Source of the DNA: Kaistia terrae
GTDB taxonomy: Bacteria > Pseudomonadota > Alphaproteobacteria > Rhizobiales > Kaistiaceae
Direction of reading: 5' to 3'
NCBI RefSeq assembly: GCF_026344005.1
Contig: NZ_JAPKNH010000009.1
Coordinates: 99,089 to 163,088, forward strand
Length of the DNA stretch: 64,000 nucleotides
The position numbers were made by a program, and so were the translations under genes. A model generated the notes under the pieces. It was not told where the DNA came from and ran no database searches. It was given only the letters and a program-made list of their open reading frames with translations. This document shows, in pieces, positions 1-64,000 of this stretch (its first letter is position 1; every line of letters begins with the position of its first letter).

Positions 1-687
1 TTCGAAGTGGGCTCTGGCGAGGTCATGGCCCTGGTCGGCGACAATGGTGCGGGCAAGTCGACGCTGATCAAGACCATGTCGGGCGCCCATGCCCCCGACG
101 AGGGCACGATCGAGATGGAAGGCAAGCTCGTCCGCTTCCGCTCGCCGCAGGATGCGTGGGAAAGCGGCATCGCGACGATCTTTCAGGAGCTCGCCCTGGC
201 GGGCAAGATGACCGTCGTCGACAATATTTTCCTGGGGCGGGAAATCCGCAAGCCGGTCCTCGGCATTCCGTTCCTGGACCGGCAGGCCATGCGAAAGCGC
301 ACCGGAGAACTGCTGCAACAGCTCGACGTGCATGTGCCAAGCATCGATTCCTGGGTTGAATCGATGTCCGGCGGCCAGCGTCAGGGCGTGGCGATCGCGC
401 GTGCCCTCAACATGGATGCCCGACTGATCATCATGGACGAGCCGACGGCTGCCCTGGCCGTCGCCGAGGTCCGGAAGGTCCTCGAATTCATCAAGACGTT
501 GCGGACACAGGGAAAGTCCGTCGTGCTGATCTCCCACAATATTCAGGACGTCTTCGAGGTGTCCGACCGTATCTCGGTCATGCGTCATGGACGCTGCATC
601 GCGGTGCGAGAAACCGCGAAGACAACCCCGCAGGAAATCATTGGCCTGATCACCGGTGCCCACGAAGTGCGCGCAGCCGCCTCGTGA
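1..687 (+). CDS. sugar ABC transporter ATP-binding protein (5' partial)
   Basis: This is the ATPase of a carbohydrate ABC importer of the ribose/xylose class, acting on the inner face of the membrane. The reading frame is open from base 1, so the N-terminus lies outside the window. Visible motifs are Walker A GDNGAGKST, the Q-loop region around TIFQELALA, the signature SGGQRQGVAIARAL, Walker B LIIMDEP and the switch His in LISHN. Only one ABC domain is present (about 228 residues), unlike the double-domain RbsA/XylG proteins, so it would work as a homodimer. The binding protein and two permeases follow on the same strand. Family is clear; the substrate is not. Confidence 0.93.
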   Translation, partial: FEVGSGEVMALVGDNGAGKSTLIKTMSGAHAPDEGTIEMEGKLVRFRSPQDAWESGIATIFQELALAGKMTVVDNIFLGREIRKPVLGIPFLDRQAMRKRTGELLQQLDVHVPSIDSWVESMSGGQRQGVAIARALNMDARLIIMDEPTAALAVAEVRKVLEFIKTLRTQGKSVVLISHNIQDVFEVSDRISVMRHGRCIAVRETAKTTPQEIIGLITGAHEVRAAAS

Positions 688-759
688 GCGCGAGAAATCC
701 AACGGACGCCTAAAGCGGTCCGCCACGATGCAACGACATCAACCAGAGGGAAAACCAGA

Positions 760-1746
760 ATGAACAGGATTTTGAAGAGCAGCATACTCGGCCTCCTCGC
801 CGCGACGGCGTTGGCTGTCACGGCGTCGGCGGCGGACAAGGTTCGGGTGGCCTTTGTCCCGCAGATCCAGGGCATCCCTTATTATGTTGCGATGGAAGAG
901 GGGGCGAAGAAGGCCGCGGCAGCCTTTGGCGTCGAGTACATCCAGCAGGGGCCGACCAGCACGAACTCCGCCGACCAGCTCAGGATATTCGAGAGCTTCG
1001 TCAGCCAGGGCGTCAATGTCGTGGGCGTATCGCCCGTCGATGTCGAAACGCTCAAGCCGGCCATCGCAAGCGCCCGCGCCAAGAACATTCACGTCATTAC
1101 CTCCGATGCCGATGCCGTCGGCAGCGAGCGGGAATTCTACGTCGCTCAGGCGATGGATCAGGATCTCGGCTTCACGATCCTCGACGAAATGGTCGAGCGG
1201 ATCGGCGCCGAAGGCAAGATCGCGATCATCTCCGACGCGCCGACGATCGCAAGCCTCAACGCCTGGATCGCGGCGATCAAGGAGCGCGCCACGACGAAGT
1301 ATCCCAAGCTTCAGATCGTGTCGGTTGACCACACCGATGGTACGGCCTCGCGCGCCTTCCAGTTCGCAACCGACGCGATGACCCGCACCCCCGATCTCGG
1401 TGGCATCATCGGCATCGCCTCCACCACCTGCCCAGGCATCGGCCAGGCCGTGGAAGCCGCCGGCAAGCAGGGCCAGATCGTCACGGCAGGGTTCTGCTCG
1501 CCGAACACGGTCAAGGACTACGTCATGAGCGGCGCGATGACGTATTCGGTGCTGTGGAACCCGGCCGACCTTGGCTATCTGACCGTTTGGGCAGGCAAGC
1601 AGGTCGCTGACGGCGTGGCTTTCGAGGAAAGCCCGAAGATCGAGGGTCTGGACGCCAAGGTGCGCTGGTTGAAGGACGAGAAGATCCTGCTTCTCGGTGA
1701 CCCGATGGTCTTCACCAAGGAAAACATCGCGCAGTTCAACTTCTAG
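760..1746 (+). CDS. sugar ABC transporter substrate-binding protein
   Basis: Periplasmic sugar-binding protein of the type 1 (RbsB/XylF-like) family, 328 residues. It begins with a Sec signal peptide of about 25 residues (basic MNRILK, then a hydrophobic stretch ending ASA-ADK). The mature start KVRVAFVPQIQGIPYYVAMEEGAKKAA is the usual first strand and helix of the fold. Later segments such as GVNVVGVSPVD and IIGIASTTCPGIGQAVEAAG match the hinge and second lobe. A GAGGG Shine-Dalgarno lies just upstream. It sits between the ATPase and permeases of the same importer. The ligand cannot be read from sequence; the downstream kinase suggests a monosaccharide or nucleoside-like sugar. Confidence 0.93.
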   Translation: MNRILKSSILGLLAATALAVTASAADKVRVAFVPQIQGIPYYVAMEEGAKKAAAAFGVEYIQQGPTSTNSADQLRIFESFVSQGVNVVGVSPVDVETLKPAIASARAKNIHVITSDADAVGSEREFYVAQAMDQDLGFTILDEMVERIGAEGKIAIISDAPTIASLNAWIAAIKERATTKYPKLQIVSVDHTDGTASRAFQFATDAMTRTPDLGGIIGIASTTCPGIGQAVEAAGKQGQIVTAGFCSPNTVKDYVMSGAMTYSVLWNPADLGYLTVWAGKQVADGVAFEESPKIEGLDAKVRWLKDEKILLLGDPMVFTKENIAQFNF

Positions 1747-1826
1747 GTCTTCGCGACTTCTGAACACGAAATCCCGAGCCGCCGTGCATTCCTGCATGGC
1801 GGCCGGCCCTCTCGCAAGGATCTCAC

Positions 1827-2807
1827 ATGGCTTCCGTGGCGGATACGCGGCCCGCGCTGCGCTTTGTATCTCCGACCGCATCGCGCGAACTGGCCCTCAT
1901 CGCGGCGATCATTCTGGTCTGCACCGTCTTCACGGTGGCTTCCCCCTATTTCCTGAGCGTCAACAATCTCGTCCAGACGATGCGCGCTGGCCTTGAGCTC
2001 TCGATCGTTTCGGCCGGCATGACGCTCGTGATCATCATGGGCGGCATTGATGTCAGCGTCGGGGGCATCGTCGCCGTTTCGGCGATCGTGATCGGCAAGG
2101 CCTATCAGGCCGGCCTGCCGGTCTATGTGGTGACACCGCTGGGTCTGATGGCGGGAACGGCGCTGGGCGCGTTCAACGGCTTCGTGACGACCAAGCTCAA
2201 GGTCCCGCCGATCATCGCCACCCTCGGCTCGATGTATATTTTCTCGGCGATCATGTTCCTCGTCATCGGTGGCGCATGGATCTCCGGCTTGCCTGGCACG
2301 CTTTCCCCGCTGGTCAATGGCTGGCTGGGCTTCTTGCCGGCATCGGCGCTGGTGATCGCCGTCGTCTATGCCATTGCCTGGGTCTTGTTGCGCAAACTGC
2401 CCTACGGCAACCATCTCTACGCCATCGGTTGCAGCGAGCCATCGGCCCGCCTCGTCGGCATCAATGTCGACCGCACCAAGATCCTGACCTATGCGTTTCT
2501 TGGCCTTCTCGCGGGCCTCGCCGCGCTGCTCTACGTGGCGCGCATGCGCAATGTCGAAATCAATATCGGCACGACCATCGCGCTCGAAGCCATTGCCGCC
2601 ACCATTCTTGGCGGCACAAGCATTCGGGGTGGCGTCGGCAGCCTGCTTGGCACGCTGCTGGGCGTCGTCTTCATACGCATCATGCAGAACGGCCTGGTGC
2701 TTATGGGCATCTCCTCTCTCTGGGAAACCGTCATCATCGGATCGCTTCTGATCTGCGTGCTGACCGCCGACGCTCTGCGCAATCGCAACAATCCGAGGGC
2801 CCAATGA
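1827..2807 (+). CDS. sugar ABC transporter permease (first)
   Basis: Inner-membrane permease of the RbsC/XylH family (BPD_transp_2), 326 residues with about eight to ten hydrophobic segments. The family's conserved stretch is seen as GMTLVIIMGGIDVSVGGIVA near residue 65, and the C-terminal ILGGTSIRGGVGSLLGTLLGVVFI contains the GGTS..GG motif that faces the ATPase. Its stop overlaps the start of the second permease (ATGA), so the two are translationally coupled and probably form a heterodimeric channel. Confidence 0.93.
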   Translation: MASVADTRPALRFVSPTASRELALIAAIILVCTVFTVASPYFLSVNNLVQTMRAGLELSIVSAGMTLVIIMGGIDVSVGGIVAVSAIVIGKAYQAGLPVYVVTPLGLMAGTALGAFNGFVTTKLKVPPIIATLGSMYIFSAIMFLVIGGAWISGLPGTLSPLVNGWLGFLPASALVIAVVYAIAWVLLRKLPYGNHLYAIGCSEPSARLVGINVDRTKILTYAFLGLLAGLAALLYVARMRNVEINIGTTIALEAIAATILGGTSIRGGVGSLLGTLLGVVFIRIMQNGLVLMGISSLWETVIIGSLLICVLTADALRNRNNPRAQ

Positions 2808-3784
2808 TGTCACGCCTGGCCGGACTTCGTGCCGGCGACCCCTTGCGGGCCCGCCTGTTCATGCTGCTCGCCTTGTGGCTCGTCGCCATTGTGGTGATGA
2901 GCTTGCTATCTCCCTACTTCCTGCGCGCAAGCACCGTTCCCTACCTCCTGCAATATGTGCCGATCCTCGGCCTGCTCGGGCTCGGGCAGACCCTGGTGAT
3001 CCTCGGCGGTGGGCCCGGTATCGATCTTTCGGTGGGCTCGATTGTCTCGCTCGTTGGCGTCGCGGTCGGTGGTCTTTTCGTCCTCGGCGTCGACATCTGG
3101 CTCGCCTCGGCGCTCGGCTTGATGCTCGGCGCGCTGCTTGGATTCGTGAACGGCGTTTTGGTCAACGTCCTGCGTATTCCCTCCCTGATGGCGACGCTTG
3201 CGACCATGTTCGCGTTTGGCGGGTTGGCCCTTGCCACGACATTGGGCAGTCCGATCGGCGGATTGCCCGCCGAATTCGGCTGGCTCGGGCAAGGACGGAC
3301 GCTGGGCCTGCCGAACGCCTTTCTCTTCGTCCTGCTGCCGGTGGCCGTCATCCTGCATGTCATGATCACGCGAACCACGATCGGTCGCCATATCGTCGCT
3401 TGCGGCAATGACGATCGCGCAGCCCATCTCTCGGGCTTGCCGGTCGTCCGAATTCGCGTCGGTCTCTATGTCCTGTCCGGTGTGCTCGCAGCACTCGGCA
3501 GCATCATCGCCATGTCATGGTTCCTGGCGGCGCGACCGGACGCGGGCAAAGGCATGGAGCTGCTTGCCGTGACGATCGCGGTTCTGGGCGGTACCCATAT
3601 CTTCGGCGGAACGGGCGGCGTTCCCGGCACGATCATCGCCATCCTGATCGTCACCACCCTGCAGATCGGCCTGCAGCTCGCCAATATTTCCGCAGCCTGG
3701 CAACTGGGTCTGATCGGCGTTCTCCTGATCGTGTCCGTATCGCGCTTGTCGCTATGGCGCCGGGTGAAAGGCGCGAGAGCGTAA
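2804..3784 (+). CDS. sugar ABC transporter permease (second)
   Basis: Second RbsC/XylH-like permease, 326 residues, starting at the ATG that overlaps the stop of the first (ATGATG at 2804; a second ATG follows at 2807). The conserved LGQTLVILGGGPGIDLSVGSIVSLVG and the C-terminal AVLGGTHIFGGTGGVPGTIIA motifs are present. Multiple membrane segments span the whole length. The open frame extends upstream to 2276, but that part is antiparallel noise inside the first permease. It ends TAATG, overlapping the kinase start by one base. Confidence 0.93.
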   Translation: MMSRLAGLRAGDPLRARLFMLLALWLVAIVVMSLLSPYFLRASTVPYLLQYVPILGLLGLGQTLVILGGGPGIDLSVGSIVSLVGVAVGGLFVLGVDIWLASALGLMLGALLGFVNGVLVNVLRIPSLMATLATMFAFGGLALATTLGSPIGGLPAEFGWLGQGRTLGLPNAFLFVLLPVAVILHVMITRTTIGRHIVACGNDDRAAHLSGLPVVRIRVGLYVLSGVLAALGSIIAMSWFLAARPDAGKGMELLAVTIAVLGGTHIFGGTGGVPGTIIAILIVTTLQIGLQLANISAAWQLGLIGVLLIVSVSRLSLWRRVKGARA

Positions 3785-4752
3785 TGTCCATGATCGATGT
3801 TCTGTGCATCGGGGATCTCGATGTCGATATGTTCATCTCGGTTCCGGAAATCCCCGGCTTCGACCAAAAAGTTTCTGGCCGCAATCGCGGCCAGATGCCG
3901 GGCGGCATGTCCGCCAATTGCGCGGTCGCCGTCGCGCGCCTCGGCCTGAACAGCAGGCTGCTCGCGGCCGTTGGCAGGGATGCGTCCGGAGCTTTCGCTG
4001 TCGGCAAGATTCGGGGCGAAGGCGTCGATGTCGATCATCTCGTCTATCGCGACGACGCCGATACCTTCATGTGCGTCGTCATGCTCTCGCCCTCGGGCGA
4101 GAAGTCGCTGATCAAGCTTGAAACCGATGCCTACCTGCCGCGTCCCGGCGAGGTGACGGCGGATGCTTTCGAGGGTGTGCGCCATCTCCATTTGACCTAT
4201 GGCCAGCCCGAGCTTGCCCGGGTCGCGCTCAGCATGGCGGCCGAGCGGGGTATTTCCACATCGCTCGATCTGGAGCCGCCGGACATCGTGCGCAATCCGC
4301 ACCTTCTCCGCTCGATCCTGCCCATGGTCGACACGCTGTTTCTCAACCGCGAAGCACTCGGCAAGGCCGAGAGCGCGCTGGGCGAAGCGCTGGTTCCGGC
4401 TCATCTGCGCCAGAACGGCGAAATCATCGTGACGCTCGGCGCTGGAGGATGCCGGCGGCTGGCGACCGGCAGCGTGGAGGAGGTGCCCGGTTTCGAGGTT
4501 CGCACCGTGGACACGACCGGTGCTGGAGACTGCTTTGCCGGCGCGTATCTCGCAGCGCGGCTGACGGGCGTGGAGCCGGTGGACGCCATGACACGCGCCA
4601 ACGCGGCCGCCGCCCTGGCGACGCTTGAGGTGGGTTCACAGACCGGGATGCCGGACCGCGCGGCGGTCGAGGCATTCATGCAGGAACGGATCGGCCGTTC
4701 CCGCGAGACGTCAGCCGAGACGTCAGAATTGAGTGGAGAATTGCATGCCTGA
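3784..4752 (+). CDS. PfkB-family carbohydrate kinase
   Basis: Cytoplasmic ATP-dependent sugar or nucleoside kinase of the ribokinase/PfkB family, 322 residues. The N-terminal substrate-binding signature is visible as GGMSANCAVAVARLG (residues about 39-53), and the catalytic C-terminal signature as DTTGAGDCFAGAYLAA, where the Asp of GAGD is the general base. The start chosen overlaps the permease stop by one base (TAATG). Its place in the transport operon suggests it phosphorylates the imported sugar or a derivative. The IF-2B-fold protein immediately downstream recalls nucleoside and ribose-phosphate pathways, where a PfkB kinase makes ribose-1,5-bisphosphate, but that is inference. Confidence 0.9.
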   Translation: MSMIDVLCIGDLDVDMFISVPEIPGFDQKVSGRNRGQMPGGMSANCAVAVARLGLNSRLLAAVGRDASGAFAVGKIRGEGVDVDHLVYRDDADTFMCVVMLSPSGEKSLIKLETDAYLPRPGEVTADAFEGVRHLHLTYGQPELARVALSMAAERGISTSLDLEPPDIVRNPHLLRSILPMVDTLFLNREALGKAESALGEALVPAHLRQNGEIIVTLGAGGCRRLATGSVEEVPGFEVRTVDTTGAGDCFAGAYLAARLTGVEPVDAMTRANAAAALATLEVGSQTGMPDRAAVEAFMQERIGRSRETSAETSELSGELHA

Positions 4753-5722
4753 GCGCCGCTTCGACCATATTGGCGAGCTCGAACTGCTCGGACTGACGCC
4801 GCCCGACGAGACCACGATGCACTTTCTCTGGCAGATCGTCGACGAGGGCGTGCTCGGCGCGAGCCGTCACGTTCAGCTAGCCAACCAGCTCATCCTGCAC
4901 CTGATTGACAGCGGCGATGACGGCGTGCGGCGCGCAAGGCTGGTCGCGGATTTTATCTCGCGAACGAGAGGCCATGACACGCCGGTCATCGGCAATAGCC
5001 TCCGTATCCTGCTGGCGGGATTGGACGACATCCCCGCCGACCGGCAGGCGGAGACCTTGAGGACGCTTGTCGCCAATTGGGATCAAGCCGCGGCCACCCG
5101 CAAGAAAACGCTGGTGGAGACGGCGGTGCGCCATCTTTCCGATGTGCGCGGCATCATGGCGTTCGACTATTCGAGCACGGTCTCCGCCATCGTCATCGCT
5201 CTTGTCGAGCACAGGAGCGATGTGCGGATCGTCGTGCCTGAAAGCCGGGCCATTGCCGGCGGCGCGCGCTATCTCGAGGAGTTCCTGCCGCACGGCTTGC
5301 CTGTCGATTTCATCCCGGATGCCGCCATTGAGCATGGTTTGATGCGGTGCGACGCGGCCCTGTTCGGCGTCGAGACCCTGCGCGCGGATGGGAGCTTCCT
5401 CAACACGATCGGCAGCCGCATGATCGCTCGCCTGGCGGCGGCGATGGGTGTCGAGATCTACGGCGCGACGGATCTGATGAAGCTGGATCAGCGCAGCTAT
5501 GGCGGCCACCGGCCGACACCCGCCTTGCGGAGCTACGATACGATCCTCAAGGGCGGACTCTCGATCGACGGGCTGGAGCGCGCGACCACCACCGCGCCCG
5601 AGCTGGACGTTGTGCCGGCAGACCTCACGACCGCTCTTTTCACGGAATATGGCGTCGTGCCCCCGTCGGCAATCTGGTCCCTGGGCCGTCTGACATTTGG
5701 AATCGGCGAGAACTCGCGATGA
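4745..5722 (+). CDS. IF-2B/ribose-1,5-bisphosphate isomerase-fold protein
   Basis: 325-residue member of the superfamily that holds eIF2B subunits, MtnA (methylthioribose-1-phosphate isomerase) and archaeal ribose-1,5-bisphosphate isomerase. The C-terminal Rossmann-like half shows the family pattern: FDYSSTVSAIVIALVE (140-155), VVPESRAIAGGARYL (163-177), ALFGVETLRADGSFLNTIGS (205-224). The isomerases have Cys in the THC.. segment and Asp in GAD.; here those places hold Tyr142 and Glu210, so the standard catalytic pair is missing. ATG 4745 is preceded by GGAG at good spacing; an upstream GTG at 4733 lies inside the kinase gene. It overlaps the SIS gene by ATGA. The function in this operon is unknown. 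Confidence 0.8.
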   Translation: MPERRFDHIGELELLGLTPPDETTMHFLWQIVDEGVLGASRHVQLANQLILHLIDSGDDGVRRARLVADFISRTRGHDTPVIGNSLRILLAGLDDIPADRQAETLRTLVANWDQAAATRKKTLVETAVRHLSDVRGIMAFDYSSTVSAIVIALVEHRSDVRIVVPESRAIAGGARYLEEFLPHGLPVDFIPDAAIEHGLMRCDAALFGVETLRADGSFLNTIGSRMIARLAAAMGVEIYGATDLMKLDQRSYGGHRPTPALRSYDTILKGGLSIDGLERATTTAPELDVVPADLTTALFTEYGVVPPSAIWSLGRLTFGIGENSR

Positions 5723-6744
5723 ACACGATGATGAAGAACGAGATTGCGGCGCAGGCGGACCTTTTGCCAGGTCTCCAGCCGCTTCTGGCTGCGGCTGCCG
5801 ATGCGTTGCCCCGTGCAAAAGGCCGGATTCTGGTGGGCGGTTGCGGAGATTCCGCCTTTGCCCCCGAGGCGCTGCTCGAGGTCTTTCGGCGCTTTGGGAT
5901 TGCCATCGAGCCACGCACATCGATGCAACTCGCCCATTTCACGCGCTTCGAGGAGAACGACACGGTTGTGCTCTCGTCGATCTCGGGTGGCACAAAGCGG
6001 ACCGTGGAAGCGGCAGATGTCGCCAGGGCAAGCGGAGCCCGTGTCATCGCGGTCACCTGCAATGCCGAGAGCGCCCTCGCGAAGGCCAGCGCGGCCGCCG
6101 TCATCCTGCCGTTTGCGCCGCTATCCAGAAAGACGCCGCACACGCTGGACTATGCCATTACGCTGCTGGCGCTCGCCGAAATCGGACGAAGCCAGGCTGG
6201 CCTGCCTGCGGACACCTTGGCGTCAAGCGTTGCCGATATCGCCGCGAGACTTGCGCAAGCCGATACCGCGGCTCGTCCCATCGCCGACGCATACCGGTCG
6301 GAAGGCAAGATCTTCTTTCTGGGTGCAGGAGAGGATCGAGGCACGGCCGATTACGCCGCTGCAAAATTCCATGAAGCTGGCGGGCTGGTTGCCATCTCGG
6401 CGGAGTCTGAGAATTTCGTCCACGGCATGAATTTCATGCTGGAGCCGGAAGATACGCTCGTCGTCGTTGCTTCGTCACCTGCCGCCAAGAGGCGTGGCCG
6501 CGAAATCGTCGAAGCGTTCGAGACGCTGTCGACGGCCTTCTTGCTGACGGTTGGCGATGAGGAGCTTGCCAAGGCGGACGATGCTTCCGTGGCATTCTCC
6601 CAGCTCCTCGATCAAACCTTCACCCTGCAATACGCCTGCCTCCACGCTGCAAATCGCCTGGGATTGAAGCTGGAAGAGCCGCGAGCGGGCTGCCAGAACG
6701 GAAAAATACATCTGGCCGCCCAATCGAGAGCAATGGAAAGCTGA
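5719..6744 (+). CDS. SIS-domain sugar-phosphate isomerase-like protein
   Basis: 341-residue protein with two SIS (sugar isomerase) domains, the architecture of GlmS C-terminal halves, AgaS and related aldose-ketose isomerases or deaminases. The first domain shows RILVGGCGDSAFAPEALLEVF and the phosphate-binding serine region VVLSSISGGTKRT (about residues 91-103). The second begins GKIFFLGAGEDRGTADYAAAKFHEA and has VASSPAAKRR. The start is the ATG overlapping the stop of the IF-2B-like gene. It is the last gene of the operon. The SIS fold is clear; the sugar is unknown. Confidence 0.85.
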   Translation: MNTMMKNEIAAQADLLPGLQPLLAAAADALPRAKGRILVGGCGDSAFAPEALLEVFRRFGIAIEPRTSMQLAHFTRFEENDTVVLSSISGGTKRTVEAADVARASGARVIAVTCNAESALAKASAAAVILPFAPLSRKTPHTLDYAITLLALAEIGRSQAGLPADTLASSVADIAARLAQADTAARPIADAYRSEGKIFFLGAGEDRGTADYAAAKFHEAGGLVAISAESENFVHGMNFMLEPEDTLVVVASSPAAKRRGREIVEAFETLSTAFLLTVGDEELAKADDASVAFSQLLDQTFTLQYACLHAANRLGLKLEEPRAGCQNGKIHLAAQSRAMES

Positions 6745-7092
6745 AATAGAAGGCCCTTCAGCGCCTTGCCGGGCCCGGAGTTTCCAGCGGGGGGAAGCGC
6801 TACCCGACGATGTGCGCCACATGCTTGTCAACGCAGCGCGCGAACGCGGGATCGGTCCGTCCGAGCTGAAGCGTTCTGCCTGTAGGCGTTGAGCTCTTCT
6901 GCCATTTCTACCGCGGGGACCATACCCGAGAGGAACATTGTCCCTCTTGGGCCACCGCGGGGGCGTCGACCACAGAAGCGGTCCTCAACTCGAATTGGAG
7001 AGCCTGATAGCGGCGTATTTATACGCTGTGGGCGCCCGGGTTCCGACCCTTCGAAATGCGCTTCGGCGTCGCTGGGACGGGTGGATCCCAAA
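6745..7092. other. intergenic region with no supported gene
   Basis: Between the sugar operon and the tRNA-derived att site. Short overlapping frames exist on both strands but have no recognisable protein, no good ribosome-binding site and no repeat. I see no gene here. Confidence 0.5.
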
Positions 7093-7096
7093 AAGC

Positions 7097-7132
7097 AAAA
7101 GCCCCGCATCCTATTCGGAATACGGGGCTTTT
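7097..7132. terminator. bidirectional hairpin terminator left of the island
   Basis: Perfect inverted repeat AAAAGCCCCG (7097-7106) and CGGGGCTTTT (7123-7132), with A- and T-runs on both sides. It lies 8 bp outside the left att repeat, in the place where the 3' trailer of tRNA-Leu would have been before the island entered. I infer that it was the native terminator of that tRNA. Confidence 0.75.
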
Positions 7133-7140
7133 TGCAGAAC

Positions 7141-7157
7141 TGGTGCCCAGAAGAGGA
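7141..7157 (+). repeat. attL: left direct repeat of the genomic island
   Basis: TGGTGCCCAGAAGAGGA is identical to bases 26173-26189, the 3'-terminal 17 nt (CCA included, complement) of tRNA-Leu. The match ends after 17 bases on both sides. This is the expected footprint of a tyrosine integrase that recombines at the 3' end of a tRNA gene. It marks the left end of the island. Confidence 0.85.
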
Positions 7158-7479
7158 TCGGGCATATCCGCCATCAGTACATTGAAATCATTGAAGAATT
7201 TCGAGAGTCCGATGACGTCTGTATAGCAGTCGTGTTGGGCGCGAGCAACAGTCCGAAAAGACCCGCCTCCCGGGGGGGCTTTCATTGGAATGACTTTTGT
7301 CGCGCCGGTCAGAAGAAGCTGGCTTTGCGCTAGGGACGCCGTGGACGAAGGCTCACGTGTGAGCATCATCCAACTGATCCACCGGCTTTTGGATTTGCCG
7401 GTGAGGTGCTGGATCCAGCAGAATGTCGATACGGAGCGTCGAGTACGCATGCCGGCAGTGGGGCAGGGGATACAGGGGC
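7158..7479. other. left end of island, no supported gene
   Basis: About 320 bp between attL and the phosphatase. There is a GC-rich imperfect hairpin near 7255-7282 (GACCCGCCTCCC..GGGGGGGC) but no convincing gene. It could hold integrase arm sites, though I found no repeated arm motif. Confidence 0.4.
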
Positions 7480-8403
7480 ATGGCAGGCTACGACGTTATT
7501 GGGGACATCCACGGCCATGCGGATGCTCTGCAACGGCTTCTCGGGGCTATGGGCTACGAGCGACGCGATGGCGTCTATCGACATCCCACGCGCACGGTGG
7601 TGTTCGCGGGAGACTTCATTGACCGGGGCCCGCAGCAACGAGAGGTGTTATCCGTCGCGCGGCCGATGGTGGAGATGGGCTCCGCTCAAGCCGTCATGGG
7701 CAATCACGAGTTCAATGCAATTGCTTGGGCGACCGCTGACGGGAAGGGCAGTCACCTTCGGCCCAGAACTCCCAAGAACAATCACCAGCATAGCGTCTTT
7801 CTGGAGCAGGTCGGGGCCGGCTCAAGCGCCCACGCTGAGGCGGTCGCATGGTTTATGACTTTGCCGCTGTGGCTGGACCTGAACGGGCTGCGCGTGGTCC
7901 ACGCTTGCTGGCATCAAGCCTCACGGAAGGCTCTGGCCGGCTGCGTGGATGCGCAGGCTCGCTTGACGGAGCAGGGTTTGCATGAAGTCCACGACCGGGG
8001 GAGTGCCGCTTATCAAGCGGCAGAAGTTCTTCTGAAAGGGCCCGAAGCCCGGCTACCAGAAGGCCATACCTTCCACGATAAGGATGGGCACCTTCGATAC
8101 GACGTGCGGCTGCGCTGGTGGGATCCATCCGCAATTACATTCCGGTCCGCTGCTTTGGGGATGGAAGGGCGCGAGGCGGACCTGCCCATGAGTCCTGTCC
8201 CCACCGCCTTCCACTATGCAGACGAGACGCCCGTCTTGTTCGGTCATTACTGGATGTCGGGCGAGCCGCGTATTCTCAGCCCGCGAGCGTCTTGTTTGGA
8301 TTTCAGCGTGGCCCGAGATGGGGTCCTTGCCGCTTACCGCTGGTCTGGTGAGGCCGAGTTACAGTCCGAAAATTTGATGTGGGTACAGCCTGAAGCTCCA
8401 TGA
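7480..8403 (+). CDS. metallophosphoesterase (serine/threonine phosphatase-like)
   Basis: Calcineurin-like metallophosphatase of 307 residues. All core metal-binding motifs are present: GDIHGH (residues 8-13), GDFIDRG (44-50) and GNHEFN (74-79). This arrangement matches bacterial PrpE, ApaH and PPP-type phosphatases, which hydrolyse phosphoproteins or Ap4A. The ATG at 7480 has AGGGG before it and begins directly with the first beta strand; an upstream GTG at 7423 adds 19 atypical residues. It is the first gene inside the island and stands alone. Family is sure; substrate is not known. Confidence 0.87.
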   Translation: MAGYDVIGDIHGHADALQRLLGAMGYERRDGVYRHPTRTVVFAGDFIDRGPQQREVLSVARPMVEMGSAQAVMGNHEFNAIAWATADGKGSHLRPRTPKNNHQHSVFLEQVGAGSSAHAEAVAWFMTLPLWLDLNGLRVVHACWHQASRKALAGCVDAQARLTEQGLHEVHDRGSAAYQAAEVLLKGPEARLPEGHTFHDKDGHLRYDVRLRWWDPSAITFRSAALGMEGREADLPMSPVPTAFHYADETPVLFGHYWMSGEPRILSPRASCLDFSVARDGVLAAYRWSGEAELQSENLMWVQPEAP

Positions 8404-8713
8404 AGCCGTTGGCTCCACCGAAGCTAACCCATCACCCCATGGCAGTGATCGATTTGTATCGGCAGAAAAATCTCTTAGCTGACCTCGATGAGTAGCGTTC
8501 CTCCGTCCCCCCGTACCCCGCCCATGGATCACGTGAAGCGTTCCTCTTGAAAGGCGGACACTGCGTTTGTTGGGGGGGGGCGGCTCCATCGCCGACATCG
8601 AGAAGCTGGATCGCAGCCAGACGAGACTGCTCTTCGTACCCATACGGAAAACCCGTACATTGTCGCGTGCCTGAAGCCGAGGAAATGTGCGGTGTTCAGG
8701 AGGGCCGATTTGC
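8404..8713. other. intergenic region with a nine-G tract, no supported gene
   Basis: No clear gene. A run of nine G (8572-8580) sits in a short open frame that could read GGSIADIEKLDRSQTRLLF before stopping near 8672. This may be a relic of a gene, but no intact start or family can be shown. Confidence 0.4.
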
Positions 8714-8741
8714 CATACGAAAATCAGTTGATTTCAGTATG
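8714..8741. promoter_or_regulatory. res-like 28-bp imperfect palindrome upstream of the serine recombinase
   Basis: CATACGAAAATCA (8714-8726), central GT, then TGATTTCAGTATG (8729-8741). The arms match in 11 of 13 positions. Length, dyad symmetry and central dinucleotide agree with a crossover (subsite I) site for a resolvase/invertase. It lies 61 bp before the recombinase gene, the usual place of a res site that also serves for autorepression. Inferred from position and symmetry only. Confidence 0.6.
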
Positions 8742-8802
8742 AGGCGCCGCCTAGACTCCTGCCATTGCATGAGCACCATCGTGCCCGGTAAGGAACCCCA
8801 AG

Positions 8803-9435
8803 ATGCCAAAGCGCGTCGCCCTCTACCTCCGCGTCTCGACCACCGGCCAGACGGTCGAGAACCAGCGGCACGAGCTTGAGGCGGTCGCACAACGCCATGG
8901 CTGGCAGGTGGTCGCCACCTTCGAGGATGCCGGCATCTCGGGTGCCAAGGGACGGGACAAGCGCCCAGGCCTGGATGCCATGTTGAAGGCGGTCGCCCGC
9001 CGCGAGATCGACCTCATAGCCGCCTGGAGCGTGGACCGCCTCGGTCGCTCGCTGACCGACCTCCTCACCTTCCTGGGCGAGCTTCACGCCAAGGGCGTCG
9101 ACCTCTACCTGCACCAGCAGGGCCTCGACACGTCTACGCCGGCCGGCAAGGCGATGTTCCAGATGATGGGCGTGTTCGCCGAGTTCGAGCGCGAGATGAT
9201 CCGCGAGCGCGTTAACGCTGGTCTCTCCCGCGCCAAGGCCAACGGCACAAAACTCGGACGTCCCGCCAGAGGCACCGAGAAGGACAAGAAGAAGGCGGCC
9301 GAGTGGTCCCGAGTTCATGCCGCCGTGCTGGAGGCGCGCGCGGTGGGCAAGGGCAAGGTGAAGATTGCCAAGGAGCTGGGCATCGGCGTCAGCACGGTCG
9401 ACAGGATCGTCAGGGAGGCAGCACCGGCCGGGTGA
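8803..9435 (+). CDS. serine recombinase (resolvase/invertase family)
   Basis: 210-residue small serine recombinase. The catalytic Ser is in YLRVST (Ser12). Active-site and dimer segments follow in the normal order: DAGISGAKGRDKRPGLDAML, AWSVDRLGRSLTDLL, QMMGVFAEFEREMIRERV (helix E) and GLSRAKANGTKLGRP. A C-terminal helix-turn-helix reads VKIAKELGIGVSTVDRIV. The length is full for a Tn3-type resolvase. No transposase or invertible gene is near, so it may act on island multimers or be left from an older element. Confidence 0.93.
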   Translation: MPKRVALYLRVSTTGQTVENQRHELEAVAQRHGWQVVATFEDAGISGAKGRDKRPGLDAMLKAVARREIDLIAAWSVDRLGRSLTDLLTFLGELHAKGVDLYLHQQGLDTSTPAGKAMFQMMGVFAEFEREMIRERVNAGLSRAKANGTKLGRPARGTEKDKKKAAEWSRVHAAVLEARAVGKGKVKIAKELGIGVSTVDRIVREAAPAG

Positions 9436-10100
9436 TGCCGTTTCACCGGCGGATCTAGATCCGTCCGTATCCACCGGAGTTGCCACAGGCCGATGCGAGC
9501 TAGCCGCCAGCGGCACATCCTCCGAACGTTGCCGCCGGGTTTTCGACGGCCCGTATTGACCGCAGCACATACATCGCAGGTAGGCCGCCCTCCGCTAGGG
9601 GAGGTCGCACAGGACCCCTGATCCATCGCAGGCAACGCTTTCGGCATATCGAGCCTCGTCAAGCCGGACAGATGTCGACGAGTGATCGCGTCTCGCGGAT
9701 ATACCGACCGTCCCTCCCCATGGAATTCTAGCGGGCGTCGCCCTGCCGATCCGTTCGCGCTCCCGTGTTCGGCCATAGGCACTGTTTGTTGGCGCGCCGG
9801 ACTCGGACCGAATGCGAGGCAGTTGCAAAGAGATAAGCTGCAACTTCTTGGTTAGGGACCACCCTAGGAATTCTCACAGGCGGACAGCTTCCGCTACGTG
9901 ATGGATTTCTGCGGCTCCGCGCTTCCGTGAGCTGTCACCTCCCGCTCCATCTGCCCCACGGGCGTTGCGCCCTCATCGACTCCCGCTGACTGCACGACCC
10001 GTGACTTGCATTGAGCGGATCTCGCTCGGCCGCCGTCAAGCGCGCCAACACGCCCTTCGGAACCTCGATCTGGCTGCCGCTTCCGGGCTGCAAGGCCGAT
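9436..10100. other. 730-bp intergenic region with palindrome and first CCACCCTAGG copy
   Basis: No convincing gene on either strand. A perfect 14-bp palindrome CGGATCTAGATCCG lies at 9450-9463, just after the recombinase stop. A CCACCCTAGG motif lies at 9859-9868; the same motif recurs at 10107 and 11051. Both may be binding sites. Confidence 0.45.
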
Positions 10101-10118
10101 TACCCCCCACCCTAGCAA
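10101..10118 (+). repeat. CCACCCTAG motif, copy 2, upstream of the Rha gene
   Basis: The motif ATTACC.CCCACCCTAG is shared with the copy at 11045-11060 and, in shorter form, with 9859-9868. Here it stands about 50 bp before the Rha start, where an operator or promoter would be expected. Confidence 0.45.
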
Positions 10119-10166
10119 ACCTCACAACGCGAACCTGCGCCCCGCAGGTCGAACAGGAACATTCAA

Positions 10167-11153
10167 ATGAACGCCTTCACGCAGATCTCCACCTCCAATG
10201 CCATTGCCCTGCCTGTCGTCATCGTCCGCGATGGTGGCGTCTTCGCCAACAGCCGTGACGTGGCAGACTACTTCGACAAGCGGCATGCTGACGTCATTCG
10301 CTCTATTGACGATCTGCTCATGGCGGCTCCTGCAGCAGAACGGGAATTTGCGTTTTGCCCGTATTCTGCAGTTTCCGGCGGCCGCGAGTACCGCTCCTTC
10401 GACCTGACACGGGACGGCTTCACGCTCTTTGCGATGGGCTTCACGGGCCCGAGGGCGCTGCACTTCAAGCTCGCCTATATCGACGCATTCAATCAGATGG
10501 AGGCGCTGCTCCGGTCCGAGCGGTCGGCAGTGCCTGCTATCCCGACCACGCTGACCGAGGCCCTGCGTCTCGCTGCCGACGAGGCGGAGAAGCGCGAACG
10601 GACCGAGGCCGAACTGCAACTGGCCAATGCGGAGCTGGAACACATGGCGCCGAAGGCTGACGCCTTCGATAGCCTGATGTCGGCGGAAGGTACGTTCAGC
10701 TCGACGGAGGTCGCCAATCACCTCGGCTTCCGCTCGGCTCAAGCCCTGCACACTCATCTCCATGCCGAGGGCGTGCTGCGCAAGGGTCGGCGCGGCCAGT
10801 GGCTGCTCCGAGCCGCCTTTGCTCGAAGCGGCTACTTCAAGCTGATCACCCAGCGGTACGGCAACTCGGTCCGGACGCACACCGCCTGGACACCGAGCGG
10901 CCTTGCTGGGCGAACGACTGCTTCAATCAGAGCCCCGCTCTGGAGTTGGCCTGGCTGTAACGAAACAGACGGGAGGGGAGCACCGCGCTCTCCTCCCAAA
11001 GCACGGGAACCTCCCGTGTACTCACGCAAACCACAACCTGAAATTACCGCCCACCCTAGGAGCACACAGGCCCGGTCAAAACGGTCTGCAGCGCTCTACC
11101 GCCGGGTCGATGCCCGCTCCACGTTTCGAGCGCACGCGCGCAACCACCCGTAG
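10167..11153 (+). CDS. Rha-family phage regulatory protein with KilAC-like domain
   Basis: Phage-type DNA-binding regulator, 328 residues as an open frame. Residues about 15-105 match the Rha domain (VFANSRDVADYFDKRHADVIRSIDDLL, then YRSFDLTRDGFTLFAMGFTG). Residues about 160-245 look like an antirepressor KilAC domain (FSSTEVANHLGFRSAQALHTHL, GYFKLITQRYGNSVRTHTAWTPSGL). After about residue 246 the sequence turns Arg/Pro-rich and unlike the family, while the next frame reads LLGERLLQ, a normal-looking end for that domain. A hairpin (10971-10997) and a CCACCCTAGG repeat lie inside the tail. I think a frameshift near 10900 has extended the frame, and the true protein was about 255 residues. Confidence 0.8.
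   Translation: MNAFTQISTSNAIALPVVIVRDGGVFANSRDVADYFDKRHADVIRSIDDLLMAAPAAEREFAFCPYSAVSGGREYRSFDLTRDGFTLFAMGFTGPRALHFKLAYIDAFNQMEALLRSERSAVPAIPTTLTEALRLAADEAEKRERTEAELQLANAELEHMAPKADAFDSLMSAEGTFSSTEVANHLGFRSAQALHTHLHAEGVLRKGRRGQWLLRAAFARSGYFKLITQRYGNSVRTHTAWTPSGLAGRTTASIRAPLWSWPGCNETDGRGAPRSPPKAREPPVYSRKPQPEITAHPRSTQARSKRSAALYRRVDARSTFRAHARNHP
10971..10997. terminator. stem-loop within the 3' tail of the Rha frame
   Basis: GGGAGGGGAGC (10971-10981) pairs with GCTCTCCTCCC (10987-10997) around a 5-nt loop, with one G-U pair. No T-run follows, so it may be a weak terminator or mRNA-end structure. Its position supports the idea that Rha coding originally ended near here. Confidence 0.35.
11045..11060 (+). 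repeat. CCACCCTAGG motif, copy 3
   Basis: ATTACCGCCCACCCTAGG, the best match to copy 2. It lies about 160 bp before the unknown acidic gene and inside the doubtful tail of the Rha frame. Confidence 0.45.
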
Positions 11154-11216
11154 CTGTTCCTGGTCGGTTCAGCCGCCTACCCATCATCACCCCATCCCAA
11201 CAAGAACGAGATCACT

Positions 11217-11711
11217 ATGACCAACCCAGAAATGAATGCCGGACTGTCCTTCACCGGCCAGGAGATGAGAGCCGGTGGCCTCCACGCCTCCCTTGAAGAA
11301 CTGAACGGGCGCGCGCCGCTGAGCGAACACGAGGAGATCAGCATCGAATATGATCAGGAAGAAGACGTGTTCCGGATGTATCTCACGGCGGTGACGGCCG
11401 ACAGTGGTCTGCGCACGTGGGCACGTTCGGTGGCATTCCCGGCAAAGCTCTTGCTGGAACTCGCCGAGCGTCGCTGCCTCAACGCAGAAGAGCGCGCTTT
11501 CTATGCGCGGGAAGCGGCGGACGCGGCCGAGGACGATGTTGAAGAGGAGGACATCTATGCCGCCGAGGAGCCGATGACGGACGCTACCCGGCGTTGGCAC
11601 CTGCTTCGCCTTCACACCCTCCTGGGCGACGCCCGCAAGCAGCTCGTGGAGGTCGGCATGGAAGCTGCCGCCCTCGGCCTCACCGATGAGCTGGTCTCCT
11701 TCAACCCTTAG
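11217..11711 (+). CDS. hypothetical acidic protein
   Basis: 164 residues, rich in Glu and Asp, with a very acidic stretch at about 101-120 (AAEDDVEEEDIYAAEE). I see no signal peptide, membrane segment or known motif. The ATG at 11217 follows a purine-rich AACGAGATC. It sits between the phage-like regulator and the polymerase-like gene and ends with a strong terminator, so it is likely a small replication or regulation accessory of the island. Unrecognised. Confidence 0.65.
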   Translation: MTNPEMNAGLSFTGQEMRAGGLHASLEELNGRAPLSEHEEISIEYDQEEDVFRMYLTAVTADSGLRTWARSVAFPAKLLLELAERRCLNAEERAFYAREAADAAEDDVEEEDIYAAEEPMTDATRRWHLLRLHTLLGDARKQLVEVGMEAAALGLTDELVSFNP

Positions 11712-11739
11712 CTCTCCCGTTACCTTCGTCATTTCATCG

Positions 11740-11776
11740 CGGCCCTTCGGTTCACTCCGAGGGGCCGTTTTCTTTT
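11740..11776 (+). terminator. rho-independent terminator
   Basis: CGGCCCTTCGG (11740-11750) and CCGAGGGGCCG (11757-11767) form an 11-bp stem with one G-U pair, followed by TTTTCTTTT. It ends the acidic-protein transcript and isolates the polymerase-like gene downstream. Confidence 0.85.
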
Positions 11777-11803
11777 CCGCAACAATCCGAGCGAGAACGA
11801 CCC

Positions 11804-13108
11804 ATGCTTCCTCAGAAACTCGAACGCCACCGCTGGTTTGACGACTGGCGAGGCGCAGAGGGCCCAGCGCTGTGCAAGCTCGTGGCCGATATCACCACGG
11901 CCCTCGACGGCCGCGAACAGTCAGCAGGAACCCGCACCCGGAAATTCAGGGAAATCGATCAGCGTCACCATCTGTCCGCCGTGGAGACGACCGTGGCGAA
12001 CCTAGCCCACGCGGTCCTTGTGCCACCGGAGACGGGACGGCTGGCCATCCTCACCGGCAACGGAAGAAGTGGCCAGACCCGCTATGACAATCCCGCCCTC
12101 GGCAAGCCCTTCCGGACGCTCCTGCACGGCCTCGATGATCTCGGGCTGGCGGCATGGCGGAACTCCCCGCAACGCCGTGAGGCGTCGTCTCTGGTGCCTA
12201 CAGAGTCCTTTGCAAAGGCCGTGAGGACTGCCGGCATCACGCTGGCTGACTTCGGTCGTCAGGCGGGTGAGGAGGTCGTCATCGCCTCCCGCAAGACCCG
12301 TCATCGCTTCAGTGATGGACTGGTAGTTTCAAGGGAGTTGGTCGACTACACCGACACGGCGGAGACCATCGCCATACGCAACACCGTGCGCGGAGTGAAC
12401 ACCTTCCTCGGGGAGGCTGACATTGCATTCATCTATGATGGTCACGGCCCTGTCGATCCTCATAGCCGCGCCATGGCCCGTCACTTCACGTTGACGGACG
12501 ATGAAGGGGCCCCTCGGTTCGACCGCAACGGGCGGCTCTTCGGCGGCTTCTGGCAGAACCTCAGGAAGGACCGGCGGCAGGGAATACGGATCGAGGGAGA
12601 GGCCGTCGCCAATCTCGACTTCTCTTCCATGTTCCCACGGCTGGCCTACTCTCATGCTGGCGTCTCTGCGCCGGATGGAGACCTTTATGCCATCCCCGGC
12701 TTGGAGGGACACCGCAGGGCTGTGAAGATGGCCATGAACTGCCTGCTCATGGATGACTTCCACCGCTCTGCTTGGCCGAAGGAACTCGTAACGAGCGCCG
12801 ACGACAGCGACGCAACGGCCATCTTGCCGCCCGGCTGGACCGTCAAGCGCACCAAGGATGCCATCCTCCGGAAGCATCCCGCGCTCCGCCCGTGCTTTGG
12901 TGCAGGTATCGGCCTGATGCTCATGCACACCGAGAGCCAGATCCTCATTCATGTGCTGGAGGAGATGAAGGCGAAGAAGCTGGTTGCTCTCGGCCTCCAT
13001 GATGGTCTGCTCCTTCCCCGTTCAAGGGCTGAGGAGGGGAGGATGATGATGGAGGTGGCATCTCGGGAGGTCACGTGCACGAGCATTCCCGTCACCTTGA
13101 AGGCCTGA
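11804..13108 (+). CDS. polymerase-like protein (palm-domain motifs), unassigned
   Basis: 434 residues with no confident family name. Three blocks in the C-terminal half resemble nucleic-acid polymerase motifs in the right order: motif A-like NLDFSSMFPRL (Asp272), motif B-like RRAVKMAMNCLL (Arg304 or 305, Lys308, Asn312), and motif C-like LGLHDGLLLP (His399-Asp400), preceded by a long helix SQILIHVLEEMKAKKLVA. The HD of motif C and the helix before it recall family A DNA polymerases, where the sequence is usually HDE. The N-terminal 250 residues have no recognisable exonuclease or primase motif. The length is much shorter than PolI. Its neighbour is a phage regulator, so a role in island replication or repair is likely. 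Inference from motifs only. Confidence 0.6.
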   Translation: MLPQKLERHRWFDDWRGAEGPALCKLVADITTALDGREQSAGTRTRKFREIDQRHHLSAVETTVANLAHAVLVPPETGRLAILTGNGRSGQTRYDNPALGKPFRTLLHGLDDLGLAAWRNSPQRREASSLVPTESFAKAVRTAGITLADFGRQAGEEVVIASRKTRHRFSDGLVVSRELVDYTDTAETIAIRNTVRGVNTFLGEADIAFIYDGHGPVDPHSRAMARHFTLTDDEGAPRFDRNGRLFGGFWQNLRKDRRQGIRIEGEAVANLDFSSMFPRLAYSHAGVSAPDGDLYAIPGLEGHRRAVKMAMNCLLMDDFHRSAWPKELVTSADDSDATAILPPGWTVKRTKDAILRKHPALRPCFGAGIGLMLMHTESQILIHVLEEMKAKKLVALGLHDGLLLPRSRAEEGRMMMEVASREVTCTSIPVTLKA

Positions 13109-13242
13109 CCCTCTCCACCCCCCTCCTACCATATATAAGACCCGTAAGGCCTCGGTCTCGGGAGCCGGTTCTGAACGACACGTCACGCGCCGGTATGTGC
13201 CCCACGCCTCGGCATTGTTCGCGATCTGCAGGCTTCGGGCGA

Positions 13243-15342
13243 TCAATGCTTGGAGATCAGATCTTCGAGAAACTCCGAGCCAGGGGCCACACCCGACACG
13301 AACAATCGGTCCCTGGCTCGCGTGGCTGCCACGTAAAGCAACTGTCGTTCTGTCGCTATGACTTCGTCTAGCTCGAACTCGTCGGCTACGTCTTCCACAC
13401 GAGCCGCCAGCGGAAGGGCGCCCTCGTCACAAGCAATGATGAGGACTGCCCGGAACTCCAATCCCTTTGCCAGATGCATGATGCCTACGAGAGCCAGAGC
13501 GTCGTCGCCGGGCTTCTGTGCAGCCACGGTTCGAAATGGCAGGCTTGCGGCATCCGCTATGGCCCGAGCACGGGGCAGCAACTCTGGAGACCGAACGAAG
13601 ATAGCTATCTGCTGCGGGGCGATGCCATCAGCCAGTGCTGCCTTGAGGAAGGCTGCGGCAGCTGCGCGCTCGGCCTGCGCGTCTTCGGCAATCACGACAG
13701 TTGGGTCCAGTCCGTCGAAAACCGATATTGCACCCCGCCGGTCGTCCTCTAGCCCGTCGACATCGCGGATCATCTGCGGCAGCAGTCGGTCGGCCATCAC
13801 CCGAATCTGTTGCGATGTCCGATAGTTGACCTTCAACGTGAAGGATCGCCCCCGTACATCGATGCCAAGCTCTTTCCAGGAGAATGGCTGCTGGAAGATG
13901 CGCTGACCGATATCGCCGGCAAAGAATAGGGCATCGGGCTTGTCTGGAGTTATCGCCGCAAGGAAACGAAGTTCTGGAACGCCGAGATCCTGCGCCTCGT
14001 CGACAATAACATGGGTGAAGGGTTTGTCCGAGCGTGCGGCGTAGGTTGTCGTGACAGCCTCGAACAGCGATGCCAGCGTGAACAGCGCGCGTTGTTTCAA
14101 CGCCTCCCGTACTCGCGAGAATACCTGCCACAGCACTTCGCGCTGTTTCTGACCTAGTCGGTTCTTGCGGCCCATGCGGGGCACTTCGGCATAACCAGCG
14201 GCGTCGCCGATATGCCAGGCATCAACGACATTCTCCCACTCCGAAGCCAAAAAGCGGGAGGTAAAGCCTTGAACACCAGCATCCTGTCGGGCCTTCTCGA
14301 TCAACTCACGAACTTGGTCGCGGTCGGCGATATGAGCTTTGCGGCCTGTGGTCAGCGCATAGAGCTCCTCGCAGATCCGACGGAACGAAGCCACGGTCAC
14401 ACGGCTTTCGAGGCTCTGGTGATCGACGGAAAGAACCGCCAGCTTTCGTCGAAGCGCCCCAGCCAGCGGGTCGGAAAAAGTCGTCAGCAGAATGTGGGCG
14501 TTTGGATCCGTCCGGAGAATGCGCATAACGCGGTGGAGAGCAACCACCGTCTTTCCAGTCCCTGCTGATCCGGCAATGCGGGCCGGTCCCGAGTAATCGC
14601 GCTCGACCACCCCGCGCTGGAGAGGATGAAGGAAGACGGCCCATTTTTCGAACGGCGCATCGAGGGCTGCCTGCAACTCGTCGACCCCCTCCAGAACGCG
14701 GAAGCGACGCATTGAGTCTGGATGCGCCATCGGGTTGGCTACGGGCGCTGCCGCTCTTTGCAGGATCCCGGTCGCCGCATACTCCAGCAGTGCTTCCGAT
14801 GCTTCCTGAGGCAGATGACCGGCGAGTACGAAGAACGATTCTTCATTGGCTCTGGCCACGTCGGAGAGCCAATCCTGCGGCACGCCAACGGAAAGCAGAT
14901 CACCCGAAGTCAGCTTCTCGAAGAGTGGAGGCGCAGGTGGAGCCACCCTCGTTTTGACAATCTCGAAGGGCAGGCTCTCTTGGGAGGCTTGCGCGGGCGG
15001 CGCGACCTCGATGCGTTCGCGCACTTCGACGATCTGGACGGCACCCGTCGTCGGATGCGTCTCGATCCGCCGTCGCTCGGCCCATTTATAAGCTTCGTCG
15101 TGGTGGCCCACGTAGGCCAGCATCAAGCTGTCGCCCGACTTGTGCACGATGAGGCGGAGGTCGCGGCTGACGCGTACCGACCAGAAGTTCGGGTCCTTCG
15201 ACTTGTCAATGCGATGGAACTGAAGGCTCGGCTGGTCAGGATTGGTCTGCAGATCGAACGCCGTTAGCTTCGCCTGCTTCTGCTCGTCATTGGCAAGGCG
15301 GGCGAGGGAGGAAGTGAAGGTATCGGCGAGGATGGTGGGCAT
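13243..15342 (-). CDS. RelE/ParE-like domain fused to UvrD-type helicase
   Basis: 699 residues. The first 95 residues have the RelE/ParE toxin fold pattern (QFHRIDKSKDPNFWSVRVSR, DLRLIVHKSGDSLMLAYVGHHDEAYKWAERR). A linker follows, then a superfamily 1 helicase: Walker A GSAGTGKT (258-265), VDEAQD (motif II), KVNYRTSQQIR (motif IV), HLAKGLEFRAVLIIACDEGALPL (motif V) and LLYVAATRARDRLFVSG (motif VI). It overlaps the small HTH gene before it by one base (TGATG), the layout of an antitoxin-toxin pair. Likely a defence or addiction enzyme using DNA unwinding; the role of the RelE-like part is unknown. Confidence 0.85.
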   Translation of the reverse strand: MPTILADTFTSSLARLANDEQKQAKLTAFDLQTNPDQPSLQFHRIDKSKDPNFWSVRVSRDLRLIVHKSGDSLMLAYVGHHDEAYKWAERRRIETHPTTGAVQIVEVRERIEVAPPAQASQESLPFEIVKTRVAPPAPPLFEKLTSGDLLSVGVPQDWLSDVARANEESFFVLAGHLPQEASEALLEYAATGILQRAAAPVANPMAHPDSMRRFRVLEGVDELQAALDAPFEKWAVFLHPLQRGVVERDYSGPARIAGSAGTGKTVVALHRVMRILRTDPNAHILLTTFSDPLAGALRRKLAVLSVDHQSLESRVTVASFRRICEELYALTTGRKAHIADRDQVRELIEKARQDAGVQGFTSRFLASEWENVVDAWHIGDAAGYAEVPRMGRKNRLGQKQREVLWQVFSRVREALKQRALFTLASLFEAVTTTYAARSDKPFTHVIVDEAQDLGVPELRFLAAITPDKPDALFFAGDIGQRIFQQPFSWKELGIDVRGRSFTLKVNYRTSQQIRVMADRLLPQMIRDVDGLEDDRRGAISVFDGLDPTVVIAEDAQAERAAAAAFLKAALADGIAPQQIAIFVRSPELLPRARAIADAASLPFRTVAAQKPGDDALALVGIMHLAKGLEFRAVLIIACDEGALPLAARVEDVADEFELDEVIATERQLLYVAATRARDRLFVSGVAPGSEFLEDLISKH

Positions 15343-15575
15343 CAGGCCTCAGCCTTCTTGGTCTCGACATACCGAGCCAGATTCATGCCCTTTCTGATTT
15401 CGGTCGCATAGTTGACAGGAATGCCGGCGCGCGTGGCTAGTTCTTTCAGAGGCATGCCATCAAGCTGTGTCGCGAACGTTATCCCGCACAGATGCACGGA
15501 CAGGGCCTGTTCCCGATTGGGGATGCCTTGGTGATACATGCGGGCCAGCTCTGTCGCAGCTTCATCAATCGTCAT
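15342..15575 (-). CDS. small HTH protein, putative antitoxin-like partner
   Basis: 77 residues from the ATG at 15575, which has a strong GGGAGAGGTG ribosome site; an upstream TTG at 15644 would add 23 residues but has no such site. The C-terminal half MPLKELATRAGIPVNYATEIRKGMNLARYV looks like a helix-turn-helix. Gene order (small HTH first, RelE-fused protein second, overlapping by one base) resembles type II toxin-antitoxin operons. A palindrome GAACATTGTTC lies 24 bp upstream. Confidence 0.7.
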   Translation of the reverse strand: MTIDEAATELARMYHQGIPNREQALSVHLCGITFATQLDGMPLKELATRAGIPVNYATEIRKGMNLARYVETKKAEA

Positions 15576-15598
15576 TTTCACCTCTCCCGAATAGTTGC

Positions 15599-15609
15599 GA
15601 ACATTGTTC
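15599..15609. promoter_or_regulatory. palindromic operator candidate GAACATTGTTC
   Basis: Perfect 11-bp dyad just upstream of the small HTH gene, in the 65-bp gap after the HNH gene. Its place suits autoregulation by the HTH protein. Not tested; one copy only seen here. Confidence 0.4.
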
Positions 15610-15640
15610 AAAACGGTTCGTTGCAGAGACTGGTCTAAGC

Positions 15641-16819
15641 TCAATCGGGGAAGCCGAACGCTGCCCGGTGTGTCGCTAGGAACGTCTGCATCCTAGCTGT
15701 CAGCTTCCGGGATAAGTGCATGCCCCGCTGCAGCAGATCGGCGTGCCCGTCCATTTGCCGTGCTGCTAGAAGCAGACCTTCATTGTCGAAGGAGATCAGC
15801 CCGGCATCGAAGAGAGCATCGAGTGTAGCAACCAGCGGCAATCCATTGTCGGGATCGAGCCGCTCCTCATTTGTTGCGTCCCGCCACGGCAACACATGAG
15901 AGGCTCGGATCACGGTGGCCAGCGAGCATCCAGTCACGGCACACTTTCCATCCCAGCGAGCCAGGACCTCTGTTCGGAACTTTCCTTGACCCAATCGTGC
16001 GAGGACCAATTGCTCCCGCTGGGTTACGGAAATAGAGTTGTTCGCCTCAACGGCCGCAATGTCGGAGAAGATAGAACTCTCTGACGGCCTCAGTGCCTCA
16101 AGGAGCGACTGCTTTGGGCGCACTGCAACGATAAAGCCGTCCCTGTTGTAGACGAAATCAGCGACATTCTGCCCGTCTGGCCCGACGAATTTCAGACATC
16201 CACCGTCCATCGAACGACGCGCCCCGCTGCTATCAAGGAACCTATAAGGCACTGGGACATCTCCGATTTCGCTAAAAATACGAACGAGATGGCGCTTGAA
16301 ATAGTCTGTGCGGGGACCGGTACCAGCGCCGTCGCTGCCAAGCGTTTCTCTTTTGAATAAGTCGTGCGAAGACTTGGAGAACGGAGCTGAAGCCCGAGAC
16401 CCATCCGGTTTAAAATACTCAGGAATGTCCACTCGAAGTGGTGCGAAGTCTGGCTCGCCCTCAAGGAAATCCCTCAAGGACATTCCGGAGTGGCGCTCGA
16501 TCCAGCTTTGAGGACCACTCACGTTACCGTCTCTGATTACGCCAGCGGCCCGACTAGGACTGCTAAACGTGTGGTCGTCCGCGAAACGAAGGAGGTTAGC
16601 CTGGGTCGTGTCTAGCAGGATTCCTTCTCGTATCAGGGAGTCGCGCGCCTCTCGATCCCGTTTATCGCTGGCTGAACTATCTTTCATGGCGGTAGAGCCC
16701 GCGAGCACCGCAAATCTGCCGTCGGGCAACACCCGTCCACTCGCCAGCGCGTCACGAGATCGAAACCGGAAGGTGAGATCGGTTACTGCCGGGTCAATTG
16801 GCTTCGTTGCCTTGGCCAT
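15641..16819 (-). CDS. DUF4357-HNH restriction endonuclease-like protein
   Basis: 392 residues. The N-terminal 100 residues match DUF4357, a small domain often attached to restriction and GIY-YIG nucleases (ASGRVLPDGRFAVLAGSTAM, TFSSPSRAAGVIRDGNVSG). The C-terminal 120 residues are an HNH nuclease: CAVTGC, RASHVLPWRDA, then DNGLPLVATLDALFDAGLISF. The start is ATG 16819, five bases after the methyltransferase stop; a TTG at 16828 is an alternative. It is coupled to the restriction-modification genes upstream and probably cuts DNA in the same defence setting. Confidence 0.82.
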   Translation of the reverse strand: MAKATKPIDPAVTDLTFRFRSRDALASGRVLPDGRFAVLAGSTAMKDSSASDKRDREARDSLIREGILLDTTQANLLRFADDHTFSSPSRAAGVIRDGNVSGPQSWIERHSGMSLRDFLEGEPDFAPLRVDIPEYFKPDGSRASAPFSKSSHDLFKRETLGSDGAGTGPRTDYFKRHLVRIFSEIGDVPVPYRFLDSSGARRSMDGGCLKFVGPDGQNVADFVYNRDGFIVAVRPKQSLLEALRPSESSIFSDIAAVEANNSISVTQREQLVLARLGQGKFRTEVLARWDGKCAVTGCSLATVIRASHVLPWRDATNEERLDPDNGLPLVATLDALFDAGLISFDNEGLLLAARQMDGHADLLQRGMHLSRKLTARMQTFLATHRAAFGFPD

Positions 16820-16824
16820 TGTAC

Positions 16825-18309
16825 TCAAACCCCGAACACTTTCAGCACTTCGTCGCCGAAGTGGTTGATCACCTTGACCGCGATTCGTCCCGTCTTCGGC
16901 CTCGGGAACGGGCGGGAGGTATCGGAGTAGAGCGTTGCCCAGGCTTCCTCGTCGATCTCGGCCTTCAGCGCTGTCTTCAGGGACTTGTAGGGGTCGTTGG
17001 CACCGAGGAAGTAGGCGTGGCGGACGAAGAAGCTCTCTTCGTTATAGTCGGTGTCGATGAACCAGGCGGCGATGCCCTTGACGTCGTCGGAGCGGATTTC
17101 GCCTGTCGAGGGGTCGAAGATGTCGACACCGTTGACCTTCACCTGCAACTCGCCTTCCGCCGTCTCGATCAGGTCGACGTCCGGTTCGCCGAATACGACG
17201 AAAAGGTTGCCCTTGCCGGTGTTCTTCAGGTCCTCGGCCATGTGCAGGTCGGGGTTCATGCGTGCTTTCAAAATTGCCAAGGGTCCCAGTCTGTTCAAGT
17301 CGGTCGCCTGGGCCTCGAAGTTGAAGGCGCAGGCAATCAGCGCGTCGAAACGGGCATCGGAGGCCTCGCGGGCGGCAGCCGTGATCTGGCTGCGCGTCAG
17401 CGTGCCGAATTCCGGGCCGATCAGGATGCCGGCGCGCTTCTCGCGGCCGTCGCCATCCGTGTAGCGCCCCTCGGCGGCGAGGAAGTTGCCCGGCCAGGGC
17501 TCGACGGAGTTGAAGCGGATCGTGTCGCGCTTCTCCTGCTGGTGCACGCCGGTGGTGCGCAGATTTTCGAGAACCATCTGGCCGAAGTCGATCTCCGGCA
17601 TGTTCTTCGGCGCAGGCTGCATGGTGCCTGTTGCGGCTGCGAGCTCCTGACCAAGTGTGTCGTCGCGCGCGGTGACGACGCGGTGCGGCGAAAGGCTCTC
17701 GACCGTGAAGGGACCGGCGACGCGCACGCGGCCCTTGTCCTCATAAGGGCGGTCGTAGAGCATCTCGACATCGGCGGCGCGGGCGATGGAGGCGTCGATC
17801 TCTTTCTGCCGCGCGATGCGGGCATCCCACCAGGCAGCGTGAAGCCGGATCGCTTCCTCGTCTGTCCACGGATCAAACGGTTCGTCGGGCAGGTCGTCCA
17901 GCGTCAGAACGCGGTCTAGGGTACGGTTGATGATGCCAAGCGACTTCTGTCGTGTTTGTGGCAAGGCAGATGTATTTCGGGCTCTGGGCAGCTCTTCGGC
18001 AGCCGCTTTCGGCCATGGCGTTCGGGGGAGGCGCGGGATTTCCCACTCCTGCCATTGCGCGTTCATGCGCTCATTCAAGGCCGCGCGCAGCGGTTCCAGC
18101 GTCTGCTGCCACGTCTCCCAGATCACGTCGATCTCGGCATTGTTGGCGATGTCTTTCAACATGATGTGCGGCGCGCGGTCGTAGACAAAGCCTTGGCGTA
18201 TATCGCCGGCGGTTGGCGTCTGCGGCTGGATCTTTCCTGAGACCTTCTGCTCCCGCGCGCGCCCGTCGAGACTATCGGCGAGCAGATAATAGGGATACCG
18301 AGCAGCCAT
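16825..18309 (-). CDS. Mod methyltransferase, C-terminal fragment
   Basis: 494-residue open frame beginning MAARYPYYLLADS; its reading frame continues upstream into RRWITIDTSRVALALARTRL, the part just after the AdoMet motif in the intact family. It carries the specificity and Res-contact region. It has no evident start signal of its own. Confidence 0.75.
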   Translation of the reverse strand: MAARYPYYLLADSLDGRAREQKVSGKIQPQTPTAGDIRQGFVYDRAPHIMLKDIANNAEIDVIWETWQQTLEPLRAALNERMNAQWQEWEIPRLPRTPWPKAAAEELPRARNTSALPQTRQKSLGIINRTLDRVLTLDDLPDEPFDPWTDEEAIRLHAAWWDARIARQKEIDASIARAADVEMLYDRPYEDKGRVRVAGPFTVESLSPHRVVTARDDTLGQELAAATGTMQPAPKNMPEIDFGQMVLENLRTTGVHQQEKRDTIRFNSVEPWPGNFLAAEGRYTDGDGREKRAGILIGPEFGTLTRSQITAAAREASDARFDALIACAFNFEAQATDLNRLGPLAILKARMNPDLHMAEDLKNTGKGNLFVVFGEPDVDLIETAEGELQVKVNGVDIFDPSTGEIRSDDVKGIAAWFIDTDYNEESFFVRHAYFLGANDPYKSLKTALKAEIDEEAWATLYSDTSRPFPRPKTGRIAVKVINHFGDEVLKVFGV

Positions 18310-18349
18310 TAGTCGCGTGCGAGCGAGCGCCAGCGCTACACGCGACGTG

Positions 18350-19834
18350 TCAATGGTTATCCAGCGCCGACCCCATTGCTCGGCCGGCCGTTGCTGTTGT
18401 GCCGGAACCGCAGGTTGGGTCGATCACGAGGTCACCCGGATCGGTGGTCATCAGAATGCAGCGTTGCAGGACTGCCTGGCTGGTCTGAACAACATAGGTC
18501 TTGTCAGAGCTTCCAGCGGTATCAGTCCAAATATTCGTAACAGGATAGGCGGCGAAGTCATCTACGTAGCGGACGTAACGAAGCGTCTTTCCGGCTTTGC
18601 GTATCCTGTCGGCCTTGAGCAGTTTCCCGAAACCGCGTTCGCCCGTTTTCCAGTATCCACCGCTAGGGCCAAACGCTTTGCCCTGATAAACGACCGAGAA
18701 AGATCCTGGCGGTCGGTTCGAGGTCAGGCTTGTCAATTGGAATGCTCGGCCGTCCTCGTTGGTTTGATCATACCGTGCGCCACTTCCGTGGCCGACTCCG
18801 AGTTCCTTTGTGTAATATAGACGCCTGAATTTCGCCCTGATGACGTCACGAGCATACCAGAGTACATAGTCCTGTACTGCCGGCAATAGATCGCTCGTTT
18901 GCCCACCTGTCTTTTGGAAGGTGATCTCATTGACAAAATTCTCCTGTCCGAACACCTCATCCATCAGCGCCCTGACCCGATGGACATTCTCGTCGCCGAT
19001 CTGGACGAAGATCGAGCCGCTTTCGGTCAGCAGTTCTCGGGCGACCATCAAGCGGTCGCGCAGATAGGTGAGGTAGGAGTGAATGCCGTCCTTCCAGGTA
19101 TCGCGAAAGGCCTTCACCTGTTCCGGTTCGCGCGAAACGTCTTCCTTCTTTCCGTCCTTTACGTCGCGCGATTGTGTCGAGACCTGCCAGTTCGAATTGA
19201 ACTTGATGCCGTAGGGCGGGTCGAAATAGATGCATTGCACCTTGCCGCGCATCGCCTCGCGCTCCGCAAGGCTCGCCATCACCTGCAGGCTGTCGCCGAG
19301 GATGAAGCGGTTCGTCCAGTGCTGCGAATGCTGGTAGAACTCGGCCCGTGCCTCCGGGTCGGCCAGACCGTTGAAATCGGCAAACAGGTCCGGCGCGTCG
19401 CTGTCCGCCTCGCGGCGCGCATCCGAGCGGCGCTTCAGATCGTCGATGATCGCCTTCGGGTGCACCTTCTCCTGCACATAGATCGGTGGCACATTGACCA
19501 CGAGGTCGGACCAGTCCTGTTGATCCTTGCCGCGCCAGACCAACTGCGCATCGCCAATCTCGATCTCGCCCGTCTCCGCCAGTTGGCGCATCTGGGCCTT
19601 GGTGATCTTGATCTTCACCCCATTCCAGACGATCTGCGGATCGAGATCGCCATCGCGGTCGCGCACCTGGCCATGCGCCAGCGGCCGGGGCCGCGCGAGC
19701 CGCATCGAGCGCTCGTCCTCGCCCAGGATCTCCGCCTGCTGCTCGTAGAGCGAGGCCATCTCGGCAGTCGGATTGTTGAGACGCCGCGCCGCCTCATGCG
19801 TGAGGGCATCGATCTCGCGAGGGGATTTGGCCAT
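18350..19834 (-). CDS. Mod methyltransferase, N-terminal fragment
   Basis: 494 residues from ATG 19834 (overlapping the upstream stop as TAATG) to a premature stop at 18350. Holds both catalytic motifs (DPPY and CGSGTT) and a helical N-terminal region starting MAKSPREIDALTHEAARRL. Longer readings that start upstream run through the previous gene and are not supported. Confidence 0.8.
   Translation of the reverse strand: MAKSPREIDALTHEAARRLNNPTAEMASLYEQQAEILGEDERSMRLARPRPLAHGQVRDRDGDLDPQIVWNGVKIKITKAQMRQLAETGEIEIGDAQLVWRGKDQQDWSDLVVNVPPIYVQEKVHPKAIIDDLKRRSDARREADSDAPDLFADFNGLADPEARAEFYQHSQHWTNRFILGDSLQVMASLAEREAMRGKVQCIYFDPPYGIKFNSNWQVSTQSRDVKDGKKEDVSREPEQVKAFRDTWKDGIHSYLTYLRDRLMVARELLTESGSIFVQIGDENVHRVRALMDEVFGQENFVNEITFQKTGGQTSDLLPAVQDYVLWYARDVIRAKFRRLYYTKELGVGHGSGARYDQTNEDGRAFQLTSLTSNRPPGSFSVVYQGKAFGPSGGYWKTGERGFGKLLKADRIRKAGKTLRYVRYVDDFAAYPVTNIWTDTAGSSDKTYVVQTSQAVLQRCILMTTDPGDLVIDPTCGSGTTATAGRAMGSALDNH
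18381..18390 (-). other. frameshift site in mod (GGCCGGCC)
   Basis: Site where one extra base separates the two mod frames. The 8-bp palindrome GGCCGGCC is a plausible place for slippage or for a base-calling error. There is no long simple repeat, so classic repeat-driven phase variation is not indicated. Confidence 0.7.
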
Positions 19835-20421
19835 TATATCAGTTTCACCTTGGCGAGCAGTTTCGTGAATTCCGCCTCGGCGTTGGCTGCGCGCTGCAGC
19901 GCTGCCTCGATGGGTGCCATCGCCGTTTCGAGTTGTTGATCCGCCAGCGCAGCCGCTACTGTTCGCGCATCCAGGCTGCAGACCGTATAGAAATTGCCCG
20001 CGTCGCTCAGGTGGAAGCCGTGCGTAACCATGATTTGCGCATGCTCCCTTGCCAGCGGCTTCCATTTCCGGGCGCCGGTCTTCTGACCGAACCATAAGCA
20101 AAGCTGGCCACCAGCAACGCCAACATAGCGGGACAATGCATGGTACGGCTCCTGCCCAACGCCTTCTCCGGTGTCGTCAGGGCCGTTGTCGGGATAGAAC
20201 CACGCTTCACGCTCTTTGTCGGCGACCCAATTTTTTGGCGCGACCCAAGGATCGTCCTCGTCGGAGGATCCTCGCCAGCCGCGACCCATGGCCCAATTTT
20301 CGAAGGTTTCATAAATCTGTTTCCAGATCTGGTCTCCCAAGGCATCGACGCGCTTGGCGGCTTGGTCGAGGTCCAGCAGGTTCTCTACGATCAGCTTGTC
20401 GAGCTCGGATGTATCGGTCAT
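19834..20421 (-). CDS. unknown protein coupled to mod
   Basis: 195 residues from ATG 20421; stop and mod start overlap (TAATG). The N-terminus (ELDKLIVENLLDLDQAAKRVDALGDQIWKQIYETFENWA) is helical; the middle has aromatic, Trp-rich strands (DPWVAPKNWVADKEREAWFY, GGQLCLWFGQKTGARKWKPLA); the C-terminus is a possible coiled coil. I do not recognise the family. Position between the PD-(D/E)XK protein and Mod suggests an accessory subunit of the restriction system. Confidence 0.7.
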   Translation of the reverse strand: MTDTSELDKLIVENLLDLDQAAKRVDALGDQIWKQIYETFENWAMGRGWRGSSDEDDPWVAPKNWVADKEREAWFYPDNGPDDTGEGVGQEPYHALSRYVGVAGGQLCLWFGQKTGARKWKPLAREHAQIMVTHGFHLSDAGNFYTVCSLDARTVAAALADQQLETAMAPIEAALQRAANAEAEFTKLLAKVKLI

Positions 20422-20429
20422 TTGCCGCC

Positions 20430-21233
20430 TCAATGAAAACGAGAAACATGGGCAGCGAACAGCAGCGCCAGCCTTGTTGAGAGCGCGTCCGGCTCCCGAT
20501 GACGTGCCACGGACTGGATCGACCGCGCGACATCCTTCCACCGAAGTGGGATACATTTTGAAGGAGCGGCAGGTGGTGTTTCAGAAAGATACATAACAGC
20601 GTGGTGCTGCTTACCCAGGCTGTCCGCCTTGATCTTTGCCAGCTTGCCATACTGCTCGATCTGACCCGATTTGGTTTCGCCGGCATTGACCTTGACCTCC
20701 AGGAAGATGACAAATTCCGCGCCTGTGATCTCGATGTCGATGCGATGCTCGCCATTGCCGATAGGGTAGTTTTCGCGCACTACGCGTTGGATGCCCCGCA
20801 TGGGAAATCCTGCCTTGGTCGTGCCGGAAATACGATCCCAGAGCTCAACGAGATAGGCGTCACCAGCGCCATGGGAGCCATGTGGATCGAGCAACCACGT
20901 CAACACTCTGGAATTGCGCACCTCATTGTGCCCCAGGCCTGCCACCGACCAGATATCGACGGCATCGCCCTGTTGACGCGTACGCCCCAGCATCGGCGCA
21001 AGATTGCCAAGAGCTGTTGTGAGACGGGCGGGAGTGATGGCTTCGACGTGGTGCGCGATGGGAGCGTGTCGCGCCGCTTCCAAGCGTGGTCTTATCTGGG
21101 CCAAAGCCTGCCGCAAACTCTCGGCTTTGGAGGGCGAGCTACCTCGGGACGTCCGCCATGCATGCAGAAAGGTCCTGAGCCGATCCAACTGGAACGCATC
21201 GGCAACTGGTAGGCCTAGGCTGAGGTCAAGCAC
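20430..21233 (-). CDS. PD-(D/E)XK nuclease-family protein
   Basis: 267 residues. The segment HNEVRNSRVLTWLLDPHGSHGAGDAYL followed by HRIDIEITGAEFVIFLEVKV gives the PD-(D/E)XK pattern (Asp..Glu-Val-Lys), close to the PDDEXK_4 type. The GTG at 21233 overlaps the Res stop by 8 bp and has AGAGGG upstream; a TTG at 21311 would overlap Res by 86 bp and is less likely. It is a second nuclease beside Res, which has its own PD-(D/E)XK site. Confidence 0.77.
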   Translation of the reverse strand: MLDLSLGLPVADAFQLDRLRTFLHAWRTSRGSSPSKAESLRQALAQIRPRLEAARHAPIAHHVEAITPARLTTALGNLAPMLGRTRQQGDAVDIWSVAGLGHNEVRNSRVLTWLLDPHGSHGAGDAYLVELWDRISGTTKAGFPMRGIQRVVRENYPIGNGEHRIDIEITGAEFVIFLEVKVNAGETKSGQIEQYGKLAKIKADSLGKQHHAVMYLSETPPAAPSKCIPLRWKDVARSIQSVARHREPDALSTRLALLFAAHVSRFH

Positions 21234-24200
21234 TGACCAACCCTCTGGCAAGCCGTGCCACGACTTTCTGGTACTCTTCTTCAATTGCGAAGGCGTCCCG
21301 GAACTCGGCAAACGCCCATCGGCCGAAGGTTTTTAGATTGTTGACGCCCGGCACCCAGAGCGTTTCCATCGTTTGGGCCTTGAGCTGCGCGTCGAGTCCC
21401 CGGAAGCCCTTGATTTCGACTACGAGGTTCAGTGGATCGTCCGGGCCGTTACCGTCGTCGAGTTGGACGATGAAGTCCGGCAGGTAGCGGCGCGACACCG
21501 AGCCTGCGAGATAGGGCACCTCGAAGCCAAGCGCCTGGTTCTTCACGTAGGCAAGCGTCGCCGGATGCGCCTCAACCACACGAGCGAACTCGGCCTCCCA
21601 GTCGCTGTCGCATACCACGTAGTTGATGTGCGATTTGTCCGGCGCGGTCGTCCAGAGGTTGGCCTTGCTCGTGTTGAACACGACGAAGTTTGTCGTTCCG
21701 CGAGGATTGTAGGGGTCGAGAATCGCCTTGACGATGGGTGCGCCATCCGCGCTCGCCTCACGCACGATGCCGGCGTAGATCAACTGGGCGGCCTGCTCGG
21801 CGATCTCTGCGTAGGTGAGCATGCCGAGCTTCGTGCCGCCTGTGGTCACGACGTGGTCGCGGAGCCAGCGGCGCGTGATGGGCTGAATCTGGTTGTAAAG
21901 ATGGTATGGCGGATCCTGGTCGCCCTCGCGGAAATAGAGTTCCACGAGCCGCTTCGTCAGATGGAAGCCGACTGTGTTCGGGCGCATCTCGTCCAGCGCA
22001 TCCGGCGAGATATCGTGGCCTTCGCCGACGAGGCCCTCAAGGCGCGTCACGCAAGGGCCAACCAGTTCGGGCGTCACGCGCAGAGTCGAATCAGCGTTGA
22101 AGGTGGCCGCAATTCGGTCCGGCGGCAGTTCTGTGCGGTAGCCTGCGACACGCGGGAAGCGGATGGCGAGGCGCTCACGTTCCTTAACCGCCTGCACCCT
22201 GGTGATCGGCTTCGGTGGCGTTCGAACGACCTTCTGTGGCTCTGTAGCGAAGTCGAACGGAATGCCGAGGATGTCGGCGTATTCCGTGTTGAACAGACCC
22301 TTGTCGTTGAGTTCGTAGGATTGGCGGCGCAGGCCACGGCCGATCACCTGCTCGCAGAGAAGCTGTGTGCCGAAGGCGCGAACGCCGAGGATGTGCGTGA
22401 CCGTGTTGGCATCCCAACCTTCCGTCAGCATCGAGACGGACACCACGCAGCGGATCTGCTCGCCGAGCCGGCCCTTCTGGCCGACGGTATTCATGACTTC
22501 GCGCAGCAACTCGCTATCGGAGATGTTGCCGGCCGCGGCTCCCTCGCGCTCCTGCTTCTCGAGCCGGAACAGATCGATCTCGGTGGCGGCCATCTGCCGA
22601 AAGCTCGGATCCAGGGCGTCGCCTGATTCGATCTGCTCGGAATCGATGAGCAGCGTGTTCATACGAGGGAGGGGATTGCCGTACTCGTCGAAGTTTCGAA
22701 ACTTCTCAAGGTGCCCACGATGAATCATCTGCAACGAGCCTTCTCGCTCACGCTGCCAGCCAGAGATCCATTCGAACACGAGTTTTGAGGTGGCGGTGTT
22801 GTTGCAGACGACGATGAAGACGGGTGGCACGCTGATGCGCGCGCGCTCCCACTCCTCGAACTCGAGCTTGTAGTGGCTGTAGAGGGAGAGCAGTGCAGTC
22901 TGCAGCTCTGGTGGCAGGGAGAGCGGGTCGAGGTCGCCGGACTTCGCGGCTCCCTTCTTCGGCATCTGTTTGCCGATATGGTCCCACAGGTTCCTATAGA
23001 CCGGCGCTTCGTTGTTCACCGAATTGTCGGCAACGGGTACGCGCGGCAGCTTGACGATGCCGCATTCGATGGCGTCGACCAGCGAAAAATCGGAAATCAC
23101 CCAGGGAAACAGAGTCCCCTCGTCATAGCCGGATCCGCGCAGAAAGAACGGCGTTGCGGAGAGGTCATATAGAGCACGGAGGCCGACCTTGCGCTTGAGG
23201 GCTTCCAAACCGGAGATCCAGAGACGGGCGGCATCATTGTTCTTCTTGGCCTCTTCCTTCTCTTCGCCCTTGACCTCGGCTTCCTCGTCGGTTCCGGGCC
23301 GCTCGCGATAGCAGTGGTGCGCTTCGTCATTGATGACGACGACATTCTTCAACGTCAGGAGCTCGCCGCAGGCACGCTGCAGCATTTCTCCTTCAGTCTC
23401 CTGCTTTTCGAGGGGCGCGCCAGTGCGGCCCTGCATCAGGCGCTCACCGACAGGATTGAGCTCATGGGCCTTCCGGCGCTGGAAGGCGTGATAATTGGTG
23501 ATGACGATCTTGGCCTTGCCGAGATCAGCCATCATGTCTGCAGGGACGAGTTCGCGCGTTCTGTAGTAACTGTCCGGATCGGATGGCAACAGGACTCGGA
23601 GACGGTCGCGAATGGTGATGCCGGGCGCGACCAGGAGGAAGCCTTTTGAGAACAGCGAGGAGTTCGGTTGCCTGGCGGCGTTGATCGCCTGCCAAGCGAT
23701 GAGCATCGCCATCACCGTGGTCTTGCCGGCACCCGTGGCTAGCTTGAGCGCCAGCCGGAAGAGCTCAGGATTGGCATCCTGGTTCGCCTTTTGCAGATGC
23801 CCGAATAGCTGGGCATAGCGAGGGCGCCCGCGCGCAACCTCGGTGAGCCAGATCACCGTTTCTGCTGCCTCAACCTGGCAGAAGAACGGACGGGCCCCCG
23901 AGAACGCATCGGACCGCCAGTGCTGCAGCAATCGCTGGGTGGTCGGAGTTACGCCCCAATCATTTGGATTTGGGAGAGATCGCCAGGACTCGAGGTGTCG
24001 CCTGATCTCATTGACCAGCGCATTGGGCGTGTACCGGCCGGAATCGTTGCCAGCGCTGTCGAGATCGAGCGTCTCTTGTTTGGAGGCCTTGGCACGTCGT
24101 CCACGAGGCACAGGCACGAGGTATTTGGATGGGCGGCGGCCCTGAATGGCCGGATGATCCAACGGCTGGCCATCTTCGCCCAGCGAGTGATGCCGCGTCG

Positions 24201-24255
24201 GCACAAGGTACGGCGAGTTGAGGATCGGCTCCCCGTAAAATGGCTTAGTCATCAT
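21226..24255 (-). CDS. type III-like restriction endonuclease subunit Res (DEAD-box helicase-nuclease)
   Basis: 1009 residues. Superfamily 2 helicase core: Walker A LATGAGKTTVMAML, DEAH-type VVINDEAHHCYRE, motif III DLSATPFFLRGSG, motif VI QVIGRGLRRQSYE. The C-terminal nuclease reads YLPDFIVQLDD then NLVVEIKGFRG, a PD-(D/E)XK site. This is the architecture of type III Res and of the related family I recall annotated as BPTD_3080-like restriction endonucleases (name from memory). First gene of the leftward train; it needs Mod for target recognition in classic type III systems. Confidence 0.9.
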   Translation of the reverse strand: MMTKPFYGEPILNSPYLVPTRHHSLGEDGQPLDHPAIQGRRPSKYLVPVPRGRRAKASKQETLDLDSAGNDSGRYTPNALVNEIRRHLESWRSLPNPNDWGVTPTTQRLLQHWRSDAFSGARPFFCQVEAAETVIWLTEVARGRPRYAQLFGHLQKANQDANPELFRLALKLATGAGKTTVMAMLIAWQAINAARQPNSSLFSKGFLLVAPGITIRDRLRVLLPSDPDSYYRTRELVPADMMADLGKAKIVITNYHAFQRRKAHELNPVGERLMQGRTGAPLEKQETEGEMLQRACGELLTLKNVVVINDEAHHCYRERPGTDEEAEVKGEEKEEAKKNNDAARLWISGLEALKRKVGLRALYDLSATPFFLRGSGYDEGTLFPWVISDFSLVDAIECGIVKLPRVPVADNSVNNEAPVYRNLWDHIGKQMPKKGAAKSGDLDPLSLPPELQTALLSLYSHYKLEFEEWERARISVPPVFIVVCNNTATSKLVFEWISGWQREREGSLQMIHRGHLEKFRNFDEYGNPLPRMNTLLIDSEQIESGDALDPSFRQMAATEIDLFRLEKQEREGAAAGNISDSELLREVMNTVGQKGRLGEQIRCVVSVSMLTEGWDANTVTHILGVRAFGTQLLCEQVIGRGLRRQSYELNDKGLFNTEYADILGIPFDFATEPQKVVRTPPKPITRVQAVKERERLAIRFPRVAGYRTELPPDRIAATFNADSTLRVTPELVGPCVTRLEGLVGEGHDISPDALDEMRPNTVGFHLTKRLVELYFREGDQDPPYHLYNQIQPITRRWLRDHVVTTGGTKLGMLTYAEIAEQAAQLIYAGIVREASADGAPIVKAILDPYNPRGTTNFVVFNTSKANLWTTAPDKSHINYVVCDSDWEAEFARVVEAHPATLAYVKNQALGFEVPYLAGSVSRRYLPDFIVQLDDGNGPDDPLNLVVEIKGFRGLDAQLKAQTMETLWVPGVNNLKTFGRWAFAEFRDAFAIEEEYQKVVARLARGLVSA

Positions 24256-24403
24256 CCCCCCGGAAGCATGCGCTTGCAGCTTGAACCAGTCCGCTCGTCA
24301 ATATCAAGCGACGCCTGTTGGCTAGGACGCACTTAGCTCGGAATTGACGCGAAATTCTTGCTCAACCGATAAAAAATGGGTAGATCCGCACGCGGTCGAG
24401 AGG

Positions 24404-26095
24404 TCACTCGACTAGGTATCTCGGCAGCTTGTCGATGGCGTTGGACTTCGCGATGATCGAGACCTCGCCGTACTCCTCGGCGACGCTGCGCGCCGCGTGG
24501 CCCTGGATGGCGTCCCGCACCCCGGCATCGATACCCATGTCGCGGCAGACGGTCTTGAAGCGGTGACGCCAGCCGTGATTGGGCGCGACGCGCGGGTCGG
24601 TGAAGACTTCGCGTACGAACTCGGCCAAGCGGTTCTTCACGCCCTGCAGCGGGCCCAGGACATCGCCATCCTTGGCCGGAATGAGGAAGAGCGGGCCCGG
24701 TTTTGCCTTCGTGACAAAATCAATGAAGCCCTGCTCGATGAGGTGAGCATGGAGCGGGACATCCCGTGCCTCGTCGGTCTTCACGGTTCCGGCGTCTGGA
24801 GTGATGTGAAGGATCCATCGCCCCGCCTCTTGCCGAATGTCCTGTTTGCGCAACTGAGCCAGCTCGCCCACACGGCCGCCCGTATAGGCGCAGAGCCACG
24901 GTACCCAGCGCTTCGCCGCCGCCGTCGCGGGACGTTCGCTGCCGCGCTGGTAGGCAGTTGCGTGCTTGAGGATGACGAGCGCCTCCTCGTCGGTGAAGCC
25001 CGGACCGCGCGTCCGTTTGGTCTTGCCGAGCTTCAGCGTGACCTCCGAGGCCGGATTGAAGCCGAGCTTCCGGTTTGAGACGGACCAGTCGAACACGACC
25101 TTCAGTCCTGCCAGGTCGCTGCCCTTGACGGTCTTCGGCGAGATGGGCTTGCCGTTCCTCGGGTTGATCTCGGCGAGACGGGCGTCTTTGAAGCTGATGA
25201 CGTCCTCCGGCGTGACGCGCGATGCATCTTCGTGCCCGAGGTGCTTGATGAGCCGCTGCATCGTGTTGCGGTAGCTCTCATGCGTGCTGGGTTTGCGTCC
25301 CGTTGCCTTGGCCTCGGTCCACCATCCCTCAACCAGCGCCGTGAGCGTGATCTTGCCTGTCTGGACAGTTGGCTTACTTGGAGCCGGGAAACTGCGTGTA
25401 GCGGGCGGTTCAGGACGCTGCCAGTCAGGATAACGCGCGTCATTCGGGTCCGGGCTGTAATCGCCCGTTGCGCGCACGCTGAGCAGCGAGGCGGCCTTGA
25501 ACAGGGCGCTGGTGAGCGCCTGGATGAAGGCGTCGCGGCTCGTTCTGGCCAGCGTCACGCCTTCGGATGTCAGGAATGCGTCGATGTCGAACACCGCAGC
25601 GAGGGCGCGCTCCGCCGCTCGCGGCTCATAGAGAGGGCGGGTTTCTCCGTCTGCATCCGGATCGAGATACTCGGCCGCGTCCGCGATGATGGATCGGAGC
25701 ATCGCCCAGTCACTCGGGCGTCCTGGGTCGTCTTCGTTATCGGCGATGAGTCGTCGACGGGCGAGGCCCGCGAGCGCTTGGATCTGCTTGAACGAGAGAT
25801 CGAGCGGTCCCGCGCGTTCCGCCTTGAACAGCGCTTCGACCTGAGCCAGCGCGGCGGCATGACGCACGGTGGTGAGCGATTTGTCTGAAGTCTGCAGGGA
25901 GAAGGCGATGTGGACGCCAGCCTTGGCGCGGACCGGAAGATCCGGCTTGTCGATCTCGCCGCTCGGAAGAGCGAAGCTGAACGTCCGGCCCTTGAGCCTG
26001 TCCAGGAGATCAGCCGGAATACGGCGTACGAACTGATTGTTTAGAGACCCGGGCCGTTTGGTAGATCTGGCCATCTGCAGCACCATGTATGGCAC
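24404..26095 (-). CDS. tyrosine-type site-specific integrase of the island
   Basis: 563 residues, long for the family, with an extended N-terminus before a SAM-like core-binding domain (TLTALVEGWWTEAKATGRKPSTHESYRNTMQRLI) and a catalytic domain. Visible catalytic residues: Arg in YTGGRVGELAQL, HxxR in HGWRHRFKT, His in IQGHAARSVAEEYG with the Tyr just after. Start at 26095; MARSTKRPG at 26074 is also possible. It lies 77 bp from the tRNA-Leu att site and is the likely enzyme for integration and excision. Confidence 0.92.
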   Translation of the reverse strand: MPYMVLQMARSTKRPGSLNNQFVRRIPADLLDRLKGRTFSFALPSGEIDKPDLPVRAKAGVHIAFSLQTSDKSLTTVRHAAALAQVEALFKAERAGPLDLSFKQIQALAGLARRRLIADNEDDPGRPSDWAMLRSIIADAAEYLDPDADGETRPLYEPRAAERALAAVFDIDAFLTSEGVTLARTSRDAFIQALTSALFKAASLLSVRATGDYSPDPNDARYPDWQRPEPPATRSFPAPSKPTVQTGKITLTALVEGWWTEAKATGRKPSTHESYRNTMQRLIKHLGHEDASRVTPEDVISFKDARLAEINPRNGKPISPKTVKGSDLAGLKVVFDWSVSNRKLGFNPASEVTLKLGKTKRTRGPGFTDEEALVILKHATAYQRGSERPATAAAKRWVPWLCAYTGGRVGELAQLRKQDIRQEAGRWILHITPDAGTVKTDEARDVPLHAHLIEQGFIDFVTKAKPGPLFLIPAKDGDVLGPLQGVKNRLAEFVREVFTDPRVAPNHGWRHRFKTVCRDMGIDAGVRDAIQGHAARSVAEEYGEVSIIAKSNAIDKLPRYLVE

Positions 26096-26120
26096 CCCTG
26101 TATGACAGTCGGGGTGGACT

Positions 26121-26153
26121 AAGTCCCTGATATCTCGAAAACATCAGGGACTT
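26121..26153. terminator. island-borne hairpin next to tRNA-Leu
   Basis: AAGTCCCTGAT (26121-26131) and ATCAGGGACTT (26143-26153) form a perfect 11-bp stem. On the minus strand it stands 20 bp after the tRNA 3' end and before the integrase. It may replace the tRNA terminator left behind at 7097-7132. No long T-run follows, so termination is uncertain. Confidence 0.5.
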
Positions 26154-26172
26154 CAACGGTACTGTTGGGAAA

Positions 26173-26189
26173 TGGTGCCCAGAAGAGGA
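26173..26189 (-). repeat. attR: right direct repeat inside tRNA-Leu
   Basis: TGGTGCCCAGAAGAGGA, identical to 7141-7157. It equals the last 17 nt of the tRNA, CCA included, so the island restores an intact tRNA on integration. Confidence 0.85.
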
Positions 26190-26257
26190 CTCGAACCTCC
26201 ACGACTTTCGTCACACGGACCTGAACCGTGCGCGTCTACCAATTCCGCCATCTGGGC
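26173..26257 (-). tRNA. tRNA-Leu (anticodon CAG)
   Basis: 85 nt with encoded CCA. Acceptor GCCCAGA pairs with TCTGGGC; the D arm has GGTAGACGCG; the anticodon stem CACGG/CCGTG holds loop TTCAGGT, anticodon CAG; there is a class II long variable arm; the T arm contains GGTTCGAGTCC. It reads CUG codons. It is the integration target of the island. Confidence 0.96.
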
Positions 26258-26686
26258 GCGGACGGATGAATAAGGGGACCCCGGTGCCTTGTCAATCATG
26301 AGACGGTGCGAACGCCCGGGATAATGCGAGGCTGGGGAAAACTTCTGCGCCGCCTATGCCGTCCGACTCAAACGCACGCCTTCTCCATCGCGCGCTTCGC
26401 CCTCTGCCCGTCGCGCCTGGCTTGCGCAAAGCCTCCCTTTCCTCGCCTCACCGTCTTGCCCGTCGAGTTTCAGTGCCGGTGACGGCGGCGCGCGGCAACC
26501 GCCGCGCACTACCCTCTCCCGCAGGCTGACGAGGGCTTCTGGCCGGCGTTCTTCCTGGATCTGGATTGCCGCACAACAAGCCGCAATTGAGCCCTTCGCC
26601 AGCTCGTAGACGGCGGAGGGGAGGGCCCATCAGCTCAAGGGCTCAATCGGCCCGTTTCGAATGCCGGGCCGGTTGTTCAAAGAAGC
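26258..26686. other. intergenic region, no gene seen
   Basis: About 430 bp between tRNA-Leu and adenosine kinase. A hairpin CGGCCCG...CGGGCCG at about 26655-26679 may end the adenosine kinase transcript on the minus strand. Nothing else is supported. Confidence 0.45.
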
Positions 26687-27688
26687 CTACAGCGCGTAGC
26701 CGGATTGCCGCGCCAGATCGATCAGCGAGGTCGCGGGGCGTGGGCCCATATGGTTGATCACTTCGCCTGCTGCCAGCGAGCCGAGCGCCGCTGCCGTCTT
26801 CAAATCAAGGCCCTTGGCCACCGCATAGAGGAAGCCCGAGGCGTAGAGGTCGCCGGCGCCCGTCGTGTCGACGACGTTCGAAACCACCGTCGCCGGCACG
26901 TGCTCGATGCCATCCGGCGTCACGACATAGGAGCCCTCGGCGCCGACCGTCACGGTGGCGATACGGCAATCCTCGCGCAGCGCCTTCAGCGCGGTGTTGA
27001 AGCTCGACGTCTCGTAGAACGACTTTAGCTCGACCTCATTGGCGAACAGGATGTCGATCGTGCCGTCGCGCAGCAGGCGCATGAAGTCGCCGCGGAAGCG
27101 GTCGACGCAGAAGGCGTCGGACAGTGTCAGCGACACCTGGCGACCGGCGGAATGGGCGATGTCGGCGGCCTTGAAGAAGGCGTCGCGCGCTGTCGGCGCG
27201 TCCCAGAGGAAGCCCTCGAAATAGGTGATCTTGGTGTCGGAGAAAAGCGCGGGATCGATATCGTCCGGCGTCAGCGCGTGGCAGGCGCCGAGATAGGTGT
27301 TCATCGTCCGCTCGCCGTCCGGCGTGACGAAGATCATGCAGCGGGCCGTCGGCGCTCCATCGACAAGCGGCGCGACGTCGAAGGTGGCGCCGATCGAGCG
27401 CATGTCGTGGCCATAGACGGCGCCCAACTCGTCATCGGCGACCTTGCCGACGAAAGCGGTCTTGCCGCCCAGCGAGGCGACGCCGGCAACCGTATTGCCG
27501 GCCGAGCCGCCCGAGGCTTCGATCGCCGGGCCCATGGCGGCGTAGAGCCGCTTCGACTCGGTCATGTCGACGAGCCGCATCGAGCCCTTGGAAAGCTGCT
27601 GCTCGACCAGGAAGCTCTCTTCCGCCCGCGCCAGAATGTCGACGATCGCGTTGCCGATGCCGAGAACGTCGTAGCGGGCTTCCGTCAT
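26687..27688 (-). CDS. adenosine kinase (PfkB family)
   Basis: Phosphorylates adenosine to AMP in purine salvage. 333 residues from ATG 27688, which follows AGGA at good spacing and begins with the usual TEARYDVLGIGNAIVDILA; an ATG at 27712 adds eight unusual residues. Family signatures: ASGGSAGNTVAGVASLGGKTAFVG (substrate side) and DTTGAGDLYASGFLYA (catalytic Asp). The strong match to rhizobial adenosine kinases sets it apart from the PfkB protein in the sugar operon. Confidence 0.88.
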   Translation of the reverse strand: MTEARYDVLGIGNAIVDILARAEESFLVEQQLSKGSMRLVDMTESKRLYAAMGPAIEASGGSAGNTVAGVASLGGKTAFVGKVADDELGAVYGHDMRSIGATFDVAPLVDGAPTARCMIFVTPDGERTMNTYLGACHALTPDDIDPALFSDTKITYFEGFLWDAPTARDAFFKAADIAHSAGRQVSLTLSDAFCVDRFRGDFMRLLRDGTIDILFANEVELKSFYETSSFNTALKALREDCRIATVTVGAEGSYVVTPDGIEHVPATVVSNVVDTTGAGDLYASGFLYAVAKGLDLKTAAALGSLAAGEVINHMGPRPATSLIDLARQSGYAL

Positions 27689-27917
27689 GAGAAAATCCTG
27701 AAAATCGGCCATCCGGCCAAGGGGAGAGACGGAGGCGGACTATACAGTCGGTCGTTCGCGGTGCAACCATCATGACGGCTGCCGCTTTGCTGGGTCAAGA
27801 TTGGCGCCATGCGCCGCATAGCGGCGAACCCCGGCAGCCGTCAGTTTGAGCCGGACAATTGCCTTGCGAGGAGCAAGCCCCCATCCTATCTGCGACCGTT
27901 GATTGGGGGATCCAAAA

Positions 27918-28604
27918 ATGCTGTCGGCCGCCTGGCTTGCTCTCACGGATATCTGGACGCCGCCGTTCCGCGCCGTGCTCTGGAAGACGCTGGGCCTGAC
28001 TTTGGTGCTGTTGATCGGCATCTGGTTCGGCCTGCAGGCGCTGGTCGTCCATTTTGCCGATTGGCCGAGCTATCCCTGGATCAACACTTCGGTCGCCATC
28101 GTCACCGGCTTCGGGCTGATTGTCGGGCTTGGCTTCCTGATCGCGCCGATCTCGGCGCTGATGGCGGGGCTGTTCTCCGACGATATCGCCAAGGTCGTCG
28201 AGACGACGCACTACCCGCAGGATCCGCCCGGGAAGGGTCTCTCCTTCGTCGATGCGATTGTCTCGACGCTCGGCTTCACCGCGACGGTGATCGTCGTCAA
28301 CATCATCTGCCTGTTCCTGTTGCTGATCCCGGGCGTGAACCTCGTCGCCTTCTTCCTCGGCAATGGCTATCTGCTTGGCCGCGAATTCTTCGAGGCGGCG
28401 GCGTCGCGCTTCCGGCCTGTGGCCGAGGCGCGGGCGCTGCGGCGGCAGAATGCCGTCACCGTATTGTTCGCCGGCTTCGTTATCGCCGGCTTCCTGGCGA
28501 TCCCGATTTTGAACCTGCTGACGCCGCTCTTCGCCACCGCCTTCATGACGCATGTCCACAAGCGGGTGACGGGTTCCCGTCCCGCTGAAATCACGGCAGG
28601 ATAG
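27918..28604 (+). CDS. EI24/CysZ-like membrane protein
   Basis: 228 residues with four or more membrane segments (TLGLTLVLLIGIWFGL, VAIVTGFGLIVGLGFLIAPI, VIVVNIICLFLLLIPGVNLVAF, TVLFAGFVIAGFLAIPIL). The pattern PGVNLVAFFLGNGYLLGREFFE is typical of the EI24 (CysZ-like) family. ATG 27918 has GGGGA before it; the TTG at 27903 is less likely. Sulfate transport is the role of E. coli CysZ, but rhizobial members are not proven to do this. Confidence 0.82.
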   Translation: MLSAAWLALTDIWTPPFRAVLWKTLGLTLVLLIGIWFGLQALVVHFADWPSYPWINTSVAIVTGFGLIVGLGFLIAPISALMAGLFSDDIAKVVETTHYPQDPPGKGLSFVDAIVSTLGFTATVIVVNIICLFLLLIPGVNLVAFFLGNGYLLGREFFEAAASRFRPVAEARALRRQNAVTVLFAGFVIAGFLAIPILNLLTPLFATAFMTHVHKRVTGSRPAEITAG

Positions 28605-28642
28605 CCCGCCGGTTCAGGGTTCCACGCCATGGGGACATCGAA

Positions 28643-29095
28643 ATGCTCGTCGATCTGCTGCTTGCCATCGCCCATTTCCTGCTCGTCTTTGCCATCGTCA
28701 CGGTGCTGACCATGGAACTGATGCTGCTGAAGCCGGGGCTTTCGGGGGCGGCGCTGGAAAAGCTCGGCCGCATCGATGCGATCTATGGTGGCGCGGCGAT
28801 GCTCCTGGTTCTGGCGGGCTTCGGCCGGGTGTTTCTGGGCCTCAAGGGAGCCGGCTTCTACATCGGCAATCCGGTGTTCTGGGCGAAGATCATCGCCTTC
28901 GCGGCCCTTGGCCTGATCTCGATCCAGCCGACCACGCGCATCCTCGCCTGGCGCAAGCAGGCGAAGGCCGATCCGGGTTTTTCGCCGACCGCGGCCGAGA
29001 TCTCCGGCGTGCGGAAACTCGTGCATGCCGAGACGGCGGCGCTGGTGCTGGTCGTCATCTTCGCGTCGATGATGGCGCGCGGGATCGGGATGTAG
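28643..29095 (+). CDS. DUF2214 family membrane protein
   Basis: 150 residues, four membrane helices (LLLAIAHFLLVFAIVTVL, YGGAAMLLVLAGFGRVFLGL, AKIIAFAALGLISI, TAALVLVVIFASMMARGIG). The overall pattern, with ELMLLKP after helix 1 and a polar loop before the last helix, fits DUF2214. Function unknown. Lies 38 bp after the EI24 gene and may be co-transcribed. Confidence 0.8.
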   Translation: MLVDLLLAIAHFLLVFAIVTVLTMELMLLKPGLSGAALEKLGRIDAIYGGAAMLLVLAGFGRVFLGLKGAGFYIGNPVFWAKIIAFAALGLISIQPTTRILAWRKQAKADPGFSPTAAEISGVRKLVHAETAALVLVVIFASMMARGIGM

Positions 29096-29100
29096 GCTCC

Positions 29101-29802
29101 TTACGCCAGCGTCTTGTCGGGAAACCGGCAGAGGTCATTGATGATGCAGACCGCGCAATCGGGCTTGCGCGCCTTGCAGACATAGCGGCCGTGCAAGATC
29201 AGCCAGTGATGCGCGTGCAGCATGTATTTTGCTGGGATGATCCGGTTCAGTTCCTTCTCCACCGCATCTACGGTCTTGCCGGGGGCGAGGCCCGTCCGGT
29301 TGCCGATGCGGAAAATATGGGTGTCGACGGCGATCGTCGGATGACCGAACGCCATGTTGAGCACCACGTTCGCCGTCTTGCGGCCAACGCCTGGCAGCGC
29401 CTCCATGGCGGCGCGGTCGTCCGGGACTTCGCCACCATGCAATTCGACCAGCATCTTTGACAGCGCGACGACGTTCTTCGCCTTGGTGCGGAACAGGCCG
29501 ATCGTCTTGATGTAATCGCGTACCGTATCCTCGCCGAGCGCCAGCATCCTGGCCGGCGTGTCGGCAACGGCGAACAGGGCGCGGGTCGCCTTGTTGACAC
29601 CGCTATCTGTCGCCTGCGCCGACAGCACGACGGCGACCAGCATGGTGAAGACGTTGACATATTCGAGCTCGCCCTTCGGCTCCGGCTCGCGCGCCTCGAA
29701 GCGGGCGAACATCTCCGCCACCTCGGCTTTGCTGAAGCGCTTGAGCGGACGGGGAGCGCGGCGAGGCGGCGCGGAAGGCGGCAGAGGCTGTGCAGTCGAC
29801 AT
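29101..29802 (-). CDS. nth: endonuclease III (DNA glycosylase/AP lyase)
   Basis: Removes oxidised pyrimidines and cuts the abasic site in base excision repair. 233 residues. The helix-hairpin-helix LPGVGRKTANVVLNMAFG holds the catalytic Lys; VDTHIFRIGNRTG holds the catalytic Asp. The C-terminal cluster motif C-x6-C-x2-C-x5-C (CKARKPDCAVCIINDLC) binds a 4Fe-4S cluster. ATG 29802 is preferred; longer starts at 29826 and 29880 reach into the divergent gene. The first 30 residues are Pro-rich. Confidence 0.95.
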   Translation of the reverse strand: MSTAQPLPPSAPPRRAPRPLKRFSKAEVAEMFARFEAREPEPKGELEYVNVFTMLVAVVLSAQATDSGVNKATRALFAVADTPARMLALGEDTVRDYIKTIGLFRTKAKNVVALSKMLVELHGGEVPDDRAAMEALPGVGRKTANVVLNMAFGHPTIAVDTHIFRIGNRTGLAPGKTVDAVEKELNRIIPAKYMLHAHHWLILHGRYVCKARKPDCAVCIINDLCRFPDKTLA

Positions 29803-29824
29803 ACATCCTCTATACTGACGAGCC

Positions 29825-30349
29825 ATGACCGACCGCAACGTCGAGATGACGCAGAACGTGCCGCAACCGGCGCCGGACAATGTGTTGTTCCGGGCGACGC
29901 TGAAGCCCTATCGCTCGCTGACGCCGCGCGGCTTCGCGGCGCTGATGATGGTCATTGTCCTTACCTGCTTCGGCAGTGCGTTGCTGTTCTGGTCGATGGG
30001 AGCCTGGCCTATCGCCGCCTTTTTTGGCCTCGATATCCTCGCCATCCATCTCGCCTTTCACCTGAACTATCGCGCGGCGCGGGCCTGCGAGATCGTCGAG
30101 ATGACGGAAGAGCACCTCACCGTGCGCCGGATCGCGCCGAATGGCCGCTCGGAAGCGTTTGATTTCAATCCCTACTGGGCCCGGCTGGAAGTCGAGCGCG
30201 TGCCGGATTGGGGCATCATCCGCATGGCGCTCGCCTCGCATGGCAGGCGGCTCGCCATCGGCGGCTTCCTCAATCCGGACGACCGTGAATCGTTCGCGAC
30301 CGCGCTGACCAACGCGCTCGCTTCCGTCCGTACGCCGGAACGCGCGTGA
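29825..30349 (+). CDS. DUF2244 domain membrane protein
   Basis: 174 residues. Two adjacent membrane helices (FAALMMVIVLTCFGSALLFW and WPIAAFFGLDILAIHLAFHLNY), then a cytoplasmic part with EIVEMTEEHLTVRR and FNPYWARLEVER, typical of DUF2244. Divergent from nth with about 22 bp between starts, so the promoters overlap. Function unknown. Confidence 0.85.
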   Translation: MTDRNVEMTQNVPQPAPDNVLFRATLKPYRSLTPRGFAALMMVIVLTCFGSALLFWSMGAWPIAAFFGLDILAIHLAFHLNYRAARACEIVEMTEEHLTVRRIAPNGRSEAFDFNPYWARLEVERVPDWGIIRMALASHGRRLAIGGFLNPDDRESFATALTNALASVRTPERA

Positions 30350-30434
30350 AGCAGTCCCTGCACATCTAGGACTTGTACGTCCGCCCACTTCGGCGATAGA
30401 TCGCCTCTCCCCAACCGGCGCGGCGGAGATCAGC

Positions 30435-31316
30435 ATGACCGAAAAACACCTCTTCCTGTTCGGGCTTGGCTTTTCCAGCCAGGCTTTGGCGCAGCGCGTG
30501 AAGGGCGACTACGCCTCGATCGGCGGTACGGTCCGCACCGAGGAGAAGGCGGCGCGTCTGCGCGAGGCGGGCATTGACGCGCTGGTGTTCGACGGCGAAA
30601 GCGCCAGCGACGCGGTGATCGCGGCGACGAAGCGGGCGACCCATATCGTCCAGTCGATCGCGCCCGGCACGGTCGGCGATCCGGTTCTCGGCCTGTTGCG
30701 CGCGGCGCTGGTCGAGGCCAGGAACCTGGAATGGATCGGCTATCTCTCGACGGTCGGCGTCTATGGCGATCACGGCGGCGCGTGGGTCGATGAGGCGACG
30801 GTGCCCAACCCGACCTCCGGCCGCTCGGTTGAACGCGTGCGGGCCGAGACGGAGTGGCGGCTTCTTGGCGAAGAGCTCGGCGTGCCGGTGGCGCTGTTCC
30901 GCCTTTCCGGCATTTATGGCCCCGGCCGCAACGCGCTGGTGCAGATCGCGGAAGGGACCGCGCGCCGTCTGGTCAAGCCGGGGCAGGTGTTCAACCGCAT
31001 CCATGTCGCCGATATTGCCACGGCGGTCGCCGCCGGTGCTGCGCAAAAAGCCTCGGGCGTCTTCAACGTCACCGATAATGAGCCGGGGCCGCCGCAGGAT
31101 GTGGTGTCTTTCGCAGCCGAGTTAGCCGGCTATCCAGCGCCACCCGAGATCGATTTCGCCACCGCCGATCTGTCGCCGATGGCGCGCTCCTTCTATGGCG
31201 AGAACAAGCGCGTCGGGAACCAGCGCCTCGCCGCCGATCTCGGCGTGACGCTTGCCTATCCGACCTATCGCGAGGGGATCACCGCGCTCTGGCAGGACGG
31301 CAGCTGGCGCGGCTGA
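30435..31316 (+). CDS. NAD(P)-dependent SDR/epimerase-like protein (YeeZ-like)
   Basis: 293 residues, atypical extended SDR. The N-terminal nucleotide-binding stretch is LFLFGLGFSSQALAQRV, a GxGxxS variant. YLSTVGVYGDHGGAWVDE and RLSGIYGPGRNALVQI are the epimerase-like segments, and the NDR-like C-terminal part contains FYGENKRVGNQRL. Resembles YeeZ-type proteins of unknown substrate. A GGCGGAGATCAGC ribosome region precedes it. Confidence 0.82.
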   Translation: MTEKHLFLFGLGFSSQALAQRVKGDYASIGGTVRTEEKAARLREAGIDALVFDGESASDAVIAATKRATHIVQSIAPGTVGDPVLGLLRAALVEARNLEWIGYLSTVGVYGDHGGAWVDEATVPNPTSGRSVERVRAETEWRLLGEELGVPVALFRLSGIYGPGRNALVQIAEGTARRLVKPGQVFNRIHVADIATAVAAGAAQKASGVFNVTDNEPGPPQDVVSFAAELAGYPAPPEIDFATADLSPMARSFYGENKRVGNQRLAADLGVTLAYPTYREGITALWQDGSWRG

Positions 31317-32078
31317 TCAGCCGCCATAGCGTTCCGTCCTGACGCTGGCGAAGGGCACGCCGGCATCGAGGACGAAGGTCGAAGCCGCGCTGACGAACCG
31401 GTTCGAGCCGCAGACAAAGGTGGTTTCCGGTGGCGCGGGCAGGCTCGCCAGCGCGGCGTCGAGCAGGGCGCGGTCGATGCGGCCAAGGCGAGCGCCTTCG
31501 ATCGGGGTCGTCTCGCGGCTCAGCGTCGCCAGCAGCGTGAAATTCGGATCCTGCGTGGCGCGCCGAAACAGTTCGTCGCGCCAGATCAGGTCTTCGTTGC
31601 GGCGGGCGGAATAGATCAGCGTCGCCGGGATTTCCGGCGCGGCGAGGGCGCGGTAGCGCAGCATCGACATCAGCGGCACCAGCCCGGACCCGCCGGCGAT
31701 CAGCAGCAGCGGCCCACCATCCCCGGCGCTCCAGATGAAATGGCCACCGATCGGGCCGCGCAGCTCGATTTCGTCGCCGATCTCGACCACCTCGTGGAAG
31801 AAAGGCGACACCTCGCCATCATCGATCTTGTCGATGGCGAGATCGATCATGCCGGTGCCATCCGGCGCCGAGGCGATGGAAAAGCTGCGCTCGGCCTGAT
31901 AGCCGTCCGGCGCGGTCAGCCGGATGTCGACATGCTGGCCGGCGGTAAAGCCATGCCATTCGGCCGGCCTCAGCCGGAAGACTTTCACGCTCGGCGTTTC
32001 GAGCGTGATGGCGACGACGGTTGCCTGTTGCCAGACCAGCCGTTGCGGCTGCGGCGCGATATCGGAAAGGCTGTTCAA
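31317..32078 (-). CDS. ferredoxin reductase-type FAD/NAD(P) oxidoreductase
   Basis: 253 residues. The FAD-binding RSFSIASAPD (RxxS) and the NAD(P)-binding GGPLLLIAGGSGLVPLMSMLR are clear, and the C-terminal FVCGSNRFVSAA fits the flavodoxin/ferredoxin reductase family. No iron-sulfur domain is attached, so it needs a separate acceptor. The molybdopterin oxidoreductase gene ends 7 bp upstream on the same strand, and the two are probably a redox pair. Confidence 0.88.
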   Translation of the reverse strand: MNSLSDIAPQPQRLVWQQATVVAITLETPSVKVFRLRPAEWHGFTAGQHVDIRLTAPDGYQAERSFSIASAPDGTGMIDLAIDKIDDGEVSPFFHEVVEIGDEIELRGPIGGHFIWSAGDGGPLLLIAGGSGLVPLMSMLRYRALAAPEIPATLIYSARRNEDLIWRDELFRRATQDPNFTLLATLSRETTPIEGARLGRIDRALLDAALASLPAPPETTFVCGSNRFVSAASTFVLDAGVPFASVRTERYGG

Positions 32079-32085
32079 GGCGGTA

Positions 32086-32691
32086 TCAATCTCCCGTAAA
32101 GCGCTGCTCGCGCCACGGGTCGCCGCGCATGTGATAGCCGCGCAGCTCCCAGAAGCCGGCTTCGTCGCGGTTGGTGAATTGCAGGCCGTTCACCCATTTG
32201 GCCGATTTCCAGAAATACAGATGCGGCACCAGCAGCCGGGCCGGGCCGCCATGATCGGCGATGATCGGCTTGCCATCAAAGTGGGTCGCCACCATCGCCT
32301 TGCCGTTGATCAGGTCGTCCGTCGGCACGTTGGTCGAATAGCCGTCATAGGAGTGGGCGAGGGTAAACTCGCTCGGCGCGGCGATGCCGGCTTCGGCGAG
32401 GATGTCGTCGATCATCACGCCGGACCAGGCGGTGTTGAACTTCGACCATTTCGTCACGCAATGGATGTCGCGGGTCAGCTTCGACTGCGGCAGCTGGTTG
32501 AAGGCGTCCCAGTCCCAGCGCATCACCGGCCGCACGCCGTCCTTGAGGGTGAAGCTCCAGTCCTTCAGCGCAACGCGCGGCGTCGGGCCGGCCGAGAGGA
32601 CGGGGAAATCATCGGTCCTGTACTGGCCGGGCGGCAGCCGCTCGCCTTCGCCGTCGGTCGGTCGTCTGCCAAGGAAACCACGCGTCGCCAT
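32086..32691 (-). CDS. sulfite oxidase-like molybdopterin oxidoreductase
   Basis: 201 residues of the sulfite oxidase/MsrP molybdopterin-binding fold. Cys in DIHCVTKWSKFNTAWSGV is the likely molybdenum ligand. Other family segments: SYDGYSTNVPTDDLINGKAMVATHFDGKPI and GGPARLLVPHLYFWKSAKWVNGLQF. There is no heme domain and no Tat signal, so it is a short cytoplasmic type. The first gene of a pair with the flavin reductase, which could supply or take electrons. Confidence 0.88.
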   Translation of the reverse strand: MATRGFLGRRPTDGEGERLPPGQYRTDDFPVLSAGPTPRVALKDWSFTLKDGVRPVMRWDWDAFNQLPQSKLTRDIHCVTKWSKFNTAWSGVMIDDILAEAGIAAPSEFTLAHSYDGYSTNVPTDDLINGKAMVATHFDGKPIIADHGGPARLLVPHLYFWKSAKWVNGLQFTNRDEAGFWELRGYHMRGDPWREQRFTGD

Positions 32692-32730
32692 GTCCCGCTC
32701 CCATTCGACTCGAGCCTGCCGGTCTTGCGC

Positions 32731-33495
32731 TCAGGCGATCGCCTCGACCGCGTCGATCAGCTTTTTCAGATCTTGCGGCCGCGACAGGCGGTGGCCCGCA
32801 TCCTTGATGATCGTCAGCACAACATCGTCCTCCGCCAGTTGCGCGACAAGGTCGATGGAAACCTGCCACGGCACTTCGTCGTCGAGGACACCCTGGATGA
32901 TATGGACGGGCGCGCGCAGTGCAACCGGCCTGTGGGCCAGCAGATGGGTCTCGCCGTCGTCGATCAGCTTCTTGGTGATGAGATAGGGCTGGTCGGAATA
33001 GGCGCTGGGCTGCTTCAGCGCGCCGGTGGTTTCCATCTCGTGCCGTTCGGCCGGTGTCATGCGGGCGTAGATGAGGTCACGCGTCATGTCGATGGCGGGC
33101 GCCAACAGCACCAGGCCGGCGATACGGCCGGGCTCTTTCGCGCCGACTTCGAGCGCCAGAAGCAGCGCGATCCAGCCGCCCATCGACGAGCCGACGAGGA
33201 TCTGCGGGCCGCTCGTCGTATCGAGCACGGCGCGCGATTCCTCCAGCCAGCGCGTGATCGTGCCGTCGACGAAGTCGCCGCCGGAGATGCCATGGCCGGA
33301 ATAGTCGAAGCGGGTCAGCGCGCGACCCTTCGCGGCCGCCCATTCATCCAGCGCCTCGGCCTTGGAGCCCATCATGTCGGACATGAAGCCGCCGAGGAAG
33401 ATGACGCCGGGGCCGGAGCCGGGGCGGGACAGGATGGCGATGTCGCGCGCGTCGCTTCCCGTGCCAACGGGGATGGTTCTGTGTTCTGGCTGCAT
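32731..33495 (-). CDS. alpha/beta hydrolase
   Basis: 254 residues. The nucleophile elbow is GSSMGGW (Ser), with oxyanion-hole strand GVIFLGGFMSDMMGSKA; the probable catalytic Asp is in QGVLDDEVPW and His in DAGHRLSRP. Resembles the ABHD10-like thioesterase/esterase group. ATG 33495 with GAGGA is chosen; ATG 33537 is an alternative. Substrate unknown. Confidence 0.88.
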   Translation of the reverse strand: MQPEHRTIPVGTGSDARDIAILSRPGSGPGVIFLGGFMSDMMGSKAEALDEWAAAKGRALTRFDYSGHGISGGDFVDGTITRWLEESRAVLDTTSGPQILVGSSMGGWIALLLALEVGAKEPGRIAGLVLLAPAIDMTRDLIYARMTPAERHEMETTGALKQPSAYSDQPYLITKKLIDDGETHLLAHRPVALRAPVHIIQGVLDDEVPWQVSIDLVAQLAEDDVVLTIIKDAGHRLSRPQDLKKLIDAVEAIA

Positions 33496-33730
33496 CAATT
33501 CCTCATCCGCCACCTGAAATATGCCCCGATCCGACATGCGCCGGAGCGGAATGGCGGCTTTCTGTTGACTTTCCCGCCTGCTTGGCCGAGGTTCGCAGGG
33601 CTGTCCGGGAACTTTGACCCCGCGTGTCCGCTGTTCGTCTCGCCACCTAGCTGGGGCCTCGACAAACAAGTGGACCGTACCCATTTAGTCAATCTGGCCA
33701 GATTCATAAACGTTAGAGGAGAGTGCCCCC

Positions 33731-34270
33731 ATTCGCCGTCCGTTCAAAGCGCAGGAACCCACTAAGGATGGGCCGCGTATCAACCGCGATATTCGTGGTG
33801 TCCGTGAAGTTCAGTTGATCGGTGAAGACGGCCAGAATGTTGGCGTCACCCTGATCCAGGACGCCTTGGCCGCTGCCCAGGAAGCAGGCCTCGATCTCGT
33901 CGAGATCTCGCCGAACTCCGAGCCGCCGGTTTGCAAGATCCTCGACTTCGGCCGCTTCAAGTACCAGACCCAGAAGAAGGCCAACGAGGCTCGCAAGAAC
34001 CAGAAGGTCGTCGAGGTCAAAGAGATCAAGATGCGCCCCGCCATCGATGACCACGATTACGAGGTCAAGATGAAGGCGATCAAGCGCTTCTTCGAAGAGG
34101 GCGACAAGGTCAAGCTGACGCTTCGCTTCCGTGGCCGTGAAATGGCCCACCAGCATCTTGGAATGAAGCTGCTCGAGCGCGTGCGCGACGAGACGGCCGA
34201 GATCTCCAAGGTCGAGGCGGAACCGAAGCTTGAAGGCCGCCAGATGATCATGGTCCTGGCTCCGCGTTAA
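33731..34270 (+). CDS. infC: translation initiation factor IF-3, AUU start
   Basis: Binds the 30S subunit, keeps it apart from 50S and checks the initiator tRNA. 179 residues if started at ATT 33731, which follows AGAGGAG at good distance and gives the normal N-terminus [20 protein letters not shown]. No ATG, GTG or TTG in frame fits this; the first ATC/ATG-type start at 33815 would remove 28 conserved residues. An AUU start on infC is the known basis of IF-3 autoregulation. Family blocks: [50 protein letters not shown]. Confidence 0.93.
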
Positions 34271-34508
34271 GCGAAACGCGGCCGAGACCGACGTCCGACA
34301 GGATGTCCTCGATGGCTTGGTATAATGGCGGACCGGAATCTTCGGCCCGCCTCCCTCATATGGGATCTTGCCACATCCATCCTCTCCCGCTATAGATCCG
34401 CCGTTTCCGAGCCGCCCGGCGCGAGGAACGTCAATTCGTTGACGATTTTCTCAGGGCATGCCGCGTCGGCTCACGAATGCTTCCATGCCGAAGCGACCCT
34501 TGAACGCC

Positions 34509-34524
34509 CGTTGCAAGACGGGTG
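34509..34524 (+). promoter_or_regulatory. small stem-loop in the infC-rpmI gap
   Basis: CCCGT...ACGGG with a 6-nt loop lies about 40 bp before rpmI. The whole infC-rpmI gap is about 295 bp and has no gene. The stem-loop could be part of an mRNA leader for the ribosomal protein operon; this is only a suggestion from position. Confidence 0.3.
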
Positions 34525-34565
34525 GTGGGGTTCTCATCTCGGCAGCATGATTAAGGATGAGCAAA

Positions 34566-34760
34566 ATGCCCAAGTTGAAGACCAAGAGCGGCGCCAAGAA
34601 GCGTTTCAAGCTCACGGGTACCGGACGCGTGAAGGCAGGCCAGGCAGGTAAGCGCCACGGCATGATCAAGCGCACCGCGAAGTTTGTCCGTAATGCACGC
34701 GGCACCACCGTGCTTTCGGATGCGGATGCGAAGATCGTCAAGCAGTTCCTGAACGGCTGA
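34566..34760 (+). CDS. rpmI: 50S ribosomal protein L35
   Basis: 64 residues, very basic: [22 protein letters not shown] is the L35 N-terminus, with conserved [12 protein letters not shown] 34566 follows AAGGATGAG. Standard place between infC and rplT. Confidence 0.97.
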
Positions 34761-34789
34761 ACCGTCCCCCTTTCCCTGGAGTTTGAATC

Positions 34790-35164
34790 ATGTCGAGAGT
34801 TAAGCGGGGCGTAACGTCACACGCCAAGCATAAGAAGGTCCTGAAGCGCGCCAAGGGCTTCTACGGCCGTCGCAAGAATACCATCCGGACAGCGAAGGCA
34901 GCGGTCGACAAGGCCGCCCAGTATTCGTACCGCGATCGCAAGGCCAAGAAGCGCAACTTCCGCGCTCTGTGGATCCAGCGCATCAACGCGGCCGTCCGCG
35001 AAGTCGCCGAGAACCTCACCTACAGCCGCTTTATCGATGGCCTCGCAAAGGCCGGGATCGAAGTCGACCGCAAGGTGTTGGCCGAACTGGCAATCAGCCA
35101 GCCGGTCGCCTTCAAGGCGCTGGTCGATCAGGCTCAGGGCGCTCTGCAGCAGCAGGCCGCCTGA
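34790..35164 (+). CDS. rplT: 50S ribosomal protein L20
   Basis: 124 residues, basic; begins [20 protein letters not shown], then [20 protein letters not shown] and [12 protein letters not shown], all conserved L20 blocks. A CTGGAG ribosome site precedes the ATG. L20 organises 23S rRNA folding and in many bacteria represses its own operon. Confidence 0.97.
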
Positions 35165-35171
35165 GTCGGGC

Positions 35172-35189
35172 GGCCGCCTTCGGGCGGCC
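35172..35189 (+). terminator. UUCG-tetraloop hairpin after rplT
   Basis: GGCCGCC-TTCG-GGCGGCC directly after the rplT stop. There is no T-run, so it may protect the mRNA end or attenuate the way into pheS. A second GC-rich imperfect stem follows at about 35224-35252. Confidence 0.5.
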
Positions 35190-35334
35190 ACCCACCGGAC
35201 TTTCCGGGGCCGGAACGCAACCGCGCCGCCGCCGCTTTATCGCGGCTGCGGCGTTTGGCGTGATCCGGCGAGCATTCCTCTTCGGATCGAACTGACGATG
35301 ATCCGGCGCTGCACTGGCGCCCATGAGGAATGAC

Positions 35335-36417
35335 ATGTCCGATCTCGAACTTCTCGAACGCGACATCCGCGCGGCCATTGACGGCGCTTCCGACGAAGCC
35401 GCCATCGAGACAGTCCGCGTCGCCGCCCTTGGCAAGAAGGGCTCCGTCTCCGACCTGCTGAAGGGCCTCGGCGCCATGACGCCGGACGAGCGCAAGGTCA
35501 TGGGACCGGCGCTGAACGGACTTCGCGATCGTGTTTCCGAAGCACTTCTCGCCCGCCGCGCCACGCTGAAGGAGGCCGGTCTCGCCGCGCGCCTCGCGTC
35601 GGAAGCGGTCGACGTCACGCTGCCGCTGCGCGCCAGCCCGCTCGAGCAGGGCCGCATCCATCCCATCTCCCAGGTGATCGACGAGATCACGGCGATCTTC
35701 GGTGATCTCGGCTTTGCCGTCGCCGAGGGGCCGGATATCGAGACCGACGACTATAATTTCACGGCGCTGAATTTCCCCGTCGGCCATCCGGCGCGCGAAA
35801 TGCACGACACCTTCTTCTTCAATCCTGACGAGCAGGGCGAACGCCTGCTGCTGCGCACGCACACCTCACCCGTGCAGATGCGCACCATGCAGACGCAGAA
35901 GCCGCCGATCCGCATCATCGCGCCCGGCCGCACCTATCGCAACGACAGCGACCAGACCCATACGCCGATGTTCCATCAGGTCGAGGGCCTGGTGATCGAC
36001 ACGTCGAGCCATATCGGTCACCTGAAGTGGCTGCTGGAAGAGTTCTGCCGCGCCTTTTTCGAGGTCGAGAAGGTCGAGATGCGCATGCGCCCGTCCTTCT
36101 TCCCGTTCACCGAGCCGTCGATGGAAGTCGACATCCGCTGCAAGCGCGTCGGCAACGAAGTGCGCTTCGGCGAGGGCGACGACTGGCTCGAAATCCTTGG
36201 CTGCGGCATGGTTCATCCGAACGTCATCCGCTTCGCCGGCCTCGATCCCGACGTCTACCAGGGCTTCGCCTTCGGCATGGGCATCGACCGCATCGCCATG
36301 CTGAAATATGGCATGCCGGATTTGCGCGCCTTCTTCGACGCCGATCAGCGCTGGCTGAATCATTACGGCTTCCGTCCGCTGGACCTGCCGGCGCTCGTCG
36401 GCGGCCTGAGCTCGTAA
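35335..36417 (+). CDS. pheS: phenylalanyl-tRNA synthetase alpha subunit
   Basis: 360 residues, the usual length. The N-terminal coiled coil leads to the class II catalytic core: motif 2 [27 protein letters not shown] and motif 3 [31 protein letters not shown] is the family motif at the start of the core. ATG 35335 has GAGGA; an ATG at 35323 lies upstream of it. Works with PheT as a heterotetramer; pheT follows in 10 bp. Confidence 0.96.
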
Positions 36418-36427
36418 GGAAAGACCC

Positions 36428-38845
36428 ATGAAATTCACGCTTTCCTGGCTCAAGGAGCATCTTGAGACCACCGCTTCGCTCGACGAGATCACCGATGCGC
36501 TGACCCGTGTCGGCCTCGAGGTCGAGAGCGTCGAGGACAAGGCCAAGCTGCTCGCGCCCTTCACCATCGCCTATGTCGTCTCGGCCGTTCAGCATCCGAA
36601 TGCCGACCGCCTGCGCGTCTGCATGGTCGATACCGGCTCGGGCGACCCGGTGCAGGTCGTCTGCGGCGCGCCGAATGCCCACACCGGCATGAAGAGCGTC
36701 TTCTCGCCGGCCGGCACCTACATCCCCGGCAAGGACATCACCTTGACGGTCGGCACCATCCGCGGCGTCGAGAGCCACGGCATGCTGTGTTCGGCCGCCG
36801 AGCTGGAGCTGTCGGAAGACCATGACGGCATCATCGAACTGCCGGCCGATGCGCCGGTCGGCATGGCCTATGCCGAATATGCCGGCCTTGGCGATCCCGT
36901 CATCGACATCGCCATCACGCCGAACCGCCCGGATTGCCTTGGCATCCACGGCGTGGCGCGCGATCTGGCGGCCGCTGGTCTCGGCCAGCTGAAGGATCGT
37001 TCGGTCGCTCCGGTCGAAGGCAAGTTCCCGTCGCCGGTCGACGTAAAATTCGAGTTCGGCGATACGCCGGCGCTGACGCCCGCCTTCGCGCTGCGCCTTG
37101 TGCGCGGCGTCAAGAACGGCCCGTCGTCGGAATGGATGCAGCGTCAGCTGCGCGCCATCGGCCTGCGCCCGATCAACGCGCTGGTCGACATCACCAACTT
37201 CCTGACCATCGATCGCAACCGTCCTCTGCACGTCTTCGACGCGGCCAAGGTCACTGGCGATCTGACCGTGCGCCGGGCCAAGGAAGGCGAAAGCCTGTTG
37301 GCGCTCGACGGCAAGACGTATGCGCTCGACCCGTCGATCGTCGTCATCTCCGATGACAAGGGAATCGAGTCGCTTGGCGGCATCATGGGCGGTGAAGCTT
37401 CCGGCTGCGATGAGAACACGGTCGACGTGCTGATCGAATCGGCTCTTTGGGAACCGCTGAACATCGCGCAGACCGGCCGCAAGCTTGGCATCAACTCGGA
37501 CGCGCGCTATCGCTTCGAGCGCGGTGTTGATCCGGCCTTCATGCTGCCCGGCCTGGAGCTTGCGACCCGTCTGGTGCAGGAACTCTGCGGCGGCGAGGCG
37601 AGCGAGATCGTCGTCACCGGCACCGTGCCGGAGCCGCATCTGACGATCGCCTTCCCGATCGCCGAAGTGAAGCGCCTGGCTGGCATCGATCCGACCGAGG
37701 ATGAGATCCGCCAGGTTCTCACGGCGCTCGGCTTCCAGGTCTCCGGCAACGCTCCGTCGCTGACGGTCGGTGTGCCGTCCTGGCGCCCGGATGTCGACGG
37801 CAAGGCCGATCTGGTCGAGGAAGTCATGCGCATCCTCGGCGTCGACCGCGTGCCTTCGACGCCGTTGCCGAAGTCGGACAATGTTTCGAAGCCGGTGCTG
37901 ACGCTGGCCCAGACCCGCACCCGTCGTTCCAAGCGGGCGCTGGCGGCGCGCGGCCTGGTCGAGGCGGTGACCTGGTCGTTCGTGGCGAAGTCGGTGGCGG
38001 AAGCCTTTGGCGGCGGCAAGCCGGAACTGGCGCTGGCCAATCCGATCGCGGCCGACCTGTCCGACATGCGGCCGAGCCTGCTGCCCGGCCTGCTTCAGGC
38101 GGCCCAGCGCAATGCCGATCGCGGCGTCGCGGATCTCGCTCTGTTCGAAGTCGGCCAGATCTTTCGCGGCACCAAGCCTTCCGACCAGCTGACCGCTGCC
38201 ACCGGCATCCGCCGCCTGAGCGCGACGGTGAACGGCGCCGGTCGTCATTGGCAGGGCAAGGCGCCGGCGGTTTCCGTCTATGACGCCAAGGCCGATGCGC
38301 TGGCGCTGCTCGACGCGCTTGGCGCGCCGGTGGACAAGTTCCAGATCGTCGCCGGGGCGCCGGCCTGGTTCCATCCGGGTCGTTCCGGCACGATCCAGCT
38401 GGGTCCTCAGAACATCATCGGCTGGTTCGGCGAACTGCACCCGTCCGTGCTGGAAGCGCTCGACGTTTCCGGCCCGCTGGTCGGCTTCGAGATCATCCTC
38501 GACGCGATTCCCGCGCCGCGCGCCCGTCCGACCAAGACCAAGCCGCCGTTGGAACTGGTGCCCTACCAGCCGGTGACGCGCGACTTCGCCTTCGTTGTCG
38601 ATCGCAAGATCGAGGCCGCGAAGCTGGTCAAGGCCGCGCAGGGTGCCGACAAGGTCCTGATTTCGAACGTCTCGGTGTTCGACGTCTTCGAGGGCGCGTC
38701 GCTTGGCGCCGACAAGAAGTCGATCGCCATCGAAGTGACGCTGCGCCCGACGCAGAAGACGCTGACCGACGAGGAGATCGACGCGGTCGCCGCGAAGATC
38801 GTCGCCCAAGTCGGCAAGGCGACGCAGGGCGTTCTGCGCTCGTAA
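36428..38845 (+). CDS. pheT: phenylalanyl-tRNA synthetase beta subunit
   Basis: 805 residues, full length. N-terminal EMAP/tRNA-binding domain ([22 protein letters not shown]), B3/B4 editing region ([22 protein letters not shown]), B5 domain, catalytic-like domain, and C-terminal FDX-ACB anticodon-binding domain ([18 protein letters not shown]). A GGAAAGACCC site precedes the ATG. Terminated by the hairpin at 38867. Confidence 0.96.
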
Positions 38846-38866
38846 ACTTGCTGCTTTCAACAAAAA

Positions 38867-38899
38867 GCCGCCCGGATGTGAGTCCGGGCGGCTTTTTTT
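38867..38899 (+). terminator. rho-independent terminator of pheST
   Basis: GCCGCCCGGA (38867-38876) and TCCGGGCGGC (38883-38892) with a 6-nt loop, followed by seven T. An A-run before it would let it work on the other strand too. Confidence 0.93.
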
Positions 38900-38960
38900 A
38901 TATCTTGGCGTAGGCCTCGGGTTTGGGGGCTGTTCTCTCCGGCGGCAATCCAAAATCTCG

Positions 38961-39115
38961 ATCATCATCCTGAGGTGCCCGGCGAAGCCGGGCCTCGAAG
39001 GAGGGTTCAGGGAACGCCACGGATGGAAAAAAAGAAATGGATCTCGTCTGAAAACTGGAGGCTCCGCTGGATCCTCCTTCGAGGCTTCGCTGCGCGAAGC
39101 ACCTCAGGATGATGA
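38961..39115. repeat. intergenic palindromic repeat pair
   Basis: CATCATCCTGAGGTGC (38963-38978) and GCACCTCAGGATGATG (39099-39114) are exact inverse complements, as are CCTCGAAGGAGG (38993-39004) and CCTCCTTCGAGG (39073-39084). Each half also carries its own hairpin (CCGGCGAAGCCGG; CTTCGCTGCGCGAAG). This looks like the dispersed palindromic elements common in rhizobial intergenic DNA. The rest of 38900-39273 holds no gene. Confidence 0.75.
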
Positions 39116-39273
39116 GCGGGGGCACAGCAGCCGGCCACCTCTTGCCCTCCAAAACACAAAAGGCACCGGATGTTCCCACACAGGAAGAATCCGATGCCCA
39201 GCATCCGCGCTCAAATCCGGGGTGCCCGAGGTCCCGTCGGGGGAGGCCGACGGGGCAGGGGCTGGCAAAAAGC

Positions 39274-39522
39274 CTAGTGCAGGCTCACCGCTTCCAGATC
39301 GTTTTCGTGCGCGTTCATGACGACGGCGTCGCGGCTGTCGGCAATCATCAGCGGCGTGCCGCGTGCGTCGAGCAGGGCCCAGAACTTCTGGCCGGCTGCG
39401 ATTTCGGGCGCGTCCGGGAACAGCGAGCGGATATCTTCGGAATTGACTGCCTTGACGAAGGCAATCTGACCGTTGCCGAGACCCGCGAGGATCTCCGGCG
39501 AAATGGCGATACGTGCAGACAT
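39274..39522 (-). CDS. DUF1150 family protein
   Basis: 82 residues from ATG 39522 (GAGGAG ribosome site). Sequence SPEILAGLGNGQIAFVKAVNSEDIRSLFPD and KFWALLDARGTPLMIADSRDAVVMNA matches DUF1150, a small alphaproteobacterial family usually next to an Hsp20 gene, as here. Probably stress-linked; mechanism unknown. Confidence 0.88.
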   Translation of the reverse strand: MSARIAISPEILAGLGNGQIAFVKAVNSEDIRSLFPDAPEIAAGQKFWALLDARGTPLMIADSRDAVVMNAHENDLEAVSLH

Positions 39523-39562
39523 GATATGTCTCCTCATTGACGAGCGAGAAAGACCGGCGACC

Positions 39563-39991
39563 TTAGTCGCGAACGCCGATCTCGATCTTGCGAACGACCC
39601 GTTCCGGCGTCGGCCGGGCGAGATCGATGGCAAGCAGTCCATCTTTCAACTCCGCCGAGATGATCTCGATCCCATCGGCCAGCACGAATGTCTTCTGAAA
39701 CTGTCGTGCCGCTATGCCGCGGTGAAGGTAGATCCGCTCACGGTCGTCGGATTGGCGACCGCGAATGACGAGTTGATTTTCTTCCACGGTTACTTCGAGT
39801 GCCTCGCGGCAGAAGCCGGCCACGGCCAGCGTGATCCGCAGGCACTCGTCGCGCGCACCGTTTTTGGTGACCCGCTCGATGTTGTAGGGCGGATAGCCGT
39901 CGCCCGATGCTTTCGCGACTCGATCGAGTGCTCGTTCGATCTCGTCGAATCCAAGAAGCAGCGGACTGGAGAACGCAGAAACGCGCGACAT
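39563..39991 (-). CDS. small heat-shock protein (Hsp20/IbpA type)
   Basis: 142 residues. Holdase chaperone with an alpha-crystallin domain: YPPYNIERVTKNGARDECLRIT, LAVAGFCREALEVTVEENQLVIRG, HRGIAARQFQKTFVLADGIEI and the C-terminal GLLAIDLARPTPE. ATG 39991 with AAGGAC is chosen; the open frame runs further upstream without family similarity. Stands before the DUF1150 gene on the same strand with a 40-bp gap, so they are probably co-expressed. No ROSE-type leader could be proven by eye. Confidence 0.92.
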   Translation of the reverse strand: MSRVSAFSSPLLLGFDEIERALDRVAKASGDGYPPYNIERVTKNGARDECLRITLAVAGFCREALEVTVEENQLVIRGRQSDDRERIYLHRGIAARQFQKTFVLADGIEIISAELKDGLLAIDLARPTPERVVRKIEIGVRD

Positions 39992-40160
39992 CCACAAAGT
40001 CCTTTCACTAAGCGACCTTGTAACCGGACCCTCCAAGAGGCGTCCGTCGGGATCATTCCCGTAGCCCAATATGGTCGTGCGGGGCGGCCGCTTCAAGAAG
40101 CCGCCCGCCGATCCCTCACACATCGCTTATAGGGCCTAATTGCTAAGCCTTTCCCGTGGT

Positions 40161-41180
40161 CTACGGGGCTTCCCACGTCCCGGACCGCTCCGAGCGGAAG
40201 AGCGCGTCGAGCACGGCCATGTTGGCAAAGGCGTCGTCGAGCCCGTAGTGCCACGGCCCCGTCCCACGCACCGCGCGCGAAAACGCTTCGGCCTGCAGGG
40301 CGTATTGGTCGACGGGCGGGAAGGTGATTGTCTCGGCCGCCTGGCCGGAGCCGTGCAGGTCGAGCAGGATCTTCGATTTTTCGTCTGTCGGCGCCGAGAA
40401 CGGTGTCTCCATCGCGATCCGGCCTTCGGTGCCGACGATGCCGACGCGCTGATGGCGAAACGCCTGGGTCGAGAGGGTTGCCGAAAACTGCCGACCGCCG
40501 CCGAAATCGGCTGTTATCGAAGCGGAACGGTCGGTCTGCATGACCGGGTCGCGATCGATCAGCGCCATGACGCGCAGCGGTTCGGCATCGAAGATCAACC
40601 GCGCCGAGGCGATCGCATAGCAGCCGATGTCGAGAATGGCGCCGCCGCCCGTCTCGGGCCGGTTGCGGATATTGGCCGGGTCGACATTCAGGAAGGCGAA
40701 GAAGGTCTGGACGGCGCGGACATCGCCGATCCGGCCGGAAGCGATGATGTTGCGGACTTCGTGCCATTGCGGGTGATGGCGGATCATGAAGGCTTCGCCG
40801 ATCAGCACCCCGGCCGGGACGTCCTTCAGTCGGAGCGCGTCGGCCAGATCGAGGCCGATCGGCTTTTCGCAGAGCACATGCTTGCCCTTCGCGGCGGCGG
40901 CGAGCGTCGTCTCGACATGCAGATGGTTGGGAAGGGCATTGTAGATCGCATCGATCTCGGGATCGTCGATCAGTTCCTGATAGGAGCCATAGGCCTTGGG
41001 AATATCGAAGGCCGAGGCGAAATTGCGGGCATTGTCGAGGCTGCGCGAGGCGACGGCGTCGACGCGGGTCGACGGACTTTTCAGCATCGCCGGCACGACG
41101 CGCTGGCGCGCGATGCGGGCCGTGCTGAGAATGCCCCAGCGGACCGGATCGGTCGCGGGCTCGCCTTCGAGGGTCGTCAT
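40161..41180 (-). CDS. Gfo/Idh/MocA family oxidoreductase
   Basis: 339 residues, NAD(P)-dependent sugar or cyclitol dehydrogenase. The Rossmann start is RWGILSTARIARQRVVPAML (a variant lacking the strict GxGxxG), and the hallmark KHVLCEKPIGLDLADA contains the EKP motif. The C-terminal domain includes GGGAILDIGCYAIASARLIF, the usual GGG..D.G.H/Y stretch. ATG 41180 has AGGA; ATG 41243 is unlikely. Substrate unknown. Confidence 0.9.
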   Translation of the reverse strand: MTTLEGEPATDPVRWGILSTARIARQRVVPAMLKSPSTRVDAVASRSLDNARNFASAFDIPKAYGSYQELIDDPEIDAIYNALPNHLHVETTLAAAAKGKHVLCEKPIGLDLADALRLKDVPAGVLIGEAFMIRHHPQWHEVRNIIASGRIGDVRAVQTFFAFLNVDPANIRNRPETGGGAILDIGCYAIASARLIFDAEPLRVMALIDRDPVMQTDRSASITADFGGGRQFSATLSTQAFRHQRVGIVGTEGRIAMETPFSAPTDEKSKILLDLHGSGQAAETITFPPVDQYALQAEAFSRAVRGTGPWHYGLDDAFANMAVLDALFRSERSGTWEAP

Positions 41181-41292
41181 GGTTGTATTCCTCCGTCCGC
41201 GCGGCCCTATGGCTGTGACCTGCGTCATTGCAGAAGTCGACATGCTTCGTTAGGAAAACGCAAACGCGTCCGACATCCGAGGATTTTAGCCT

Positions 41293-41907
41293 ATGACGAT
41301 CCGCCTGCATCGCGGCGATCTGCCCGATCTTTCGAATTATGGCGCGTCGGTCGCGATCGATACCGAGACGCTGGGTCTCAATCCGCACCGCGACCGGCTT
41401 TGCGTCGTCCAGCTGTCTCCGGGCGACGGCACGGCCGATGTCGTGCAGATTGCACCGGGCCAGCGCGAGGCGCCGAACCTGGTCAAGCTTTTGACCGACC
41501 CGGCCGTGACCAAGATTTTCCATTTCGCCCGCTTCGACGTCGCCGTGCTCGGCCATGCCTTTGGTGTCACGGTCAATCCGGTCTATTGCACCAAGATCGC
41601 CTCGCGCCTGACCCGCACCTATACCGACCGGCACGGCCTGAAGGATCTGGTCAAGGAACTGCTCGACGTCGATCTGTCGAAGCAGCAGCAGAGTTCCGAT
41701 TGGGCGGCCGAGAAGCTGACCGAGGCGCAGCTCGCCTATGCCGCCTCCGACGTGCTCTATCTGCATGGCCTGAAGACACGCTTGGACGAGCGCCTGGCAC
41801 GCGAGAACCGGACCGAGTTGGCCGAGGCCTGCTTCCGCTTCCTGCCGACCCGCGCCGCGCTCGATCTTGCAGGCTGGCCGGAACAGGATATCTTCGCGCA
41901 CGCCTGA
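41293..41907 (+). CDS. RNase D-like 3'-5' exoribonuclease
   Basis: 204 residues with only the DEDDy exonuclease domain. Asp23 and Glu25 in AIDTETLGL, the Asp in FHFARFDVAVL, and YAASDVLYL give the DEDD set plus Tyr. The HRDC domains of E. coli RNase D are absent, as in the short ribonuclease D proteins common in alphaproteobacteria. Acts on RNA 3' ends. Confidence 0.9.
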   Translation: MTIRLHRGDLPDLSNYGASVAIDTETLGLNPHRDRLCVVQLSPGDGTADVVQIAPGQREAPNLVKLLTDPAVTKIFHFARFDVAVLGHAFGVTVNPVYCTKIASRLTRTYTDRHGLKDLVKELLDVDLSKQQQSSDWAAEKLTEAQLAYAASDVLYLHGLKTRLDERLARENRTELAEACFRFLPTRAALDLAGWPEQDIFAHA

Positions 41908-41985
41908 ACCGTGTGGCGACGTTGCGTCGCGCACCCCTTGGTGGGCGCCGCGGAATATCCATATTGGAAGCGCACTCGCAACTGA

Positions 41986-42005
41986 TGTGACAATGTGATG
42001 TCACA
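41986..42005. promoter_or_regulatory. inverted repeat TGTGAC-N8-GTCACA upstream of lptC
   Basis: Perfect 6-bp arms with 8-bp spacer, about 54 bp before lptC. The half-site resembles CRP/FNR sites, but the spacing does not fit. Possible operator for the lpt-rpoN operon. Confidence 0.35.
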
Positions 42006-42058
42006 AGCGAGACGGAATGGCGTGGGCGGGAATAGAGACATGAGCAAGCGGAGATCGC

Positions 42059-42775
42059 ATGAGAGCGTCGCCTGACCCGATCGGGTCAGCCCAGGGCCTT
42101 GGCCGCCAGTATGTCGACACGCGTGGCGGCGTCGATGTGCGCTATCGCGCGGCCATGCGCCACAGCCGCTTCGTCCGCTTCCTCAAATTCGCCCTGCCCA
42201 CGGTAGCCGTTTTCGCGGCCGGCCTCTTCTTCGTCTTCACCTATTTTGTGCCGCAGCTGCCGGAAGGCGTTTCCTTCGGTTCGATCGACGTGACCAACAA
42301 CGCCGTGGTGATGGAGAACCCGCATGTCTCGGGCTTCACCAACAATGGCCGCGCCTATGAGTTGAAGGCCAACCGGGCCGAGCAGTCGCTGAAGGACACC
42401 AAGGTCGTTACCCTGCAGGATATCGGCGCCACGATCGGCATGGACGATAGTGGCGGCACGGCCAAGGTGGTGGCGACGACCGGCACCTACTATGCCGACA
42501 AGCAGCGCCTGTTCCTTGACAAGGCGATCCAGCTCTCGACCTCGACCGGCATCGCCGGAACGCTGCAGGATGCCGATATCGACATGAAGGCTGGCACCAT
42601 GCGCTCCGGCAAGCCGATCGATTTCACGGCCCAGGGCAGTCGTATCCAGGCCAACAGCGTTGAAGTGCTGGATCGCGGCAAGCGCGTTATGTTCAGGAAT
42701 GGGGTAAAGGTGACATACTCTGCCCCAGCCGACTCGTCTTCCCCGCAGCCCGCCGCACCTTCGGTGATCGAATGA
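42059..42775 (+). CDS. lptC: LPS export protein LptC
   Basis: 238 residues. One N-terminal membrane anchor (FLKFALPTVAVFAAGLFFVFTYF, residues about 41-63) followed by a periplasmic beta-jellyroll (YELKANRAEQSLKDTKVVTLQDI). LptC passes lipopolysaccharide from LptB2FG to LptA. Its stop overlaps the lptA start (ATGA at 42772), so they are translationally coupled. Confidence 0.9.
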   Translation: MRASPDPIGSAQGLGRQYVDTRGGVDVRYRAAMRHSRFVRFLKFALPTVAVFAAGLFFVFTYFVPQLPEGVSFGSIDVTNNAVVMENPHVSGFTNNGRAYELKANRAEQSLKDTKVVTLQDIGATIGMDDSGGTAKVVATTGTYYADKQRLFLDKAIQLSTSTGIAGTLQDADIDMKAGTMRSGKPIDFTAQGSRIQANSVEVLDRGKRVMFRNGVKVTYSAPADSSSPQPAAPSVIE

Positions 42776-43449
42776 CAAGATTGTCCCACCGCCTGCTCGT
42801 TGCGCTCGCCTTCCTGCCGATGGTCCTCGGGGCCGTCGAGGTGCGCGCGCAATCCTCCGCTGATCTGTTCAAGGGCTTCCAGACCGGCCAGAAGGGCCCG
42901 GTCAATGTCGAGGCCGATTCGCTCGATGTGGCGGAAAAGGACGGTCAGCGGATTTCGACCTTCACCGGCAACGTCACCGTCACGCGCGGCGACAGCGTGC
43001 TGAAGGCCGGCAAGATCTCGATCTATTCGGCCGGCTCCAAGACCCCGGCCGCCGGCGCCGACGGGAAAGACGCCAAGCCTGCGGATGCCAAGCCTGCGGA
43101 TGCCAAGCCTGCGGACGCCAAGCCCGCCGCTGCAAAGCCTGCCGCGGCCGATCCGTCGCTGGAAGGCAGCCTGCCCGGCGCCGGCTCGTTCACGCGCATC
43201 GAGGCGAGCGGCAAGGTCTATGTCAATTCCGGCGAGCAGACGGCGACCGGCGACACCGCCGTCGTCGACATGGTCGGCAAGCTGGTGACGCTTTCGGGCA
43301 ATGTCGTGTTGAGCCAGGGCCCCAACGTCATCACCGGCAACAAGCTGACCTGGGACATGACGACGGGCCGCGCCCGCGTCGACCAGAAGCCGGGCGCCCG
43401 CATTCGCGGTATCTTCACGCCGGGCGCGGCGCCGGGCAGCAAGCCCTAA
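42772..43449 (+). CDS. lptA: LPS transport periplasmic protein LptA
   Basis: 225 residues with signal peptide (RLLVALAFLPMVLGAVEVRAQS). OstA/LptA beta-jellyroll strands: VNVEADSLDVAEKDGQRISTFTGNVTVTRGD and SGKVYVNSGEQTATGDTAVVD. An insert of five-residue AKPAD repeats (about 100-125) breaks the middle. LptA forms the periplasmic bridge for LPS. Confidence 0.9.
   Translation: MTRLSHRLLVALAFLPMVLGAVEVRAQSSADLFKGFQTGQKGPVNVEADSLDVAEKDGQRISTFTGNVTVTRGDSVLKAGKISIYSAGSKTPAAGADGKDAKPADAKPADAKPADAKPAAAKPAAADPSLEGSLPGAGSFTRIEASGKVYVNSGEQTATGDTAVVDMVGKLVTLSGNVVLSQGPNVITGNKLTWDMTTGRARVDQKPGARIRGIFTPGAAPGSKP
43072..43145 (+). repeat. 15-bp tandem repeat in lptA
   Basis: GCCAAGCCTGCGGAT repeated about three times exactly and then in drifting form, encoding AKPAD units. 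Copy number may vary between strains; the encoded Ala/Pro/Lys linker lies in a loop of the jellyroll. Confidence 0.7.
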
Positions 43450-43478
43450 GCCAGCCAAAACGGCGTCCTCGGGCGCTC

Positions 43479-44432
<954 letters not shown>

Positions 44433-44554
44433 CGGCGACGCCGCTTGCGATACCAAGGGGCGAACCAAGCAAGTCTTGGGCCATCGGGCGGGTAGCCTTG
44501 CGGGCCTGAGGCGAAAAAAGCCTTGGACCACACGCCGGGATTCGCTGCCGAAGC

Positions 44555-46102
44555 ATGGCTCTTTCTCAAAAACTCCTGCTCCGGCAGAGCCAGTCCCTGG
44601 TGATGACGCCGCAGCTGATGCAAGCCATCAAGCTGCTCCAGCTGTCCAATCTCGATCTGGTTGCCTATGTCGACGCCGAGCTTGAGCGCAACCCGCTGCT
44701 CGAGCGCGACGAGCGCGACGATACCGCCGGCATCGCGCTTCCGGCGGAGGGCGCCTCGGATGCGGCCGAGGACCGCGACGTCGCCGGCGATCTCGCCGAG
44801 GAGCGGCCCGACTGGCTGGAGACGCGGCTGGAGGTTTCGCCCGACGCGATCGCCGAACGGCTTGATACCGACCTTGCCAATGTGTTTCCCGACGATCACG
44901 GCGCCGCGGCGGGCGAGGGCGCGGCGATGCCGCCGGTCGATCCCTGGGCGATGCCTTCCGACCGCCATGCCGTCAGTAGCGACGATTACAATCTCGAAGC
45001 CTTCGTGGCCGAGGAGAAGTCGCTGGCCGGCCTGCTCGGCGACCAGCTGGGTCTGGCCGTCACCGATCCGGTCTTGCGGTTGATCGGCCAGGCGCTGATC
45101 GACGAGGTGGACGAGGCCGGATACATGCGCGGCAGCCTGGATGCCGTCGCGGCGCGGCTGGGCGCACCGCTGGCGCGGGTCGAGCATGTGCTGGGGATCC
45201 TGCAGGGGTTCGAGCCGACGGGCGTCTGTGCCCGCGATCTCGCCGATTGCCTGGCTATCCAGTTGCGCGAGCGTGGCCGCTACGACCCCGCCATGGCCAC
45301 GCTGCTTGCCCATCTCGATCTCGTCGCGCGCCGCGACATGGCGGCGCTGAAGCGGCTTTGCGGCGTCGATGACGAGGATCTGGCGGAGATGCTGCGCGAG
45401 ATCCGCGCCCTAAATCCGAGGCCGGGCAGCGCCTTCGGCTCGGTGCCGATCCATCCCGTCGTGCCGGATGTCGTCGTGCGCGCCGCGCCGGACGGCAGCT
45501 GGCGCATCGAGCTGAACACCGACACGCTGCCGCGCGTGCTTGTCAACCAGAGCTATTATTCCAACGTCGCGCGGCAATCGAAGGGCGAGGATCGCACCTA
45601 TCTGAGCGAGTGCCTGCAGACCGCCAACTGGCTGGTGAAGAGCCTCGACCAGCGGGCGAAGACCATCCTGAAGGTGGCGACCGAGATCGTCCGCCAGCAG
45701 GACGCCTTTTTGGCGCATGGCGTGGCGCATTTGCGGCCGCTGAACCTGAAGACCGTCGCCGAGGCGATCTCGATGCACGAGTCGACCGTGTCGCGGGTTA
45801 CCTCGAACAAGTACATGGCGACGCCGCGCGGCGTGTTCGAGCTCAAATATTTCTTTACCGCCTCGATTGCCTCGTCCGAGGGCGGCGAGGCGCATTCGGC
45901 CGAGGCGGTTCGTCACCGCATCAAGGCGCTGATCGACGCCGAAACGCCCCAGGATGTTCTTTCCGACGATACGCTTGTCAAAATGCTGCGAGACTCGGGA
46001 ATCGACATCGCGCGGCGTACCGTCGCCAAGTACCGCGAAGCGCTGCGGATTCCCTCGTCGGTCCAGCGCCGTCGCGAAAAGCAAGCCCTGCTCGCGACTT
46101 AA
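44555..46102 (+). CDS. rpoN: RNA polymerase sigma-54 factor
   Basis: 515 residues, full length. Region I: MALSQKLLLRQSQSLVMTPQLMQAIKLLQLS, Gln/Leu-rich, contacts AAA+ activators. Acidic region II follows, then the core-binding region and DNA-binding region III, ending in the RpoN box ARRTVAKYREAL. Directs transcription of nitrogen, carbon and flagellar genes from -24/-12 promoters. Place after lptB is classic. Confidence 0.97.
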   Translation: MALSQKLLLRQSQSLVMTPQLMQAIKLLQLSNLDLVAYVDAELERNPLLERDERDDTAGIALPAEGASDAAEDRDVAGDLAEERPDWLETRLEVSPDAIAERLDTDLANVFPDDHGAAAGEGAAMPPVDPWAMPSDRHAVSSDDYNLEAFVAEEKSLAGLLGDQLGLAVTDPVLRLIGQALIDEVDEAGYMRGSLDAVAARLGAPLARVEHVLGILQGFEPTGVCARDLADCLAIQLRERGRYDPAMATLLAHLDLVARRDMAALKRLCGVDDEDLAEMLREIRALNPRPGSAFGSVPIHPVVPDVVVRAAPDGSWRIELNTDTLPRVLVNQSYYSNVARQSKGEDRTYLSECLQTANWLVKSLDQRAKTILKVATEIVRQQDAFLAHGVAHLRPLNLKTVAEAISMHESTVSRVTSNKYMATPRGVFELKYFFTASIASSEGGEAHSAEAVRHRIKALIDAETPQDVLSDDTLVKMLRDSGIDIARRTVAKYREALRIPSSVQRRREKQALLAT

Positions 46103-46181
46103 AGTTTAGGCGGCAGCCCTTGCCTTAGGCTCTAAGGAGGGCCAGCTTGATGACATGGTGGCTGCTGCCGGGGCCTATTTG

Positions 46182-46210
46182 TTGACTTCCCGGCATGCGG
46201 TCACTAGAAG
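46182..46210 (+). promoter_or_regulatory. sigma-70-like promoter candidate before hpf
   Basis: TTGACT (46182-46187), 17-bp spacer, TAGAAG (46205-46210), about 165 bp before hpf in a 274-bp gap without a gene. Fits the consensus partly. Confidence 0.4.
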
Positions 46211-46376
46211 GGCGCGGCGCCAATGGCGGTCCGATGCCTCTGAGCCGAGAGGAGTTCGGCTCGACGTAGGCAGGCCTTGGTGACGCCGGAAAGCGACGTG
46301 CCCGACGGGGCTGCTTCACGCCAAGGCGCGAAGCGAGCCTCGGTCCGCAACGACGACCAAGGGGTACGAGAAATCC

Positions 46377-46967
46377 ATGTCTCTGCGCATCTCCGGCAAG
46401 AATATCGAAATCGGCGACGCTTACCGCACTCATGTGGAGGGCCGCGTCGGCGACGCGATCGGCAAGTATTTTGCAGGCGGCTTTTCGGGCCGCGTCGTCT
46501 TGGAACGTGATGGTACCGGCTATCGCGTCGATTGCGCCTTGCATCTCGACAGCGGGGCAGACCTGCATGCCGAGGGCCGTGGGCACGAGATCTACCCGAC
46601 CTTTGACCAGGCGGCAGAACGGATTGAAAAGCAGCTGCGCCGCTACAAGCGTAAGTTGAAGGACCACTATCCTCGCAATGGTGCGCAGGATATGGATGCG
46701 AATTATACGGTTCTGGCGGCGACGCCCGACGAAGACGAAGAGCTGGAAGCCGATTACAAGCCGATGGTGATCGCCGAGGAAACGAAGTCGCTGCGGACGA
46801 TGTCCGTATCCGGCGCCGTCATGGCGATGGACCTGGCCGAATCGCAGGTCGTCGTGTTCCGACATGCGGGGCATGGCGGCGTGAACATCGTCTATCGCCG
46901 TCGCGACGGTAATATTGGATGGATCGACCCGGCGCAGGCCGGCAATAGGGATTCCGTCAACGGTTGA
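46377..46967 (+). CDS. hpf: ribosome hibernation-promoting factor, long form
   Basis: 196 residues. N-terminal HPF/RaiA domain (LRISGKNIEIGDAYRTHVEGRV, DQAAERIEKQLRRYKRKLKDHY), linker, and C-terminal dimerisation domain (KPMVIAEETKSLRTMSVSGAVMAMDL, VVVFRHAGHGGVNIVYRRRDGNIGWID). Long HPF joins two 70S ribosomes into 100S dimers in stationary phase. Lies downstream of rpoN as in other proteobacteria. Confidence 0.94.
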   Translation: MSLRISGKNIEIGDAYRTHVEGRVGDAIGKYFAGGFSGRVVLERDGTGYRVDCALHLDSGADLHAEGRGHEIYPTFDQAAERIEKQLRRYKRKLKDHYPRNGAQDMDANYTVLAATPDEDEELEADYKPMVIAEETKSLRTMSVSGAVMAMDLAESQVVVFRHAGHGGVNIVYRRRDGNIGWIDPAQAGNRDSVNG

Positions 46968-47070
46968 TTCCGCGTACACTCGGAATGGATCTTTCGGCGC
47001 GCTCGGGGAGTGCGCCGAAACGGCGGGTCTTGGAACGATGGTTAGAACCGAGGCATTTTTGAACCAAGCC

Positions 47071-47547
47071 ATGGATCTCAGCGATATCATAAGCCAGGAC
47101 GCCATCGTCCCGGCCCTGAAAGCCAATGGCAAAAAGCAGGCTCTTCAGGAACTGGCCGAAAAGGCCGCGAAGCTGACCGGCCTCGATGAACGGCAGATTT
47201 TCGACACCCTGCTTCAGCGCGAGCGCCTGGGCTCGACCGGCGTCGGCAACGGCGTCGCGATCCCGCATGGCAAGCTCTCGGCCCTGACCCGCATCCATGG
47301 CGTGTTTGCCCGGCTGCCCAAGCCGATCGATTTCGAATCGCTCGATGACCAGCCGGTGGATCTGATCTTCCTGCTGCTGGCGCCCGAAAATGCCGGCGCA
47401 GACCATTTGAAGGCGCTCGCCCGCATCGCGCGCCTCCTGCGCGAACCGGGGCTCGCCAACAAGCTTCGTGCTTCCGGCGACCAGTCTGCGCTCTATGCCG
47501 TGCTGACCGAAAGCGCCGCTGCCGCCCAGGTTGGTACACCGGGCTGA
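47071..47547 (+). CDS. ptsN: nitrogen PTS EIIA protein
   Basis: 158 residues. EIIA domain with active His66 in AIPHGKL; MDLSDIISQDAIVPALKANGKKQAL is the usual start. Receives phosphate from NPr and signals carbon/nitrogen and potassium state rather than moving sugar. An upstream ATG at 47038 would add 11 residues. End of the rpoN cluster. Confidence 0.93.
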   Translation: MDLSDIISQDAIVPALKANGKKQALQELAEKAAKLTGLDERQIFDTLLQRERLGSTGVGNGVAIPHGKLSALTRIHGVFARLPKPIDFESLDDQPVDLIFLLLAPENAGADHLKALARIARLLREPGLANKLRASGDQSALYAVLTESAAAAQVGTPG

Positions 47548-47614
47548 CGAAACCGGAAAAGTCGGGCTACACTGTCCTTGGCGCGGAACTAGGGCGCGTG
47601 CCGGGGGCCTTCCC

Positions 47615-48190
47615 ATGAAGATCGCATATCCTCTCGTTGTCCTGCTGGCATTGCTGGTTGCCGGGTCGGCCGGGCTTGGCTCGGCCAGCGCCACCGAGGC
47701 AGGGCAGACGCTGGAAGAGGCTTTTCGCGGCCAGGCCACCGGTGTCGGTCGCTTCAAGAGCACGCTGGCAGGCGTCGATCGCGGTTTCGTGGTCACCACC
47801 AAGGGGCGCGGCACCGGCGGCCAGTTCGTGCTGGAGCAGGTCTTCCGCTTCGACAATGGCGCGCTCGACCGCCGCACCTGGCGTTTTCGCAAGACCGGGC
47901 CCAAGACCTATGTCGGCACCCGCGAGGATGTCGTCGGCCTTGCGAAGGTGCGGGTCGATGACGACGCCATCCGCATGTCCTACGATCTGATTACGCGCGG
48001 CAAGAACGGCAGCAAGCTGCAGCTGCACTTCGAGGATACGATCCGGCGCTCCGGTCGCGATTCCATCGTCAACAAGGGCGTCATTTCCATGCTCGGCATG
48101 AATGTCGGCTCGGTCGATGTCGCTTTCAAGCGCCAGAAATTGGCCCGAAAGCGCGGCAAGGCCGGCGTGGAAGAGATCGCCCGGCAATAG
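47615..48190 (+). CDS. DUF3833-like exported protein
   Basis: 191 residues with signal peptide (IAYPLVVLLALLVAGSAGLGSASA). The middle, TLEEAFRGQATGVGRFKSTLAGVDRGFVV and FDNGALDRRTWRFRKTG, fits DUF3833, a probable lipocalin-like barrel, but no lipobox is seen. Function unknown. Confidence 0.75.
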   Translation: MKIAYPLVVLLALLVAGSAGLGSASATEAGQTLEEAFRGQATGVGRFKSTLAGVDRGFVVTTKGRGTGGQFVLEQVFRFDNGALDRRTWRFRKTGPKTYVGTREDVVGLAKVRVDDDAIRMSYDLITRGKNGSKLQLHFEDTIRRSGRDSIVNKGVISMLGMNVGSVDVAFKRQKLARKRGKAGVEEIARQ

Positions 48191-48216
48191 CGCCGGCGGT
48201 CGTCAGCGTCTCCCCC

Positions 48217-48663
48217 TCACGCCAGCGCCAGCAGGCCCCTCCGCAATCGATCGGCCTCGCCGTCGCCGAGCGGCGCCTCGACCTCCTCATGCGTCCGCTG
48301 CCAGATCGGCACGGCGGCGGCCAGCACGGCGCGGCCCGCATCGGTCAGCGTCAGCAGGCGGCTGCGCCGGTCGGCCGGATCGACGGATGTCACCAGGAAG
48401 CCCTGCCGCTCCAGCGGCTTTAGGTTGGCCGTCAGCGTCGTTCGATCCATGGCCAGCAACGCCGCCACCGAGCCCATGGAGGGTGGGTGCGGGCGATTGA
48501 GCGACATCAGCAGCGAAAACTGGCCGCTCGTCAGGCCCGCCGGTCGCAGCGCTTCGTCAAAACGCCGCGCCAGCGCCCGGGCTGCCCGCTGCGCCGCCAG
48601 GCACAGGCAATGATCGCGGACATGCAGGGTCGTAGAGAACGGCACAACGTCGATATTTGACAT
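48217..48663 (-). CDS. MarR-family transcriptional regulator
   Basis: 148 residues, winged-helix repressor: LTSGQFSLLMSLNRPHPPSMGSVAALLAMDRTTLTANLKPLERQGFL is the HTH, followed by wing DPADRRSRLLTLTDAGRAVL. Divergent from the tandem DUF1428 gene, with a perfect palindrome in between, so it probably controls itself and that gene. Two Cys near the N-terminus (HCLCLA) could sense oxidants. Confidence 0.9.
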   Translation of the reverse strand: MSNIDVVPFSTTLHVRDHCLCLAAQRAARALARRFDEALRPAGLTSGQFSLLMSLNRPHPPSMGSVAALLAMDRTTLTANLKPLERQGFLVTSVDPADRRSRLLTLTDAGRAVLAAAVPIWQRTHEEVEAPLGDGEADRLRRGLLALA

Positions 48664-48674
48664 GTCTTCTTTAT

Positions 48675-48686
48675 GTTGATATCAAC
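48675..48686. promoter_or_regulatory. MarR operator candidate GTTGATATCAAC
   Basis: Perfect 12-bp palindrome 11 bp upstream of the MarR start, in the divergent gap. Size and TTGATATCAA core are typical for MarR-family sites. Confidence 0.65.
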
Positions 48687-48817
48687 CTAAATTGTCAAGT
48701 GAACGAATGACGGGGGCGGCCGTTGTCCACCGGTGTCGCGTGCGTGGTTTGCGCGGGAGAAGCACCTCAGTCCGGACACGGAAGGAACCCGCCCGGCAAC
48801 GCAGGAGGAGAGATAGC

Positions 48818-49531
48818 ATGGCCTATATCGAGGGATTCGTGGTGGCAGTGCCGGCCGCCAACAAGGAGGCCTATCGCGAAATGGCCGCCAAGGCCGCGAC
48901 GCTGTTTCACGAGTTTGGCGTGACGCGCCTGGTGGAAAACTGGGGCGATGACGTGCCGGATGGCAAGGTCACGGATTTCAAGGGCGCCGTGCAGGCGAAG
49001 CCGGATGAGGTCGTCGTCTTTTCCTGGTGCGAATATCCGGACCGCGCGACGCGGGACGCCGCAAACCAGAAGATGATGAGCGATCCCCGGATGAAGGAGA
49101 TGGGCACGTCGATGCCCTTCGACGGCCAGCGGATGATCTATGGCGGCTTCGAGACGATCCTGATCGACAAGGGCGGCGACGAGCCCACGGGCTACATCGA
49201 TGGCACGCTGATCGCGGTGCCGAGCGCCAACAAGGAAGCCTATCGCGCCATGGCGGCGAAAACGGCGCCGATCCTCCGGGAACACGGCGCGACGCGAGTG
49301 GTGGAAAGCTGGGACGATGACGTGCCGGACGGCAAGGTCACGGATTTCCGCCGCGCAGTGAAGGCGACCGACGACGAGAAGGTGGTCTATTCGTGGATCG
49401 AATGGCCCTCCAAGGAAGCCCGCGTAAAGGGCTGGGAGAAGGTCATGGCCGACCCGCGCATGGAGTTCACCATGCCGTTCGACGGCCAGCGCATGATCTT
49501 CGGCGGCTTCCAGCCGATCCTCGACGTCTGA
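48818..49531 (+). CDS. tandem DUF1428 protein
   Basis: 237 residues made of two copies of DUF1428 (an ABM-like ferredoxin fold, normally about 117 residues). Copy 1 begins YIEGFVVAVPAANKEAYREMA, copy 2 (about residue 124) YIDGTLIAVPSANKEAYRAMA; both contain DDVPDGKVTDF and end with MPFDGQRMI.GGF. ATG 48818 has AGGAGGAG. Function of the family is unknown; divergent MarR control suggests a stress response. Confidence 0.88.
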   Translation: MAYIEGFVVAVPAANKEAYREMAAKAATLFHEFGVTRLVENWGDDVPDGKVTDFKGAVQAKPDEVVVFSWCEYPDRATRDAANQKMMSDPRMKEMGTSMPFDGQRMIYGGFETILIDKGGDEPTGYIDGTLIAVPSANKEAYRAMAAKTAPILREHGATRVVESWDDDVPDGKVTDFRRAVKATDDEKVVYSWIEWPSKEARVKGWEKVMADPRMEFTMPFDGQRMIFGGFQPILDV

Positions 49532-49651
49532 GGTTCTCGCGGCGGCTGCGGCCCTCCGCAGTCGCCGCATTCTCGTTTTACCCGAAGGCGGTGAGACGGC
49601 GCGGCATCGATGTCGTGCGTGACCTTCGCTATGGCCCCTGCGAGAGCGTCG

Positions 49652-50275
49652 TCATGCGGATGGCACTCTCTCCACCGAGTCTTCCCGTTCTACAAGAATA
49701 CGGTCGATCAGCCCCCACTCCAGCGCCTCCTCGGCGGTCAGGAAGCGGTCGCGATCCATCGCGTGCTCGAACGCTTCATAGCTTCGGCCGCAATGCTCGG
49801 CGTAGAGCCGCGTCAGGCGATGCTTCGTTCGCTTGATTTCCTCGGCATGGATCAGCATGTCCGACGCCTGCCCCTGGAAGCCGCCCAATGGCTGGTGGAT
49901 ATGCAGGCTCGCATTGGCCAATGCGGCGCGCTCGCCGGGCTGGCCGGCCATCAGCAGGAATGATCCCATCGACCGGGCCGTTCCCATGCAGAGGGTGTGC
50001 ACGGGCGCCTTGATGTAACGCATGGTGTCGTACATCGCGAGGCCGCTGGTAACCACGCCACCGGGGGAATTGATATAGAGCTGAATGGGTCGCTTGGGGT
50101 TCTCGGCCTCAAGGAACAGCAGCTGCGCGCAGACGAGGGCGGACACGGTGTCGTTCACCTCGCCATTCAGAAAGATGATCCGCTCGCGCAGAAGGCGGGA
50201 ATAGATATCGAAGGACCGTTCGCCGCGGCTGGATTGTTCGACCACCATAGGGACGAGTTGCATCGCTTCGCGCAT
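49652..50275 (-). CDS. clpP: ClpP-family serine protease (paralogue)
   Basis: 207 residues. Catalytic Ser in [11 protein letters not shown], His in LHIHQPLGG and Asp in [18 protein letters not shown] are all present, so it is active in principle. The motif before the Ser is GTARS instead of the usual GQAAS, which points to a second ClpP rather than the main one. No clpX follows, so it must share an unfoldase from elsewhere. ATG 50275 is chosen; the longer frame upstream is not ClpP-like. Confidence 0.92.
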
Positions 50276-50321
50276 GGGCGAATTCCTTTTCTTCCGAAAT
50301 TGGCTTGGATAGTCCGGTGCG

Positions 50322-50681
50322 TCAGGCCGCGAGCATGCGACTGGACCGATTGCTGTTCGCGGCCCGTTGCGGGCGACGCTCCAGCCGAGCGTCTGACAAC
50401 CCGTGGACAATTCTCAACCGGGTGCCGCCCATTTCATTGGGACGGAGTTGAAACGTCACCACGCTTTCGAGGAAGGGCGGTTCGGCGTCCCGCATTCCAT
50501 AGCGAACTTCCTCGCCCGGGGTCGAAGAGACCGGCTCCGCATCGGCCAGGCTACCCTCCGGTAGCCATTTTTCGCGAAACTCGGGGATGCTGATCGCCCG
50601 CCAGACTTTTTCCGGTGGCGCATCGAGTTCGTATTCGAGCACCAGAGTCTTCATCTGCGCCTTGGCCTCGATGTCGCTCAT
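50322..50681 (-). CDS. SRPBCC (AHSA1-like) domain protein
   Basis: 119 residues of the START/SRPBCC fold: [25 protein letters not shown] at the start is typical of AHSA1-type proteins. Its ATG overlaps the ArsR stop (ATGA). The C-terminal helix is Arg-rich and may be cut short. ArsR-SRPBCC pairs are common, but the ligand is not known. Confidence 0.85.
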
Positions 50682-50992
50682 GGGTCCATGTCCTTCAGCA
50701 ATAGCTTCAAGGCGTCGATGCGCTCGGGCCAGTAGGCGCGATATCTTGCAAGCCATCCGGCGATGAGCGCCAGGCCCTCGGGATCGACCTCGTAGTTCAC
50801 GAAGCGGCCCTGCCGCTGTTCCCGCACCAGTTTCGCATTACGCAGAACCGAAAGGTGCTGGGACATGGCCGGCTGGCTGATCGCCATGCCTTGCCGCAGG
50901 GCACTGGCATTCATGCCGCCAGCCGCCAGCTTTTCGAAGATGGCGCAACGGGTCGGATCGGCCAGGGCCTTGAAGATGGCGGTCTCAATCAT
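50678..50992 (-). CDS. ArsR-family transcriptional regulator
   Basis: 104 residues. Winged helix: FKALADPTRCAIFEKLAAGGMNASALRQGMAISQPAMSQHLSVLRNAKLV. No metal-binding CxC, so it belongs to the metal-free group that pairs with SRPBCC proteins. ATG 50992 is preferred because the upstream ATG at 51010 lies inside the probable operator. Confidence 0.9.
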   Translation of the reverse strand: MIETAIFKALADPTRCAIFEKLAAGGMNASALRQGMAISQPAMSQHLSVLRNAKLVREQRQGRFVNYEVDPEGLALIAGWLARYRAYWPERIDALKLLLKDMDP

Positions 50993-50999
50993 GCTGATA

Positions 51000-51017
51000 C
51001 ATAAGCGCATGCTTATG
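51000..51017. promoter_or_regulatory. ArsR operator candidate
   Basis: CATAAGC-GCAT-GCTTATG, perfect 7-bp arms, directly before the ArsR start. Typical of ArsR-type autorepression. Confidence 0.6.
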
Positions 51018-51087
51018 CGATTCGCAAGCGCTACAAGCGGCGTCGGCTTTCGGCGCCTAACCGGTCTGACCTCTCGGGTCTATGTCC

Positions 51088-51777
51088 CTAGTCGCTCAGC
51101 CAGCGGTCGTAATCCGCCACCAGCAGGTGCAGAGGCGCGGCGTCTTCCTCGATCTCGGCGAAGCGGCCGACCGGATCGGCAAAGATGTTGTCGGTTCGAT
51201 CGTCATTGACGGTCGAGACCTCGCCGATCAGAACGTCGGCGCCTTCGCCCCAGAAGGAATGCCAGAGGCCGGGTCTCAGCGTGATGCTTTCGCCTGGTTC
51301 CAGCTTCAGCTTGCCGCCGGCGGGCAGATGGCGCTGGACACCGTCGGTCATCATCGTCACGTCCGCCTTGCGGTCCAACTGGCCGTTTTCGTCGGAAGCG
51401 AAGAGTTCGAGCGTCAGCGTGCCGCCGCCGCGATTGATGATGTCCTCGCCCTTGATGACGTGGCGATGCATCGGCGTCACCTGATCCTGGCGCGCGATCA
51501 TGATCTTTTCGGCGTAGAGCAGGCCGCGTCCGATGGCGAGATCGGCCGGATTGCCGTTGCGGACCGTGAACAGGAACAGGCCGAGCGTATCGAAATCGCC
51601 GGCGCCGAAATCGGTGATGTCCCAGCCGAGCCGGGCGTTGACGATGCCCTTGGCCTGCACCTTGCGGGCGCGAAGCTCTTCCGGCGCCCAATAGGCGAAG
51701 GGCGGCAGCACATAGCCGAAGGAGCGGATGAACTCGTCCCCCTGCAGCATGATTTCATTGACCCGCGATCGCTTCAT
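51088..51777 (-). CDS. D-lyxose ketol-isomerase-like cupin
   Basis: 229 residues. Cupin metal site: PMHRHVIKGEDIINRGGG (His, His, Glu) and LRPGLWHSFWGE (second His). The whole layout, with NEIMLQGDEFIRSFGYVLPPFAYW at the start, matches D-lyxose/D-mannose isomerases, which interconvert lyxose with xylulose or mannose with fructose. ATG 51777 has GGAGA; the longer frame adds five residues. Monocistronic. Confidence 0.85.
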   Translation of the reverse strand: MKRSRVNEIMLQGDEFIRSFGYVLPPFAYWAPEELRARKVQAKGIVNARLGWDITDFGAGDFDTLGLFLFTVRNGNPADLAIGRGLLYAEKIMIARQDQVTPMHRHVIKGEDIINRGGGTLTLELFASDENGQLDRKADVTMMTDGVQRHLPAGGKLKLEPGESITLRPGLWHSFWGEGADVLIGEVSTVNDDRTDNIFADPVGRFAEIEEDAAPLHLLVADYDRWLSD

Positions 51778-51909
51778 CCCGGTCTCCTCCACCGTGGCGG
51801 TCCTGCCCTAACGGCAAGACTAGGCGGAAGGCGGATCCGACGGAAGACGCGACAGCGTTGCAACCGGCGATAACAGCCGGGAATCGGGTGACGGGCCTAG
51901 CCAGAAGAA

Positions 51910-53001
<1,092 letters not shown>

Positions 53002-53011
53002 TTCAGTTACC

Positions 53012-53911
53012 TTAGTGGCGGCGCGTCGCGGCGATCTCGTCGGCATAACGCCATTCCAAGACCGACTTGACGACCAGTGTAAAGAGGGCAAGCACCGCGA
53101 GCAGCGACGCGACGGCGAAGGCGGCCGCGAATTGATACTCGTTGTAGAGAATTTCGACATGCAGCGGCATGGTGTTTGTCAGGCCGCGAATATGGCCGGA
53201 AACCACGGAAACCGCGCCGAATTCACCCATCGCGCGTGCGTTGCAGAGCAGGACGCCGTAGAGCAGCGCCCATTTTACATTCGGCAGCGTGACGCGAAAA
53301 AAAACCTGGAAGCCGGAGGCGCCGAGCGACAGCGCCGCCTCCTCGTCGCCGCGACCCTGTTCTTCCATCAGCGGGATCAGTTCGCGCGCCACGAAGGGAA
53401 AGGTGACGAAGATCGTCGCCAGCACGATGCCCGGCACGGCGAAGATGACCTGGATGCCCTCGCTCTTCAGCCAGGGGCCGAGCAGGCTCTGCGAGCCGAA
53501 CATCAGCACATAGATCAGGCCCGCGATCACCGGCGACACGGAGAAGGGCAGGTCGATCAGCGTGTTCAGCAGCGCCTTGCCCCTGAAGTCGAACTTGGCG
53601 ATCGCCCAGGAGGCCGCCACGCCGAAAACGAGGTTGCACGGCACCGAGATCGCGGCGACCAGCAGCGTCAGCCGGATGGCGGCGGCGGCGTCCGGCTCAA
53701 AAATCGCCTCCGCGAAGGCGGGCCAGCCGCCGCGAAACGCCTCGACGAAGACGGCGAGCACCGGCATGACCAGAAACAGGGCGAGGAACGCCAGCGAGAT
53801 CAGGATCAGCGCGAGCCGGACGCGCTTGCGCTCCATGGTCACCGGCCGGAAGTGAATTCCGGAAGCGCCATGCAGGCGGGCGGTGGTGAAGGCACCGTCA
53901 GACATCGCCAT
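53012..53911 (-). CDS. cysW: sulfate ABC transporter permease CysW
   Basis: 299 residues, about six membrane helices, with the EAA loop seen as [45 protein letters not shown] is characteristic of CysW. Overlaps cysT by 14 bp. Forms the heterodimeric pore with CysT. Confidence 0.93.
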
Positions 53912-54746
53912 ATCTCCGCCGGCTCCAGCTCTGGATCAGATGGATCGCGAGCAGGACCAAAAATGACGCGATCAGCATCAGCACGGCGATCGTCGTCGCG
54001 CCGGAATAGGAAAATTCCTCCAGCTTGATGACAATCAGCAGCGGCGCGATCTCGGTTTTGTAGGGGCTGTTGCCGGCGATGAAGATCACCGAGCCGTATT
54101 CGCCGACGGCGCGCGCGAAGGCGAGCGCGAAGCCGGTGAGCAGCGCCGGCATCAGCGCCGGCATGACGACGCGGCGCACCGTCTGGCGGCGATTGGCGCC
54201 GAGCGTCGCCGCGACTTCCTCGACCTCGCGGTTGAGGTCTTCCAGCACCGGCTGCACGCTGCGCACCACGAAGGGCAGGCCGATGAAGATCAGCGCGATG
54301 ATGATGCCGGTCTGCGAATAGGCGATGCGGATGCCGAAGGGCTGCAGCCAGGCGCCGATCCAGCCATTCGGCGCGTAGAGCGTCGTCAGCGCGATGCCGG
54401 CGACGGCGGTCGGAAGCGCGAAGGGCAGGTCGATCACCGCGTCGATCAGGCGACGGCCGGGAAACTCGTAGCGCACCAGGATCCAGGCGAGGATCATGCC
54501 GAAGACGAGATTGACCAGCGCCGCGATGAAGGACGTCGTGAAGGAAAGGCGCAGCGCGGCGATCGTGCGCGGATCGGTCGAGATGCGGATGAATTCTTCC
54601 GGCCCGCCGCTGGCCGAGCGCCAGAAGAGCAGGGCGAGCGGGATCAGGACGATGAGGCTGAGATAGGTCAAAGTGACGCCGAGCGCCAACCCGAAGCCCG
54701 GGATGACGCTCGACTTCCTGACCGTGGCGATGGTCGTGGCGGCCAT
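53898..54746 (-). CDS. cysT: sulfate ABC transporter permease CysT
   Basis: 282 residues, six or more membrane helices; EAA loop [42 protein letters not shown] is the CysT hallmark. Between sbp and cysW. Confidence 0.93.
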
Positions 54747-54756
54747 CTTTTTCCGT

Positions 54757-55797
54757 TCAGTTCGGCTTGTAGATCTGGTCGAAAATGCCGCCGTCGCCGA
54801 AGTGTTCCGGCTGGGCCTTGGCCCACCCGCCGAACTGCGGGTCGTCGATGGTCACGAGGTCGATCTTCGGGAAGCGCGTCAGCAGCGCGGCGTCGACCAG
54901 CGTCGGCTCGGACGGGCGGTAGTAGTTCTTCGCCGCGATCGTCTGGCCCTCGGCCGAATAGAGATAATCGAGATAGGCCTGGGCGACCTTGCGGGTGCCC
55001 TTGGCGTCGACATTGGCATCGACAAGCGCTACCGGCGGTTCGGCCAGGATCGAGAGCGGCGGCACGATGATGTCGAACTTGTCGGGGCCGAGTTCTTCGA
55101 GCGCCAGGAAGGCCTCGTTTTCCCAGGCGAGCAGCACGTCGCCAATGCCGCGCTGGGCAAAGGTCGTGGTCGAGCCGCGGGCGCCGGTATCGAGGACCGG
55201 AACATGCTTGAACAGCTCGGACACGAATTCCTTGGTCTTGGCCGGATCGTTGCCGAACGCCTTGTTGGCATAGGCCCAGGCGGCCAGATAATTCCAGCGC
55301 GCGCCGCCGGAGGTCTTCGGGTTCGGCGTGATGACCTCGACGCCGTCCTTGATCAGGTCGCCCCAATCGTTGATCGCCTTCGGATTGCCCTTGCGGACGA
55401 GGAAGACGATCGTCGAGGTGTAGGGCGAGGAATTATGCGCCAGGCGACCGCGCCAGTCCGGGTTGATCTTGCCGCTTTCCTTGGCGATGGCGTCAATATC
55501 GGCTTGCAGCGCCAGCGTCACGACATCCGCGTCCAGGCCGTCGATCACCGAGCGGGCTTGCTTGCCGGAGCCGCCATGCGACTGCTGGACGGTGACGGTC
55601 TCGCCTCCCTCGGCCTTCCAATGTGCGGCGAAGGCGGCGTTGTAGGCCTTGTAGAGTTCGCGCGTCGGATCGTAGCTGACATTCAGCAGCGAGACGTCGG
55701 CCAGCGCCGGCGTCACGACCATGGCGACACCCACGGCCAAGGCGGCGAGCGCGGGGCGTATACGGCTTGCTATCGCGGATATCGGGCGGACCATCAT
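54757..55797 (-). CDS. sulfate-binding periplasmic protein
   Basis: 346 residues with signal peptide ([18 protein letters not shown]). [20 protein letters not shown] and [18 protein letters not shown] are the oxyanion-binding segments of Sbp/CysP, and WLANNSSPYTS-like [21 protein letters not shown] follows. Either sulfate or thiosulfate could be bound. Start MMVRPIS at 55797; AAGGAGCCC stands before it. First gene of the transporter operon. Confidence 0.92.
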
Positions 55798-55894
55798 GGG
55801 CTCCTTGGTCGATGACCCCACTATCTCGACATAGGCGCTCGACAATTTCAAACCAAGGAACGCCTTCTGCGCGGGGGTAACTAGAAAATCCTTC

Positions 55895-56368
55895 CTAGAT
55901 ATGCCCCTCAGCAGAAACGATGTCGCGAGATATGTCCAGATCCCCCGGATCGGCCTTTTCGCCCAGCGCGTCCGCCAGCGTCGTCGCCTCGAAGGCCTGG
56001 AGCTGCGTTTCATACGGGCCGGCAAACATCCGCCGCACGGCGCAGGCCGCCTCATCCGGGCAATCGGCACAGGGCTGGTAGGCGGTGCGGGAAATGCAGG
56101 ATAGCGGCGCGATCGGTCCGTCGATGGCGCGCAGGACCTGGCCGATCGTCACCTCGCCGGGCTGCTTGATCATGACATAGCCGCCCGCGCGCCCGCGCCG
56201 GCTGGCGATGATGCCGCGATGCTTCAGATCGAGCAGGATGTGCTCGAGAAACTTGCGCGGCACGCCGGCTTGGCGAGCGATGTCGTCGATCTGCGTCGTC
56301 TCGCCATAGGGTTGCTTGGCGAGGTGGATCAGCGCCTTGAATGCGTATTTGGCCTTCTGCGAAATCAT
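55895..56368 (-). CDS. Rrf2-family transcriptional regulator
   Basis: 157 residues. Winged helix [48 protein letters not shown] and wing [22 protein letters not shown]. Cysteines in [19 protein letters not shown] (C-x9-C-x2-C-x5-C) could bind an Fe-S cluster, as in IscR/NsrR relatives, or sense cysteine supply, as in CymR. It lies 97 bp before the sulfate transporter in the same direction and is the likely local regulator. ATG 56368 is used. Confidence 0.9.
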
Positions 56369-56505
56369 CCGACGTCCAGCATTCCTTGCGCGCCGGGGCG
56401 GCGCTCTTCGTGTCATAGCGGATCGCCGCGCGGAAGGAAACGAAAGCGCGCGAAAAGCGGGCCGGAGCCTTTGTTGGCGGTCGAAAATCAGCTAAGTCGG
56501 TATCC

Positions 56506-57480
56506 ATGAAAATGCTCATCACCGGTGCGGCGGGATTCATCGGCTCCCAGGTTGCGAAGGCGGCCTTGGAGCGCGGCGATGCCGTGATCGGGGTCGACAA
56601 CCTGAACCCCTATTATGACCCGGCGCTGAAGCACGCCCGGCTTGATCGACTGACGGCGCATCGACATTTCGAATTCGTCGAGGCCAGCGTCAGCGACATG
56701 GCGGCGATGGAACGCCTTGTCACCACCCATGCCGACATCGAGACGGTGGTGCATCTGGCCGCCCAGGCCGGCGTCGCCTATTCGATCGAAAACCCGCTCG
56801 CCTATGCCGATGCCAATGTTTCCGGACAGGTGGTGATGTTCGAGGCAGCGCTTCGGTTGCCGCGCCTGCGCCACGTCGTCTACGCCTCGTCCTCGTCGGT
56901 TTACGGGCTGAACGAGGATGTGCCGTTCCGCGAGACCGACCGTGTCGACCGGCCCGCCTCGCTCTATGCCGCGACCAAGCGGGCAGGCGAGTTGATCGCC
57001 CATTCCTATGCCAATGTGCAGGGCGTCGCGTCGACGGGCCTGCGCTTCTTCACGGTCTATGGCCCCTGGGGCCGGCCGGACATGGCGCCCTGGCTGTTTA
57101 CCAGCGCCATCCTCGAAGGCCGGCCGATCACGGTCTTCAACAACGGCGCCATGCAGCGCGATTTCACCTTCATCGACGACATCGTCGCCGGCGTGCTCGG
57201 CGCGGTGGACCGGATGCCGGAAAGGGCGGAAAGCCGCCTCTTCAACCTCGGCAACAACAAGCCTGTGGCGCTGATGGATTTCATCGCGACGATCGAGCGG
57301 GCGACGGGTCGCAAGGCCGAGATCAACTTCGCGCCGATGCGCAAGGCCGATGTGGAGACGACCTTCGCCAATATCGACCTGGCGGCAGAGACCTTTGGCT
57401 TCGAGCCGAAGACATCGATCGACGAGGGCATCGACCGCTTCGTCGACTGGTATCGCGGCTACAACGCCAAATCTTCCTGA
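56506..57480 (+). CDS. NAD-dependent epimerase, UDP-glucuronate 4-epimerase-like
   Basis: 324 residues, extended SDR. GAAGFIGSQVAKAAL binds NAD; Ser in VVYASSSSVYG and Tyr-x3-Lys in SLYAATKRAGE are catalytic. The stretch DNLNPYYDPALKHARLDRL and GLRFFTVYGPWGRPDMA are marks of UDP-glucuronate epimerases, which make UDP-galacturonate for surface polysaccharides. No polysaccharide genes are adjacent. Confidence 0.9.
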   Translation: MKMLITGAAGFIGSQVAKAALERGDAVIGVDNLNPYYDPALKHARLDRLTAHRHFEFVEASVSDMAAMERLVTTHADIETVVHLAAQAGVAYSIENPLAYADANVSGQVVMFEAALRLPRLRHVVYASSSSVYGLNEDVPFRETDRVDRPASLYAATKRAGELIAHSYANVQGVASTGLRFFTVYGPWGRPDMAPWLFTSAILEGRPITVFNNGAMQRDFTFIDDIVAGVLGAVDRMPERAESRLFNLGNNKPVALMDFIATIERATGRKAEINFAPMRKADVETTFANIDLAAETFGFEPKTSIDEGIDRFVDWYRGYNAKSS

Positions 57481-57532
57481 TCCGGGCCTTGGGCGGCTAG
57501 GCCAGATCCATCTGGGTCGAATCCCACTCTTA

Positions 57533-57653
57533 ACCTCTCACTGAGGGAGAGGTCGGCTCGCAGAGCCGGGAGAGGGTTTAGGGAACCATCCGGTGAGGTC
57601 GTAAACCCTCACCCGCCGGCCTGCGGCCGTCGACCTCTCCCTCAGGGAGAGGT
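57533..57653. repeat. intergenic palindromic repeat (CCTCTCCCT-type)
   Basis: ACCTCTCACTGAGGGAGAGGT (57533-57553) near one end and ACCTCTCCCTCAGGGAGAGGT near the other, each a hairpin; GGGTTTA and TAAACCC between them pair as well, so the block is a large inverted repeat. Matches a dispersed repeat style frequent in Rhizobiales intergenic DNA. No gene lies in it. Confidence 0.75.
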
Positions 57654-57693
57654 GAAGAAGGGTGTTCCAAAGACCCACCCCGATCCGGCGCGC

Positions 57694-57891
57694 TCAAAAG
57701 TCGCTGGCGATGCCCTTGTTCTCCCAGTCTCCGTAGCGGATCGGCTCGGGCCCGGATCGGCCGAGGATCTCGCGCGGACGCCGGGAAGCGGCGTCGATCT
57801 CGGCGCGGCGGGCCTTCGCTTCGTCCAGCGCGCGGCGCGCGGCATCGCTCAGCGGTCGGGCGGATGGGGCGGCTGCGGTTTCGTCGGGCAT
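57694..57891 (-). CDS. DUF1674 protein (SDHAF4-like)
   Basis: 65 residues. C-terminal GPEPIRYGDWENKGIASDF is the conserved motif of DUF1674, whose mitochondrial member SDHAF4 helps assemble succinate dehydrogenase by binding the flavinylated subunit. ATG 57891; the longer frame to 58077 has no similarity. Next to htpX as in many alphaproteobacteria. Confidence 0.85.
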   Translation of the reverse strand: MPDETAAAPSARPLSDAARRALDEAKARRAEIDAASRRPREILGRSGPEPIRYGDWENKGIASDF

Positions 57892-58079
57892 CGTGTTCTC
57901 GCGTATTGGACGCTGAAAGGGCGCAAAAGGACGGCTTTCCGCGCCTTCGGCATGCGCCTCGGCTTGCAGGCAGGCCTGCACCCACCCATCATATAGGTCG
58001 AAACTGACAAGGTCGAACCTTGCGGTCGATGCAACGCATCGACCTGCGACTGTCTTCGGCACAATGCTTGGAGCCAATG

Positions 58080-59090
58080 ATGAACATCATGCGCACGGCG
58101 ATGCTGATCGCAGGCCTTACCGCCCTCTTCATGGGCATCGGCTTTCTGATCGGCGGATCGAGCGGCATGCTGATCGCTTTCGTGATCGCCGCCGGCATGA
58201 ACGTGTTCAGCTACTGGAATTCCGACAAGATGGTGCTGTCGATGTACGGCGCCCATGAGGTCGACGAACGCAGCGCGCCGGAGTACTACGGCATCGTTCG
58301 GCAGCTGGCGCAGCGCGCGAACCTGCCCATGCCGAAAGTCTATGTGATCGATTCCGCCCAGCCCAATGCCTTTGCCACCGGCCGCAATCCGCAGAACGCT
58401 GCCGTTGCCGCGTCGACAGGCCTGTTGCAGGTGCTCTCCCGCGACGAGATCGCCGGCGTGATGGCGCATGAGCTGGCGCATGTGAAAAACCACGACACCC
58501 TGACGATGACGATCACCGCGACCCTGGCCGGCGCGATCTCGATGCTGGCCAATTTCGCCTTCCTGTTTGGCGGCAATCGCAATCGCGAAGGTGGCGGCGG
58601 AATCGGTATCCTCGGCACGATCGTCATGATGGTCGTCGCGCCGATGGCGGCCATGCTGGTGCAGATGGCGGTGAGCCGGACGCGCGAATATGCAGCCGAC
58701 CGGATGGGTGCCGAGATCTGCGGTTCGCCGCGCGCGTTGGCGTCGGCGCTTGCCAAGATCGCCCGCGGGGCGCATCAGATCCCCAACGAGACTGCGGAGG
58801 CCAATCCGGCGTCGGCTCATCTCTTCATTATCAATCCCCTATCCGGGCAGCGCATGGACAATCTTTTCTCGACACATCCGGACACCGAAAACCGGATTGC
58901 GGCCCTGATGGCAATGGAGGCGGAGCTTGGTGGCTCCAGCGGCTCCGGCGGGGGCGCGCGTTCCGACGCCCGCGTCGACCTGCCGGGCGGCTTCAGCCGT
59001 CCGAGGGCCGCGCCGCGCGGCGCCTCGGGTAGCCCCTGGGGCAATAACAATCCGGGCAACGGATCCTCCGGCCGGGGGCCGTGGGGTTGA
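58080..59090 (+). CDS. htpX: membrane zinc protease HtpX
   Basis: 336 residues. N-terminal membrane helices ([39 protein letters not shown]), zinc site HELAH with downstream Glu in [10 protein letters not shown], further helices, and a Gly/Ser/Pro-rich tail (about 290-336) that is longer than in E. coli. M48 peptidase for membrane protein quality control. Start 58077 or 58080 after GGAG. Confidence 0.94.
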
Positions 59091-60451
59091 GCAAGAAGAC
59101 AACGCCAGCCGGCACCCGTCCGAACCGTAACGCGCCGCGTGCGCCGCGCCTTGCGCCGGGCGTCGCCGCCCGCCTCGCCGCGACCACCGCGCTGATGGCG
59201 GTCCTCGTCGACCATCGTCCGCTCGACAGCGCCATCGATGCCACCGACGGCCCGTTCGAAACCCTCGATCCGCGCGAACGCGGCCTTGCCCGCGCCATTC
59301 TCGGCATCGCACTGCGCCGTCGCGGCCAGATCGACGATGCGCTCAGCCGCTTCCTCGACAAGGCGCTGCCGCGCAAGTCCGGCCCGCTGCCGGCGATCCT
59401 GCATGTTGCCGCGGCGCAGATCCTGTTCATGGATGTGCCCGACCACGCTGCTGTCTCGATTGCCGTCGAAACCGCCGAAGCCGACCGCGACGCGCGCCAT
59501 TTCAAGGGCCTCGTCAACGCCGTGCTCCGCCGCCTGACCGAGCAGCGCGACGCCATCCTCGCCTCGCAGGACGAAGTTCGACTCAACATCCCCGACTGGC
59601 TCTATGAGCGCTGGGTCAAGGATTACGGCGCCGAGACCACGGCAAAGATCGCGGCCGCTCATCTGCTGGAGCCGTCGCTCGACCTGTCGGTCAAGTCCGA
59701 TCCCGAGGGTTGGGCCGAGAAGCTCGGCGGCATCGTGCTGCCGACCGGCAGCGTGCGCCTGATTGCGCACGGACCGATTGACGCACTGCCGGGCTTCGCC
59801 GAGGGCCAGTGGTGGGTGCAGGACGCGGCCGCGGCGCTGCCGGCCAAGCTGCTCGGCAATGTCGAAGGCAAGGACGTCGCCGATCTCTGTGCTGCCCCTG
59901 GCGGCAAGACGGCGCAGCTCGCCGCTGCCGGCGCCAAGGTGATGGCCGTCGACATCTCCGAGCCGCGCCTTCAGCGCGTGCGCGAAAATCTCTCGCGCCT
60001 CAAGCTGCAGATCGGCACCATCGCGGCGGATGTCGAAACCTGGGATCCGGGTCGGCTGTTTGACGCCATCCTGCTCGATGCGCCCTGTTCGGCGACCGGC
60101 ACGATGCGCCGCCACCCCGACGTCGCCGTGCTGAAGCGCCCGTCCGACATCAAGTCGCTGGCGAACCTGCAATCGTCGCTGATCGCGCGGGCGACCTCGA
60201 TGCTCGTCTCGGGCGGAACGCTGGTCTATTGCACCTGCTCGCTGGAGCGGGCCGAGGGCGAGGATCAGGTTGCGCTTGCCCTGGCCAGCCTACCGCTGGT
60301 TTTGGAGCCGATCCGGCCGGAAGAGGTCGGTGGCCTCGAAGCGATCTGCCGCGAGGGCTTCCTGCGCACCCTGCCGTCCGACCTGCCGAATGACGAACCT
60401 CGGCTTACCGGCCTGGACGGCTTCTTCGCCGCCCGCTTCCGGCGCCTCTAG
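59081..60451 (+). CDS. RsmB/NOP2-family rRNA cytosine-5 methyltransferase
   Basis: 456 residues. N-terminal NusB-like RNA-binding domain ([21 protein letters not shown]) and AdoMet domain [26 protein letters not shown], with catalytic cysteines in [15 protein letters not shown] and VYCTCSLE. Methylates 16S rRNA as RsmB does, by family. Start is GTG 59081 or TTG 59087, both overlapping the htpX stop. Confidence 0.9.
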
Positions 60452-60581
60452 GCGCCGGGAAACGGTTTCAATTTGACCGAATCCGCAATTAGATTGCTCG
60501 AATCGCCCGTCGGCTGATTCGTTTCGAGTCGTCGACGGTGCGGCATTACGCATTCAGCAGCCAATGAGGGAGCGAGAGAGT

Positions 60582-62345
60582 ATGGCGTTCGGAGCAGGAT
60601 CCGGTCGGGGTCGGCTCGTCCGCTTCGCACTCGCGTCCGCATGGCGCCGAGCGCGCTATGCGTTTCACGCGAGCTCGCTCTATCGCTGGAAATATCTGGG
60701 CCAGGTGCCTGACCGGCTGCTGATCGCGCCGACCGATCTCAGGACCGCCGACCCCACCATCGCCAACGATATCTATGCCGGCCGCTTCGTCTTTGCCGGA
60801 GAAGTCGTCGATGTCGCCGGCTTCTCCGTCTTCGAGATCGAGGCGCCGTCGCGCGCCTGGGCCGAGCGGCTGCACAGCTTTGGCTGGCTGCGCCATCTGC
60901 GCGCCTCGGATCTCGCTGTCTCGCGATCCAATGCGCGCGCTCTGCTCGACGAGTGGATCCGGTTCCAGAACAGCCATGATCCCGTCGCGCGTGACCCCGA
61001 TGTCATGGCGCGGCGCATCCTGTCCTGGCTGGCGCAGACGCCGCTGGTGCTGGAAGGCTGCGACCATGGCTTCTACCGCCGCTTCATGCGCTCCTTGACC
61101 AAGCAGGTCCGTCATCTGCGCCGCGTGGCGCGCGATGTGCGACCCGGCCTGCCGCGCCTGCGCGTGATGATGGCGCTTTCCGCCGCCGGGCTGTCGCTCT
61201 CCGACCAGCCGCGCTTGGTTCGACAGGCCTCGCGCTGGCTCGATCAGGAACTGGCGAAGCAGATCTTGCCGGATGGCGGTCATGTCGGCCGCAACCCGGG
61301 CACCGTGCTTGAAATCCTCGTCGACCTGCTGCCGTTGCGCCAGGCGTTTACCGCGCGTGGCCAGCAGCCTACGCCGATACTGCTCGGCGCGATCGACCGC
61401 ATGATGCCGATGCTGCGCTTCTTCCGGCTTGGCGACGGCTCTTTCGCCAAGTTCAACGGCATGGGCGAAACGCAGCTCGGCCTGCTGGCCACGGTGCTTG
61501 CCTATGACGACGCGCGCGGCGCTCCGGGCAAGAATGCCCCCTATGCCGGCTATCAGCGCCTCGATGCCGGCGACACGGTGCTGCTGGTCGATACCGGCCC
61601 GCCGCCGCGCCCCGGCCTGTCGCTCGAAGCGCATGCAGGCTGTCTCTCTTTCGAGATGAGCTCCGGCCGCCAGCCGATGATCATCAATTGCGGCGTGCCG
61701 GGACCGGGCGCTCCGGCGCTGCGCCGGATGGCGCGCACCACGGCGGCGCATTCGACCGTATCGCTCAACGATTCGTCCTCCTGCCGCTTCCTGCATGGCA
61801 CCTACCTCGCCGACAAGCTGGGCGAGGCGATCCTCTCGGGCCCGACCCGCGTCGAGGTTTCGCGTCAGGACAATCGCGGCGAGACGGTGCTGACGGCCGC
61901 TCATGACGGCTATGTCGTGCGCTTCGGCATCAGGCATGAGCGCAAGCTGGTGCTTTCGACCTATGGCGACCGCATCGACGGCATCGATTCCTTCACCACG
62001 GCCAGCGGCACCCCCATTGCGCGCAGCGGTCGAGACGCCTTCGCGCTGCGCTTCCATCTCCATCCCGCCGTCGAGGCGACGCGCATCAAGAACGGCAATG
62101 CCGTTTTCCTGGCTCTGCCGGATGGCTCGGCCTGGGAGTTCGAGACGCCGGATCTGGAAGTGCTGCTCGAGGAAAGCATCCGCCTTTCCGATATTCGCGG
62201 CAGCCGACGCACCGATCAGATGGTGATCTACGGCCGGGCGCTGCATCAGGCCTCGATTCCGTGGGTTCTGCATCGCGTCGTCGAGCCGGGCGGCCACGTC
62301 CGCAATCACGACGATCACGACGACGATCTGCCGCTCGGCGCGTAA
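60582..62345 (+). CDS. heparinase II/III family protein
   Basis: 587 residues. N-terminal alpha/alpha toroid ([58 protein letters not shown]) and a C-terminal beta domain with [21 protein letters not shown] and [13 protein letters not shown], the Heparinase II/III-like signature. Probably a polysaccharide lyase; no signal peptide is evident. ATG 60582 is used. The rsmB-hepII/III-purH order is widely kept in rhizobia, although heparin is not a likely substrate. Confidence 0.88.
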
Positions 62346-62412
62346 ACGGGCTGCATCCGGCGGAAAATCGTGCTATCGCGCGGGCCTCACCTTCGAACCC
62401 CGCGAGGACTCC

Positions 62413-64000
62413 ATGGCCGTACCGCCGTCAAAGGTCGCCCTTCCCGAACTCGTTCCGATGAAGCGCGCGCTCTTTTCGGTGTCGGATTCCACCGGCCTGA
62501 TCGACTTTGCCCGCGCCCTGCATGAACGTGGCGTCGCCCTCGTCGCCACGGGTTCGACCTGCAAGGCGCTGATCGACGGCGGCCTGCCGGCTACCAATGT
62601 CGCCGACGTCATCGGCTTCCCCGAAATCCTCGGCGGCCGGGTCAAGACGCTGCACCCGATGATCCATGGCGGTTTGCTCGGCATCCGCAACGATCCGGTT
62701 CATGCGGCCGAGATGAAGGAGCACGGCATCGAGGGCTTCGATCTCGTCGCGGTGAACCTCTATCCGTTCGAGAAGACCATCGCTTCCACCGAGGATTACG
62801 CCACCGCCGTCGAGAACATCGACATTGGCGGCCCTGCGATGACGCGCGCCGCCGCCAAGAACCACGGCTTTGTCTCGATCGTCGTCGATCCCGCCGATTA
62901 TGCCTCGGTGCTGGAAGCGCTCGACGCGAATGACGGCGCCACCCCGCTCGCCTTCCGCAAGCGCCTCGCCGCCAAGGCTTTTGCCCGCACGGCGGCTTAT
63001 GATGCGGCCGTATCGAACTGGTTTGCCCGCGTGCTCGAAGAGCCGACGCCTGCCTGGCGCAGCTTTGGCGGTTCGCTGCGTGAAATCATGCGCTACGGCG
63101 AAAACCCGCATCAGCAGGCGGCCTTCTACACCACCGGCGAAGTGCGCCCCGGCGTTTCGACGGCGAAGCAGCTGCAGGGCAAGCAGCTCTCCTACAACAA
63201 CATCAACGATACCGACGCGGCGTTTGAACTGGTGGCCGAGTTTGATCCGGCCGAGACGGCCGCCGTCGCGATCATCAAGCATGCCAATCCCTGCGGCGTT
63301 GCCACCGGCGCGACGCTGGCCGAAGCCTATGACAAGGCTCTGCGCTGTGACCCGGTTTCGGCCTTTGGCGGCATCGTCGCGCTGAACCGCACGCTCGACG
63401 CCGAAGCGGCGAAGAAGATCGTCGAAATCTTCACCGAGGTGATCATCGCCCCGGACGCCACCGACGAGGCGATCGCCATTGTCGCCGCCAAGAAGAACCT
63501 CCGCCTACTCGTCACCGGCGGCCTGCCGGATGTCTCGGCCAAGGGCATGACGGTCAAGACGGTCGCGGGCGGCCTTCTAGTGCAGGATCGCGACGCCGGC
63601 CGGATCGAAAAGTCGGACCTCAAGGTCGTGACCAAGCGGGTGCCGAGCGATGCCGAACTCGACGATCTGGTCTTCGCGTTTCGCGTTGCCAAGCACGTCA
63701 AGTCGAACGCCATCGTCTATGTCAAGGACGGCGCCACGGTCGGCGTCGGCGCCGGGCAGATGAGCCGCGTCGACTCATCGACCATCGCCGCCAAGAAGGC
63801 TGCGGATGCGGCTCGCACCGCCGGTCTGCCGGAAACACTGGCCAAGGGTTCGGTCGTCGCTTCCGACGCCTTCTTCCCGTTTGCTGACGGTCTGCTGGCC
63901 GCCGCCGAAGCGGGCGCGACTGCGATCATCCAGCCGGGCGGCTCCATGCGCGATGACGAAGTGATCGCCGCCGCCGATGAGGCCGGCCTCGCCATGGTCT
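62413..64000 (+). CDS. purH: PurH: AICAR transformylase/IMP cyclohydrolase (3' partial)
   Basis: Last two steps of IMP synthesis. 529 residues visible; the frame is open at the window end, and by comparison with the usual C-terminus only about 8-10 residues are missing. IMP cyclohydrolase part: [48 protein letters not shown]. Transformylase part: [25 protein letters not shown], and [21 protein letters not shown] 62413 starts MAVPPSKV. Confidence 0.95.

Follow-up and report, generated by a model that had tools for sequence, protein, structure and literature searches.

A predicted compact TV-Pol polymerase in a 19-kb tRNA-Leu island would likely start and copy the excised island DNA

What would a compact, polymerase-like protein do inside a mobile island? 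The window that we analyzed, a 64,000-nt stretch of the Kaistia terrae genome, carries on its plus strand an ATG-initiated open reading frame (ORF; 11804-13108) encoding 434 amino acids. From the sequence alone, this ORF had been read as a polymerase with family A-like motifs. Its position, the order of the segments LDFSSMFPRL, RRAVKMAMNCLL, and LHDGLLLP, and the numbering of D272 and D400 were all correct. The motif A Asp, D272, is encoded at 12617-12619, the fingers motif R304-xxx-K308 at 12713-12727, and the motif C Asp, D400, at 13001-13003 (all plus strand). The helix expected before motif C is also present in the structure model, where it spans 21 residues (370-390). In the reading we favor, to which we give a probability of roughly 0.6, this predicted compact family A polymerase of the TV-Pol family, carried by a 19-kb tRNA-Leu island, would start and copy the island DNA once an integrase has excised it.

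A protein search with the 434-aa sequence returned 306 proteins with E≤0.001, its own included, among 7997 scored candidates, so the polymerase-like motifs recur far beyond chance. We aligned the window polymerase with 49 relatives taken from the 120 matches listed. This 50-sequence alignment contains 31 invariant columns, and D272, R304, K308, H399, and D400 are invariant in all 50 sequences. Conservation counts and a quick tree were built on a second set, which includes the window polymerase and partly overlaps the first: the 73 polymerases of at least 380 aa among the 82 called in genome loci. All 73 keep D272, R304, K308, and H399, together with R226, R244, W250, E377, and S378, and 72/73 keep D400 and the fingers Asp, D293. 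We conclude that 11804-13108 is a real, conserved polymerase gene whose product is predicted to be probably active, with two-metal chemistry predicted on D272 and D400. It is extremely unlikely that the gene is a decaying, inactive remnant kept by linkage, since the signature residues are intact in the window copy and the 31 columns are invariant across the alignment. Some copies do look degraded: one in-frame TGA was flagged in those of genomes G031 and G046, which also weighs against the copying role that we favor, and those of G050 and G068 match only in part.

A polymerase fold is predicted for the window protein. Its fold matches were family A and T7-type polymerases, and the significant Foldseek matches were DNA polymerases. 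In the secondary structure of the model, helices 21-41 and 50-72 are candidates for the two antiparallel helices of a TV-Pol thumb. R244 lies on strand 242-247, which follows strand 224-230, and pairs with the Arg of the PolA GRL motif, as D272 does with the Asp of PolA motif A. When the 73 polymerases were compared as a profile with 20 DNA polymerase I sequences, the score was weak (P 0.016, probability 2.8%); unprompted, the alignment paired the GRL Arg, the motif A Asp, the fingers Asp, RxxxK, and the motif C HD. With the narrower 50-sequence alignment, the comparison with PolA gave no match, nor did the 73 polymerases match T7 RNA polymerase (P 0.8), a test that also fails to pair PolA with T7 RNA polymerase (P 0.59). 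Searches of Pfam, NCBIfam, and PDB sequences with the 434-aa protein found nothing meaningful, and Pfam DNA_pol_A is absent from the window polymerase and from the 50 aligned sequences. The family A-like, palm-fold reading is supported by the fold searches, and motifs A, B, and C fall in the PolA register, though with a weak profile score.

The window protein shares its fold and motif order with the Klenow fragment and T7 RNA polymerase. Unlike PolA Klenow, it is 434 aa long, has no exonuclease domain that we could find, and is missing two PolA marks. One is the Glu that follows HD in motif C, whose absence had been noted from the sequence; this position is G in 32, A in 32, S in five, and C in four of the 73 polymerases. 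The other is the Glu at motif A +5, which is invariant in the 20 PolA sequences and which we take to be the sugar gate of Klenow. The corresponding residue 277 is F in 27 of the 73, A in 14, G in 12, N in seven, and others in the rest, and is never Glu (0/73).

With no Glu at motif A +5, and with HDG, HDA, HDS, or HDC in place of HDE, the protein might instead be a T7-RNA-polymerase-like primase or transcriptase, synthesizing RNA or mixed strands to provide primers or island-specific transcripts, not bulk DNA. Single-subunit RNA polymerases tie with DNA polymerases as matches in the VIA alignment, which fits this alternative, as does an RNase HI-like gene less than 10 kb from the polymerase in 8 of the 83 loci examined (L004, L008, L018, L019, L020, L025, L038, and L057); Pfam RNase_H matched 4 of 142 cargo proteins, and the L018 gene was checked singly. 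However, these loci are a minority and the significant Foldseek matches are DNA polymerases. In addition, the available portions of PMC7581432 describe a relative, CcPol, that strongly prefers dNTPs, using them much better than NTPs. On balance, we consider an RNA-making enzyme possible but unlikely.

The original prediction knew of no described function for this protein. In fact, the family was described in 2008 as TV-Pol and was proposed to act in mobile elements as both a primase and a polymerase (Iyer, Abhiman and Aravind, 2008; PMC2579912). The same paper proposed a common, primase-like ancestor for family A DNA polymerases and the RNA polymerases of the T7 type. TV-Pol proteins have a compact superfamily A core of 400-600 aa with two palm Asp residues, a conserved β-hairpin Arg before motif A, a fingers Asp, and RxxxK, and they have no nuclease domain; their genes are linked to gamma-delta resolvase, lambda-type integrase, and Bro-N/KilA-C genes and are often embedded near restriction-modification operons (PMC2579912). 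The window protein has the same residues, no nuclease domain by Pfam in its 434 aa, and a mobile-element context of resolvase, integrase, and KilA-C genes. The protein search also found a homologue in Methylobacterium nodulans, a species that appears in the TV-Pol list (PMC2579912). Because both the protein features and the neighbors match, including the TV-Pol/resolvase/KilA-C trio, we accept the window protein as a member of this known family rather than of a new enzyme class. The earlier view that no known N-terminal domain is present agrees with Pfam and NCBIfam, neither of which gave a match, but not with PHROG, in which phrog_4756, of unknown function, matches with an E of 1e-21. A hypothetical protein family that matches PHROG 4756 and has no Pfam match is now placed in a named polymerase family.

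The polymerase lies in an island with exact boundaries. A tRNA-Leu (CAG) gene at 26173-26257 on the minus strand was identified by ARAGORN and Rfam (RF00005). Its 3′ end, 26173-26189, forms the right attachment site, and an exact 17-bp copy of this end at 7141-7157 forms the left. We searched 13 same-genus genomes besides its own for the empty site. In three of them (G032, G041, and G042), a single 17-bp core lies between the joined flanks. The repeats and the empty site establish the boundaries of an island of 19,032 bp. In 9/13 genomes the left flank was unmatched, and these are uninformative on the empty site. In G040, this tRNA-Leu site seems to hold a different insert, since its flanks, on contig C3 (about 182500-197600), lie ~15.1 kb apart; we detected no TV-Pol on this contig. 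Outside the island, positions 5700-7082, to the left of the last 70 bp before it, had no match in the 13 genomes and may therefore be a second variable region.

The island encodes several of the components expected from the TV-Pol description. On the plus strand are a calcineurin-like phosphoesterase that we count as cargo (7480-8403; PF00149, E 2e-10), a serine resolvase (8803-9435; PF00239, E 7e-49), a Rha/KilA-C antirepressor-type protein (10167-11153; PF09669, PF03374), and, directly upstream of the polymerase, a 164-aa ORF (11217-11711) with no Pfam, PHROG, or PADLOC match. The protein search gave this ORF one relative besides itself, and a weaker relative occurs in locus L001. On the minus strand, a tyrosine integrase adjoins the tRNA (24404-26095; PF00589, E 1.6e-6). 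The other minus-strand genes are cargo: a UvrD-like helicase that is GajB-like in PADLOC (13243-15342; PF00580, PF13361), a small HTH_73 protein (15342-15644; PF24718), a DUF4357 and HNH_2 nuclease (15641-16828; PF13391, PF14267), a type III-like methyltransferase (16825-19834; PDLC03632), a 195-aa ORF with no Pfam or PADLOC match (19834-20421), a PD-(D/E)XK nuclease (20430-21311; PF14281), and a type III restriction-like helicase (21226-24255; PF04851, E 1e-9). The N-terminal stretch of the UvrD-like helicase is weakly ParE toxin-like (PF24732, below its cut-off). The methyltransferase consists of two adjacent ORFs, 16825-18309 and 18350-19834, that match separate parts of one model and may be a broken gene or a natural split. 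The description of the island as phage-like fits its phage-type antirepressor; however, we recognized no virion gene or module in it, and it is a tRNA-integrated island instead.

This anatomy differs in several ways from that given for TV-Pol elements in PMC2579912. There, the resolvase-linked elements were called replicative transposons, whereas the unit here is integrated at a tRNA gene, is bounded by a short attachment repeat, and has an empty site in other genomes; tRNA is absent from the main text of that paper. Direct repeats of ~200 nt were described in one case, whereas the window has no 200-nt repeat. The paper also stressed a frequent, though not universal, link to a D5-like helicase; by Pfam, we saw none in the window island. 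The only helicases that Pfam found on the island are the UvrD-like and ResIII proteins, both on the strand opposite the polymerase, and no COG3378 or DUF927 helicase was found among the 14 island ORFs scanned, a set without the 112-aa ORF that straddles the left attachment site.

We examined the surroundings of the polymerase in 83 loci, consisting of 80 kept of 88 relatives from one pattern scan, the window, and two further copies in its own genome. Genes were called by a custom codon-score script rather than a standard caller, and since one locus (L029) gave no called polymerase gene, neighbor counts are over 82 loci. A tRNA is present in 53/83 loci. In 30 of these 53, a stretch of the tRNA end of 15-104 nt recurs beyond the polymerase (threshold, 14 nt), compared with at most 13 nt in the opposite-strand control; in L057, the repeat covers an entire second tRNA gene. 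The resulting 30 tRNA islands are 2.7-19.0 kb in size, counting L021 (2.7 kb, polymerase only), which may be a remnant. An integrase is present in 29/30, a resolvase in 26/30, and a helical protein that we call c3 in 18/30; the polymerase is present in 30/30 by construction, because it served to find the loci. An alternative role as a repair polymerase, raised in the original prediction, is unsupported by the gene neighborhoods that we inspected.

Cargo varies among these islands and includes type I restriction sets, AbiEii/OLD-like ATPases, TIR, AbiU2, and a molybdopterin oxidoreductase. The restriction-type and GajB-like neighbors on the minus strand of the window island could mean that the polymerase is a component of a defense system in a defense island, for example one that copies or damages invading DNA. 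We regard this as very unlikely. The polymerase has no PADLOC match at E≤0.01, and in its relatives the cargo changes from island to island while the integrase and resolvase stay. Moreover, DNA similarity between the window island and the island on contig C35 of the same genome is mainly in the polymerase (79.5%) and the resolvase (84.8%, over 8716-9492), not the cargo. In the C35 island, the polymerase and integrase are convergent neighbors 363 bp apart, and L002, L005, and L035 have 11-43 bp between the two genes; in the window island about 11 kb of cargo separates them. Separately, L001, L004, L019, and L020 each encode, downstream of the polymerase, a recurring protein of 798-906 aa; that of L020 has no Pfam match.

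We also looked for sites on which the resolvases might act. The window has no long direct repeats that could serve as targets, and a near-repeat of 25 nt next to the resolvase of C35 did not generalize to other resolvases. Across 122 flanks, exact repeats beside resolvases, at most 18 nt long when direct and 23 nt when inverted, did not exceed the opposite-strand control, and we rejected the idea of such repeat targets.

For the TV-Pol to copy an excised island, as we propose, we envisage the following steps. The tyrosine integrase would recombine the 17-bp sites, excising the island as a circle. The TV-Pol would make a primer de novo or extend one and copy the circle, perhaps with a helicase borrowed from the host. 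The serine resolvase would separate dimers arising from copying or reintegration, and the KilA-C protein could set the timing of excision, copying, and dimer separation. The restriction-type genes would be cargo that pays for carriage. Several observations weigh against this scheme, namely the weak profile match to PolA, the OB-fold partner that CcPol needs, and the lack of a recurrent replicative helicase. At least two of 142 cargo proteins matched each of 24 Pfam families (25 of 98 families listed), and none of these 24 is a replicative helicase; nor did we see one in 10 larger cargo proteins scanned singly.

The closest comparison for the enzyme is with the PolA-SSB primases, including CcPol-MP, of SCCmec-like elements. 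In the accessible parts of PMC7581432 and PMC10061031, CcPol is itself placed in TV-Pol; alone it extends primers, and priming needs a second, OB-fold protein, MP. As here, these systems combine a family A polymerase, an integrated island, and a serine recombinase, with restriction-type cargo in most. In the corresponding parts of PMC10061031, all the PolA-SSB primases analyzed are in Bacillota, their partner is an OB-fold protein (with one exception in a table), and they have a COG3378 or DUF927 helicase, whereas we saw no such helicase and the recurrent partner among our relatives is helical. This partner, c3, carries a zinc motif, adjoins the polymerase in 41/82 loci, is always co-directional with it, and overlaps its start in 10. 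Its structure model is all-helical, in contrast to the OB fold of the CcPol-MP partner. A c3 profile did not match the N-terminal domain of T7 RNA polymerase (P 0.28), which says little because the same test misses the relationship of PolA to T7 RNA polymerase.

One can imagine a split single-subunit polymerase in which c3 plays the part of the T7 N-terminal domain, the two proteins together starting strands de novo with ribonucleotides on tRNA islands that have no helicase. In that case the core would be an extant PolA/T7 intermediate, and the window copy would have exchanged c3 for the KilA-C and 164-aa proteins. We consider this doubtful. The missing motif A Glu and a T7-like partner would make the question of a common primase-like ancestor (Iyer et al.) testable.

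If the island-copying TV-Pol does prime as predicted, it would give mobile elements a further way to begin DNA synthesis de novo, in addition to piPolB and CcPol-MP. In the sections of PMC7385651 available, E. coli pipolins integrate at tRNA-Leu, have flanking direct repeats and tyrosine recombinases, encode their own DNA polymerase, and carry variable cargo that includes restriction components. The pipolin polymerase, piPolB, is of family B, whereas that of the window is of family A. By this analogy, the window island is a pipolin-like arrangement with a family A enzyme and without the helicase of PolA-SSB elements, and TV-Pol-type polymerases traveling in site-specific tRNA islands would be the family A counterpart of pipolins. 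Relative to the open-access papers searched, the tRNA-island anatomy, the missing motif A Glu, and the lead to a T7-like partner are what this analysis adds; the family itself is known.

The polymerase family occurs in 11/41 genomes searched, its own included, and in 7/14 genomes of the genus, again including its own, which has three copies. This patchy presence indicates that the family is accessory. Using tblastn with the window protein, we obtained three plasmid records and no phage record, and we set aside a phage origin via close relatives; a viral-contig scan gave two loci. With a distant relative from L047 as the query, 133 phage records matched, all over less than 80% of the query. Two of these that we inspected keep most of the signature residues. 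In Rheinheimera phage Barba9A (L138), the TV-Pol-like gene (7380-8687) is annotated as hypothetical; genes annotated as DNA primase and DNA polymerase are about 3 kb away, so the TV-Pol-like gene is an extra polymerase-like gene there. This arrangement counts against the reading that we favor, as it implies that a protein of the window type need not be the main replicase.

The genome that contains the window has a further locus, L143, on contig C4. At about 4742-7850 it carries a resolvase, a c3 gene, and an integrase-like gene, with no polymerase detected, and is perhaps a fourth island in this genome, decayed or polymerase-free. Its resolvase shares 94% protein identity (189 aa) with that of the window.
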